Positions 1-43,124 of a stretch of DNA of 43,124 bases are shown piece by piece. This stretch comes from an uncultured Bacilli bacterium. Its GTDB lineage: Bacteria > Bacillota_I > Bacilli_A > RF39 > UBA660. The notes beneath the pieces are model-generated. The model did not search any database. It was given only the letters and a program-made list of their open reading frames with translations, and was not told the DNA's origin. Each line of letters starts with the position of its first letter. Position 1 is the first letter of the stretch. The translations under genes and the position numbers were made by a program. Where the stretch lies: positions 1 to 43,124 of the forward strand of contig CANQIN010000004.1 in the NCBI GenBank assembly GCA_947623995.1. The letters run 5' to 3'.

Positions 1-49
1 CCTGAGTACCAATTACTTATAATTATAATCAAATATTTATAAATGTCAA
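1..49 (-). ncRNA. 5' end and promoter of a repeated small-RNA-like element (cut by window edge)
   Basis: Read on the minus strand there is a promoter: TTGACA (44-49), a 16-nt spacer, then TATAAT (22-27). Initiation near position 15 would give an RNA beginning GTAATTGGTACTCAGG, which runs off the left edge. About 30 bases around the -10 box and the RNA start match the element at 22970-23075. In that full copy the same place reads GTAATTGGTATTTAGG and leads through two small helices into a terminator. The promoter overlaps the region just after the LysR gene stop. No known RNA family was recognised. That it is a non-coding RNA is inference from promoter, repeat and structure. Confidence 0.4.
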
Positions 50-54
50 TAATT

Positions 55-921
55 TTAGTAAAATTTTTTTAAAAATTCTTTAGATGAAGGAGATAAGTTT
101 TTTTCTATGTATGCAATAGCTATTTCTTTTGAAATTGGAATATTTAAAAATTGTAAGTCTGTAGTTTTTGCTAAACTGATAGGAAGTAATGCAACTCCCA
201 ATCCTCTTTTTGCATAATCTAAACCTGATTCATAACTTGCAGTTTCAATTGATAACTTCTTTTCTATTTTATTTTTTAATAATAATTCTTCAAAATATTT
301 TCTCTCTTTTTTTGCATTTATTGGAAGAATCAATGGTATACCTTTTATATCGCTTAGATTTTTTATATTAAATTTATCTTTTAAATATGCTAAGCAATAT
401 TCTTCTTTGTATAAATCAAGCATACTAATTTCATTTGCTTTTCCATAATTATCAATTTTTTCATCAATAACAAAATCAACATTATAATGATATAATTTTT
501 CAAATAAATCTTTAGTCGATAAATTAATAATTTTAAATGCTCCATTTGGATAATCTTTCTTAAAAGATTCTATTTTATCATTTAGCATGCTAATTTCTAT
601 ATCCTCTGCAATACCTATTGATATTTTACCACTATTTAAATCTTTACTCTGTTTAAATGTTTTTTCAGTTATAAACAGTAAATTATATGCTTTTTCATAA
701 CCTTCAAATAATGTTTTTCCATCTTCAGTTAATTCAATATAATTTTTAGAGTTTTTCTTGATTAATTTTGTTCCCATCAGATTTTCTAACGATTTAATAT
801 GTCTTGATACATTAGTCTGATCTATTTTCAATTTTGAAGCTGCATCAGCAAAATCTTTTGATTGTCCAACTATAACAAAAGTTCTAATTAAATCTAAATT
901 CATTTTTGGTGTATGAAACAT
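55..921 (-). CDS. LysR-family transcriptional regulator
   Basis: A 288-residue protein of the usual LysR length. Residues about 7-66 form the winged helix-turn-helix, with the classic A-A-KL--DQTNVSRHIKSLE pattern. The rest is the effector-binding region, ending with the typical SGLDYAKRGLGVALLP stretch. The start at 921 is set by AAGGGGG eight bases upstream; a second ATG six codons later lacks its own site. The gene stands alone, with its own promoter (TTGACA-17 nt-TAAGAT) and two dyads upstream that could be its operators. The regulated target is not visible next to it, and the ligand cannot be inferred. The family call is firm; autoregulation is inference. Confidence 0.9.
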   Translation of the reverse strand: MFHTPKMNLDLIRTFVIVGQSKDFADAASKLKIDQTNVSRHIKSLENLMGTKLIKKNSKNYIELTEDGKTLFEGYEKAYNLLFITEKTFKQSKDLNSGKISIGIAEDIEISMLNDKIESFKKDYPNGAFKIINLSTKDLFEKLYHYNVDFVIDEKIDNYGKANEISMLDLYKEEYCLAYLKDKFNIKNLSDIKGIPLILPINAKKERKYFEELLLKNKIEKKLSIETASYESGLDYAKRGLGVALLPISLAKTTDLQFLNIPISKEIAIAYIEKNLSPSSKEFLKKFY

Positions 922-942
922 AATAATTTCCCCCTTTTGATT

Positions 943-978
943 AATGCCTATCTTATATTAAATTAATCTAAATGTCAA
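943..978 (-). promoter_or_regulatory. Promoter of the LysR-family gene
   Basis: On the minus strand TTGACA (973-978) is followed after exactly 17 nt by TAAGAT (950-955). This places the transcript start about 20 nt before the ATG at 921, leaving room for the ribosome binding site. Confidence 0.65.
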
Positions 979-986
979 TATCATAA

Positions 987-1029
987 ATGCAATTTTGCAT
1001 TTTTTATAATGTTTTTTTGCAAATTTGCA
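987..1029. promoter_or_regulatory. Two palindromic operator-like sites upstream of the LysR gene
   Basis: ATGCAATTTTGCAT (987-1000) is an inverted repeat with 6-bp arms, and TGCAAATTTGCA (1018-1029) is a perfect 12-bp palindrome. Their centres are 30 bp apart, close to three helical turns, and the first lies just upstream of the -35 box. LysR-type proteins bind paired dyads upstream of promoters, so autoregulation is plausible. Related ATGCAATTTTRCA sequences recur at 22933-22966. The remaining bases up to 1142 hold no gene. Confidence 0.45.
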
Positions 1030-1142
1030 GTTAAAATAAATGATAATTATATATTACTTTACATAAATAAAATATATATTATATTTGCTAATTTACGTGC
1101 AACAAAAGAAAATATGATATTTTTACATATAAATTAATATAA

Positions 1143-1170
1143 ATAAAAAAAATTACATTTTTTAATGTAA
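1143..1170 (-). terminator. Intrinsic terminator of the cohesin/dockerin operon
   Basis: On the minus strand TTACATT, a 4-nt loop, AATGTAA and then a run of T. The upstream arm overlaps the stop codon of the last operon gene, so the operon ends here. Confidence 0.7.
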
Positions 1171-2028
1171 ATTTTTGCTTTTTTTAGACTTCTTATCTTT
1201 AATATTTTTCATAATTAAGATAAATATTAATAAAATTAAAACAATAATAATATAAATAATTATAGGTCTTTTTTTAACTACATTATATTGTTTTGTATTA
1301 ACTATTTCACCATATTCATTTGTTTCAACAATTTCTACTTTTCCAGGCTTATTAAAAGTAATAGTATTATCTTCATTAATTACTGCAATATCATTATTTG
1401 AAGATTCTAATTTATGATTATTTTCAAGATTATAATTAATCTTATTTCCAACTTTTACTTTTTCTATTTTTTTATCAGTAACTGTTTTTGAATTATCTTC
1501 TTTATTTGTTTTACTATTATTTTCACTATTATCATTCTGAACTTCTTTAGGATTTGTAATTGTAATTCTTCCATTAATTACTTGATATTCTAAAGTTTCT
1601 AAATCACTAGTTGCATAATCAGTAACATCTAAATTAATATCACTATCAAGGGCATTGTCATTAACTTTAAATTTTAATAATAAAAGGTTTTGATTATTAG
1701 TATATACTTCGTTAAAAGAAATTGCATAAAAAGAAATAATATTTGAATCATTTATAGCCAAGTCTTTCATACTAAAATTTTCAAAGCCAAGCATTTCTCC
1801 ATCAATATATGTTAAACTGTTTTCATCAAAATCTATTTTCATTCCTATTATACTAAAACCAACATTATTTTTAATAGCAATTGGAACTTCAATTTCTTCA
1901 CCAGTTTTTACAAGCGAATTACCCACTTCAAAAGTGGGTAATTCTGCTGCATCAATTTTTTTTAGAAAAAAGATGCTAATTAATAAGATAAATATATTAA
2001 TTATTTTTAATGATTTTATGTTTTGCAT
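1162..2028 (-). CDS. Membrane-anchored cohesin-domain protein
   Basis: An exported protein of about 288 residues. It has an N-terminal hydrophobic signal, a cohesin-like domain (about residues 30-155), an Asn/Lys/Ser-rich linker, a short Big_2-like segment, and a C-terminal transmembrane helix followed by a lysine-rich tail. The cohesin call rests on the pattern G-x-x-x-x-VPIAIKN, then GFSIIGMKIDFDENSL, then LLLLKFKV. The ATG at 2028 is preferred because GGAG lies nine bases before it. A TTG at 2043 has no site and sits inside the GGAG context. The start overlaps the end of the scaffold gene by 32 bases, suggesting translational coupling. Inferred role: a second, membrane-held docking partner for the dockerin proteins upstream. 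Sequence similarity to the scaffold's cohesin is low, so its specificity may differ. Confidence 0.75.
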   Translation of the reverse strand: MQNIKSLKIINIFILLISIFFLKKIDAAELPTFEVGNSLVKTGEEIEVPIAIKNNVGFSIIGMKIDFDENSLTYIDGEMLGFENFSMKDLAINDSNIISFYAISFNEVYTNNQNLLLLKFKVNDNALDSDINLDVTDYATSDLETLEYQVINGRITITNPKEVQNDNSENNSKTNKEDNSKTVTDKKIEKVKVGNKINYNLENNHKLESSNNDIAVINEDNTITFNKPGKVEIVETNEYGEIVNTKQYNVVKKRPIIIYIIIVLILLIFILIMKNIKDKKSKKSKNLH

Positions 2029-5000
2029 ATCCAAATACTCCAATTAATCCTAAAGAAATTATGGATAAAATCAAATTAACAATATTCGATGTAGCACCTG
2101 TTTGAGGGCTTACCAAATCTTCATTATTTGTGACATTTTCATCAGATGTATGTTCATCTTCAACTGGTTTTGCCATTACTTTAACTGTTAAAGTTTGTTT
2201 TTGACCATTTGATGCTGTAACGGTAATTGTTACTGTACCACTAGCTAGAGCTTTAAAATTACCATCTTTATCAATTGTTAAAATACTTTCATCACTTGAT
2301 TCATAAGTATATGTTAAATTATCTGTGTTATTTGCTGGATAAGCACTTACACCTAATTTACCACCATTTCCAACTGTAAGTTCATCAAGAGAATTAATTT
2401 GAATCTTTTCTACATGAATTTCATTAACTTTAATAGTTATTTCTTTTTCAATTTCACCAACGGTAACTTTTATTTTTGCTTCTCCTTCTTTTAGGGCTGT
2501 AACTTTACCATTTTCATCAACCGTTAAAATACTTTCATCACTAGAACTATATAATACATTATTTAACTCTGTAGTATCAATAGGATCTGGTGTGATTTCC
2601 ATATCATAAGTCTCACCTTTTAACATTTCTTCAGGTGCAGATATTTCGATATCATTTAATGGAATAATTTTAACTGTAACATTTATGTTAATACTCATTC
2701 CATTTTTTAATGTACCAGTTATAACTGTAGTACCTTCTTTTAAAGCTGTAATAACTCCTTCACTATTTACAGTTGCAACAGAATTTTCGCTACTAGACCA
2801 AGCAATAACTTTAGATTCAGTTGCATCACTTGGATTTATTTGATAAGAAACTTTAAAAGTTTTACCTTTAATAATTTCAATATCTTCTTTAGTTGGTGTA
2901 AATGAACTTATTGGAACAAATACATTTACTTTGATACTATCACTTTTATTATTAGCTGTTGCTGTTATTGTTACTGTACCAGCTTTTTTAGCAGTTACGA
3001 CACCAGTTGCACTAACAGAAGCTATATCATCATCACTACTTGACCATTTTAAAGTATATTCTTCGTTAGTATCACTAGGATTTACAGTAGCTGTTAAATT
3101 AGTTTCATGATTTTTTTCTAATTGCATTGTATTATCTGTTAAACCACTTTTTTCATTTATAACAACACTTTCAATTGGCGTAATTACATAAACAATAATT
3201 GTATCACTTTTGCCATCTTTTGTAGCAGTTATAATAGTTTGACCATTACTTAAAGCAGTTATCTCACCATTTTGATTAACTGTTGCAACTTCTTCACTAG
3301 AACTTTCCCAATGAGTTGGGGTTGTGTCAGTATAATCACTTGGATTTATTTTAATTTTGATAGTTTTAGTCGTATTTTTATTTACATTAATACTTTCTTT
3401 GCCATCTTCAAGAATTACTTCTGTTACTGGTACTTTTACTGTAACTGTAGCAGTTGCAGTTTTACCATTTTTTAAACGAGCTGTAATCGTTGCACTTCCA
3501 CCACCAACAGCTTTTAATAAACCACTAGTTTTATCAATTGTAGCAACATTAGGATTATCACTTTCCCATGTTACAGTTTTATCTTCTTCAGCAGTAGCTG
3601 GTTGGATATCAACGCTAAGATTTTTTGTTTCTCCTTTATTCATTGTTATATCACTATTTGGTAATATTGTAATTGAATCAATTGGAATTAATACTTTAAT
3701 ATTAACTGAATCACTTTTATCTTTATATCTTACAGTAATTGTTGCATCACCAGGTTGTAGAGCATGAACAGTTCCATCAGGATCAACACTTACAATATCT
3801 TCATGATCACTTTCCCAAGTAATTTTACTTTTTTCACTTGTATCACTAGGATTGATTTGTAAATTTAATTTTTTAGTTTGTGGTGCTACTAATGAGAAAT
3901 CTTCATCTAAGATATCCAAAGAGTCAATATCAACAAATACATGAACATTTACTTCAAAATTATATTCACCAATAGATGCTTTAATTACTGTATCGCCACC
4001 ACTAACAGCAGTTACTTTACCATTATTTACTGTAGCAACTTGTGGTTTAGTACTTTCCCATTTAATCGTTTTATTATCAGTTGTATTTAATGGATAATAT
4101 GTAACACTTAAATCTTTTGTAGCTCCACGATTTAAAGTAATATCTGCAGTTTCACTTATTGATGCACTTGTTATTGGAACTTTAACAGTTACATTAACAC
4201 TGGCAGAAATTCCAGTAGTAGTTTTCGCAATAATTTGGGTTGTTCCACCACTAACAGCAGTTATTTTACCATCTTCTACTTTAGCTATAGAGTTTTCTTT
4301 ACTTTCCCAAGTAATAGTTTCATCATCACTTGAGTTGCCATCAGGATTTTGTAAAACAATATTTGGTGTCACATTAATACTTCCATAAGTAATCCCACCA
4401 CCATTATTTTGCTTATCTAATATTTCTAATTCAACGTCTGATTGGTCTAATTGTAATTCTTTAATTGGATTAGTTACATTAAAAGTAATAGTTTTATCAT
4501 AACCGTATGCACTAACTTTTACTTTTGTTTCACCATTTTTAACAGCTTCAACTTTGCCAGTAGTAGAAACTGTAACACTTTCTCCACTTAATATACTATA
4601 ACTTTCATCTTTAGCAGTAGTAGTATTTGCTGGTGTGGGTGTAACATCTATTTGATAGGTATCACCCCAAAACAAATCAACATTTTCTTCTTTAACATTA
4701 ATACCAGTTGCGGGAACAAGAATTTTAATTTTACCTACCTCAGTTGTGTAAGTAGTAATATCTTCATCATTACCTGCATCTTCACTTAACTTCTTTTTAA
4801 ATTCGGTTACTGTTGCTTTAAATTCATAATCACCAGCAGCATTATCTTTGACTTTTAAAGTCATTTTACCAAATGCCCCATTATAATTAGTATTTATAGC
4901 ATCAGCTTCCGCAAAAGAAGCAGTAAACATACCTTTTGTATTATCATTAGAAGCTGCAGCGGCGTGTGCTCCAAAAGTTGTATAATAATCAACATATGTT

Positions 5001-5266
5001 GATTTATTTGGTTCTTCTACCTTAACAATTTCAAAAGCACTTGTATCAACTGGTACTTCTATACCAACTGCTGCATATTCGGTTGCTCCTTTTAACCCAA
5101 CATCCAAAACAATTGTATCCCCTGGATGTGCTTCTGTAATACTGACACCCTCAGAATCTTTTACTTGTACAGTAAATACTGAATTTTGATTTGCTAATAC
5201 ATAAATTGGTATTGCAAACACTAAAAGTACAAGTAAAAATAATGACATTTTTGATAATTTTTTCAT
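1997..5266 (-). CDS. Wall-anchored cohesin scaffold with ten Big_2 domains and SPQTG sorting signal
   Basis: A surface protein of about 1089 residues. Order: signal peptide (about 1-26); one cohesin-like domain (about 27-185), with HPGDTIVLDVGLKG, then AAVGIEVPVDTSAFEIV and GAFGKMTLKVKD; ten bacterial Ig-like group 2 repeats of about 80-90 residues, each with W-S-S/E-x4-A-V and G-x-V/I-T-A-x3-G signatures; an acidic linker; then SPQTG, a hydrophobic helix and a positively charged tail. SPQTG fits the (S/P)PxTG motif known for class B sortase in Clostridioides difficile, and a class B sortase is the next gene upstream. ATG 5266 is chosen because AAAGGG lies eight bases before it; a GTG nine bases earlier sits on that site. 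The Big_2 stalk probably holds the cohesin away from the wall. Confidence 0.88.
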   Translation of the reverse strand: MKKLSKMSLFLLVLLVFAIPIYVLANQNSVFTVQVKDSEGVSITEAHPGDTIVLDVGLKGATEYAAVGIEVPVDTSAFEIVKVEEPNKSTYVDYYTTFGAHAAAASNDNTKGMFTASFAEADAINTNYNGAFGKMTLKVKDNAAGDYEFKATVTEFKKKLSEDAGNDEDITTYTTEVGKIKILVPATGINVKEENVDLFWGDTYQIDVTPTPANTTTAKDESYSILSGESVTVSTTGKVEAVKNGETKVKVSAYGYDKTITFNVTNPIKELQLDQSDVELEILDKQNNGGGITYGSINVTPNIVLQNPDGNSSDDETITWESKENSIAKVEDGKITAVSGGTTQIIAKTTTGISASVNVTVKVPITSASISETADITLNRGATKDLSVTYYPLNTTDNKTIKWESTKPQVATVNNGKVTAVSGGDTVIKASIGEYNFEVNVHVFVDIDSLDILDEDFSLVAPQTKKLNLQINPSDTSEKSKITWESDHEDIVSVDPDGTVHALQPGDATITVRYKDKSDSVNIKVLIPIDSITILPNSDITMNKGETKNLSVDIQPATAEEDKTVTWESDNPNVATIDKTSGLLKAVGGGSATITARLKNGKTATATVTVKVPVTEVILEDGKESINVNKNTTKTIKIKINPSDYTDTTPTHWESSSEEVATVNQNGEITALSNGQTIITATKDGKSDTIIVYVITPIESVVINEKSGLTDNTMQLEKNHETNLTATVNPSDTNEEYTLKWSSSDDDIASVSATGVVTAKKAGTVTITATANNKSDSIKVNVFVPISSFTPTKEDIEIIKGKTFKVSYQINPSDATESKVIAWSSSENSVATVNSEGVITALKEGTTVITGTLKNGMSININVTVKIIPLNDIEISAPEEMLKGETYDMEITPDPIDTTELNNVLYSSSDESILTVDENGKVTALKEGEAKIKVTVGEIEKEITIKVNEIHVEKIQINSLDELTVGNGGKLGVSAYPANNTDNLTYTYESSDESILTIDKDGNFKALASGTVTITVTASNGQKQTLTVKVMAKPVEDEHTSDENVTNNEDLVSPQTGATSNIVNLILSIISLGLIGVFGYAKHKIIKNN
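2000..2110 (-). other. Sortase sorting signal of the scaffold (SPQTG, helix, basic tail)
   Basis: The codons for SPQTG occupy 2096-2110. They are followed by about 20 hydrophobic residues and then K/H-rich residues to the C terminus, the three-part layout of a cell-wall sorting signal. Confidence 0.85.
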
Positions 5267-5323
5267 TACTTTCACCCTTTCAATTTATTCAAATTTATCA
5301 CTTTAATCTTATCACTTTATTTT

Positions 5324-6055
5324 TTAATTGACAAGATTTTTTTCTTGGCTTTTTATGGCATGAACAATAATCCTTTTTTTGCCATTATTATTGCATGTTG
5401 ATAATGTAAGTGTCTTATCTTCTATCTTATTATATATATAATTTGAAGAAGATAAATCATAGTTATTCTTATTAATATCTAATGGTAATTCATCAGTTGG
5501 TGATGCTAAATAAGTTCTATAAATATCATAAGTTATTTCTTTATCAATTGTTGTAATTTTAATACTTATTTTATTTCCTAAATTACCATTTATTATTTTA
5601 ATCAAATCACTAAACATGGCCTCAGTATTCATATTATGACCATATATTATGGTATTATTATCATTAAATTCATGATTTCGATAATCCATAAATATTGAAC
5701 CATTACGATTATATTCTTTATTTATATCTCTATTTAAATAATAATTATTATTGCTTCCCTGTAATATTGGATAATTAATATTCGTATTTGGAATTGAAAT
5801 CCAACCTTTTACATCAGAATTTACCTCTTTTAATTTTTTTACATCAATATAATCATTAATTTCATTTGAATTATCATCTTCATTAATAATTGTATAATCA
5901 TTAATAATTTCTTGATACAAATTATTATTTTTTTTATCTTCAAATAAATTATGAAAATAATTATAAGAAGATAAAATAAAAATTATGATAAGTAATATTA
6001 ATATAAAATTTAAAATAAATAATTTATATTTCTTTTTTAATTTAAGTTTAGCCAT
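5324..6055 (-). CDS. Class B sortase
   Basis: A transpeptidase of 243 residues that would join sorting-signal proteins to the cell wall. It has an N-terminal membrane helix (about residues 11-30) with the enzyme outside. Class B features are visible: the KGWISIPNTNINYPILQ segment, the NRDINKEYNRNGSIFMDY stretch, catalytic His140 in YGHNM, Cys221 in LSTC and Arg228 in the strand after it. The start overlaps the stop of the upstream dockerin gene by eight bases (ATGGCTAA), and its ribosome site AAAGGA lies inside that gene's last codons. It sits between the dockerin cargo genes and the scaffold that bears SPQTG, so the scaffold is the obvious substrate. The substrate link is inference; the family call is firm. 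Confidence 0.93.
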   Translation of the reverse strand: MAKLKLKKKYKLFILNFILILLIIIFILSSYNYFHNLFEDKKNNNLYQEIINDYTIINEDDNSNEINDYIDVKKLKEVNSDVKGWISIPNTNINYPILQGSNNNYYLNRDINKEYNRNGSIFMDYRNHEFNDNNTIIYGHNMNTEAMFSDLIKIINGNLGNKISIKITTIDKEITYDIYRTYLASPTDELPLDINKNNYDLSSSNYIYNKIEDKTLTLSTCNNNGKKRIIVHAIKSQEKNLVN

Positions 6056-8783
6056 AATATAATCCTTTTTTCATATATAATCTTAAAATATCAACTGCAT
6101 CAATAGCCGTAATTCTTTGGTCGTTATTAAAATCACCTATTTCTATTTTATGATTAGTTAATTCTCTTTTTCCTAAAGCATAATATAATGCTTCTACGGC
6201 ATCTATTACTTCTATTTTACCATTCTCATTTAAATCACCTTTTAAAACATCACCAACAACTACCGTACATTTATCACTATATCCATTAGAAGCTGTAACG
6301 GTAATTGTCGCTATACCTTTGCCTGTAGCTTTAATCTTTCCAAATTTATCTACTGTAACAACTCCAACATTAGAAGTTTGCCAATCTGGATAATAATCAT
6401 TAGGATAAGTTGTAACTTTTAAATTTGCTGTATCACCAATATTTTTTAAATTAATAGAATGCGTATCTAAAACAGTATCATAAGAATAAATATTAATATA
6501 TGTTGTAACATCAGAATATCTTCCACTAACTCTATACTCAACATGTCCCATTCCACCTGCTGTAATTAAACCATCTTTAGAAATAATAATTTTAGAAGTA
6601 TTTCCATAACTAAACGAATAATTAATTGTATCATTAGCCGTTTTAGGTTCAATAATTGGTTTTAATTGATATGTTTGACCATTTCTTAAATAAATATCTG
6701 TCTTTTCAAATTTTAAAGAGGTCATTTTACCTATGGCATGAACATTTATTTCAACTTTAATACCACTTCCATCATTAGCAGTTCCAATTAATTTAGCATC
6801 GCCACCAGAAACAGCTCTTATCGTAACATGAGTAGCATCTATTTTATCTATTGCTACTATATCATCATTACTACTTTGCCAATTAATTTTTCGATCATAA
6901 GCAATATATGGTTGTCCAACATAAGTAATAGTTGTAGTTCTTCCTTCAACTAATTCAATATTTTTCTCATCAGGAATTAATTCAATTTCTTCTACTTTAT
7001 ATTTAACATCTAAAGTATAATCTAAAGAAACATTATAACGTTTATTTGTTACAGTGATAGTTGTTGTACCACTTTTTAAAATTGTTACATTACCACTATT
7101 ATCTACTGTTGCAACATAGTCATTACTACTATGCCATTCTAAATCACCATCTTTATTAGTTTTAACACTAAATTTATAATTTTTAATATTATTATCAGTT
7201 ATGTAAACAGTTTCATCTCCAACCCTTTCAAATTCTATAGATGAAGATGTTTTAGATATATCTAATTTATAAAAAGTAAGCCCATTGCTATCTTCTTGTG
7301 TCCAATAAATCAAATTACCTTTAGTATTTAAGTTAATTAACGATGAAACATTTATTGATTCAATTTCTAAAGGATTTTCTATAATATTACCATCACTATC
7401 AATTATCATATAATAATATTTTGAATCACCACTAAAATAATATTCTTTATCATGAGGAGCTGTCCAATTTTTTAAACCTTTTTCTAACCAAATAATCGCA
7501 ATATTACCATTATCTAATTTAGTTGCTCTTACATTAACAACACTTTTATTATAATCATTATAATCGGTTATCCATTTAACTCCATAATCAATAACTTGGG
7601 AATTAGATAACCTAAATTCTCCTTTATTTTGAATACTAGTTCTTTTTTCTTCACTTTTTCTTAAATCAGTCTTAAATTTTTGTAAAGTTTCGGAACTTTT
7701 GCCTTCAAAATTTTTATCTAATTTTTGAATAAAAATATTTCTTGGTTCATTAACTGATGAAGAATTAGCATAGTTTAATGATAAAGTTTTTTCACTAGCA
7801 CCTACAACTAAATAACCATCATTAAGTTCAATAATGTTTCCTAAGTTAGCATATGTATTATTATAACCATATTCACTATCATTTGCTTCACGAAAATGAA
7901 AAATATTATAAAGGTTATATTTAGCAGTTAAAGGATTACTGATACCATTTGTTTTAAATACTACTAAACTTCTGGGATTGGCATCTCCTTGATCGGCCAT
8001 TAAAAATTCATTATCACTTGTTCCAATTATTCTTTGAGCAAAAGAATGAGAAACCCAATGATACCTATTAATTCCATAATCGGTAAAATCACTAGATTTA
8101 TTTAAACAATCTAAAGAAGTAGCATCAAAAAATAAGGCAAAACTCATTTGATGACCATTATACATTTCTCTTGCAAAATTAACACCTATTATCCCATTAG
8201 ATACAGCCATATCAGCATTTCCAGCATTAAAAGCAATTTTTGTTCCATATTCTTTATCGTAACTAGTTAAACGACTTTTTGTTAAAGTAGGACTCATATC
8301 ATAGCCTTTTACTGATATTGTTTTAACTATCCCACCATTAGTATCATATTTGGCTAATAAAATAGTCGGTGTTGAAGCATAATCAGGACTACTTGCATCA
8401 ACTGTTTTATTATCAGTTGTTCCATATAATACATATAAATAGTTATTATAATAAAGAGCTGTTCCAAATAATGTTAAATAACGATTAATAGTTTTTTCTG
8501 AAACTTTATTACCATCTAAATCAAAAGTTGCCCATCCTAGCTTACTACTATTATTTTTTATTTCATAAATAACATTATAATTATTTTTATCATCAATAAA
8601 TTCATAATAATTAGCTTTTTCAGGATAATAAATAGTTCCATTGGCTCCTAAATCCTTAATTTCTTCTGGAATATTTTCAAGAGTAATCTTTTTTTCCTCA
8701 ACATAAGCTGTATTATAGGCTAAAACTTTAATTGGTATTAAAAATAGAATACTTAATATTAAAATCATTTTTATCTTTCTCAT
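6048..8783 (-). CDS. Secreted dockerin protein: beta-propeller-like region, Big_2 domains, C-terminal dockerin
   Basis: A 911-residue protein. Residues 1-22 are a signal peptide ending VLA. Residues about 40-510 are an unrecognised beta-rich region with repeated strand pairs such as LYVLYG, NEFLMADQ and GYLVVGASEK, which looks like a propeller but has no catalytic motif I can name. Residues about 515-845 hold four Big_2-like domains. Residues 847-911 are a type I dockerin with two calcium loops, DLNENGKIEVID and DFNNDQRITAID. Unlike its two siblings it ends KKGLYYG, because the reading frame continues through the ribosome site of the sortase gene. AAAGGAG eight bases before the ATG supports the start. 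It is the third gene of the operon, after the CAP-dockerin gene. Function unknown; probable surface or matrix component. Confidence 0.85.
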   Translation of the reverse strand: MRKIKMILILSILFLIPIKVLAYNTAYVEEKKITLENIPEEIKDLGANGTIYYPEKANYYEFIDDKNNYNVIYEIKNNSSKLGWATFDLDGNKVSEKTINRYLTLFGTALYYNNYLYVLYGTTDNKTVDASSPDYASTPTILLAKYDTNGGIVKTISVKGYDMSPTLTKSRLTSYDKEYGTKIAFNAGNADMAVSNGIIGVNFAREMYNGHQMSFALFFDATSLDCLNKSSDFTDYGINRYHWVSHSFAQRIIGTSDNEFLMADQGDANPRSLVVFKTNGISNPLTAKYNLYNIFHFREANDSEYGYNNTYANLGNIIELNDGYLVVGASEKTLSLNYANSSSVNEPRNIFIQKLDKNFEGKSSETLQKFKTDLRKSEEKRTSIQNKGEFRLSNSQVIDYGVKWITDYNDYNKSVVNVRATKLDNGNIAIIWLEKGLKNWTAPHDKEYYFSGDSKYYYMIIDSDGNIIENPLEIESINVSSLINLNTKGNLIYWTQEDSNGLTFYKLDISKTSSSIEFERVGDETVYITDNNIKNYKFSVKTNKDGDLEWHSSNDYVATVDNSGNVTILKSGTTTITVTNKRYNVSLDYTLDVKYKVEEIELIPDEKNIELVEGRTTTITYVGQPYIAYDRKINWQSSNDDIVAIDKIDATHVTIRAVSGGDAKLIGTANDGSGIKVEINVHAIGKMTSLKFEKTDIYLRNGQTYQLKPIIEPKTANDTINYSFSYGNTSKIIISKDGLITAGGMGHVEYRVSGRYSDVTTYINIYSYDTVLDTHSINLKNIGDTANLKVTTYPNDYYPDWQTSNVGVVTVDKFGKIKATGKGIATITVTASNGYSDKCTVVVGDVLKGDLNENGKIEVIDAVEALYYALGKRELTNHKIEIGDFNNDQRITAIDAVDILRLYMKKGLYYG
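6069..6246 (-). repeat. Dockerin-coding direct repeat, copy A
   Basis: 178 bases encoding the C-terminal dockerin. They match copies at 8800-8977 and 10829-11006 with only one or two visible substitutions, far closer than the rest of the three genes. Recent duplication or gene conversion is the likely cause. Confidence 0.9.
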
Positions 8784-8796
8784 TATCTTTGCTCCT

Positions 8797-10797
8797 TTAT
8801 TTCATATATAATCTTAAAATATCAACTGCATCAATAGCCGTAACTCTTTGGTCGTTATTAAAATCACCTATTTCTATTTTATGATTAGTTAATTCTCTTT
8901 TTCCTAAAGCATAATATAATGCTTCTACGGCATCTATTACTTCTATTTTACCATTTTCATTTAAATCACCTTTTAAATAAGGCGTAATTCCTGTTCCTAC
9001 TTTTACGGTAGCTTCAGCACTTTTACCATTACTTGTTGTAACAGTTATGGTACATGTTCCGTTTCCAATTCCCGTAATTTCACCTTTTCCAGCAACTCTT
9101 GCGACATTTACATTATCACTTTTCCATGTTAGAGTTGGACTATCTGTGGTATCAGTTGGATTAATTGTTGCAATTACTGTATCTTTACCACCTATTTTTA
9201 AAGTGATATTGTTTTTATTTAAATTAACACTTTCAATTTCTTTATAACCATTTGTATAGAAAAAATTATCATTGTATATATCTAAAATACTAGTTATATC
9301 TTCTAAATCAATATAGCCATTATTATTTATATCTCCTAAAATATTAATATCTTCATCAAAAGTTGCTGATATAGAATAATCTTGTAACATCGATGAATCA
9401 ATTGAATTAATATTTCCATCTTTGTTTACATCACCAATGTATCCTTTAGAACCGTCACTTAAGGTTACGGGAACACTTACATATATTAAGCAACTTGCAC
9501 TTCCATATTTTAAAGAAGTTGCAGTTACCCGAACAAATCCTCCTCTTTTTGGAGTTACTACCCCATTATTTACACTAGCAACTAAATCGGAGTCCGTTTT
9601 CCAAGTTACATCGTTTGCTTTACTTCCATTACTTAATGTTGCTTCTAACTTTAAAGTCTCATTTAAACTATTAAATTGATATTGAGTATTATTTAACTTT
9701 AAACGAATATCTTCTTCTACTTTTACTTTAAAGGATGCTCGAAAACTTTTATTTATAGACATTCCCGAAACATTTATAGTGGTACTTCCTTTGGAAACAC
9801 CGACTATTTTATCATCTTCTATTTTAGCAATTTCTGGACTTTGCGATGTATAGGTAACAGAGTATATTGTCGCATTACTAGGAACGATAGTAGGACTAAT
9901 TTTTTTAGTTTCATTTATTTTTACAGTCATATCATTTACACTAAAGCTATCCATTATATAACCAACATCAATTGGAAATTCTTTTTCCATACCAAACATC
10001 GATGCTTTGAAAGTTGTTTGTCCTTCTTTTACTCCCATTATCAAACCATCTTTTAAACTTAAATAAGGACTATTTAAAGTATTAAATTTAACATTAGAAA
10101 TATCAATGGTTGCTTTGGTATCTTCATCACTAATATAATAGGCATTTTTAATGTTTAGGGTTTCTCCTATGCCAACATAATAATGTTCTGTCGTACCATT
10201 ATAATTACTATGATATAAATTAAAATCATGAATATATTCGGGAATACTTTCTACATATTCAATCATCGTATCACTTTTTCCAGTTTTATTTGGAGTACTT
10301 ATGGCATCATATCTTGAAAACATTTGAACAGCAAAATAAGTTTTTGAACCACTATATTCTACAGCAACAGCTCCAATACCAACAGATTTATAATCTTCCT
10401 TAATCATATTTTTATAATGCCCTGGCGATTCTTTCCAACCATACATTACCCCAGAATTCCCTGTTCTATATCCATATAAAATATTTTCACCTGAAGCACT
10501 TGGAGTTGAAACAGCTGTATAAAATGATTTACCATTAGGTCTTGTATGGTCAAAATGAACAGCAATTTCAGCTGCTCTTTTCATGGCTGCTTCTTGTAAA
10601 TTACTATCCATTGTTAAAGGTTCACTATTTACTTCTTTTCTTACTTCATTTGTTGCAGTTAATGCTTCATTGGCCCAATCATAATCCCTTATTACAGTTA
10701 TAGGAATATTATAGGATTCTAAAGCATGAGCATTATTGCAAAATAAGCCAACTACAATCAGCAAAACCGTAATATATAGACGCATCAATCTTTTCAT
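8797..10797 (-). CDS. Secreted CAP (SCP/PR-1) domain protein with Big_2 domains and two dockerins
   Basis: A 666-residue protein. Signal peptide about 1-25 (ends NNAHA). The CAP domain at about 40-165 shows the bacterial YkwD-like pattern: His84 in HFDHTRPNG, Glu104 in GENILYG, His127 in SPGHYKNM, then GIGAVAV and YFAVQMF. Next are Big_2-like domains (about 280-450), an internal dockerin-like pair (DVNKDGNINSID and DINNNGYIDLED), another Big_2, and a C-terminal dockerin at about 608-666 that ends MK. AGAGG eight bases before the ATG supports the start. Its last 300 residues are paralogous to those of the next gene upstream. CAP proteins in bacteria are of mixed or unknown biochemical role, so the activity is not assigned; docking to a cohesin is inferred from the dockerin. 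Confidence 0.9.
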   Translation of the reverse strand: MKRLMRLYITVLLIVVGLFCNNAHALESYNIPITVIRDYDWANEALTATNEVRKEVNSEPLTMDSNLQEAAMKRAAEIAVHFDHTRPNGKSFYTAVSTPSASGENILYGYRTGNSGVMYGWKESPGHYKNMIKEDYKSVGIGAVAVEYSGSKTYFAVQMFSRYDAISTPNKTGKSDTMIEYVESIPEYIHDFNLYHSNYNGTTEHYYVGIGETLNIKNAYYISDEDTKATIDISNVKFNTLNSPYLSLKDGLIMGVKEGQTTFKASMFGMEKEFPIDVGYIMDSFSVNDMTVKINETKKISPTIVPSNATIYSVTYTSQSPEIAKIEDDKIVGVSKGSTTINVSGMSINKSFRASFKVKVEEDIRLKLNNTQYQFNSLNETLKLEATLSNGSKANDVTWKTDSDLVASVNNGVVTPKRGGFVRVTATSLKYGSASCLIYVSVPVTLSDGSKGYIGDVNKDGNINSIDSSMLQDYSISATFDEDINILGDINNNGYIDLEDITSILDIYNDNFFYTNGYKEIESVNLNKNNITLKIGGKDTVIATINPTDTTDSPTLTWKSDNVNVARVAGKGEITGIGNGTCTITVTTSNGKSAEATVKVGTGITPYLKGDLNENGKIEVIDAVEALYYALGKRELTNHKIEIGDFNNDQRVTAIDAVDILRLYMK
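8800..8977 (-). repeat. Dockerin-coding direct repeat, copy B
   Basis: The same 178-base unit as copies A and C, with one I-to-V coding change in RxTAID. Identity with copy C continues without a break for about another 80 bases, to about 9060, into the neighbouring Big_2 domain and then decays. Confidence 0.9.
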
Positions 10798-10825
10798 AAA
10801 AAATACCTCTTTTTCATTTTTTCTC

Positions 10826-13657
10826 CTATTTCATATATAATCTTAAAATATCAACTGCATCAATAGCCGTAATTCTTTGGTCGTTATTAAAATCACCTAT
10901 TTCTATTTTATGATTAGTTAATTCTCTTTTTCCTAAAGCATAATATAATGCTTCTACGGCATCTATTACTTCTATTTTACCATTTTCATTTAAATCACCT
11001 TTTAAATAAGGCGTAATTCCTGTTCCTACTTTTACGGTAGCTTCAGCACTTTTACCATTACTTGTTGTAACAGTTATGGTACATGTTCCATTTCCAATTC
11101 CTGTAATCTCACCTTTCCCATCAACTCTTGCAACACTTGCATTATCACTTTTCCAAGTTAATTTAGGACTATCAGTAGTATCAGTTGGATTAATAGTCGC
11201 AATTAAAGTATCATTACCACCAATATTTAAAGTTATATTGTTTTTATTTAAAGTAACACTTTTTATTTCTTTATAAGCTCCTGGAGTAAAATATCGATAT
11301 TTATATAAAGACATTATTACAGCACTATCAGCAGTAGTTATTCCTCCATCATTATCTAAATCACCAATTAATATCTGGTCTTTATTTGCTCCATATTTAA
11401 ATAAATTTAGGATTTCACTAGAATCAGCCAAATCAAATTGTCCATCTTTATTTAAGTCACCAACATATTGTTTAGAACCATCACTTAAGGTTACGGGAAC
11501 ACTTACATATATGTAACAACTTGTACTACCATATTTTTTAGAAGTTGCTGTAGCATAAACAAGTCCACCTCGCTTTGGTGTTACTAATCCATTATTTATA
11601 CTAATAACTTCATTATTATCAACACTCCAAGTTACATCATTTACTTTACTGCCATTATTTAAAGTAGCTTCTAATCTTAAAGTTTCATTTAAACTATTAA
11701 ATTGATAAATACTATAATTTAATTTTAAATAAATATCAGTAACATTAACATTTATTGTGGTAGTATTACCTGTAACAGTTTTAACTGAAATAGTTGTTTG
11801 ACCTTTAGAAAGTAATTTAATTTTACCATTATCTACTGTTGCAACACTTTTATCAGTACTATCCCAAATTAATTTTTCAGGATAATAATATTTAGGAGTT
11901 AATGTATACTTTAAATCAATAACGTCATTTACATTACCATTTATTTCTTTATCGCTAAATGTTACTTTAGAAACTAAATCTTGATATTCTATATTATTAT
12001 TTTCAGCATAAGAAGCAGTTTTAGTATTTTCATGTAAATAGACAGTTGATGTTAAATCACCAAAATTCATATAATCAATATTTTCACTTTCAATAATAAT
12101 TTCTTCTAAATTTTTACTATTATTAAACGCATTATCACCAATTTCTTTAACATTAGATGGAATTATAACAGCATTTAATTGATTAGATTGACTAAATGCT
12201 GAAGCACCAATATATTCTACACTTGATGGAATAGTTAAAACTCCAGTTAAATTACGATTCCAAGAAAATGTACCACTAGAAATATATTTTAAATTATTAC
12301 TAAGTTTTAATGAACTTATATTAATTTCATCAAAAGCAGAACTACCAATATAAGTAACATTATCAGGAATAACTAAATCTCCTTTAATTGGTACATAAGT
12401 AAATGCACTACGACCAATAGATTTTAAAGTTGTTGGTAATTTTAAAGTAGTATCAAAACTTTTAGAATAAGCAAAAGCATTATTACCAATATATTCCAAT
12501 TGACTAGGAAGTTTTAATTCACCAGAAAATGAAGAATTTCTAAATGCTTCGATACCAATTCCAATTACAGGTTTATTATTTATTTTATCTGGTAAAACTA
12601 AATTACCACTCGGAATTTCCCCATTTTTTCCTTCAGCACCTAAAATTACAATATGTTTATTTGATTCAATATATCTTAATCGATAATTTTCATTAGTAAC
12701 ATCATAATATCCAAGTTTAGACCAATCATTTAAATTTCCTAATTTATTACTAGTAGCCTTGTTATTAGAATCTAGAGTTACATAATAAATAATTCCATCA
12801 ATGGTATATACCCCATTAATAGTAGCTGAAGATGTAGAAGATTTGATTTTATTAATAGCATTATTAGTTATGTTATATGTATATAAATTTTTATCATTAC
12901 CAACATAATATAATAAATTACCATCTTTTACTAAACCAGAATTAAAATTATCATATAAAGCATCAGCAATTTTTTCTTTACTACCACTATTAATATTTTC
13001 TTTATATAAAGTACTAGCCCATCCAGGTTTATATTCACTATCAATATAATATTTATAAGTATCAGTATAATATGTTTGAGAATATATTGAATAATCATTT
13101 TGACTAGTTACACCATTAGGAAAAGATGAAGAATTTTTAAAAAAATTATTACTATCTAATCTAACATCTGAAAAATTAAACATTGATGCCAATTGTTTTG
13201 GAAAGTCATCTCTACTCTTAAATTTAACCGTAAAATCAATACGGTTAGGATGATTACCAGTTCCTGCAGTTGCATCAAAATAAGTCCATTCATTATCTAA
13301 GTTACATATGTTCCAAGCATGGTCACCCATATTACTAGATACTCTTTCACATGATAATCCAGCCGTTTGATTTAATAATCGAAAGGCATCATTAAAACCA
13401 GCACATACAGAATTATGTTCAAGAAATACTGAATAATAGCTTTGGTCATATTTTGCAGCTCCATAATCATTTCCAAGTTGTGTATAAACTCCAAAAAACA
13501 TTGCCTTATCATGGTCACTCATATTATCATTTACCTGTTCCATAGCATACAAAATATTTTGCTCAATTAATGCATTATCACTATCATCAAGAGCTTTAAC
13601 CACATTAATAAAACTTAAAAAAACAATAATAACAAAGCTTAATCTTATTTTACGCAT
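10826..13657 (-). CDS. Secreted transglutaminase-like, BspA-type LRR protein with Big_2 domains and two dockerins
   Basis: A protein of about 943 residues from ATG 13657, chosen because AAAGGA lies ten bases before it and a signal peptide starts directly. An in-frame start 21 codons earlier lacks these. Order: a transglutaminase-like core with Cys85 in NSVCAGFND, His113 in GDHAWNI and Asp128 in YFDATAGTG, a complete triad; a beta-strand region resembling propeller repeats; six or more BspA-type leucine-rich repeats (GNNAFAYS, GRSAFTYV, GSSAFDEI, GASAFSQS, GDNAFNNS); Big_2 domains; an internal dockerin-like pair (DLNKDGQFDLAD and DLDNDGGITTAD); Big_2; and a C-terminal dockerin. It is the first gene of the operon. 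The triad suggests protein cross-linking or cysteine proteolysis outside the cell; which one is not known. Confidence 0.9.
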   Translation of the reverse strand: MRKIRLSFVIIVFLSFINVVKALDDSDNALIEQNILYAMEQVNDNMSDHDKAMFFGVYTQLGNDYGAAKYDQSYYSVFLEHNSVCAGFNDAFRLLNQTAGLSCERVSSNMGDHAWNICNLDNEWTYFDATAGTGNHPNRIDFTVKFKSRDDFPKQLASMFNFSDVRLDSNNFFKNSSSFPNGVTSQNDYSIYSQTYYTDTYKYYIDSEYKPGWASTLYKENINSGSKEKIADALYDNFNSGLVKDGNLLYYVGNDKNLYTYNITNNAINKIKSSTSSATINGVYTIDGIIYYVTLDSNNKATSNKLGNLNDWSKLGYYDVTNENYRLRYIESNKHIVILGAEGKNGEIPSGNLVLPDKINNKPVIGIGIEAFRNSSFSGELKLPSQLEYIGNNAFAYSKSFDTTLKLPTTLKSIGRSAFTYVPIKGDLVIPDNVTYIGSSAFDEINISSLKLSNNLKYISSGTFSWNRNLTGVLTIPSSVEYIGASAFSQSNQLNAVIIPSNVKEIGDNAFNNSKNLEEIIIESENIDYMNFGDLTSTVYLHENTKTASYAENNNIEYQDLVSKVTFSDKEINGNVNDVIDLKYTLTPKYYYPEKLIWDSTDKSVATVDNGKIKLLSKGQTTISVKTVTGNTTTINVNVTDIYLKLNYSIYQFNSLNETLRLEATLNNGSKVNDVTWSVDNNEVISINNGLVTPKRGGLVYATATSKKYGSTSCYIYVSVPVTLSDGSKQYVGDLNKDGQFDLADSSEILNLFKYGANKDQILIGDLDNDGGITTADSAVIMSLYKYRYFTPGAYKEIKSVTLNKNNITLNIGGNDTLIATINPTDTTDSPKLTWKSDNASVARVDGKGEITGIGNGTCTITVTTSNGKSAEATVKVGTGITPYLKGDLNENGKIEVIDAVEALYYALGKRELTNHKIEIGDFNNDQRITAIDAVDILRLYMK
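10829..11006 (-). repeat. Dockerin-coding direct repeat, copy C
   Basis: Third copy of the 178-base dockerin unit. It matches copy B through about 11089, after which silent and coding differences accumulate. Confidence 0.9.
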
Positions 13658-13792
13658 TTTTAACCATTCCTTTTCATATAATATATAATTTTCAAAGATT
13701 AAAAAACTACAAATTATCAACTTTTTTTCTTTATAAACATTATATTAAAATCATATTAAAAATGCAATTGTAAAAAATTCAAATGTAATTCT

Positions 13793-14047
13793 TTAACTAA
13801 ATATATTAGAATCAAAAAAGTAGTCCATTTTAATATTTAATTCTCTACATAGTTGATATAAGATATCAAGCTGTATTGTTTTATGTTTTTTATAAAAAAT
13901 ACTTTCTAATGTTGATTTTGAAACACTTGTTGTTTTAGATAAAGCCATAACTACTTTATCTAAGTCTTTATTTAAAGATATATTTTCATCAACAATATTT
14001 TTTTCTTTACAAACTTCTATTAATCTCAAAATTACCTTATCTAACAT
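13793..14047 (-). CDS. Small XRE-like helix-turn-helix protein
   Basis: An 84-residue protein with a Cro/CI-type helix-turn-helix at about residues 33-80 (KTTSVSKSTLESIFYKK, then LYQLCRELNIKMDYFF). The core of the domain is preceded by an unusually long N-terminal helix. The ribosome site GAGAGAGG overlaps the last codons of the HTH gene upstream, whose stop lies one base before this ATG, so the two are coupled. Both end in the same way (DYFFDSNIFS and DFFDSTYF), suggesting an old tandem duplication. Probably a DNA-binding regulator; target unknown. Confidence 0.7.
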   Translation of the reverse strand: MLDKVILRLIEVCKEKNIVDENISLNKDLDKVVMALSKTTSVSKSTLESIFYKKHKTIQLDILYQLCRELNIKMDYFFDSNIFS

Positions 14048-14048
14048 T

Positions 14049-14291
14049 TTATCTACCTCTCTCTATTAATTTTTCAAAATATGTACTATCAAAAAAATCT
14101 TTTAATTCAATATTTAATCCTTCACATATTTTTAAAATGGTTTTTAATTTTGGATTTTTGGAATTTCCAAGCATTATATTTTCAATTGTACTCTGACTTA
14201 TTAAACATTTATCTGCTAAAGAATTTATATTTAAGTTATTAATATGACAATAATATAAAATCCTATTTGCTAAAGCTATTTCCAATTTCAC
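14049..14291 (-). CDS. Small XRE-family helix-turn-helix protein (GTG start)
   Basis: An 80-residue protein with an HTH_3-type domain over most of its length (NINSLADKCLISQSTIENI). It starts with GTG and has no recognisable ribosome site. The GTG lies two bases after the stop codon of a 39-codon reading frame that does have a strong site, which suggests translation by coupling. The next HTH gene follows after one base. Likely a small repressor. The island also holds a divergent tandem-HTH gene and a DNA methyltransferase. Confidence 0.7.
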   Translation of the reverse strand: MKLEIALANRILYYCHINNLNINSLADKCLISQSTIENIMLGNSKNPKLKTILKICEGLNIELKDFFDSTYFEKLIERGR

Positions 14292-14293
14292 TT

Positions 14294-14413
14294 TTAATTA
14301 TTTCTAACTATTCTTAAATCTTTATTTTTATATCTAAATAACACAGGATCTAATATTATACTTTTCATAATTTTTAAACTTTTAATTAAATTTATATAAT
14401 TATTTTTTTGCAT
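14294..14413 (-). CDS. 39-residue small open reading frame leading the HTH pair
   Basis: ATG at 14411-14413 is preceded by a near-perfect GGAGG six bases away, one of the best sites in the region. The frame encodes MQKNNYINLIKSLKIMKSII followed by a basic stretch rich in K/R and ends with TAA two bases before the GTG of the HTH gene. No homology is recognised. It may be a real small basic protein or a leader peptide whose translation delivers ribosomes to the GTG start. Real translation is likely from the site; function is unknown. Confidence 0.45.
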   Translation of the reverse strand: MQKNNYINLIKSLKIMKSIILDPVLFRYKNKDLRIVRNN

Positions 14414-14450
14414 TTTTATCCTCCTTATCAATAGTCTATTTCCCCCACTT

Positions 14451-14480
14451 TTAGCAAATAACTAACTCTTAGTGAAATAA
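14451..14480. promoter_or_regulatory. Direct repeat in the divergent HTH intergenic region
   Basis: TTAGCAAATAA (14451-14461) and TTAGTGAAATAA (14469-14480) are near-identical direct repeats 18 bases apart. They lie between the divergent HTH genes, where operators for one of these regulators would be expected. No promoter boxes could be fixed with confidence. Confidence 0.25.
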
Positions 14481-14498
14481 TTAATTTGGTGAGAAACT

Positions 14499-14924
14499 AT
14501 GATTGTAAAAAATCTTAAAGAAAGCCGAGAACGTTTAGATTTAAAACAAGTTGATATTGCTAAGATTTTCCCAGTTACCAAATATACTGTTTCAGGTTGG
14601 GAAACAGGTAAAGACACTATTCCTTTAAGAAGACTAATTCAGTATGCCAATCATTATAATTACAGTTTAGACTATTTATTTGGTCTTTCTAAAAATAAAA
14701 CCAGAAATAGTAATTTAACAATTGATTTAAATAACTTAGCACAAAAACTTAAAGATTTACGAATCACTAATCAAATGACACAAGCAGATGTTGCTAAATA
14801 TTTAAATACTAGTCAAGCAGCATACGCCCACTATGAGAATGCTCGATACCTTATTCCCACCTCATTTCTTATTACTTTAACTAAAATTTATAAACCATTC
14901 TCAATTGATGATTTATTTAAATGA
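14499..14924 (+). CDS. Tandem XRE-family helix-turn-helix regulator
   Basis: 141 residues with two complete HTH_3 domains in a row. Domain 1 (about 5-62) has KQVDIAKIFPVTKYTVSGWE and LDYLFGL. Domain 2 (about 80-140) has TQADVAKYLNTSQAAYAHYE and IDDLF. GGTGAG five bases before the ATG marks the start. It is transcribed away from the two single-HTH genes and ends at a good terminator. Two DNA-binding domains in one chain would let a monomer bind a dyad. Likely a repressor of this small island; a target other than itself cannot be named. Confidence 0.82.
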   Translation: MIVKNLKESRERLDLKQVDIAKIFPVTKYTVSGWETGKDTIPLRRLIQYANHYNYSLDYLFGLSKNKTRNSNLTIDLNNLAQKLKDLRITNQMTQADVAKYLNTSQAAYAHYENARYLIPTSFLITLTKIYKPFSIDDLFK

Positions 14925-14933
14925 TACCCTTTT

Positions 14934-14955
14934 AAAAGCATTTAGTTGCTTTTTT
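14934..14955 (+). terminator. Intrinsic terminator of the tandem-HTH gene
   Basis: AAAAGCA (14934-14940), a 6-nt loop, TGCTTTT (14947-14953), with the T run continuing to 14955. It lies nine bases after the stop codon. Confidence 0.7.
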
Positions 14956-15048
14956 ATATGTAATAGTAGCTTTTCTCCATGGTTATCTAACTACACCAAT
15001 AATATAACGCATTAAAAAATTTTTTTCAGCGCCTTTTTTTAATTTTTT

Positions 15049-16113
15049 TTAATTTTTCATTGAATCTAATTTTAATAAACTTTTTAATAAATAATACATT
15101 ACATTAACAACAATAGAATTACCTGCTTGATTATACAATGCAGTTTCACTTTGACATACGTTGCTTGCTTTTTCAAAATCACTTTCATCAAATCCCATTA
15201 ATCTCCATGCTTCCTTAGGTGTAACTTTTCTTATTCTCATTTTTTTTCTTTCTATTACAGCTATTTTTAAATTATCAGCTGTATTTGATGCTGTTAATGT
15301 AGGTGCATATCCTCTTTCAGAAAAAATTCTTGATGATTGATTAAATTTCACTTTTTTATCAACACCACATAATTTTCCATTTTTAAATTTTTCTAAATCA
15401 ATCTCATATCTGTAATCATCACTATTTTTATCTTTAAATAATAATTTATTTGCTTTCTTTTTACTTTTTCTATTTGTTAGATAATATTTTTTATCCACAT
15501 TATAATCTAAAAAATCTTTTAAATGACTACTATTTTTTATTGGTTTTGGAAATTCAAAATCTCTTTTTTCTAAAAAAGCAATTAAAAAATACCTCTCACG
15601 TTTTTGAGGTATTTCATAATCAGAAGCTATTAAAACTTTATCATATAAAGTATAACCAATATCTATTAATTCATTTTTAAACATTGCTAAAGTATTTTTA
15701 AATTTTTTACTTGTAATACTTGCAACGTTTTCAAAAATAATTATTTTAGGTTTATTATAAACTTCTTTAAGTATTCTTATAATTTCCCAACCTAAGCTAG
15801 ACCTAGTTGCACTATACATATCAAATCCCTTCATTCTTCCAGAACAAGAAATATCTTGACATGGAAAACCACCAATCCATAAATCGCAATATGGTAACTC
15901 TTTACCATTAATTTTTTTAATATCTCCTAAATTTAAATTTTCACTAATATTGTGAACAGCGCAATAACTTTTTACAGCATTTTTATTTATTTCCGAAAAA
16001 AATTCTAAAGAATAATTATTTATATACCCATTATTTTTTAATCTTTCTAACGCCTTTTCAGGACTTCCTATTCCACTAAAAAATGTACCAACTTTTAATA
16101 TTTTATCTGTCAT
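15049..16113 (-). CDS. DNA (cytosine-5-)-methyltransferase
   Basis: 354 residues with the C5-methyltransferase motifs in order: motif I FFSGIGSPEKALE (11-23), motif IV GGFPCQDIS with catalytic Cys85, motif VI ENV (128-130), motif VIII QKRER (170-174), a target-recognition region of about 190-290 residues, motif IX-like KVTPKEAWRLMGF and motif X NQAGNS (328-333). All are intact, so it should transfer a methyl group from S-adenosylmethionine to cytosine. GGGGG nine bases before the ATG supports the start. No restriction endonuclease is recognisable nearby, so it is solitary here or the tail of a lost system. It lies beside an HTH cluster and behind a terminator-bearing leader. Recognition sequence unknown. 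Confidence 0.93.
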   Translation of the reverse strand: MTDKILKVGTFFSGIGSPEKALERLKNNGYINNYSLEFFSEINKNAVKSYCAVHNISENLNLGDIKKINGKELPYCDLWIGGFPCQDISCSGRMKGFDMYSATRSSLGWEIIRILKEVYNKPKIIIFENVASITSKKFKNTLAMFKNELIDIGYTLYDKVLIASDYEIPQKRERYFLIAFLEKRDFEFPKPIKNSSHLKDFLDYNVDKKYYLTNRKSKKKANKLLFKDKNSDDYRYEIDLEKFKNGKLCGVDKKVKFNQSSRIFSERGYAPTLTASNTADNLKIAVIERKKMRIRKVTPKEAWRLMGFDESDFEKASNVCQSETALYNQAGNSIVVNVMYYLLKSLLKLDSMKN

Positions 16114-16144
16114 TTTAACAAACCCCCTTCATTTTTTATGACAT

Positions 16145-16173
16145 CAAAAAAAGACCTTCACTTGAAGATCTTT
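16145..16173 (-). terminator. Strong intrinsic terminator upstream of the methyltransferase
   Basis: On the minus strand AAAGATCTTCA, a 2-nt turn, TGAAGGTCTTT and a run of T. It could end the P-ATPase operon or a short transcript from the promoter at 16289-16344. It lies 31 bases before the methyltransferase ATG, where it could act as an attenuator. Confidence 0.75.
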
Positions 16174-16288
16174 AAGTAAATATACAAATTTTTAAACAAT
16201 AATAAACTAAATAATACATTTTCTTAAGTAATTGGAAATAGTAAAATCGTTTAAAACCCTAGTATTATAAGGCAATTTATACTTTGGG

Positions 16289-16344
16289 TATATACTTTGT
16301 TCTCCCCCCCTATGTCAATAGTTTTACATCATTTTAAACCACTT
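16289..16344 (-). promoter_or_regulatory. Poly-G spacer promoter element, copy 1 (no surface gene behind it)
   Basis: Minus strand: AAGTGGTTTAAA (16333-16344), 14 nt, TTGACATA with -35 at 16313-16318, seven G, and TATATA (16289-16294) after an 18-nt spacer. The same layout precedes the surface genes starting at 24502 and 38789. Here no reading frame follows. A terminator lies about 110-135 nt downstream, so the product would be a short RNA of roughly 137 nt or a leader for the methyltransferase. The rest of 16174-16288 shows nothing else recognisable. Confidence 0.6.
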
Positions 16345-16367
16345 TTTTGCAAATCTAATTTAATTTA

Positions 16368-18968
16368 TTAATCTTTAAATAATTTAACAAGTATTGGCTT
16401 TAATAATTCAATAATTATAAAAGCCACAATATTTACAAATAAAACAAAAACAAAGTTTAAAACCGTAATTCTTTCAAGTCCAAATAAATTACCAATAGGT
16501 GTGAAAAAAACTATAACTTGAATAAACATTAAAAAGAAAATACCCATATTTAAATATTTATTACTAAATAATCCTTTTTTTCTAATTTCTTCTTTTAGAG
16601 AACGACAATTATAAGCAAAAACAAATTCATTTACAATAATACTTAACAATGCTAGAGTCTGAGCACTTTTAAAGCCTATAGGCAGATAATGATAATAGAC
16701 AAATAAACTTAACCCTGTTTCAATAATTACTGAAGATATTAAAAAGGCTGTAAAAAATTTTGTAAAAATTGGTTTATTTAAGCAATTTGGTTTACGCTTC
16801 ATAACATCTTTAGATGCTGATTCAAAAGATAACGCAATTGATGGAATCGTATCAGCCACTAAATCAATATATAAAATATGAATAGCTGAAATAACATTTA
16901 AACCAGTAATCATGCCAAATAAAATAATTAATATTTCGGTAAAATTACTAGATAAGTTATATAAAATATTACTTATAACATTATCATAAATTCTTCTTCC
17001 TTCTTTAATAGCTACAACAATCGTATCATAACTATCATCAAGTAAAATAATATCTGCAACTTCTTTAGTAACATCAGTTCCACTTTTGCCCATGCCAATT
17101 CCCACATGAGCCATCTTAATAGCAGGAGCATCATTTACTCCATCACCACTCATCGCTACAACTTCTCCTGAGTTACTTAAAGCTTTAATAATTCTTAATT
17201 TATGTTCAGGACTAACTCTTGCAAATACACAATATTTTTGAATATTTTCTCTTAATTCTTCTTCACTTAAATTATCTAGAGAAGCCGCATTTAAACATTC
17301 ACTTTTATTCTTACATATTCCCACTTCTCTTGCAATATTATATGCTGTTTCTAAATTATCACCTGTTAACATAATTGGTCTAATAGAAGCTTCTAAACAA
17401 GTACTAATAGCATCTTTAATATTCTTTCTGACTGGATCTTTTAATCCAATAAGACCCACAAAAATTAAATCATTTTCTTCTTTTAAATAATCTTCTTCAT
17501 TTAAATTATTACTTTTTATTTCCTTATAAGCAAATCCTAAAACTTTTAAAGATTCTAAAGCCATTTCTTTTTCATAATCACGATACCTATTTTTTAACTT
17601 TGAATTAAAAGAAACAACTTTATTATTAATTAAAATTTTTTTACTTTTCTTTAATATACTTTCAAAACTTCCTTTAACATACATTATATCTTTATCATTA
17701 TGATAACAAACACTCATAATTTTTCTCTCTGAATCAAAAGGCACTTCAATAATTTTATGGTATTTAAAATCTTTAATATTTAAGGAAATTAAATAATTTT
17801 TTAAAGCTACATCAACAGCATCCCCTGTATATTCTTTTTTATGATTAAGTAAAGCTGTATTACATAAACTCATAATTTCAATTAATTTTTGATTATTATT
17901 TTTATTAAGATTTTTAGTTTCTTCATTATTAGTATAAATTTTTATAACTTGCATTTTATTTTCAGTTAATGTTCCCGTTTTATCAGTACAAATAACATTT
18001 GTTGAACCTAAAGTTTCGATAGCCGCTAAGTTTTTGACTATGGCTTTTTCTTTGGCCATTTGTTTTACCCCAATAGTTAAAGTTGCCGTTATAGCAATTG
18101 GTAAAGATTCTGGAACACTTGCTACAATCATAGATACACAAAGCATAATAACCGTTATAAAATCATCATGTCTTACAATCCCATATAATAAAGCTATAAC
18201 AACTAAAAAGGCCGCAACTACAGTAATAAATTTACTAACTTTAGCAATTTTAATTTGCAAAGGTGTTAAAACTTCTTCTTCATTATTAAGACTTAAAGCT
18301 ATTTTACCTAATTCAGTATTCATTCCTGTTTTAACTACAACTGCTAAAGCTTTACCAGAAACTAAAACTGTCCCACTATATAACATATTTTTTCTTTCAT
18401 TAATCTCTACTTTACCTTTTATTATTTCATCACTTTTTAAAACACTATCACTTTCTCCTGTTAAAATTGATTCACTTGTTTTAGCAAAATAACTTTCTAT
18501 TATTCTAGCATCAGCTGGAATAAAATCTCCACTTTCTAAAAGAATAATGTCGCCAACAACTAAATTTTTAGTATTTAAATGATAATATTTATTATCTCTT
18601 TTAACAGTTACATAATCATTTTTATATTTACTTAATTTTGAAACGGCATCCATAGCTTTTGATTCCTGTAAATATCCCATAAAACAGTTTAAAAAGGAAG
18701 TTCCTAAAATAACAATAGGTTCTAAAAAATCACTTTTATTAACTATAGCATTAACTAAAGATAATATTCCTACTACAAATAATAAAATAATCATAATATT
18801 TTTAAACTGTTTAAAAAATAATTCTAATTTAGTAACTTGATGTTTTTCTTTTAAAACATTTTTACCATTAATTTTTAATAACTTTTTAGCATCAGCACTT
18901 TTTAATCCCTTTAAAGATGTTTTATATTCTTTAAAAATCTGTTCTATTTCTTTTTGATAATCTTCCAT
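16368..18968 (-). CDS. P-type cation-transporting ATPase, probably calcium (P2A-like)
   Basis: 866 residues, a full-length type II P-ATPase without fused domains. Visible motifs: TGES (170-173, actuator domain), PESLP in helix 4, CTDKTGTLT with phosphorylated Asp329, TGDN, and GDGVNDAPA near the hinge. Helix 5 reads NLSSNFTEILIILFG and helix 6 ILYIDLVADTIPSIAL; acidic residues at these ligand positions suit Ca2+ rather than heavy metals. AGGAGG ten bases before the ATG supports the start and overlaps the end of a broken YjbR/MmcQ gene, so it is probably translated from the trpS operon. Inferred role: export of Ca2+ across the membrane. Other ions such as Mn2+ cannot be excluded. Confidence 0.88.
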   Translation of the reverse strand: MEDYQKEIEQIFKEYKTSLKGLKSADAKKLLKINGKNVLKEKHQVTKLELFFKQFKNIMIILLFVVGILSLVNAIVNKSDFLEPIVILGTSFLNCFMGYLQESKAMDAVSKLSKYKNDYVTVKRDNKYYHLNTKNLVVGDIILLESGDFIPADARIIESYFAKTSESILTGESDSVLKSDEIIKGKVEINERKNMLYSGTVLVSGKALAVVVKTGMNTELGKIALSLNNEEEVLTPLQIKIAKVSKFITVVAAFLVVIALLYGIVRHDDFITVIMLCVSMIVASVPESLPIAITATLTIGVKQMAKEKAIVKNLAAIETLGSTNVICTDKTGTLTENKMQVIKIYTNNEETKNLNKNNNQKLIEIMSLCNTALLNHKKEYTGDAVDVALKNYLISLNIKDFKYHKIIEVPFDSERKIMSVCYHNDKDIMYVKGSFESILKKSKKILINNKVVSFNSKLKNRYRDYEKEMALESLKVLGFAYKEIKSNNLNEEDYLKEENDLIFVGLIGLKDPVRKNIKDAISTCLEASIRPIMLTGDNLETAYNIAREVGICKNKSECLNAASLDNLSEEELRENIQKYCVFARVSPEHKLRIIKALSNSGEVVAMSGDGVNDAPAIKMAHVGIGMGKSGTDVTKEVADIILLDDSYDTIVVAIKEGRRIYDNVISNILYNLSSNFTEILIILFGMITGLNVISAIHILYIDLVADTIPSIALSFESASKDVMKRKPNCLNKPIFTKFFTAFLISSVIIETGLSLFVYYHYLPIGFKSAQTLALLSIIVNEFVFAYNCRSLKEEIRKKGLFSNKYLNMGIFFLMFIQVIVFFTPIGNLFGLERITVLNFVFVLFVNIVAFIIIELLKPILVKLFKD

Positions 18969-18974
18969 TATAAA

Positions 18975-19195
18975 CTAACCTCCTATATTTAGTTCATAAC
19001 TAACATCTATTAATTCTTTAATTTTCTTCTCAAATACCGTACCATCTAATAAAATCGATACCCAATATTCTTTATTCATATGATAAGTTTTAAATATTCC
19101 TTTACTTAATCTTAAACTACCAATCAAATCCGAAAAACTTCTTCATTATTATCTAATAAGATATTTATCCCACAAATAACTTTATCTCTATTCAT
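18975..19195 (-). pseudogene. Truncated, frameshifted YjbR/MmcQ-family gene
   Basis: On the minus strand the frame ending TAG at 18975 encodes GIFKTYHMNKEYWVSILLDG and then KELIDVSYEL, the C-terminal half of the YjbR/MmcQ family. Upstream this frame is closed by a TGA and has no start codon. An ATG overlapping the end of trpS (19193-19195) opens only 23 codons in another frame. The family is normally about 115-120 residues; only about 50 recognisable C-terminal residues remain. The N-terminal half is gone. Its last bases supply the AGGAGG of the P-ATPase gene, which may be why they persist. It is read as a pseudogene by deletion plus frameshift. Confidence 0.7.
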
Positions 19196-20264
19196 TTTTA
19201 AACTCATCTAATAATTGTTTATTATTAAAATAATTTAATTTCATAGCATTTTTAACTTCATTTAATGTTTCTTTTGCAAGACTATGTGCATACATTGTAC
19301 CTTCTTTTAATATATCATATACTTCATCAAGATGTTCTTCATAATATTTTCTTTTTTCTCTAATTGGCTTTAAAAAATCATCTAAAATTTGTAACAAGAA
19401 TTTCTTTATTTTAACATCACCAATTCCCCCATGCTCATAAGCTTTTTTTAACTCATCTAAATTTTTAAATTCTGGATAATATTTAACAAAATCTTCATCA
19501 CTTACAAAAGCATCTAAATAAGTAAAAACGGTATTACCTTTAACATGTCCAGGATCTTCTACTTTAAGATGTAAAGGGTCAGTATACATTCCCATTACTT
19601 TCTTTTTTAAATCTTCATAGCTATCACTTAAATAGATACAATTCCCTAAACTTTTACTCATTTTAGCATTTCCATCAGTTCCTGGAAGTCTCATACATAC
19701 TTCATTTTCAGGTAGTAATTCTTTAGGCAGAACTAAGACATCCCCATAAATCCGATTAAAAGATTTTACAATTTCTCTTGTTTGTTCAATCATTGGTAAT
19801 TGATCATCACCAACTGGAACAATACTTGCTTTAAAAGCCGTAATATCAGCAGCTTGACTAATGGGATATGTAAAAAAACCAACTGGAATACTTTCAGCAA
19901 ACCCTTTCGATTTAATTTCTTGTTTAACTGTTGGATTCCGCCCTAATCTTGATACAGTAACTAAGTTAGAATAATAAAAAGTAAGTTCGGTTAATTCACT
20001 AATTTCTGATTGAATAAAAATATGAACTTTTCTAGGATCTATCCCAATTGCTAAATAATCGATAGCTACATTTAAAATATTTTCTCTAATCTTTTTAGGA
20101 TTATCAGCATTATCAGTTAAAGCTTGAGCATCAGCTATCATAATAAAGAAATCATCATAATCACTATTTTCTTGTAATTTTAAACGACTTGCTAAAGTCC
20201 CAACATAATGACCAATATGCAATTTACCAGTTGGTCGATCCCCAGTTAATATATTTTTTTTCAT
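19188..20264 (-). CDS. trpS: Tryptophan-tRNA ligase
   Basis: A class I aminoacyl-tRNA synthetase that charges tRNA-Trp. About 358 residues from ATG 20264, which has GGGAGG eight bases upstream; an earlier GTG at 20288 lies inside the previous gene. The ATP-binding HIGH motif is in GKLHIGHYVG near the N terminus, and the KMSKS loop is in AKMSKSLGN. DADNPKK-like and GDDQLPMIEQTREI segments are typical of the family. The stop overlaps the remnant MmcQ start. The ribosome site overlaps the stop codon of the peptidase/TrbC-like gene upstream. No T-box leader is seen, since the gene is internal to an operon. Confidence 0.96.
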   Translation of the reverse strand: MKKNILTGDRPTGKLHIGHYVGTLASRLKLQENSDYDDFFIMIADAQALTDNADNPKKIRENILNVAIDYLAIGIDPRKVHIFIQSEISELTELTFYYSNLVTVSRLGRNPTVKQEIKSKGFAESIPVGFFTYPISQAADITAFKASIVPVGDDQLPMIEQTREIVKSFNRIYGDVLVLPKELLPENEVCMRLPGTDGNAKMSKSLGNCIYLSDSYEDLKKKVMGMYTDPLHLKVEDPGHVKGNTVFTYLDAFVSDEDFVKYYPEFKNLDELKKAYEHGGIGDVKIKKFLLQILDDFLKPIREKRKYYEEHLDEVYDILKEGTMYAHSLAKETLNEVKNAMKLNYFNNKQLLDEFKNE

Positions 20265-20269
20265 AAATG

Positions 20270-21265
20270 TTACCTCCCTATACCACACGTTGATAAATCA
20301 TATAACCCAAAAATATGAAATAACAAATCTAATAACAATGGTAAAAAAACAACTAAAACCGCAATAAAAATACGTTTAATAGTTCTCATATTTGCTTTTT
20401 TAGTATCTCCATTACTTAAAGCTTTTATATAATCAATAATTGTTAAAACTATAGCAATTACAGGCGCTAAAAACTGCATAATACCAAAAATTCCATCCAA
20501 TAGTTTTTTAAATTCAGTTGGTTCCCCATTAGAATTAAGCAAAATAGTCTTACATGTAAAATCATTACTACTATCTAATTTTCCAATATAACCATCTTCA
20601 TAAGGATCATCAGTCCGGCCATCACTAGCTGATTCAGACGTATCATCATCAACACTAACAGTTTGATTATATTTTAATCTTATTATTTTATATACATAAG
20701 CAATAAAACCTTTTCTTAAAAAAGATTTCCATATGCCACCATCTGCCTGAGTTAACGTTGTACTTTTTCCAGCATCATAGTATTGCTTTACACCATTTTT
20801 AGTGCCAATATAAATATTTATGTGACCATCATAACCAACAATATCTCCAGGTTGTAAATCAATATCATCAGGACTTTTTCCCTTATATGAATATATATCA
20901 GCAACTGCTTCTAAACGTTTTTGAGTTTTCATCGTTCCTTTAGGACGATACTCAATTTCATGGTCATCATTCATCCAAATTTGATTGTCTTTTCCAAAAG
21001 CTCCAAATCTTTGTAAAGCATGAACTACCATTAAAGCACAATTACTTCTATGTGAACTAGCAGCTCTTGCATCCAAATAATATCTTTTATTTTCACTGTT
21101 AGAATAAAACCAATCACCATCTTCAACCATAATATCAGTCCATGCTTGAACATTCTTAAGCCATTCATCACGAGATCCAAGAGTAATTTTCTTAGCATAA
21201 ACATTTTCACTAAATATAAAAGCCACAACAATAAAAAAAGATATAATTAAAACTTTTTTATTCAT
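20270..21265 (-). CDS. Exported NlpC/P60-like cysteine peptidase fused to a TrbC/VirB2-like membrane module
   Basis: 331 residues. Signal peptide about 1-24. Residues about 60-195 resemble an NlpC/P60- or CHAP-type papain-fold peptidase: Cys76 in HRSNCALMVVHAL, the LQPGDIVGYDGHINIYIG segment with His148, and a later YYDAG. A linker rich in D/S/T follows (about 200-235). Residues about 235-331 carry CKTIL, two membrane helices separated by a basic loop (SNGDTKKANMRTIKR) and a short tail with a Cys, the layout of TrbC/VirB2-like proteins. AGAGG seven bases before the ATG supports the start. Likely a membrane-tethered cell-wall hydrolase; substrate unknown. The fusion is unusual. Confidence 0.72.
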   Translation of the reverse strand: MNKKVLIISFFIVVAFIFSENVYAKKITLGSRDEWLKNVQAWTDIMVEDGDWFYSNSENKRYYLDARAASSHRSNCALMVVHALQRFGAFGKDNQIWMNDDHEIEYRPKGTMKTQKRLEAVADIYSYKGKSPDDIDLQPGDIVGYDGHINIYIGTKNGVKQYYDAGKSTTLTQADGGIWKSFLRKGFIAYVYKIIRLKYNQTVSVDDDTSESASDGRTDDPYEDGYIGKLDSSNDFTCKTILLNSNGEPTEFKKLLDGIFGIMQFLAPVIAIVLTIIDYIKALSNGDTKKANMRTIKRIFIAVLVVFLPLLLDLLFHIFGLYDLSTCGIGR

Positions 21266-21330
21266 GCTACACCTCTTTTATAAGAATATTTTAGCATGTA
21301 TATTTTAAGTTGTAAATTAAGGAAAGAAAT

Positions 21331-22386
21331 TTAAATGATCTTTTTACATAAACTTCTTTCGTAATTATGACTACAAGAATCTAAATAATATAAATTTTCA
21401 TACATACTATCTAACAAACTTTTAAAATCTTTTTTTTCTTCTTCATCACAACTATTCATAATACTTTCAATATCTTTAATATCTTGTAAAGTATTTCTAA
21501 TATCAATTGCCTTATTAGTTTGCAATAATGTATTAGCTTTCATAATCAAAAAAGAATATAAATTATTATCTAATATTAAAGAATCATATAATATATCAAT
21601 ATCAGCATCACATGCTTTCTTATCTTGTTCTAAAATAACAACATATTTTACATACTTAATATAATCTTCATAAGTAATCTTAAGATCATTTTCATTAATA
21701 TTCTTTAAAACAGTATTTAATTCATTATCCATTTCTTTAATTTCTTTATTAGTATAGCCTAACTTAATTGGATTAACTTTTAAATCCATTGAAATATCAG
21801 AGTTTTTATCTATTTTCTTATCTTTTAAACTAGCTAAATAAATCTTTACACTATTAATATCTTTATCTTTTAAATTTAATGTTTCAAAATAATTAATAAT
21901 AAACATAATATCTAAATTATCATAAGCTTCTTTAACTTTTTTAGCAATTTTTACTTTAACTAATCGATTTCTTTCCTCAGCCTGTAACATTTTAAATATT
22001 TCATAATGATATTTATTTAATTCAACATCTTCACTATTAATTAAATATTTAATATCTAAAATAAATTGTTTTAAAGTAATATTTCTTTCTTCATAAATAT
22101 TACGATACTTCATAAAATCAATTTTAGAATATGGTCTACTATCAATTATTTTAAGATTATTAATCAATACTTTAATTATTAATAAACCACGATTATATCC
22201 TTCATAATTAAAATAATCTAATAAACTACTAAGATCATTAAAATCAATTATATTTATACTATCCATACTTTCATTATTAAAAATTTCAATAAGCTTTTCT
22301 ATATAATATTTATTTTGTTCATTATTGATTCTAGAATCTAACAACTCTTTTAACTGATTAACAAATTCTTTTTCAATCGTTTTCAT
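21331..22386 (-). CDS. Conserved-looking helical protein of unknown function
   Basis: About 351 residues, strongly charged and apparently all-helical, with no signal peptide, membrane helix or motif that I recognise. ATG 22386 is chosen because AGGGGG lies just upstream, and because a promoter with its -10 at 22409-22414 makes the in-frame start at 22437 impossible: that TTG is the -35 box. The protein is Lys/Ile/Asn/Asp-rich like its neighbours, and a few Cys sit at the C terminus (SCSHNYERSLC). It is the first gene of the likely operon leading to trpS and the P-ATPase, though that does not reveal a function. Confidence 0.6.
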   Translation of the reverse strand: MKTIEKEFVNQLKELLDSRINNEQNKYYIEKLIEIFNNESMDSINIIDFNDLSSLLDYFNYEGYNRGLLIIKVLINNLKIIDSRPYSKIDFMKYRNIYEERNITLKQFILDIKYLINSEDVELNKYHYEIFKMLQAEERNRLVKVKIAKKVKEAYDNLDIMFIINYFETLNLKDKDINSVKIYLASLKDKKIDKNSDISMDLKVNPIKLGYTNKEIKEMDNELNTVLKNINENDLKITYEDYIKYVKYVVILEQDKKACDADIDILYDSLILDNNLYSFLIMKANTLLQTNKAIDIRNTLQDIKDIESIMNSCDEEEKKDFKSLLDSMYENLYYLDSCSHNYERSLCKKII

Positions 22387-22401
22387 ATATCCCCCTAAAA
22401 A

Positions 22402-22437
22402 CAATATTATCTTAACAAAATATTTCATTAAAAGCAA
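22402..22437 (-). promoter_or_regulatory. Promoter of the unknown-trpS-ATPase operon
   Basis: Minus strand TTGCTT (22432-22437), exactly 17 nt, TAAGAT (22409-22414). A start near 22402 leaves a leader of about 16 nt before the ATG at 22386. Confidence 0.6.
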
Positions 22438-22458
22438 TGTTCATTTGATTATTCTTTT

Positions 22459-22875
22459 TCACAAAAAAATATCATCTTTTCTAAATCTATCTAAAAACTC
22501 ATTAGCATCTTTAAGCATTTCACCAAATTCTTTAAACATATTTAATTTATATTTTTTTGATATTTGATAAGTTATAATAAACAATTTATATAATCTATCT
22601 TTAATAAAATCATAACTGGAATTAAAGTTAGCTCGACTTTTTTTAAATCGACATCCATAATTTTCCATTACTACTTCTGTTAATTGACCTAAAAGAATTG
22701 TTAAACCATTAATGTCATCATATTTATAATCTTTATACTCTTTAATACCATACATATCAACATTTAATACTCTAGCTAAATTAATTAACTGAAGCAAACA
22801 ATATTTACAACCATTTGGACACCCTACTACTGAATTAATCGCTAACCAACTAGAGTGCATTTCTATAACTAACAT
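22459..22875 (-). CDS. Short protein with a radical-SAM-like N terminus (likely truncated or chimeric)
   Basis: 138 residues. The first 28 carry SWLAINSVVGCPNGCKYC, a CxxxCxxC cluster (Cys19, Cys23, Cys26) set in the context typical of a radical SAM enzyme. The rest is a charged helical segment (from LINLARVLN through NEFLDRFRKDD) that does not continue the radical SAM barrel and that I do not recognise. A working radical SAM protein needs about 200 further residues of barrel. It therefore looks like an internal deletion fusing the start of one gene to the end of another. The ribosome site (GAGATGA) is weak. It may be a pseudogene or an adapted small Fe-S/metal protein. Confidence 0.5.
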   Translation of the reverse strand: MLVIEMHSSWLAINSVVGCPNGCKYCLLQLINLARVLNVDMYGIKEYKDYKYDDINGLTILLGQLTEVVMENYGCRFKKSRANFNSSYDFIKDRLYKLFIITYQISKKYKLNMFKEFGEMLKDANEFLDRFRKDDIFL

Positions 22876-22932
22876 ATAATCATCTCGCTTTTTGTGATGA
22901 TTATTTTAACATAAAAACTTCTAAATGTAGTC

Positions 22933-22966
22933 ATGCAATTTTACAATCGAAAATGCAATTTTGCAG
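22933..22966. promoter_or_regulatory. Operator-like repeats upstream of the radical-SAM-like fragment
   Basis: ATGCAATTTTACA (22933-22945) and ATGCAATTTTGCAG (22953-22966) are direct repeats 20 bp apart, two helical turns. The second nearly copies the ATGCAATTTTGCAT dyad at 987-1000 in front of the LysR gene. Confidence 0.35.
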
Positions 22967-22969
22967 GTC

Positions 22970-22999
22970 AAAAAAACCTAACCCTTTAAAAGAGTTAGG
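22970..22999 (-). terminator. Terminator hairpin of the candidate small RNA / surface gene
   Basis: Minus strand CCTAACTCTTT, short turn, AAAGGGTTAGG and then seven T. It ends either the surface gene from 24502 or the candidate small RNA beginning near 23042. Confidence 0.75.
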
Positions 23000-23042
23000 A
23001 ATAATTGACTTAGGGCTTCTAAAGTTTCCTAAATACCAATTA
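22970..23042 (-). ncRNA. Candidate structured small RNA (complete copy)
   Basis: Minus strand from about 23042. TAATTG pairs with CAATTA as an outer helix; ATTTAGG pairs with CCTAAGT inside it, around a 13-nt loop; a terminator hairpin follows, about 73 nt in all. TATAAT lies just upstream at 23048-23053, but its -35 region is poor. A second copy at the left window edge shares the -10 region and the start of the RNA, and there has a good TTGACA. In that copy the inner 5' arm is changed to ACTCAGG. The element may instead be a structured 3' end of the surface gene's mRNA. No named RNA family recognised. Confidence 0.4.
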
Positions 23043-23146
23043 CTTAAATTATAATCAAATATTTATAACTAAATTTAGTAAATTTGAAAAAGTTAATAAT
23101 TTAAAATTTTTCTTCACTATTATTTATTTTTAAAATAACTAAAAAG

Positions 23147-24502
23147 TTATCCTAAAATAAAGGGATTTTCTACGCTTCCATATTCTAATTCCGAATGAGA
23201 ATTTGAAATTACCTTAACATCAGATTTTAAATATATTGTTGGCCAAACTCCAAGCGAAAGATCAACCCTAACTCGAAAATCTATATGCGCTGTAGAATAA
23301 ATAAGAAAAGCTCCATTACTTGAACTAGAATTAGGAGAAAGAGTCCAAAAAAAACTTCCTTTATTTAGCCAATTATTTGACGTACATTCATCATCTTTAT
23401 AATTATACAAATTTTTTAATAAACAAGTATTTCTAAATTTACCCCCAATTCCATATCCATAGTCTGACGGATACAATAACGCTACTCCATTATGTTTATT
23501 TAAAACATCAGTGGTTTGACTCCATACAGTTTGTCTAACTGTTCCAGTATATACTGTCTTACCACGCTCCTTTTCATAAAATTGGTCAGCTGTTAAATTA
23601 GAATCTATAACACCACCTATATTCCAAATCACATCTTTATCTATTATCGATCTTGCCTTGTCATCTAAACCCTTTGGTTCTTTACCATTACCCGTAAAAT
23701 CACATTGATTAGCATTACTACTTTCTTGATAACAATCTCCACTTTCACTACTATAATATATTCCATTTAGCATATCTTTTAGTTGACTATCAGTCCAATC
23801 ATTACTTCCATTATTAGCATTTGAACTTCCAACCCCACTTAACTTAAAATCCCAACTGTATTTTCCAAAATCTTTTTGATCAAGAACTCCATCTTGTCTT
23901 ATAATCTTTAATCGTTGTTCTACTCCAGTTTCTGTTTTAACATTTACTAAACCTATAACTCTCCATATTTCATTATTAAATGAAACATAATTATTTGGAT
24001 TAGATCCAGCATATCGATATTCAGTCTTATTCCAATCACTACCTAATTCTTTTAAATCATTATGTTCTACTTTATATAATCCATCACCATATCCAACAAC
24101 CGGAATTTCTATCTCACCAAAATTTATATATTCTTGTTCTTTAAAATATAAACTACACTTAGTTTTACTTTTACTTAAATTTTTAACTAAAGGCGCCCAT
24201 TCTTCATTATCCCATTCAATACTCGCTCCATTATCACATTTTCCATAACTAAATATTATTTTATCTGAATTATCTTTTAAAGGCATTTCTTCTAATTTAT
24301 CACTTCCATTATAAAACGCAAAATCTACATCACTATTATCAAAATAATCTACTTGACCTTTCATCATAGAAAATTCTCCTTTTTCAGAAAAAAACGCAAA
24401 AGTTTTATATAGAAGTAATGATAAACTTATTAACACTATTACACTTAGACTTATTAATATCACTTTTTTTCTTTTTTCATTTTTATACTTTTCTAGCTTC
24501 AT
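23147..24502 (-). CDS. Membrane-anchored surface protein with DUF6273-like C-terminal domain
   Basis: 451 residues. A basic N terminus and one membrane helix (about 13-32) lead to YKTFAFFSEKGEFSMMKGQV, a camelysin/TasA-like beginning. The C-terminal domain (about 125-451) has WRVIGLVN, YSWDFKLSG, WTDSQLKDMLNG, LLYPSDYGYGIGG and WTLSPNSSS, a pattern like DUF6273. The same domain closes the 1952-residue protein at 32931-38789. Paired cysteines (DCYQ, QCDF, TCLL, ECTS) suggest disulfides outside the cell. GGTGA five bases before the ATG supports the start. The promoter is the poly-G element at 24525-24581. Adhesive or structural role is inference; the domain's biochemical function is not known to me. 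Confidence 0.75.
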   Translation of the reverse strand: MKLEKYKNEKRKKVILISLSVIVLISLSLLLYKTFAFFSEKGEFSMMKGQVDYFDNSDVDFAFYNGSDKLEEMPLKDNSDKIIFSYGKCDNGASIEWDNEEWAPLVKNLSKSKTKCSLYFKEQEYINFGEIEIPVVGYGDGLYKVEHNDLKELGSDWNKTEYRYAGSNPNNYVSFNNEIWRVIGLVNVKTETGVEQRLKIIRQDGVLDQKDFGKYSWDFKLSGVGSSNANNGSNDWTDSQLKDMLNGIYYSSESGDCYQESSNANQCDFTGNGKEPKGLDDKARSIIDKDVIWNIGGVIDSNLTADQFYEKERGKTVYTGTVRQTVWSQTTDVLNKHNGVALLYPSDYGYGIGGKFRNTCLLKNLYNYKDDECTSNNWLNKGSFFWTLSPNSSSSNGAFLIYSTAHIDFRVRVDLSLGVWPTIYLKSDVKVISNSHSELEYGSVENPFILG

Positions 24503-24524
24503 AAAATCACCATATTCTATAATG

Positions 24525-24581
24525 ATTATAACTCTTGACCCCCCCCCTATGTCAACATTTAAATATTATTTTAAACCACTT
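24525..24581 (-). promoter_or_regulatory. Poly-G spacer promoter, copy 2 (nine G)
   Basis: Minus strand: AAGTGGTTTAAA (24570-24581), 14 nt, TTGACATA with the -35 at 24550-24555, nine consecutive G, and TATAAT (24525-24530). The spacer is 19 nt, two above the optimum, so loss of G residues by slippage would bring it to 17-18 and should raise transcription. The upstream box directly follows the stop codon of the RhuM-Fic gene. Confidence 0.65.
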
Positions 24582-25535
24582 TTATAGAAAGTTCATTACT
24601 AAATCAATTATTATTTCCTTTTCTTTAGGATTAGATTGAGCAATAAGTAAAGTAATTGCTACAAGAGTATTGTTATCTATAATTAGTTCATTTTCTTTGT
24701 ATAAAATATTATAAAAATTTAAAAAGAAAATAAATAAAGTAGCCGCAATTCTTTTATTACCATCAATAAAAGTATGATTTTTAGTAATTAAATATAAAAA
24801 ATTAGCAGCTTTCTCTTCAACAGTAGGATATAAATCATTACCATCAAAAGATTGATATATATTATTAATAATTGAATTTAAACCTTTATCTCTTTCTAAA
24901 GCAAACAATTCACTATCACTGTTAAATTTTAATTTATTAATAACATCAATACAATCTTCATAAGTAACTTTTTGATTATTTCTAGTACCTTTAGGTTTTG
25001 TTACTCTCTTATGGTCATAATCATCAAGCAAATTTAAAGCATTTGAGTATTCATTAATTACTTTAATTATTTCTTTAGCTTCATTATCTTTTAAATCACT
25101 ATCAATTCTTCCAGCAATATTAATTAACTTAACAGTTTTTTCAAGATATTCTAATCTTTTTTGATTAACTGCATAACCTTTAACCATATAATCTTTTAAA
25201 ACATTAGTTGCCCACTTTCTAAAAATAATACCATTTCTTGACTTAACTCGATAGCCAACACTTATAATCATATCAAGATTATAATATTCCAATTCTCGAG
25301 TTTGAGTTTTATCCTTTAAAGCCCCATGTTTAGTGGTATGTGCAAATTTTGCACATACTTCATTTTTTACTAATTCTCCTTCATTAAAAATATTATTAAT
25401 ATGTCTAGTAATAACAGTTCTATCTCTATCAAATAATGTTGCCATTTGTTCTTGGGTAAGCCAAACCGTTTCATCTTTCATATTTACTTCTAATTTAACA
25501 TTTTGATTTTCAAATAATATAATTCCATTTTTCAT
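24582..25535 (-). CDS. RhuM-family protein with C-terminal Fic/Doc domain
   Basis: About 317 residues. The N-terminal two-thirds is the RhuM family: ETVWLTQEQMATLFDRDRTV with a helix-turn-helix-like start, then ISVGYRVKSRNGIIFRKWA. The C-terminal third is a Fic/Doc fold with HTFIDGNKRIA, where His254 is the expected catalytic residue for moving AMP or phosphate onto a protein. AGGAGGAG nine bases before ATG 25535 sets the start; the TTG two codons earlier is too close. Promoter TTGACA-18-TATAGT and TAGCA/TGCTA dyads lie upstream, as for self-regulated toxin genes. No separate antitoxin is seen. The target protein is unknown; the name virulence RhuM is historical. Confidence 0.88.
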   Translation of the reverse strand: MKNGIILFENQNVKLEVNMKDETVWLTQEQMATLFDRDRTVITRHINNIFNEGELVKNEVCAKFAHTTKHGALKDKTQTRELEYYNLDMIISVGYRVKSRNGIIFRKWATNVLKDYMVKGYAVNQKRLEYLEKTVKLINIAGRIDSDLKDNEAKEIIKVINEYSNALNLLDDYDHKRVTKPKGTRNNQKVTYEDCIDVINKLKFNSDSELFALERDKGLNSIINNIYQSFDGNDLYPTVEEKAANFLYLITKNHTFIDGNKRIAATLFIFFLNFYNILYKENELIIDNNTLVAITLLIAQSNPKEKEIIIDLVMNFL

Positions 25536-25566
25536 TAACAATTTCTCCTCCTTGTAATTTAATTTT

Positions 25567-25646
25567 TTAGCATGCTAACTTATAAAGCTAATTATTGTTT
25601 TTGCTTTATATATATTACTATAGCAAACATATGTGCTACATGTCAA
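25567..25646 (-). promoter_or_regulatory. RhuM-Fic promoter with TAGCA dyads
   Basis: Minus strand TTGACA (25641-25646), 18 nt, TATAGT (25617-25622). TAGCA-N8-TGCTA (25621-25638) fills the promoter spacer, and the perfect palindrome TTAGCATGCTAA (25567-25578) lies in the leader. These are good candidates for a repressor site, possibly bound by RhuM itself. Confidence 0.55.
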
Positions 25647-25673
25647 TATAATTTTAACAAACATTAAAAAGTT

Positions 25674-25698
25674 TAAAAAAACAGTTGATTTCTCAACT
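25674..25698 (-). terminator. Intrinsic terminator of the YtxH-like gene
   Basis: Minus strand AGTTGA, GAAA, TCAACT and a run of T. The first arm overlaps the stop codon of the gene. Confidence 0.8.
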
Positions 25699-26092
25699 AT
25701 TTTTCTAACTTTTCTAAAACACCTTTAGTAACTTCTATAGCTTTTTGTCTTAAACTTTCAGCTGCTTCTTCTAAAACAGGTGTTCCTTTTTTCTTAGCAT
25801 AATTTGCTAAATCTTTAACACTTTTTTCAATATCTTTAGCCTTGCTTTTAGCAATATCTAAAACTTTTTCTTTATCTAAATCTTTTAAAGCATTTTCAAT
25901 TTCTTCAGTTTTAGCAACAACATATTCTTTTACATCATCTAAATCAGTATTTTTTGCTTTTTCTACAAGTTCATCAATTTTCTTTTTTAAATCTTTTCTT
26001 GTATCACTACCTTTTTTAGGTGCAAAAAGAACTCCCAAGCCAGCTCCTACAGCAAGACCGCCAATTAATGTTCCTACTTTTTTCTTTCCCAT
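25697..26092 (-). CDS. YtxH-domain protein
   Basis: 131 residues. It begins with a short glycine-rich membrane-like segment (GTLIGGLAVGAGLGVLFAPKKG) followed by the TRKDL of the YtxH family. The remainder is a long Lys/Glu-rich amphipathic helix with three or more repeats of K-x-x-D-L-x-K spacing, probably coiled coil. The family includes Bacillus YtxH, tied to general stress, but its biochemical role is not known. The gene appears monocistronic, ending in its own terminator. The region 26093-26223 downstream of the DUF285 fragment holds nothing recognisable beyond likely promoter sequence. Confidence 0.8.
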   Translation of the reverse strand: MGKKKVGTLIGGLAVGAGLGVLFAPKKGSDTRKDLKKKIDELVEKAKNTDLDDVKEYVVAKTEEIENALKDLDKEKVLDIAKSKAKDIEKSVKDLANYAKKKGTPVLEEAAESLRQKAIEVTKGVLEKLEK

Positions 26093-26223
26093 TATATCAT
26101 TCCTTTCTTATAATACATTATACTCTATAATATTATGTTCAAATCAAAAATAATAATACCTTTACTTAAAGTTTACACTAAAAATGTTTAATGTTAATAA
26201 CACTTTTAACTTTAAATAATTTA

Positions 26224-26580
26224 TTAATCAAAACTTACATCATTCCATGTATCTCCTGTTGGTCTATCTTGTGATGGACAGTTATTAAACATGCCACTTG
26301 TTGTTGCACCTTGTTTATGAACAAATTTTGTTCCAAATGTTATTGATTGTAATTCTGTATTACTGGAAAACATCATATCCATAGCCGTAACATTACTTGT
26401 ATCAAAATCACTTAAATCCAATTCTTCTAAATTATATATACCCCCAAACATAGCGGTCATATTTATTACATTACTTGTATCAACATTTGTTAATATAATT
26501 TTTTTGGCTTTTAATCCTGGTCCTCCCACTGTAAATAAAAGTGTCTTTCCATCTTTCTTTTTCCAATATGAAATTGTCAA
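26224..26580 (-). pseudogene. Fragment of a DUF285 (BspA/mycoplasma-type) surface repeat protein
   Basis: 118 codons with two DUF285 repeats, VDTSNVINMTAMF and FDTSNVTAMDMMF, and LEELDLSDF between them. Real proteins of this type have a signal peptide and many repeats. Here the only start is a TTG without a ribosome site, and no export signal is present. The upstream boundary is a possible terminator hairpin of the PAP2 gene. It is best read as the 3' remnant of a larger surface gene. A short expressed cytoplasmic protein cannot be excluded. Confidence 0.55.
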
Positions 26581-26589
26581 TAGAAAAGA

Positions 26590-26616
26590 GAATAGCTTTA
26601 CACTAATACACTATTC
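26590..26616 (-). terminator. Possible terminator after the PAP2 gene
   Basis: Minus strand GAATAG, a 15-nt loop, CTATTC and a T-rich stretch interrupted by C. The stem is weak, but the position, just after the last gene of the lgt-tex-asnB-PAP2 run, fits. Confidence 0.35.
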
Positions 26617-26624
26617 TTTATAAC

Positions 26625-27227
26625 TTATTCTAAAAAATGTTTATATGAACGATATATTAAAACAAAAGTAAAGCAAGAAATCAATAAACCTGCTATAATA
26701 TCACTAAAATAATGAACGCCTAAATAAATTCTACTAAACATAATTAAAATAGTTAAAAAACTAAATATAATTGTTAATAACCACTTTATAACTTTAGGTA
26801 ATTTACTATGCCAAATAATAATTAATAAAATTCCATAAAAAGTAATGCCACCCATGGTATGTCCACTAGGACATGAAAAACCATTTTCAACTACTAAATG
26901 TGGAAAACTTGGTCTTGGTCTTCTAATTAAATATTTTAATCCTTCATTAATAATTTGATTTATTCCCATAAAAACAACTAAAAAAATACCTTTTTTCTTT
27001 AAGAATAATAATCCTAAAATTAAGAAACCAACTAAACAAACGGGACTTGCAAAAAAAGTAATAAATTTCATAAACACAGTCATGCCATCACTAAAAAAAG
27101 TTTGACTAAAGTTATACACATAGTTATCAACATTTACTAAAATATTATTTTTAATTAAAATTACTAAAATTATAAATAAGAAAAGAAAAAGAAAGTAATA
27201 ATACTTTTTAAAATATTCTTTTGTCAT
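26625..27227 (-). CDS. PAP2-family membrane phosphatase
   Basis: 200 residues with five or six membrane helices. The three PAP2 motifs are present: KYLIRRPRP (98-106), PSGH (120-123) and SRIYLGVHYFSD (165-176, His172 catalytic). Such enzymes remove phosphate from lipid phosphates such as undecaprenyl pyrophosphate or phosphatidic acid at the outer membrane face. The substrate is not shown by the sequence. AGAGG seven bases before the ATG supports the start. It follows asnB by 18 bases and is the last gene of that operon. Undecaprenyl pyrophosphatase is one option among several. Confidence 0.88.
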   Translation of the reverse strand: MTKEYFKKYYYFLFLFLFIILVILIKNNILVNVDNYVYNFSQTFFSDGMTVFMKFITFFASPVCLVGFLILGLLFLKKKGIFLVVFMGINQIINEGLKYLIRRPRPSFPHLVVENGFSCPSGHTMGGITFYGILLIIIWHSKLPKVIKWLLTIIFSFLTILIMFSRIYLGVHYFSDIIAGLLISCFTFVLIYRSYKHFLE

Positions 27228-27245
27228 ATTTCACCTCTTAAAATA

Positions 27246-29066
27246 TTATACTTTTAAATCTTCAAAAAATACTTGATACCATTTTATAAAACAATAAACG
27301 TTCCATATTTTACGATAATTATCTCTTTTACTATTTTTATGATTTTCTAACATATTAAGTAAGATTTCCGTATTAAAATATTTATTAGCTACATCACTAT
27401 TAAAAGCTTCTTTAATATTTTCATAAACATCATCTTCTCTCATCCAATCTCTAATTGGTACTGGAAAACCTAATTTTTTCTTTTTATATGATTCATTTGG
27501 AATAACACTTTTAGCAGCATCTCTTAAAGCAACTTTCGTATTTTCTTTAGTAACTTTATATTCATTAGGAAGTTTACTAGCACATTTAAATACTTCAATA
27601 TCCGTAAAAGGTACTCTTCCTTCCAAACTATTAGCCATCGTCATTCTATCAGCTTTTTGTAAGATATCTTTCATTAACCAAAAGTGAATATCAACAGCTT
27701 GCATTTTAACTAAACGATTACAATGTTTAAATTCTTCAAAAACTGGTTTAGTTATTTCTTGATTAGTAATAGTTACCGGAATTTTAAGAAGATTTTCTAC
27801 TTCTTTTTCGGTCCATATTTTATTAACTCCAATATAATTATCTTCTAATTTTAAACCACGTCTTACAAAGAAATTAATTCCTCTTACTGGGGGAAGTAAA
27901 GAACAAATCTTACTTATTAAATGACGAATCGGATAAGGAATTTTATTATACCAAACCATATCAACTTCTTCACGATAAGAATTATATCCGCCAAAAAATT
28001 CATCAGCACCTTCACCACTTAATACAACTTTAACATCTTTACTTGCTAAGTTAGCAACAAAGTATAATGATACAATAGCTGGATCACTAGCTGGTTCATC
28101 CATATGATATAAAATCTTAGGCACAATTTTCATATATTCTTCTTTACCAATTTTTTTACTAATGTTTTTAATATCTAATAAGTCAGTTAAATTTTTAGCA
28201 TAACTAATTTCATCATATCTTGGAATATCATAACCAACTGTATAAGTTTTATCAGGCTTAGCAAGCGTTACTAAATAAGATGAATCAATTCCACTTGATA
28301 AGAATGATCCTACTTCAACATCACTAACCATATGATATTTAACACTATCTTCCATGGTATTTCTAATTTCAACTAAAGTTTTATCATATTCTTTCTTCTC
28401 AATTGGAAAAGATAATGAATAATATTTATTAATTTCAAGATTCTGATCTTTATAAGTTAAAGTACATCCCGCATCTAAACGATGAACCCCTTTAAAGAAT
28501 GTTTCATTAGTAGGAGTAAAACTAAAAGACATATAAGAAGATAAGATACTTTCATTAAATTCTTTTTTAAAATTAGGATGGTCTAAAAAAGCTTTAATTT
28601 CAGAAGCAAACATAAACACTCCATCATTTTCATAATAGTAAAATGGCTTTATGCCAAAAGGATCACGGGCACAAAATAAGGATTTATTTTTTTTATCCCA
28701 AATAGCAAAAGCAAACATTCCTCTTAAGTGGTTAGGAAGTTCACTTCCCCATTTTTGATAACCAGCAAGTAATACTTCGGTATCAGAATTATTTTGAAAA
28801 TCATAATCATCTAATTCTTTTTTTAAATCTTGATAATTATATATTTCGCCATTAAAAACCACAACTAAATTATTATCAGTACTATACATTGGTTGACTAC
28901 CATTTGATAAGTCAATAATTGATAGTCTTCGATGTCCTAGGGCAACTTCTTTATCAGTATAATACCCTTCGCCATCAGGTCCACGATGAATAATCCTATC
29001 ACACATTTTTTTTAATACTTCATCTTTATTTTTAACTTTGCCAACAAATCCTGCAATCCCGCACAT
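27246..29066 (-). CDS. asnB: Asparagine synthetase (glutamine-hydrolysing)
   Basis: 606 residues, normal length for AsnB. The mature N-terminal nucleophile is Cys2 in MCGIAGF; RGPDGEGY and the following NGEIYN segment complete the glutaminase domain (about 1-200). The synthetase domain has the ATP-binding SSGIDSSYLV and later LSGEGADEFFGGY. It would make asparagine from aspartate, glutamine and ATP in the cytoplasm. Some family members instead amidate cell-wall or antibiotic precursors, but the full-length housekeeping layout favours AsnB. The ribosome site is weak (GGTG). It lies 31 bases after tex. Confidence 0.93.
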   Translation of the reverse strand: MCGIAGFVGKVKNKDEVLKKMCDRIIHRGPDGEGYYTDKEVALGHRRLSIIDLSNGSQPMYSTDNNLVVVFNGEIYNYQDLKKELDDYDFQNNSDTEVLLAGYQKWGSELPNHLRGMFAFAIWDKKNKSLFCARDPFGIKPFYYYENDGVFMFASEIKAFLDHPNFKKEFNESILSSYMSFSFTPTNETFFKGVHRLDAGCTLTYKDQNLEINKYYSLSFPIEKKEYDKTLVEIRNTMEDSVKYHMVSDVEVGSFLSSGIDSSYLVTLAKPDKTYTVGYDIPRYDEISYAKNLTDLLDIKNISKKIGKEEYMKIVPKILYHMDEPASDPAIVSLYFVANLASKDVKVVLSGEGADEFFGGYNSYREEVDMVWYNKIPYPIRHLISKICSLLPPVRGINFFVRRGLKLEDNYIGVNKIWTEKEVENLLKIPVTITNQEITKPVFEEFKHCNRLVKMQAVDIHFWLMKDILQKADRMTMANSLEGRVPFTDIEVFKCASKLPNEYKVTKENTKVALRDAAKSVIPNESYKKKKLGFPVPIRDWMREDDVYENIKEAFNSDVANKYFNTEILLNMLENHKNSKRDNYRKIWNVYCFIKWYQVFFEDLKV

Positions 29067-29097
29067 AATAACACCATCTTTCTTCTTAAATTATACC

Positions 29098-31218
29098 TTA
29101 TTCTTTAATTAATGACAAACTAACTTTTTCTTTTTCTTTATCGATACTATCAACATAAACATTTACAATATCTCCTACTTTAACAACATCCATTGGATTT
29201 TTAACAAACTCTTTACTCATTTTCGAAATATGAACCAAACCATCATTATGTAAGCCAATATCAATAAATGCTCCAAAACTTAAAACATTCCGAACTGTTC
29301 CTTGTAATTCCATCCCAACTTTTAAATCATCAATAGTTAAAATATCACTTTTTAATATTACATCATCTAATGAATCACGATAATCAATACCCGGAGTTTT
29401 AAGCTCTTCAATGATATCATTAATAGTATAAACATCACTTTCTAAAATATTAGCAAGATGTTCTACATCAACCTTTTCTAAACATTTTTTAGCTTCTTCC
29501 GTCCCAATTTTATTAACATCAAAATTTAATTCTTTCATTATTTTATTAGTAAGTTCATAACTTTCAGGATGAATTCTGGTTTTATCTAAAGGATTTTCGC
29601 CATCATTAATTCTTAAAAAGCCAATAGCTTGTTCATATATTTTAGGTGTAAAACCACTTAATTTTAGTAATTCACTTCGATTTGTAAATGGTTTATTTTT
29701 TCGAAATTCTAATAAACTATTAATACATTTTTTAGTAAGTCCCGAAATATAACTTAAAATACTAGAACTTGCTGTATTAACATTTACTCCAACTTCATTA
29801 ACAATTTTACTAACGGTAAATGAAAGTGCATTTTTTAATTCTTTTTGATTAACATCATGTTGATATTCTCCAACACCTATACTTTGTGGATCAATTTTAA
29901 CAAGTTCACTTAATGGGTCTTGAATTCTTCTACCTATCGAAATTGCACTACGCTTTTCAACAGTTAAATCAGGAAATTCACTAATAGCCAAAGGACTTGC
30001 TGAATAAACAGAGGCTCCAGCTTCACTAACTAAATTATATAAAACATTACTTCCTTTAATAGTTTTTGCTACAAAAGCTTCACTTTCTCTTGAAGCAGTT
30101 CCATTACCAATGGCAATAATATCAACATGATATTTATTAATCAAAGATTTTAAAACATCAGCACTTTTTTCGACTTCATTTTTAGGTTCATGAGGATAAA
30201 TAGTCGCAATTTCCAAGACATTTCCAAACGGATTTAAAACGGCTAATTTACAACCAGTACGAAAAGCCGGATCAAAACCTAACACAACTTTATTTTTAAT
30301 TGGTTTAGTAAGTAATAAATGTTCTAAATTATCTTGGAAAGTAACAATCGCTTTTTCTCCTGCTTCTTCAGTTAAATTAGCTCTTATTTCTCTTTCAACA
30401 CTAGGATATATTAATCTTTTTAGAGAATCTGCTATCGCATCTTTTACTTCATTTACTACAAATGAATTAGGATTTTTAATAATCTTACTTTCTAAATAAT
30501 TCATTATTTTTTCTTTATCATAATCTAGATTAACACTTAATATTCCTTCATCTTCCCCACGATTCATAGCTAATATCCGATAATGCTTGGCATATCGAAT
30601 AGGTTCTTGTAAATCATAATACATTTCATAAGTCTTTTTCTCATCAACAGCATTTTTCTTTTTCTTACTGCAAATACTTCCATGATACATAATTTCATTT
30701 TTAATATATTTACGATAATAGGCATTATCACTAATCCATTCACTAATAATATATTTAGCTCCTGTTATCGCATCTTCTAAAGGCATATCAAAACCTTTTG
30801 TTAATGATGTTATATCCCCATTAACTGGAAAACTCATTATCATTTTAGCAAGAGGCTCTAATCCTAATTTAATAGCTTCACTAGCTTTAGTTTTTTTCTT
30901 TTCTTTAAAAGGCCGATACAAATCTTCTACTTCACTTAATTTTAAACAAGCATTAATATTATTTCTTAACTCATCAGTCATTAAATCTTTTTCTTCAATT
31001 AATCTAATAACATCTTCTTTTCTTTTACTTAAATTTTCTAAATATTCATATTCTTTTTCTATAACTCTTATTTGTTCTTCATCTAAAGACCCAGTTACTT
31101 CTTTTCGATAACGGGCAATAAAAGGAATAGTAGCTCCTTCACTTAATAATTTTAAAACCGCCTCTACTTGACTAGTTTTAATATTTAATTTTTTAGCAAG
31201 TACTTCTTTATTATTCAT
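29098..31218 (-). CDS. tex: Tex-family RNA-binding transcription accessory protein
   Basis: 706 residues. The N-terminal helix region (IPFIARYRKEVTGSLDEEQI) is diagnostic. It is followed by the YqgF-like domain (VVLGFDPAFRTGCKLAVL), helix-hairpin-helix motifs (NTASSSILSYISGL) and a C-terminal S1 RNA-binding domain (GAFIDIGLHNDGLVHIS). AAAGGAG about ten bases before the ATG supports the start. The gene lies five bases after lgt and is probably co-transcribed with it. Tex binds nucleic acid and influences transcription and translation; its precise role is not settled. Confidence 0.95.
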   Translation of the reverse strand: MNNKEVLAKKLNIKTSQVEAVLKLLSEGATIPFIARYRKEVTGSLDEEQIRVIEKEYEYLENLSKRKEDVIRLIEEKDLMTDELRNNINACLKLSEVEDLYRPFKEKKKTKASEAIKLGLEPLAKMIMSFPVNGDITSLTKGFDMPLEDAITGAKYIISEWISDNAYYRKYIKNEIMYHGSICSKKKKNAVDEKKTYEMYYDLQEPIRYAKHYRILAMNRGEDEGILSVNLDYDKEKIMNYLESKIIKNPNSFVVNEVKDAIADSLKRLIYPSVEREIRANLTEEAGEKAIVTFQDNLEHLLLTKPIKNKVVLGFDPAFRTGCKLAVLNPFGNVLEIATIYPHEPKNEVEKSADVLKSLINKYHVDIIAIGNGTASRESEAFVAKTIKGSNVLYNLVSEAGASVYSASPLAISEFPDLTVEKRSAISIGRRIQDPLSELVKIDPQSIGVGEYQHDVNQKELKNALSFTVSKIVNEVGVNVNTASSSILSYISGLTKKCINSLLEFRKNKPFTNRSELLKLSGFTPKIYEQAIGFLRINDGENPLDKTRIHPESYELTNKIMKELNFDVNKIGTEEAKKCLEKVDVEHLANILESDVYTINDIIEELKTPGIDYRDSLDDVILKSDILTIDDLKVGMELQGTVRNVLSFGAFIDIGLHNDGLVHISKMSKEFVKNPMDVVKVGDIVNVYVDSIDKEKEKVSLSLIKE

Positions 31219-31223
31219 TTATT

Positions 31224-32024
31224 TTAAACTCCTTTACTTTCATAATATAAACCTTCATATTTTCCTTTACGGCTAATTATAATAAAACCAACAATACTTA
31301 TAATAATAAGTATTACACTTATTATCTGAGCCATCTTAAATCCCCCAAGCATTAAAGAATCAGTTCTAAATGCTTCGATAAAAAATCTTCCAATACTATA
31401 CCACATTAAATAAAAACAAGTTTGCATTCCTATTTTTATATGTTTAAATCTTCTCATCACCAAAACAATAATAAATCCTAACAAACACCATAATGATTCA
31501 TATAAGAAGGTTGGATGATAATATACACCATTAATATTCATTCCTTCAATAATGAAATTAGGAATATGTAATCCCTCTAAAACCATTCTTGATACCATTC
31601 CCCCATGAGCTTCCATATTAAAGAAATTACCCCATCTTCCAATAGCTTGTCCAATTAAAATAGATGGAACAGCCATATCTAATATTTTAACAAAATTAAC
31701 ATCAAATTTCTTACAATACAAATATATTGTCAAGACACCAAATATTAATCCACCATGAATAGCAAGTCCTCCTTGCCATACTTCTAAAATCGATATTGGA
31801 TTACTAGCATACATATTCCAATTAAAAGCAACATAATATATACGCGCTCCAATAAAACCAATAATAATCGCCCAAAAAGCCATATTAAAAATAAAATCTT
31901 TAGGATATTTAAACTTTCTACTTTCTTTTATTAATAGTAATATTCCTAAAAAAACTCCAACCAGCAATAAAAAAGAATACCACTTTATTTGTACTATACC
32001 TAAATCTAATAACACTCTGTCCAT
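31224..32024 (-). CDS. lgt: Prolipoprotein diacylglyceryl transferase
   Basis: About 266 residues with seven membrane helices. The Lgt signature GRWGNFFNMEAHGG and the later RFFIEAFRTD are present. It transfers diacylglycerol from phosphatidylglycerol to the lipobox cysteine of prolipoproteins, showing that this bacterium makes lipoproteins. GGAGG five bases before ATG 32024 sets the start; an in-frame start six codons earlier overlaps that site. It is followed after five bases by tex. Confidence 0.95.
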   Translation of the reverse strand: MDRVLLDLGIVQIKWYSFLLLVGVFLGILLLIKESRKFKYPKDFIFNMAFWAIIIGFIGARIYYVAFNWNMYASNPISILEVWQGGLAIHGGLIFGVLTIYLYCKKFDVNFVKILDMAVPSILIGQAIGRWGNFFNMEAHGGMVSRMVLEGLHIPNFIIEGMNINGVYYHPTFLYESLWCLLGFIIVLVMRRFKHIKIGMQTCFYLMWYSIGRFFIEAFRTDSLMLGGFKMAQIISVILIIISIVGFIIISRKGKYEGLYYESKGV

Positions 32025-32075
32025 ACTAACCTCCAGTATCAAAATTATAGCACAAAAAAAGTAGAACTATCAATA

Positions 32076-32591
32076 TTATCTACTTAATTTTAATACTGGT
32101 AAATCTTTAAAACTTTCTTTTTTTATAGCTTTATTCTTATAACATAACATAACTAATTCATTTAAATTCATCTTATCATTATATAAAATTTCTTTTAATT
32201 CAGAAGCTAATATAATTCTCTTTTCTTCCCAACTTTTTAATATATTATTATCTAAACATATATATTCTTTACTAGTAAGATATGAATATTCATTATCTTC
32301 TAAATGACTATTATATTTAATTGTTAAATTGCTTTCTCTTAATTTATCATAAATTAATACATCAATCTGTTCATATTTAAAACCATTTATATGATATGTA
32401 GATAATGTCCATAATTTAATATAAGATAAATCTTGATATTTAATTTCTAAAATACTATAGGGAAGTAAAAATTTAACTTCACCATTATAATCAAATGATA
32501 TTAATTCATAATTAATTATTTTTTCTATATAATCTTTTATTACTTCAATTTTTAGTAAAGATGTATCAATTTTATTTATATATCCATTCAT
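32076..32591 (-). CDS. Protein of unknown function
   Basis: 171 residues, soluble, no signal peptide or membrane helix, no motif recognised. Long stretches have alternating hydrophobic and charged residues suggesting a mixed alpha/beta fold (VKFLLPYSILEIKY, IDVLIYDKL). GGTGG before the ATG supports the start. It is 51 bases upstream of lgt on the same strand and could be the first gene of that operon. A TTGACA at 32623-32628 faces the right way, but its -10 box is unclear. The lgt neighbourhood does not suggest a role. Confidence 0.55.
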   Translation of the reverse strand: MNGYINKIDTSLLKIEVIKDYIEKIINYELISFDYNGEVKFLLPYSILEIKYQDLSYIKLWTLSTYHINGFKYEQIDVLIYDKLRESNLTIKYNSHLEDNEYSYLTSKEYICLDNNILKSWEEKRIILASELKEILYNDKMNLNELVMLCYKNKAIKKESFKDLPVLKLSR

Positions 32592-32647
32592 TTAAAACCA
32601 CCAATATAAAATAATATGATAATGTCAATATTTTTTTGTAGGTTTTC

Positions 32648-32713
32648 GCTAAAATATTTTTGTAGGTTTTTCTACATTTTTATTTAATTCTTTTCCTACA
32701 ATTTTATTTTAGC
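32648..32713. repeat. Imperfect inverted repeat of unknown function
   Basis: GCTAAAATATTTTTGTAGG (32648-32666) and the near-complement CCTACAATTTTATTTTAGC (32695-32713) flank 28 T-rich bases. The inner ends GTAGG/CCTAC and the outer ends GCTAAAATA/TATTTTAGC pair well. A further TTTTTGTAGG lies just before. It could be a recombination or protein-binding site; no known element matches. Confidence 0.35.
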
Positions 32714-32865
32714 ATTATCAATAATACTATATTTTTTTAGATAGTCAAGAAAAAATTAGTCTGACATATTTAGTTATAGCTTTAAAGATGTATTAGAAAA
32801 CTATTTTTATAATTAGAATAATGATAATTGTACACATTTCAGCAATTTTATTATACAGTTCTCAA

Positions 32866-32903
32866 CAAAAAAAGAAGACTATTAAACTTAATATTTAACA
32901 GTC
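32866..32903 (-). terminator. Intrinsic terminator of the giant surface gene
   Basis: Minus strand GACTGTTAAA, 7-nt loop, TTTAATAGTC, then TTCTTTTTTT. It lies about 28 bases after the stop codon. Confidence 0.8.
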
Positions 32904-32930
32904 CTAAAATATTTATAAAATAGTTATGTT

Positions 32931-35900
32931 CTATTGAGCTATAAATGGCGTCCCTTTTTCTCCATTACCGTCTATTATTTTTACTGACGATGATAGATAT
33001 CCGACTGGCTGAACCACGTTCGCATAGAACGCACCGCTGTTGGTGACATAGCCAGACGAATACACACTGAACACATAGCTAAAACTATAATAATTCGGCG
33101 ATGGTATGATTGTCCATGTATTTTTACTTGGTTTTAACCAATCATTTGTGTTACAACTATCATTTCTATAATCAAACATACTTTTTCCTAAACATGTTTC
33201 TCTAACACTATTTCCTACGGCATATCCATAGTCACTTGGATACATTAATCCTATATATCCATCCCATGTTGTTTTTCTTTCTACTTCATCATTACATCCA
33301 CTTCCTCCTCCATAACTTACACATTCTTCTTTTCCATTATGACTTCCTCTTTCTGCTTCGTATGTTCCTCTTGCTGTCAAGGCACTTGTATGATTATTTG
33401 CAAATGTTCCTGTATTCCATCTTACTTTCGCTATCTTGTTCTTTGCTTCGTCACTTAGTCCACTACTTGTAAAGTTACATGTTGTATTTGCTTCTTCTTT
33501 TGCATTATAACAACTTCCACTTCCTCTATTCCAATATAAACTTCCTCCGATTGTTGGTGTTCCACTATATACTGTATTTGGATTTAATAGTTTCATTAAA
33601 TCTGCTTGACTCCATTCATTTACTCCATAGCCACCATTTATTCCTGATGCACTACTATCCCAACTATAACTTCCTATACTTTCTGCTCTTATTATTTTTA
33701 CTAAACTTTCTTGTTGTCCTCCATTATCTAAATTTGTTATGTTATTCATAACTCCTATGATTCGCCATAATATTGGATTTCCATCACCATCTCTATCTCC
33801 TATATCTATATAGTTATTTACTGTTTCATTTGTTCCTATATATCTTAAATTATTATCTAATGTTCCGTCATATGCTAAATTTGTCGTATCAGTATCACCT
33901 AATTTTGCTATTTTACATGATGCACTATCATCTCCATATGTTTTACATATTGCTGCTGATGGCAATAATTTCTTATTTATTGTATAAGCACCTGTCCATC
34001 CACTTGGATTTCCGACATGGTCTACTGCTCTAAAGTAATATGTTGCATTTAATTCTTCACTTATTGTCCATGGATTATTTGGTACCCTTGTTGTACTACT
34101 TTTATCTGTTGAATATTCATAATATGATACACTTTGATTATCTGTTGATGTTAAAGTTATTTTAATGTCATTACCAGTTACTGTTCCACTTGTATAACCA
34201 TTTAGATTTACGGTTGGTACACTTGGTGGTTCTTTATCTATATTAGTAATACTTTGTGCTGTTGGATAAGTATAGATATTTCCTGCATTATCTCTTACTT
34301 TTATTATGATATTACTTTCATTTGCTTGATATTCTTTTTTATTACTTGCTTGCCAATCGGTTCCATTATTAAAACTATAAGCTGCTGTACTATGTAACCC
34401 ACTTCCTCCACTATCTGTTGCTCCATTTATTGTTAAGGTTACATTATCTCTTGTCCATGAACTATTACTTTTACTTACTCCAGTTATACTTGGTAATTCT
34501 TTTTCAATGTTGGTTATTTCTTGTTTAGTTGGATAAGTATAGATATTTCCTGCATTATCTCTTACTTTGATTGTGATATTACTTTCATTGGCTGAATATT
34601 CTTTTGTTGCACTTGCTTGCCAGTCTGTTCCATTATTAAAACTATAGGCTGCTGTATCATGTAATCCACTTCCTCCAGAATCACTTGCTCCTTCAATTGT
34701 TAATGATACTTTTCCATTGGTCCATGCACTTGTACTTTTCTTTACTCCTGTTATACTTGGTAATTCTTTTTCTATATTTGTTATTTCTTGTTTAGTTGGA
34801 TATGTATAGATATTTCCAGCATTATCTCTTACTTTAATTGTAATGTTGCTTTCATTCGCAGAATATTCTTTAGTTGCACTTGCTTGCCAATCTACTCCAT
34901 TATTAAAACTATAAGCTGCTGTATCATGTAACCCACTTCCTCCTGTATCTGTTGCTCCTTCGATTGTTAATGATACTTTTCCATTGGTCCATGCACTTGT
35001 ACTTTTCTTTACTCCTGTTATACTTGGTAATTCTTTTTCAATATTAGTTATTTCTTGTTTGGTTGGATATGTATATATATTCCCGGCATTATCTCTTACT
35101 TTTATTACTATATCACTTTCATTTGATAAGTATTCTTTTGTGGCACTTGCTTGCCAGTCTATTCCATTATTAAAACTATAGGCTGCTGTGTCATGCAGTC
35201 CACTTCCTCCACTATCACTTGCTCCTTCTATTGTTAGAGTTACACTTCCATTTGTCCAACTATCAGGACTCTTTTTTACTCCACTTATACTTGGTAATTC
35301 ATTTTCTATGTTTGTTATTTCTTGTTTGGTTGGATATTCATAAATGTTTCCTGCATTATCTTGAACTTTGATTACAATATTACTTTCATTGGCTTTATAT
35401 TCTTTGGTGTTTTCTAGTTGCCAAGTAGAACCTCCATCAAAACTATATCTTTTACTATCATGTAAGTTACTTCCTCCGGAGTCTTCTGCTCCTTCAATTG
35501 TTAAGGTTACACTTTCATTTGTCCAATTACTGTTACTTTTTCTTACTCCTGTTATACTTGGTAATTCTTGATCTATTTTTAAGGTTGTACTTTTTGTTAA
35601 ACTTTTATTCTTTGCTTTATCATAACATCTATAATATCTTGTTTCATTATGATTTCCTGTATATGTTTTTGATATTGTATTATCACTTAATGTTTCACTC
35701 ATTCTTGTATAGTCATTATCATTTGTACTTTCTTCACAATAATCAAAGGCACTTCCACTAGATATATTACTTATATTTATTTTTACTGTTACATCTTCAT
35801 TTGTCCAACTTGTTTTATCATTTACTACTTCTATTGTTGGAGCATCTTTATCTACTTTTTCTACTGTAATATTTCTACTACTTACATTTCCTACTTGATC

Positions 35901-38789
35901 TTTAACATGGATATACCATTTGGTATTTACATCGACACTTTTCTTATATGTTTGTTCTTCGGTTAAATTATCTTGTTTTGTTAAATTTCCTTCATTTATT
36001 GTTTCACTTGTACTATATTCATATCCGGCTATTCCACTATCTTTATCTATTACCGTTGCACTTATTTCATTTGTTTGTCCCCATTCATTACTTACATTCA
36101 TACTTTTGATATCTGGTCCATCTGTATCGATATTGGTTATACTTTGAACTTCTTCATATGTATAAATATTTCCAGCATTATCTTGGACCTTGATTACAAT
36201 ATTACTTTCATTAGCTAAATATTCTTTGGTGTTTCCTAATTGCCAATTAACTCCTCCATCAAAGCTATATCTATCTTTATCATGTAGGCCACTTCCTCCT
36301 AAGTCTTCTCCTCCATTAATAGTTAGAGTTACACTTTCACTTGTCCAATTACTTTCACTTTTACTTACTCCACTTATACTTGGTTCTGTATGATCGATAT
36401 TTGTGATATTTATTTCTTCATCATAACTTGTCTCATTTCCTACATCATCTTTGACTTTGATTTTTATTCCACTTTTATTATTTTCATACGTCATTTCATT
36501 ACTTTCTTGATAATGTAATCCATCATCAAAACTATATGCTTCACTTGCTAGTTTTACATCATCACTTGCTGTTACTTTTATTGTTACTGATGTGTTTGTC
36601 CAACCTTGTGGTGTTGTTTCCACATTACTTATGGTTGGACCTTGTTTATCAATATTATCTACTTTTATTTCTTTATCATATGTTCTTATATTTCCTACAT
36701 GGTCTTTTACTTGGATACTTATATTTGTATCATTATATTGATATTCTTTATAGTTTTCTTCTATCCAACTTATTCCTCCATCAAAGCTATATGGTTTTGC
36801 GTCTAATTCTACATCATCACTTGCCTTTATAGTTACTGTTACACTTTGATTTGTCATAGTATCAATATCTTTTATTACACTTTCAATTGTTGGTAATTCT
36901 TGATCTATCTTTAATGTTGTATTTATGGTGTTTCCAACATTTCCTACTTTATCATAACATCTATAATATCTTGTTTCGTTATGATTTCCTGTATATGTTA
37001 AAGTTAAACTATTACTTACATCTTTATCTATTCTTGTGTATTCACTATCATCTGTACTTTCTTCACAATAATCTATTCCACTTAAATCATCACTTAAATG
37101 TAATACAACTGATACATCATTATTTGTCCAAGTATTATCATAATCATTTTCGATACTTATTGTTGGTCCTTCACTATCTATATTATCTACTTTTATTTCT
37201 CCTTCATATGTTGCAACGTTTCCGACATGGTCTTTTACTTTAATGATGATGTTTTCATCATTCTTTTGATATTCTTTTTCATTAGATTCTTCCCATACTT
37301 CTCCATCAAAGGTATATGGATTTGCATCTAGCTCTATATCATCATGTGCTGTTATTGTTACTGTTACTTTGCCATTTGTATAGCCATTTTCATCTTTTTC
37401 TACTTTCTCTATTGTTGGTAATGTTTGATCTATTTTTAATGTTGTATTTTCTTTATTACTCTCATTTCCTACTTCATCATAACATCTATAATATCTTGTT
37501 TCATTATGGTTTCCTGTATATGTTAAAGTTAATTTATTATCTGTTATTTCTTGTTCGATTCTTGTATATTCATTATCATCTGTACTTTCTTCACAGTAAT
37601 CTATTCCACTTCCATCTTCAACAATATTTAATACTACTTCTGCATTATCTTTTGTCCATATATCATTATAATTGTTTTCAATTGATATTTGTGGCCCTTC
37701 ATCATCTATACTATCTACATTGATACTATCTGTTTTAACATTTCCCATTCTATCTTTGATATGAATATACCATTCTCCATTTTCACTTATTTGTTTCTTA
37801 AATGTTTGTTCTTCTGTTGTCGCTTCTATTTCATTCCACTCTTTCTCTGGTTCAAAACTTTTGGTTATTTGATATCCTACTATTCCACTTTCTTTATCTA
37901 TTGCTAAAACTTTTATTTCTTTTCTTGTTCCCCATGTTTTATCAATATTTATTTCTATTATTTCTGGTAATACATCATCTATTTTATCTATTGTTATTTC
38001 TTTTGTTGTTATTCCTCCTACTTCATCTTTGATACTTACATAATATTTGCCACTTTCTTTTACTTCTTTTTCTTCTTTTATTTCTTTTTTTTCTTCAATT
38101 TTTTCCCAATTATATTGTCCTTCTTCTTTACTTACACTATATGCTACTATCTTATGATAACTACTATATCCGTGTATTTTTATTGTGTCTGTTTTTCCCC
38201 ATTCTCTTAATTCATTACTTAATACTAATTGAGGTATATAATCTGCTATTAAGGTTATTTTTCCTTTTAATGTTTTATTCATTGAATCTTTATCTTCTAC
38301 TGTTACACTTTCATCCATCCATATTCTTAGTTCATAACTTTTTTCTTCTCCCCCATTTAAGGTTCCTTCTTCTAAACTATATCCTGATTCACTGCTTAAA
38401 GCATTTTCGATTGTTGTAGTTGTTTTATCTAGTTCATTTAAGATTCCATTTTTTATTCCGTTTAAACTTATTGCTACATATTTATCACTTAATGTTGTTC
38501 CTTTTATTAATTCAAAATTTATATTATATCTTGCTGTTGTTTCACAATTATTTTTTATTGTGAATTTATATGGTTTTAAACTTAATCCTTTACTATCTTC
38601 TATTGGTTGAGCATCTTCTAATAAAATATCATCTTCTTCATTGATAATATCTACATCCATACATAAACTTTTTATATAACTACTATCTGTTTGTTCTACT
38701 TTTGTTTGCCAATATCCATATGTTGTACTTAATACAATTATTAAAGACGCTATAATAATTAACATTAATACTCTATATATTTTTTTCAT
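32931..38789 (-). CDS. Giant Ig-repeat surface protein with DUF6273-like C-terminal domain
   Basis: About 1952 residues from ATG 38789 (AAGGTG eight bases before; an in-frame GTG at 38798 sits on that site). Order: membrane helix or signal (about 5-25); a TasA/camelysin-like domain (YGYWQTKVEQTDSSYIKSL onward, to about 190); about 15 Ig-like repeats, including several with CEEST and YTGNHNETRYYRCYD and six with GGSGLHD-like YSFNNG units, five of them in tandem; then a C-terminal domain from about 1605 with WRIIGVMN, YSWDSSASG, WSQADLMKLLNP and LMYPSDYGYAVG, as in the 451-residue protein. No sorting signal is present, so it may be held by the N-terminal helix. The promoter is copy 3 of the poly-G element. 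Probable adhesin or matrix protein. Confidence 0.82.
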   Translation of the reverse strand: MKKIYRVLMLIIIASLIIVLSTTYGYWQTKVEQTDSSYIKSLCMDVDIINEEDDILLEDAQPIEDSKGLSLKPYKFTIKNNCETTARYNINFELIKGTTLSDKYVAISLNGIKNGILNELDKTTTTIENALSSESGYSLEEGTLNGGEEKSYELRIWMDESVTVEDKDSMNKTLKGKITLIADYIPQLVLSNELREWGKTDTIKIHGYSSYHKIVAYSVSKEEGQYNWEKIEEKKEIKEEKEVKESGKYYVSIKDEVGGITTKEITIDKIDDVLPEIIEINIDKTWGTRKEIKVLAIDKESGIVGYQITKSFEPEKEWNEIEATTEEQTFKKQISENGEWYIHIKDRMGNVKTDSINVDSIDDEGPQISIENNYNDIWTKDNAEVVLNIVEDGSGIDYCEESTDDNEYTRIEQEITDNKLTLTYTGNHNETRYYRCYDEVGNESNKENTTLKIDQTLPTIEKVEKDENGYTNGKVTVTITAHDDIELDANPYTFDGEVWEESNEKEYQKNDENIIIKVKDHVGNVATYEGEIKVDNIDSEGPTISIENDYDNTWTNNDVSVVLHLSDDLSGIDYCEESTDDSEYTRIDKDVSNSLTLTYTGNHNETRYYRCYDKVGNVGNTINTTLKIDQELPTIESVIKDIDTMTNQSVTVTIKASDDVELDAKPYSFDGGISWIEENYKEYQYNDTNISIQVKDHVGNIRTYDKEIKVDNIDKQGPTISNVETTPQGWTNTSVTIKVTASDDVKLASEAYSFDDGLHYQESNEMTYENNKSGIKIKVKDDVGNETSYDEEINITNIDHTEPSISGVSKSESNWTSESVTLTINGGEDLGGSGLHDKDRYSFDGGVNWQLGNTKEYLANESNIVIKVQDNAGNIYTYEEVQSITNIDTDGPDIKSMNVSNEWGQTNEISATVIDKDSGIAGYEYSTSETINEGNLTKQDNLTEEQTYKKSVDVNTKWYIHVKDQVGNVSSRNITVEKVDKDAPTIEVVNDKTSWTNEDVTVKINISNISSGSAFDYCEESTNDNDYTRMSETLSDNTISKTYTGNHNETRYYRCYDKAKNKSLTKSTTLKIDQELPSITGVRKSNSNWTNESVTLTIEGAEDSGGSNLHDSKRYSFDGGSTWQLENTKEYKANESNIVIKVQDNAGNIYEYPTKQEITNIENELPSISGVKKSPDSWTNGSVTLTIEGASDSGGSGLHDTAAYSFNNGIDWQASATKEYLSNESDIVIKVRDNAGNIYTYPTKQEITNIEKELPSITGVKKSTSAWTNGKVSLTIEGATDTGGSGLHDTAAYSFNNGVDWQASATKEYSANESNITIKVRDNAGNIYTYPTKQEITNIEKELPSITGVKKSTSAWTNGKVSLTIEGASDSGGSGLHDTAAYSFNNGTDWQASATKEYSANESNITIKVRDNAGNIYTYPTKQEITNIEKELPSITGVSKSNSSWTRDNVTLTINGATDSGGSGLHSTAAYSFNNGTDWQASNKKEYQANESNIIIKVRDNAGNIYTYPTAQSITNIDKEPPSVPTVNLNGYTSGTVTGNDIKITLTSTDNQSVSYYEYSTDKSSTTRVPNNPWTISEELNATYYFRAVDHVGNPSGWTGAYTINKKLLPSAAICKTYGDDSASCKIAKLGDTDTTNLAYDGTLDNNLRYIGTNETVNNYIDIGDRDGDGNPILWRIIGVMNNITNLDNGGQQESLVKIIRAESIGSYSWDSSASGINGGYGVNEWSQADLMKLLNPNTVYSGTPTIGGSLYWNRGSGSCYNAKEEANTTCNFTSSGLSDEAKNKIAKVRWNTGTFANNHTSALTARGTYEAERGSHNGKEECVSYGGGSGCNDEVERKTTWDGYIGLMYPSDYGYAVGNSVRETCLGKSMFDYRNDSCNTNDWLKPSKNTWTIIPSPNYYSFSYVFSVYSSGYVTNSGAFYANVVQPVGYLSSSVKIIDGNGEKGTPFIAQ
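34240..35570 (-). repeat. Five tandem 267-base repeats in the giant surface gene
   Basis: Units of about 267 bases (89 residues) beginning near ELPSITGV and ending TYPTKQEITNI. The three central ones are nearly identical in DNA and the outer ones more diverged. A related sixth unit lies apart near 36130-36390. The pattern suits unequal crossing over and changing repeat number between strains. Confidence 0.85.
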
Positions 38790-38816
38790 TAATAGCACCT
38801 TCTATCCTTTATTAAT

Positions 38817-38873
38817 ATTTTAACATTTAACCCTTCCCTTATGTCAAGTTTAACATATAACTTTAAACCACTT
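38817..38873 (-). promoter_or_regulatory. Poly-G family promoter, copy 3 (tract interrupted)
   Basis: Minus strand: AAGTGGTTTAAA (38862-38873), 14 nt, TTGACATA with -35 at 38842-38847, GGGAAGGG in place of the G run, and TAAAAT (38817-38822) after 19 nt. The same upstream box and spacing as copies 1 and 2. The interrupted tract should be stable, so this copy may not switch. Confidence 0.6.
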
Positions 38874-38891
38874 TTTTTAAAAATATTTATC

Positions 38892-38920
38892 TTGCAATAA
38901 ATTGTTAAAAAAAGTATAAT
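38892..38920 (+). promoter_or_regulatory. Promoter of the 238-residue unknown gene
   Basis: TTGCAA (38892-38897), 17 nt, TATAAT (38915-38920). The -10 box covers an upstream in-frame ATG at 38919, so translation must start at 38940. Confidence 0.65.
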
Positions 38921-38939
38921 GAAATTACAGGGAGGATTT

Positions 38940-39656
38940 ATGTTAAAAGTAGAAAATAAATCTTGGCAAGATTTAGATAATTTAATTAAAAAAGTTCTTA
39001 TTAAACAAAACAAAGAACTTAATGAAATGAAATACATCACTGAAAAAACTAATTATTTTTATAATCTTTTAATGGGTAGTTTACAAAAGAAACAAGAAAT
39101 AGATGAAAATACTTTTCTTCTTGTAGATAATGTTACTCAAGAAGAATATCTTTCTTATTATAATCAATTAACTAAAGCAATTTGTATTTTTAAAAAGCCT
39201 AAACTAAATTTTGAAGACTTCTTTAATGGAATTGTAAGAGAAATGATTTGGGAAGAAAGTAAACAATACTTTATTACTTTACAAAATGGAATTCTTAGAG
39301 TTGATATTTTAAATTCTTATATCGATACTGATATGATAACCAGTTTTTATAATATTAATAAAATTACTGATATTATAAGAGAACATAATTATAATACTTT
39401 ATGGGAATTAATTAGTAGTTATGAATTTCAAATAAAAGCCATACCAGAAAATACAATTTGTTCTGAAATAAGAGCCAATATTAATGGTAATCCAAAATGT
39501 CAAACAATATATTCTATAAAAGATAATGAAAAACAATTTATTTTAAAAGCAACTGTTAATAAAGAAAAAAATATTAATCTAACTCCCTTTGATAATCATG
39601 AACAAATAGTTGAGTTAGCAATTAAACATCGTAATGTTTTACAAAAAAAATTATAA
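38940..39656 (+). CDS. Protein of unknown function
   Basis: About 238 residues, soluble, no signal peptide or membrane helix, no motif recognised. It is helical at the N terminus (NKSWQDLDNLIKKVLIKQNK) and mixed later. GGGAGG lies four bases before ATG 38940; the promoter position rules out the ATG seven codons earlier. It is divergent from the giant surface gene and has its own promoter and terminator, so it is monocistronic. It shares the 120-base divergent region with promoter copy 3, which is the only contextual hint. Confidence 0.6.
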   Translation: MLKVENKSWQDLDNLIKKVLIKQNKELNEMKYITEKTNYFYNLLMGSLQKKQEIDENTFLLVDNVTQEEYLSYYNQLTKAICIFKKPKLNFEDFFNGIVREMIWEESKQYFITLQNGILRVDILNSYIDTDMITSFYNINKITDIIREHNYNTLWELISSYEFQIKAIPENTICSEIRANINGNPKCQTIYSIKDNEKQFILKATVNKEKNINLTPFDNHEQIVELAIKHRNVLQKKL

Positions 39657-39659
39657 ACT

Positions 39660-39686
39660 CTGTTGATATTATTCAACAGTTTTTTT
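39660..39686 (+). terminator. Intrinsic terminator of the 238-residue gene
   Basis: CTGTTGA (39660-39666), TATTAT, TCAACAG (39673-39679), then seven T. Confidence 0.85.
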
Positions 39687-39689
39687 AAT

Positions 39690-39715
39690 TTAAAAAGAAG
39701 TTAATTAAAACTTCT
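39690..39715 (-). terminator. Intrinsic terminator of the cdaA-cdaR operon
   Basis: Minus strand AGAAGTT, TTAATT, AACTTCT, then a run of T. It faces the plus-strand terminator just before it and lies 14 bases from the cdaR stop. Confidence 0.75.
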
Positions 39716-39728
39716 CTAAATAATTTTA

Positions 39729-41099
39729 TTATTCAGCTGATATTATAATTTTAACTTTACTTGTTACCAAATAATTAACTTTTGGATCAGTAGAATCAAC
39801 ATGTACATCAACTTCATAAGAACCAGGTTTATAATCAGTTAAATCTATATATGCTTCAATATTCTCAGCAGTTACCGGATCAATAACTGAACTAACACCT
39901 TTAATTTGAACAGGAATACTTCCTTCACCCTCTAGATTTACTTTTAAACCACTAGCTAAATTACGATAAGTAATATGATTTACATCAACACTTTTCTGTT
40001 TTTCTTCTCCAAATGATACAACAATTCTTGCATCAGTTTCACTTATTGAACGTACACCATTAGGTTTAGTAATATTCATCTTATATGTTTCAGCACCATT
40101 TTCTCCTTTATTATTTATATCAATAGAAATTGGAACACTAGTAATTTTTTCAATTATTTCTTTTTCACCATAAATATCCACAGTATAATCAGATTTACCA
40201 TTAATTGTAATCGAAGATATTGCTTTACCAGCAATTAAATTACCAGTTGTTGAAACTGTTATTGGTACCGTTGCTTTATAAGTACTAAAAGTAATATTTG
40301 CTCCAACTGTAGCCGGTACAATTTCTACATTATCTAAAGCTTGTCCATTTTCATCATAAGCAACTAATGGTAAATTATCAATTTCATAAGAAATCGCATC
40401 AGTAAATTTAGGATTTGCTAAATCAACAATTGCTTTAACTGTCGCAATTTTCTTTAAAGCATCTTCACTACCTTTAACTACAACTTCAGATTGATCTAAA
40501 ACTACACTTTCAACTGAAAATTTTTCATTTAATTTATCTTCATTTAATAAATCATAAGATATTGATCTTGTTTCACTAACTTTTTTCTTAATAATTACAC
40601 TTACATAAGCAGGATCAAGTTTATAACTAATATTATCAACAGTTTGATTATAAGTTAAAGGAACTTTTATTGGTGCATCACTAGGCTTATAATCATGTAA
40701 ATCAAGAACAACTTCATGTTCACCTAATTGTTTAGCTAAATATAAAGCACTTTTTCTTCCTGTTAAAATAATATCTACTGTATCTACAGCACCTTCCACA
40801 ACATATGCTTCTTTATTATATAATAATGTTACCGGTTCATTAGCAAGTATTTCAGCTTCTGTTTCAACTAAAGTAATAACTTGACTATCCACTAAAAAGA
40901 AAGTAACAACAGCCATAATAAGTGATAAATAAAGTAATATTTGGGAATGATTTAAAAACTTTTCTAAATGAATTGGATTATTTCTTAACTTATCCATTAA
41001 ATAAAATATTGCTCTGCTAATAGGTGTAATTAAATGTTTATCAATAAACTTATATATACCACCAAAAAATTTTTTAAAACCAGCTAGGACTTTACGCAT
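39729..41099 (-). CDS. cdaR: YbbR-domain regulator of the c-di-AMP synthase (CdaR)
   Basis: 456 residues. One membrane helix (about 50-70) follows a basic cytoplasmic stretch, and four YbbR-like beta domains of about 85-90 residues lie outside, each with the V-x-V-K/T-G-x4-I pattern (for example VVVKGSEDALKKIATV and VQIKGVSSVI). In Bacillus and Listeria this protein binds CdaA at the membrane and controls c-di-AMP synthesis. GAGG upstream of the ATG is inside the end of cdaA, and the genes overlap by eight bases. glmM, often third in this operon, is absent: the operon ends in a terminator. Confidence 0.92.
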   Translation of the reverse strand: MRKVLAGFKKFFGGIYKFIDKHLITPISRAIFYLMDKLRNNPIHLEKFLNHSQILLYLSLIMAVVTFFLVDSQVITLVETEAEILANEPVTLLYNKEAYVVEGAVDTVDIILTGRKSALYLAKQLGEHEVVLDLHDYKPSDAPIKVPLTYNQTVDNISYKLDPAYVSVIIKKKVSETRSISYDLLNEDKLNEKFSVESVVLDQSEVVVKGSEDALKKIATVKAIVDLANPKFTDAISYEIDNLPLVAYDENGQALDNVEIVPATVGANITFSTYKATVPITVSTTGNLIAGKAISSITINGKSDYTVDIYGEKEIIEKITSVPISIDINNKGENGAETYKMNITKPNGVRSISETDARIVVSFGEEKQKSVDVNHITYRNLASGLKVNLEGEGSIPVQIKGVSSVIDPVTAENIEAYIDLTDYKPGSYEVDVHVDSTDPKVNYLVTSKVKIIISAE

Positions 41100-41910
41100 C
41101 TATATCATCCTCACTTTCTACATCAGAATCATAAAATATTTCCGTTTTAGGCTTTAACTCTTCCATCAATATTTTTCTAAATTCATCAAGAGTTAAATTA
41201 TATTTTAATTCTCCATCATACGCGATAGAAATACGACCAGTTTCTTCAGAAACTACTAAGGCTAAAGCATCAGATTCTTCGGCAACTCCTAAAGCTGCTC
41301 TATGACGAGTACCTAACTTTTTACTAACATTAGGATTCATACTAGTTTTAAAAACCGCTCCAGCACAAGTAATTCGATTTCCTTGAATAATTACTCCACC
41401 ATCATGTAAAGGACTATTAGGATAGAATAAATTACCTAATAATTCACTAGAAATATCAGCATATAATTTAGTAGCTCGATCAATATATTCTTGTAAAGAA
41501 ATATCTCTTTCAATAACAGTTAAAGCTCCAATTTTATTTTTCTTTAAAAACTCAATAGCTTTCATAATTTCATTAACCATTTTTTCTCTTTCACTAACTG
41601 TTAATGTTTTATGACGTCCAAGTAATTGAGTACGTCCAATACTTTCCAACATTGTTCTAATTTCTGGTTGAAAGATAACAATAATAGCAAGTGGTCCCCA
41701 CTCAACAACATATTGTAAAATCAAACCAACAGTATATAAATTTAAAGCATTACTTATAACTTGAATTAAAATAACTAAAATAACACCCTTTAAAATTAAT
41801 ACCATTTTAGCATTATTTTTAATATTTTTTAAAACAAAATAAAATAATAACCATACAACACATATATCTAAAATCTTTGTAACTAAAGACCAAAAACTTG
41901 CTAATGACAT
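41092..41910 (-). CDS. cdaA: Diadenylate cyclase CdaA
   Basis: 272 residues. Three membrane helices occupy about residues 5-80, followed by a DisA_N-type catalytic domain with LHDGGVII (DGG at 170-172) and GTRHRAALG (RHR at 202-204), the residues that bind ATP in this family. It joins two ATP into c-di-AMP, which controls potassium and osmolyte transport in Bacillota. AGAGG seven bases before the ATG supports the start. It is the first gene of the two-gene operon with cdaR. The signal molecule's targets are not in this window. Confidence 0.95.
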   Translation of the reverse strand: MSLASFWSLVTKILDICVVWLLFYFVLKNIKNNAKMVLILKGVILVILIQVISNALNLYTVGLILQYVVEWGPLAIIVIFQPEIRTMLESIGRTQLLGRHKTLTVSEREKMVNEIMKAIEFLKKNKIGALTVIERDISLQEYIDRATKLYADISSELLGNLFYPNSPLHDGGVIIQGNRITCAGAVFKTSMNPNVSKKLGTRHRAALGVAEESDALALVVSEETGRISIAYDGELKYNLTLDEFRKILMEELKPKTEIFYDSDVESEDDIDA

Positions 41911-42013
41911 GTAACAACCTCTTTCTTATTTTTTTTTACTTAATAAGTATAACAAAAAAATTAATTTATTTCTATATATTATACAACTTTATTCATTCTT
42001 GACATTAAAATTC

Positions 42014-42862
42014 TTAATTTATTTTTCTTATCAAAACATTAGCATTTTTTTGTTCATAAGAATTAGTAACAATAATAAATGCTTTAGGATCAATATATAA
42101 TATTCCTTCTTTTATAACATAATAATCTTTAGTATTTACACTACACATATATAATTTTTTTCTTTCTTTACTAAAACCTCCAATAGAATTAAATATCGTT
42201 AAATCATATCCAAAATTATTATTTAAATAATCTTTTATTTTATTTGTTTCATTACTATAAATATATAATACTTTATTTTGATTTAATTCTAATATTGTTT
42301 TATTAGATATTATACTTATTACTACTAACATAATTAAAGAATATACCATAATAGATATTCCAAAAGTAAAAGCCGATAATAAAACTACAAACCCATCAAC
42401 AATTATAATAGCTTTATTAATAGGCATTTTATATTTTACTTCTAATATTTGATTTAATATATCAGTACCTCCCGATGTATAACCATTTTTATATATTAAA
42501 CCTAACCCTATACCATAAATAAATCCCCCTATAATAGCAACAATTATATAATCAATATTTTGAAAAGATATTATATTATTTAAAGGTTTTGTTATTAATA
42601 TAAATATTGGTAAAATAATAGACCCTAATATTGTATTTAATGTTTTTTTCTTACCTAATACTATAAAACTAACTATTATTAAAGATTGATTTATTATAAA
42701 AATAAATAAAGATTCATCTATATTAAATATTTTACTAACTATAATTGATAAACCAGTTACTCCTCCAGCCGCAAAAGAAAAAGGTTCTTGAAACAAATTA
42801 AAACTAAGAGCCATTAATAATAAACCAATTATAACTATAAAATTTTTTTTAATTTTATTCAT
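42014..42862 (-). CDS. YitT-family membrane protein
   Basis: 282 residues with five or so membrane helices (DUF161-type repeats containing FAAGGVTGLSIIV and YTSGGTDIL) and a cytoplasmic C-terminal DUF2179 domain (about 200-282). The family is widespread in Bacillota, and its transport or other role is not established. AAGGA six bases before the ATG lies in the last codons of prfB, and the two overlap by eight bases, so they are translationally coupled. Confidence 0.9.
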   Translation of the reverse strand: MNKIKKNFIVIIGLLLMALSFNLFQEPFSFAAGGVTGLSIIVSKIFNIDESLFIFIINQSLIIVSFIVLGKKKTLNTILGSIILPIFILITKPLNNIISFQNIDYIIVAIIGGFIYGIGLGLIYKNGYTSGGTDILNQILEVKYKMPINKAIIIVDGFVVLLSAFTFGISIMVYSLIMLVVISIISNKTILELNQNKVLYIYSNETNKIKDYLNNNFGYDLTIFNSIGGFSKERKKLYMCSVNTKDYYVIKEGILYIDPKAFIIVTNSYEQKNANVLIRKIN

Positions 42863-43124
42863 TTTCTTTCCTTTCTAACAATACTGATTTCATAATTTCT
42901 AATATATCTCCATCTAATACTTTAAAAACATTACTAGTTGTATAGCCACTTCTTAAATCTTTAATTTGTTTATATGGTTCCATAACATAATTACGAATCT
43001 GACTTCCAAAATCGATATTATTATTTATCCCTTTTATTTTATTTAATTCTTCTTCTTTCTTTTCTCTTTCTAATTGATATAATTTACTTTTTAATAATTT
43101 CATAGCTTGATCTTTATTTTTTAA
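42855..43124 (-). CDS. prfB: Peptide chain release factor 2, C-terminal part (cut by window edge)
   Basis: The frame is open to the right edge and reads LKNKDQAMKLLKSKLYQLE, then GSQIRNYVMEPYKQIKDLR, then VLDGDILEIM. These are the last 89 residues of RF2, which releases peptides at UAA and UGA stop codons. The GGQ loop and the programmed frameshift site of RF2 lie outside the window. Presence of RF2 agrees with UGA being a stop codon here. It is co-transcribed with the yitT-like gene. Confidence 0.95.
   Translation of the reverse strand, partial: LKNKDQAMKLLKSKLYQLEREKKEEELNKIKGINNNIDFGSQIRNYVMEPYKQIKDLRSGYTTSNVFKVLDGDILEIMKSVLLERKENE

Follow-up and report, generated by a model that had tools for sequence, protein, structure and literature searches.

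The window, a stretch of 43,124 nucleotides from an uncultured Bacilli bacterium of the rabbit gut (UBA660), carries an operon of six ORFs, all on the minus strand and transcribed from 13657 to 1162. They encode three secreted cargo proteins, a class-B-like sortase, a predicted wall-anchored cohesin protein, SCA, and a predicted membrane-anchored one, COH. The six co-directional genes with tiny gaps or overlaps described in an initial annotation were found as such, the intergenic distances ranging from -47 to +48 bp. Since promoter and terminator scans of the operon gave nothing better than shuffles, a single transcript is suggested solely by the gene spacing. The cohesin/dockerin surface gene set that had been noted is real and is confirmed here. 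The domain inventory given with it also holds, but it had overlooked an LRR_5 array and the internal dockerins of two cargo proteins.

Cargo proteins and sortase

The first cargo protein (10826..13657) consists of a signal peptide, a transglutaminase-like domain (about 12968-13582), an LRR_5 array (12023-12592; Pfam LRR_5, 158 bits), Big_2, an internal dockerin, again Big_2 and a C-terminal dockerin. The transglutaminase-like module had been proposed before; it agrees with the match to the transglutaminase-related NCBIfam family MAG6410 (9e-11) and with a Cys-His-Asp triad seen in the alignment, but the Transglut_core score of 15.1 bits lies below the Pfam cut-off of 23, as does that of the orthologue in L101 (21.3). 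The triad is present in four of the five orthologues aligned (window, L057, L059 and L101) and lacks its Cys and Asp in L122; because of this last protein, the cross-linking role once suggested for the complex is weak.

The second cargo protein (8797..10797) has a signal peptide, the CAP domain already annotated (10318-10662; Pfam CAP, 67 bits), Big_2, an internal dockerin, Big_2 and a C-terminal dockerin; the CAP-site residues are not retained in the homologues from L102 and L117. The third one, PROP (6048..8783), is composed of a signal peptide, an N-terminal domain of about 490 residues (7254-8717), Big_2 and a C-terminal dockerin. The N-terminal domain had been called propeller-like, which we could not support: it has no Pfam match, a PROP profile found nothing in the PDB, the AlphaFold model from the single sequence has a pLDDT of 36 and self-comparison for repeats gave a weak self-similarity (P 0.008) that is not convincing.

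The sortase gene (5324..6055) matches PF04203 (68 bits) and, by far best, the class B family TIGR03064 (2.7e-40), and the catalytic motifs YGHNM (His), TLSTC and KKR (Arg) are all found in the alignment. The earlier assignment to class B thus agrees with the best match and the catalytic residues, but the TIGR03064 score, 138.2 bits, is under the cut-off of 153.75. Outside this operon, the genome contains a second sortase-like gene (L068).

Two cohesin proteins with different predicted anchors

COH (1162..2028) is made of a signal peptide, a cohesin (1534-1950), a short linker, a C-terminal membrane helix (about 1192-1287) and a basic tail. As annotated, its domain is a cohesin: it scores 35.1 bits with PF00963 (cut-off 24.1) and its profile finds cohesins in the PDB (best E 1.7e-4).

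SCA (1997..5266) starts with a signal peptide and an N-terminal domain (4712..5191), followed by 9 to 10 Big_2 domains, where ten had been counted, and by the expected sorting signal, SPQTG (2096..2110), after which come hydrophobic residues and a basic tail. In other loci the homologous positions read NPQTG, SPETG, SPKTS, APQTG, NPKTG and IPQTG. Purified SrtB of Clostridium difficile, also a class B sortase, cuts exactly SPQTG, and its substrates carry (S/P)PXTG (PMC4155245). It differs in being the sole sortase of C. difficile, whereas the sortase described here adjoins its predicted substrate in a genome with a second sortase-like gene.

The N-terminal domain of SCA from the window has no PF00963 match of its own at E 1. 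Nevertheless, profile, homologue and fold evidence indicate that it is a cohesin, as had been proposed. Homologues of the domain in G025 (32.4 bits) and L059 (42.2 bits) exceed the PF00963 cut-off, most PDB matches of the family profile are cohesins (best E 2.8e-4, to type II cohesins), and a Foldseek search with the domain model (mean pLDDT 65), the fold check proposed earlier, returned mostly cohesins among the top matches (best E 1.8e-6). On structural re-alignment, pilin and adhesin Ig-like domains score equal to cohesins. This last result would fit an explanation in which what resembles a cohesin is an Ig-like adhesin domain and the dockerins are stabilising calcium caps, the two not being partners. 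We consider it very improbable, since the sequence profiles find mainly cohesins, COH passes the PF00963 cut-off and the loci read, from seven genera, link cohesins with dockerins.

A C-terminal dockerin common to the three cargo proteins

The C-terminal type I dockerins reported for the three exported proteins were all recovered above the Pfam cut-off of Dockerin_1 (PF00404, 22.9), at about 33 bits: in the transglutaminase-like protein at 10856..11002 (33.3 bits), in the CAP protein at 8827-8973 and in PROP at 6096-6242 (33.3 bits). They have the duplicated F-hand calcium loops, with D-x-N/D-x-N/D and D12 in both halves. The dockerin tract of the three genes shows 98-99% DNA identity over about 180 nt and, on the PROP side, the homogenised tract ends at the dockerin boundary.

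We also compared the C-terminal dockerins of other loci. Unrelated cargo proteins of the same locus have dockerins with a mean identity of 86% (range 74-100%), against a mean of 38% and a maximum of 65% between loci, and grouping the dockerins by cargo type revealed no clustering. This within-locus similarity was matched by none of 20,000 label shuffles in a permutation test, which was preferred to a dockerin tree because the tree has few strongly supported forks. Judging from these sequences, likeness within a locus combined with divergence between loci appears to be the signature of a common binding partner; gene conversion without selection could be an alternative origin of the homogenised dockerins.

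The internal dockerins lie at 11288..11464 in the transglutaminase-like protein (76 bits with a dockerin profile built in this study) and at 9292-9435 in the CAP protein (Dockerin_1 above the Pfam cut-off). They share 36% identity while their flanking Big_2 domains share 76-86%, so that they form islands of divergence between homogenised flanks.

Recurrence and known cohesin-dockerin systems

The search of related genomes that had been recommended showed that COH and SCA (1035-1160 aa, 9 to 10 Big_2) occur as pairs, adjacent or a few genes apart, in seven genera of one family, the source genus and six related ones; such recurrence argues that the gene set is not due to chance. The family has further cohesin proteins, about 2400-3200 aa or 430-600 aa long, which belong to a different set and were excluded from these counts. 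A sortase is present in most loci read, the exceptions being L103, a short contig, and L122, where none was seen near the operon. The cargo classes recur as well in several of the genera, transglutaminase-like-LRR proteins in five diverged loci, CAP proteins in four and PROP in three. In mirror-tree comparisons over nine loci, dockerin distances correlated with those of COH (0.44) and SCA (0.42), and since the Big_2 stalk correlated better (0.57), the analysis singles out neither cohesin as the one that binds.

The distribution is nevertheless patchy, with 5 of 37 genomes of the genus and about 2% of the sampled genomes of the family. This argues against a core envelope function, and the ten-Big_2 stalk is directed outward, so that we regard as unlikely a role at the cell's own envelope, in which cargo docked at the membrane or wall would act on the cell wall, remodelling or stabilising it, or would mediate aggregation by binding to the cell itself or to sister cells. 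Such a role would agree with the membrane anchor of COH, which keeps it near the cell, and with a separate dockerin protein of the same genus that has an SH3 domain and whose neighbour, a membrane protein, contains a cadherin-like domain. Across the whole source genome, only one other dockerin protein was found, with SH3_3.

Cohesins and dockerins fit together like lock and key and, outside systems such as this one, are familiar above all from the cellulosomes that digest cellulose. A multi-enzyme cellulosome was rejected for this operon: SCA and COH have one cohesin each, unlike a multi-cohesin scaffoldin, and the cargo carries no CAZyme. Pfam gives LRR_5, CAP, Big_2 and Dockerin and no glycoside hydrolase, no cellulase is present in the cargo examined from the source and related loci, and no carbohydrate-binding module was detectable on scaffold or cargo (Pfam, E 0.1), the PROP domain having no Pfam or PDB match. 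The initial annotation of a cohesin/dockerin surface system devoid of cellulase cargo is therefore well supported, the more so as the genes are conserved as a set across further genera. The cellulosome logic it invoked needs changing, since nothing here resembles a multi-enzyme scaffold; with one cohesin, each anchor would present a single cargo protein at any moment.

A reduced degradative complex for proteins or mucus, in which the transglutaminase-like domain would be a cysteine protease, CAP and PROP would bind the substrate and docking would gather them on the cell surface to digest host glycoproteins, seems improbable to us. The triad kept in most orthologues, a zinc-peptidase-like motif on some further cohesin-bearing proteins of this family (L058) and the cohesin-dockerin mucinolysome of gut Limousia (PMC12997984) speak for it. 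However, single-cohesin anchors do not allow clustering on one scaffold, neither glycoside hydrolases nor carbohydrate-binding modules accompany the cargo, and the missing residues in L122 (triad) and in L102 and L117 (CAP site) fit it poorly. The mucinolysome resembles the present system as a host-facing gut assembly with an LPxTG single-cohesin anchor, cSca5, but is a multi-enzyme glycosidase complex on scaffoldins. Similarly, the cohesin modules of Clostridium perfringens (PDB 2jh2, 2vo8, 2w1n), which the structural comparisons of the SCA domain also returned, are non-cellulosomal and located on surface proteins of a gut bacterium; they are carried by surface glycosidases (glycoside hydrolases), whereas no glycosidase is found here.

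No described counterpart of the gene set was known to the initial annotation, but its logic has a precedent. The closest one for surface docking is ScaE of Ruminococcus flavefaciens, a sortase-anchored protein whose single cohesin binds group-4 dockerins, taking dockerin proteins one at a time; some group-4b dockerins are carried by transglutaminase-like and LRR proteins, encoded in a head-to-tail gene row and with conserved C-terminal parts (PMC5301203, PMC2930009). ScaE belongs to a full cellulosome with cellulases, whereas the system described here occurs by itself, in genomes that measure about 1 to 1.6 Mb, and adds a sortase of its own, the stalk of ten Big_2 domains and, in COH, a second cohesin with a membrane anchor.

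A proposed surface-docking system with interchangeable heads

Taken together, these data lead us to propose, with a probability of roughly three in four, that the operon encodes a non-cellulosomal cohesin-dockerin surface-docking system that presents interchangeable heads on a long stalk, the binding itself being deduced from sequence. The three cargo proteins would be exported, each with the same C-terminal calcium-binding dockerin as a common address tag. The adjacent sortase would attach SCA covalently at SPQTG, so that SCA presents its single cohesin at the tip of a stalk of about ten Big_2 domains, and COH would keep the second cohesin near the membrane. Any cargo could then dock on any free cohesin, giving a surface mosaic of transglutaminase-like-LRR, CAP and PROP heads. 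The most likely part played by COH is to hold back freshly exported cargo at the membrane or to present it at that site. We infer adhesion as the likeliest role: adhesion or host interaction by the heads is plausible, and they would most likely bind, and perhaps modify, proteins of the host, of mucus or of neighbouring cells.

More tentatively, and with the odds against it, the operon may hold a two-address display code, the C-terminal dockerin being the common tag for one cohesin and the internal dockerins cargo-specific tags for other partners, which would place the heads in a defined arrangement.

Single purified domains would suffice to test the hypothesis, even though the bacteria are uncultured, and, if it holds, these compact new cohesin-dockerin pairs may be of use in protein engineering. 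If the docking proposal is correct, cohesin-dockerin docking would mount interchangeable surface proteins as a stand-alone system, beyond cellulosomes, in uncultured gut Bacilli with small genomes, and it would suggest, in concrete terms, how these bacteria might contact the host or their neighbours. If the two-address code is also true, cohesin-dockerin pairing would be a general means of surface-protein attachment in this family of gut Bacilli, unrelated to polysaccharide digestion.

The six-gene operon and its cohesins

Six open reading frames lie in a row on the minus strand, from 13657 to 1162, with a spacing of -47 to +48 bp. In this order they encode a transglutaminase-like/LRR_5 protein, a CAP protein, PROP (6048..8783), which has a 490-residue domain without assigned fold, a class-B-like sortase, SCA (1997..5266), composed of a cohesin, ten Big_2 domains and the sorting signal SPQTG, and COH (1162..2028), a cohesin with a membrane helix. 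Pfam detects Dockerin_1 in all three cargos (the first three proteins), and also CAP, LRR_5, Big_2 and Sortase. The cohesin/dockerin operon described in the initial annotation is correct; the internal dockerins of the CAP and transglutaminase-like proteins and the LRR_5 array had been overlooked.

The COH domain, searched alone, matches PF00963 with 35.1 bits (cut-off 24.1) and was also matched in the genome search; a Pfam scan of the whole protein gave no match. Pfam did not match the N-terminal domain of SCA in the window, but its homologues, one from genome G025 (92% identical across the domain) and one from locus L059, score as cohesins with 32.4 and 42.2 bits, respectively. A profile built from five SCA domains retrieved mostly cohesins among PDB sequences, chiefly of type II (best E 2.8e-4). 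With a single-sequence model of the domain (mean pLDDT 65), Foldseek ranks 1-10 were all cohesins or cohesin-containing complexes (best E 1.8e-6). When this model was re-aligned with VIA-align 2, pilin/adhesin Ig-like domains reached Z 14.0 and cohesins Z 12.5; since the former rank as high as cohesins, the fold is not decisive by itself and the predicted cohesin identity of SCA is decided by sequence profiles. Both domains can be assigned as proposed. SCA and COH are only distant relatives of each other (hhalign 81%).

Elsewhere in the window, we observed a 319-aa protein combining RhuM-like and Fic domains (24582-25541) and an exported 331-aa protein with C-terminal membrane helices and no convincing Pfam match (20270-21265). 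A 1955-aa exported repeat protein (32931-38798) and a 451-aa protein (23147-24502) have C-terminal regions that look alike by eye, and their relatives adjoin cohesin loci in other genomes, e.g. L067 and L068.

Distribution in the genus and family

A search of related genomes for the same gene order had been suggested as a check. The gene set is present in 5 of the 37 genomes of the genus, all compared genomes being incomplete MAGs. Besides the window's own genome (G000), these are G025 (98-100% identical), G022 (84-95%), G032 (locus L057, 39-58%, with every gene type except PROP in the stretch read and a second transglutaminase-like-LRR protein) and G009 (L059, about 24-36%). The COH profile gave strong matches in six further genera of the family (G120, G193, G200, G242, G388 and G330); a sample of 296 genomes of the class yielded only one match outside the family, a weak one. 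At these loci SCA (1035 to 1160 residues, 9 to 10 Big_2) is the immediate neighbour of COH or a few genes away from it. The transglutaminase-like-LRR cargo occurs in the window, L057, L059, L101 and L122, and the CAP cargo in the window, L057, L102 and, by alignment, L117. PROP is found in the window, in L059 and, as two copies, in L122; a three-row PROP profile, run on a sample of 291 genomes of the family, added no further genome, and PROP is nevertheless present in G330 (L122), a genome reached via COH. Such a patchy spread suggests gain and loss, or transfer. Downstream of the G022 operon there is a serine-recombinase-like gene (L056 1668-3254, 528 aa, by sequence), a possible sign of mobility.

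Of the 243 family genomes sampled for cohesins as such, 120 have them. L058 (8743-15852) and the similar loci L062, L063, L064 and L067 encode ~2400-aa proteins with a cohesin match at the N-terminus; in L058, the only one of these read over its whole length, the protein further contains a membrane helix, a stretch resembling a dockerin and the zinc-peptidase-like motif SHENAH. L104 (1997-19669), L108 (3294-11979), L109 (6681-14914) and L110 (4173-12341) are other operons of the family, in which a cohesin protein bearing a C-terminal membrane helix is paired with a neighbour of very large size that, in some of them, weakly matches dockerin; they are a different set. On contig 18 of G000, L068 (7859-11304) encodes the genome's fourth dockerin protein, which has 619 aa, an N-terminal SH3_3 and a C-terminal dockerin. 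The next gene encodes a membrane protein of 527 aa that contains a cadherin-like domain and whose homologues adjoin dockerin matches in about 17 other genus genomes; the two may form a separate candidate docking pair. At 12823-15216 of L068, a second sortase-like gene (252 aa) adjoins that of a 529-aa protein whose end comprises VPKTG followed by a hydrophobic segment and a basic tail; the two are predicted to form a sortase-substrate pair of their own.

A shared C-terminal dockerin and cargo-specific internal ones

The C-terminal dockerins have canonical calcium-loop residues in both halves. Those of unrelated cargos from the same locus are 74-100% identical (mean 86), versus at most 65% (mean 38) between loci, a contrast reached in 0 of 20,000 label shuffles; grouped by cargo type, they did not cluster. 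The final 180 nt are 98-99% identical across the three cargo genes of the window, and the similarity to PROP stops at the dockerin edge. This alikeness is probably maintained by gene conversion, and homogenised copies in five diverged loci are expected if one partner serves all cargos. L102 and L117 contain a cargo with the C-terminal dockerin only, yet both cohesins; as judged from sequence, the C-terminal tag must therefore serve at least one of the two. A mirror-tree analysis singled out neither SCA nor COH as its partner.

The internal dockerins of the transglutaminase-like and CAP proteins are only 36% (window) and 25% (L057) identical, whereas identity between these proteins is 50-86% in the flanking Big_2 domains and 97-98% in the C-terminal dockerins. 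Between orthologues, internal dockerins are 56 and 72% identical. Being alike between orthologues and unlike within a locus, they are cargo-specific.

Proposed working and role of the heads

A cellulosome requires scaffoldins with several cohesins each, and CAZymes among its cargo. We found neither here, so the operon was rejected as a cellulosome, and the earlier statement that cellulase-type cargo is missing holds. The nearest precedent is ScaE of R. flavefaciens, likewise a single sortase-anchored cohesin, which binds group-4 dockerins (PMC5301203); in our case docking is predicted from the genes. Group-4b dockerins are carried there by transglutaminase-like and LRR proteins whose genes follow one another in a row and whose C-termini are conserved (PMC2930009). 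Docking of single proteins via cohesin and dockerin is thus already known in principle, but the open-access literature searched yielded no operon that, unlike the R. flavefaciens system, stands alone outside a cellulosome and combines a dedicated sortase and a fixed ten-Big_2 stalk with a membrane cohesin.

After export, the cargos would dock to a cohesin by their C-terminal dockerin. The adjacent sortase, which keeps the catalytic His, TLSTC and Arg, would attach SCA covalently; C. difficile SrtB cleaves precisely SPQTG (PMC4155245). With its lone cohesin at the tip of a ten-Big_2 stalk, each SCA anchor would carry one head (the N-terminal part of a cargo), and COH would supply a second, membrane-proximal docking site.

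As for the heads, degradation and envelope work are rivals to adhesion. The transglutaminase-like triad is whole in 4 of 5 orthologues; that of L122 (9592-12975) lacks the stretch bearing the catalytic Cys and also the Asp, and is possibly a pseudoenzyme retained for binding. CAP-site residues are not retained in L102 and L117. Together this favours binding over catalysis by the predicted heads. Adhesive surface proteins commonly contain domains of the BspA-type LRR, CAP and Big_2 kinds, and adhesion is our first choice for the role of the heads.

Follow-up and report, generated by a model that had tools for sequence, protein, structure and literature searches.

Does a run of guanines between the two boxes of a promoter act as a switch for the surface protein gene behind it? 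The question is raised by a promoter on the minus strand of the window, the whole stretch of 43,124 nucleotides analysed here, which is contig C4 of the genome G000 (1,465,297 bp in 138 contigs, 92.84% complete). The promoter is ordered TTGACA, TA, G9, TCAAGAGT and TATAAT (24555-24525; exact sequence check). The -35 box (24550-24555) matches the consensus and the -10 box TATAAT (24525-24530) was found by sequence match. Between them, in a spacer of 19 nt, lies the nine-G tract (24539-24547); no other G/C run in the window reaches 8. A GGTGAT resembling a Shine-Dalgarno sequence (24506-24511), recognised by eye and similar in sister cassettes, precedes the ATG of a 451-residue open reading frame at 24502, 22 nt separating the -10 box from the ATG. 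Upstream of the -35 box, also on the minus strand, lies the box GTGGTTTAAAATAAT (24565-24579), of the GTGGTYTAA type. The original prediction had described the G9, the TATAAT and the 19-nt spacer in front of the 451-residue gene, and this description is exact on the minus strand. It had also held that a G9 at this place is unlikely by chance, which is borne out: over 100 dinucleotide shuffles of the window, the mean number of G8 matches was 0.06 and no shuffle had two, and the reversed form of TTGACATAGGGGGGG has no match genome-wide.

The gene behind the promoter (P0001, 23147-24502, minus strand) encodes a predicted surface protein of 451 residues with an N-terminal membrane segment, a shared stalk and a C-terminal domain. 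Its assignment as a surface product rests on the membrane segment and on the paralogous family; exposure at the surface is not shown. Neither Pfam (above cut-off), nor NCBIfam at E 0.01, nor the PDB sequences at E 1 gave a match to P0001, and an AlphaFold prediction made with four homologues was of low quality (mean pLDDT 40.4). Directly upstream of the G9 promoter, a RhuM-type protein with a Fic domain is encoded at 24582-25541. Elsewhere in the window (1997-13720) we found a cluster of Big_2, dockerin, CAP and BspA-type proteins together with a sortase.

The promoter is not alone, which the original prediction had missed, along with the G10 and 20-nt spacer of most sister promoters and the retroelement described below. 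Across the genome, TTGACATAGGGGGGG is matched exactly at 13 places and with one mismatch at 14. The 1.47-Mb genome contains 37 G-runs of 7 or more, which we sorted ourselves by context: 26 belong to promoter cassettes of surface genes (paralogues of P0001 in 23 cases, giant repeat proteins in 3), and the remaining 11 comprise six coding tracts, two promoter-like ones at contig ends, one before a BspA-like gene, one before a methyltransferase gene and one that is an ordinary ribosome-binding site. Searching with the shared N-terminus returned 37 matches, merged to 34 family loci, with a G tract of 7 or more at 24, none at 7 that could be resolved, and 3 unresolved; the 24 include a locus on C29 at a chimeric-looking contig end, where the -35 box is missing. 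The GTGGTYTAA-type box, of unknown function, occurs in 16 of 29 cassette-like sites and starts 24-26 nt before the -35 box; in the window it is found at 24565-24579, 16342 and 38871. The window feature is thus real, far above chance and a member of a family. Two contigs, C63 and C74, end exactly at G tracts. These ends hint at mixtures of lengths and deserve little weight, as contig ends also gather at repeats.

Two further copies of the cassette lie in the window, both on the minus strand. In the third (38817-38871), with a 19-nt spacer and the -10 box TAAAAT, the tract is interrupted, GGGAAGGG, presumably a stabilised version of the cassette, by inference; behind it lies the gene of a 1955-residue repeat protein (32931-38798, minus strand). 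The second copy (box, TTGACATA) has a G7 tract at 16304-16310, with unrelated sequence joined downstream, and is followed by a C5-cytosine DNA methyltransferase gene (15049-16113, minus strand; PF00145, E 7e-61). When the methyltransferase region (15049-16318) is compared with that of the congener locus L262, the 470 nt behind the tract show just 2 substitutions, whereas the tract itself is G7 in the window and G8 in the congener. In the two species this region starts directly behind the G tract of unrelated poly-G promoters; we read it as a putative recent transfer with its junction at the tract. Two more sequences, both starting with AGA, lie directly behind G tracts in different genomes, one at L256 (G193, C38) and L053 (G000, C56), with 93% identity over 178 nt, the other at L253 and L246. 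At positions 1-110 of contig C29 (L042), a sequence resembling the acyltransferase-type gene on C8 is joined via a G7 to a surface promoter, either a chimera or a rearrangement.

How long are the tracts, and how far apart do they hold the two boxes? In the window genome G10 is found at 21 of 29 sites, a table that includes one coding tract (L034) and one site cut by a contig end (L049), and in which five TAATAT -10 boxes were re-read by eye. Where the -10 box is TATAAT (21 cassettes), the spacer measures 19 to 22 nt, with a mode of 20; it is 18 to 20 in the five with TAATAT, read by eye, and 18 in the methyltransferase cassette. Most sister promoters combine G10 with a 20-nt spacer, and none of the window genome's cassettes measured has a spacer of 17 nt. 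Among congeners, G071 has G10 at 20 of its 26 sites and G196 at all 7; in the table behind these counts the -10 box was misread at some sites of the TACAAT and TAATAT classes, which appear there with spacers of 11-14. Over 91 tabulated sites in other genomes of the genus, G10 is found at 62, G9 at 19 and G11 at 6, and the spacer is 20 nt in 48, 19 nt in 34 and 18 nt in 5; the optimal 17 nt occurs at none. This table covers the matches listed, among which G071 and others are absent, and omits G000, every one of the 38 rows of G524, where nested -10 boxes give a spacer of 14 or 19, and two rows of G502 that are nested duplicates. In a wider collection of at least 130 sites, spacers are 15-16 nt in 74, 19-20 nt in 30 and 17-18 nt in 13; it mixes at least 118 database stretches with six loci and contains single hits in unrelated phyla, many of them perhaps due to chance. 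Tract lengths taken from assemblies are not fully reliable.

Five flank classes have identical flanks within one genome of the genus and differ as G9 versus G10. As their flanks are identical, such copies differ by an indel within the tract. Variation in length with constant flanks is thus met between paralogues and between homologues, not within one population. Contigs C7, C8 and C10 (L031-L034) also have six poly-G tracts (G10-G11) that interrupt no promoter but fall within envelope- or glycan-type genes. Two of the six are out of frame, with the halves of the reading frame in different frames, three are in frame and one is unresolved. A tract inside a reading frame that shifts the frame meets the criterion for a coding contingency locus in the window genome, and this is the classical contingency-locus pattern.

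In the proposed mechanism, replication slippage would add or remove a G and so change the distance between the perfect -35 and the perfect -10, which in turn would change transcription of the membrane-anchored protein gene behind the promoter. Because both boxes are perfect and the spacer is off its optimum, expression is expected to depend on the tract. Consensus spacers are mostly 19-20 nt (15-16 nt in other clades) and hardly ever 17 nt, which suggests that the usual length (G10 with 20 nt; G9 with 19 nt in the window) would be a weak or OFF state; contraction to 17-18 nt by rare slippage would then turn the gene ON. That losing a G raises expression is plausible and remains an inference. 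Loss of mismatch repair was rejected, as MutS (MutS_V) is present in the window genome, which speaks for moderate slippage rates.

The tract is best read as a means of phase variation by slippage, slippage in living cells being inferred. We consider it highly probable that the G9 is the switch of a slippage-controlled sigma-A promoter, one of about two dozen cassette copies in the window genome; this is a prediction made without reads, and switching itself is unseen. The promoter had originally been called likely phase-variable, and the claim fits comparative evidence only, with no read variation or expression data: about two dozen sister cassettes with G7-G10, same-flank copies one G apart, G7 and G8 in near-identical homologues, poly-G tracts within genes, two of them out of frame, and the precedent of porA. 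Several points count against it. There are no reads and no second strain in which switching could show; MutS should lower mononucleotide slippage; the proposed ON state of 17 nt is absent from the tabulated consensus sites of the genus (0/91); the reversed control is not empty once the G pattern is loosened; lengths read from assemblies are open to error; and tract lengths are uniform within genomes, as they would also be if the tract were a fixed structural element.

This last possibility is the main rival, and we regard it as improbable. The G tract would be a fixed structural or regulatory element whose changes in length have little effect, either because stacked G's (A-like DNA) make a spacer of 19-20 nt workable or because a repressor binds the tract; a CsoR/RcnR-like repressor is a possible binder. 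The range of lengths is indeed narrow, the total spacer is strikingly constant at 19-20 nt in the genus, an inverted TTGAC...GTCAA flanks the window tract, and a conserved box stands at a fixed distance. However, the tract persists in other clades where the spacer is 15-16 nt, copies with the same flanks differ in length, some copies are interrupted or lost, and the same genome carries poly-G tracts within genes, two of them out of frame.

Less probable still is that the cassettes spread by duplication and gene conversion, with neutral drift in length and no selection for switching. Cassette and N-terminus are repeated and similar among paralogues, as such a spread would have it, but several different flank classes in the genus share the same architecture and tract, and long G-runs are almost confined to surface and envelope genes. 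Very little support is left for the idea that the tract serves mainly as a place where mobile sequence inserts or recombines, on the model of 16304-16310: the methyltransferase region directly behind two unrelated promoters in two species and the second such pair, L256 and L053, are in its favour, yet junctions are seen at only a few of dozens of sites and the usual product is an intact promoter, and the idea is in any case compatible with slippage control rather than exclusive of it. That the tract lengths are artefacts is scarcely credible: these are MAG assemblies, homopolymers are error-prone and contig C29 looks chimeric at its G tract, but the tracts are mostly internal, with conserved promoter flanks, in many independent genomes.

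The architecture extends beyond the window genome. A loose pattern matches 24 of 36 genomes of the genus; besides G000, each of G524, G502 and G071 has over 20 sites. In its strict form the pattern is found in 5 of 193 genomes of the family, a lower bound, as the strict form misses G071, a congener with 26 poly-G sites. By their coordinates, G525 and G515 of one listing are apparently the same genomes as G193 and G196 of another. A scan of one genome per species gave at least 118 stretches, many in rabbit (isolate name Lapin) gut Bacilli and Clostridia and in chicken Faecalibacterium. MAGs of Candidatus Faecalibacterium (L062, L071, L072, L083, L095, L132, L147) have promoters of the form CC-G8/G10-TATGC, several of which precede lipoprotein-like reading frames. 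The poly-C version of the pattern was found in none of 295 genomes, G000 included; the reversed control with looser G patterns was not zero, with 3 matches in one scan and 2 in another.

Part of the same surface family appears to be rewritten at its 3' end as well. Contig C23 carries a diversity-generating retroelement with an Avd gene (NF033474, 81.8 bits, cut-off 80; PF22296, 74.3, cut-off 40), a small MutS-domain reading frame, a reverse transcriptase with a broken frame and a template repeat, which sits behind the end of a surface gene. The reverse transcriptase on C23 is not intact, RVT_1 being split between two frames in the assembly; in relatives, RVT_1 matches lie in one open frame without stops. 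Between the C23 surface gene and the template, 17 of 19 mismatches fall at template adenines (p 4.7e-10). A second target set consists of nine 3' ends, one of them in the window's 1955-residue gene, whose variable region of the retroelement type spans 32983-33103 on the minus strand. Over 30 columns of these ends, 13 are variable at codon position one, 10 at position two and none at position three, versus 9, 6 and 12 over the 70 columns just upstream. Such a codon pattern is the mark of AAY codons rewritten at A, a process that is deduced here and not observed. A second template repeat (C90:2102) was rejected as a clean template, being template-like in its first half only, so the second target family rests mainly on the codon pattern. 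No variable region of this type was seen at the 3' end of P0001, which is not a recognisable retroelement target.

Five of these nine target genes, on C13, C68, C90, C29 and C63, follow a tract of G8 or more; the giant gene of the window is behind the interrupted tract, the one on C43 behind none, and the two on C40 and C19 are fragmentary. Two further genomes also have a retroelement target behind a poly-G promoter, at L322 (G10) and L324 (G9); at L327, L329 and L330 the target has no such promoter. Of 19 genomes that carry poly-G sites, 12 have RVT_1 and 9 an Avd-like reading frame next to it, which in several cases scores weakly; neither count has a control set of poly-G-poor genomes. We lean slightly towards a diversification in two tiers, in which poly-G promoters resting at an OFF length would switch family members on at random and the retroelement would rewrite the 3' tips of some.

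Diversity-generating retroelements of the Bordetella phage type comprise a reverse transcriptase, Avd and a template repeat and make adenine-specific changes at the 3' ends of their targets. The one described here differs in having several targets behind poly-G promoters, a MutS-domain reading frame and a reverse transcriptase frame that is broken in the assembly. No report of a poly-G promoter combined with a retroelement was found in the open-access literature, which is weak evidence of novelty, and none, within the same literature, of phase-variable homopolymer promoters in metagenome-assembled genomes. In the main text of a global retroelement survey the words 'phase varia' and 'promoter' are absent (PMC8144416).

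Among the closest known systems is porA of Neisseria meningitidis: G9-G11 occupy the spacer between the -35 and -10 boxes of a surface protein gene, as in the window, and expression falls from high through intermediate to low as the tract shortens from G11 to G10 and G9 (PMC3639595). With a homopolymer between its -35 and -10, the window promoter meets this porA-type criterion. In contrast to the single porA gene, the gut Bacilli described here have about two dozen paralogous promoters per genome, with consensus spacers of 19-20 nt. In the gut commensal Bifidobacterium breve, G tracts are reported to slip between G10 and G12 in sortase pili genes, much like the coding tracts on C7, C8 and C10; that switch is translational, whereas the window tract lies in a promoter spacer, and the tract lengths in the assembly of the authors' own strain are called not fully reliable (PMC9187656). 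In Streptococcus pyogenes, a reported one-nucleotide indel in a homopolymeric tract near the surface genes Spy1336/R28 offers a Gram-positive parallel, although at a single locus, unlike here (PMC7098570).

It is mainly in pathogens that promoters switched by slippage are known in large sets. The Bacilli genus described here, apparently from the gut, has up to dozens of poly-G promoters per genome that may be of this kind, and the same promoters precede targets of a hypermutation machine. If this is true, the cells of one strain would differ both in the adhesin-like proteins that they show and in the binding tips of these proteins, which would have a bearing on phage escape, host recognition and strain persistence. 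The uniform off-optimum spacers lead to a testable rule, that the mutational resting length is tuned to OFF.
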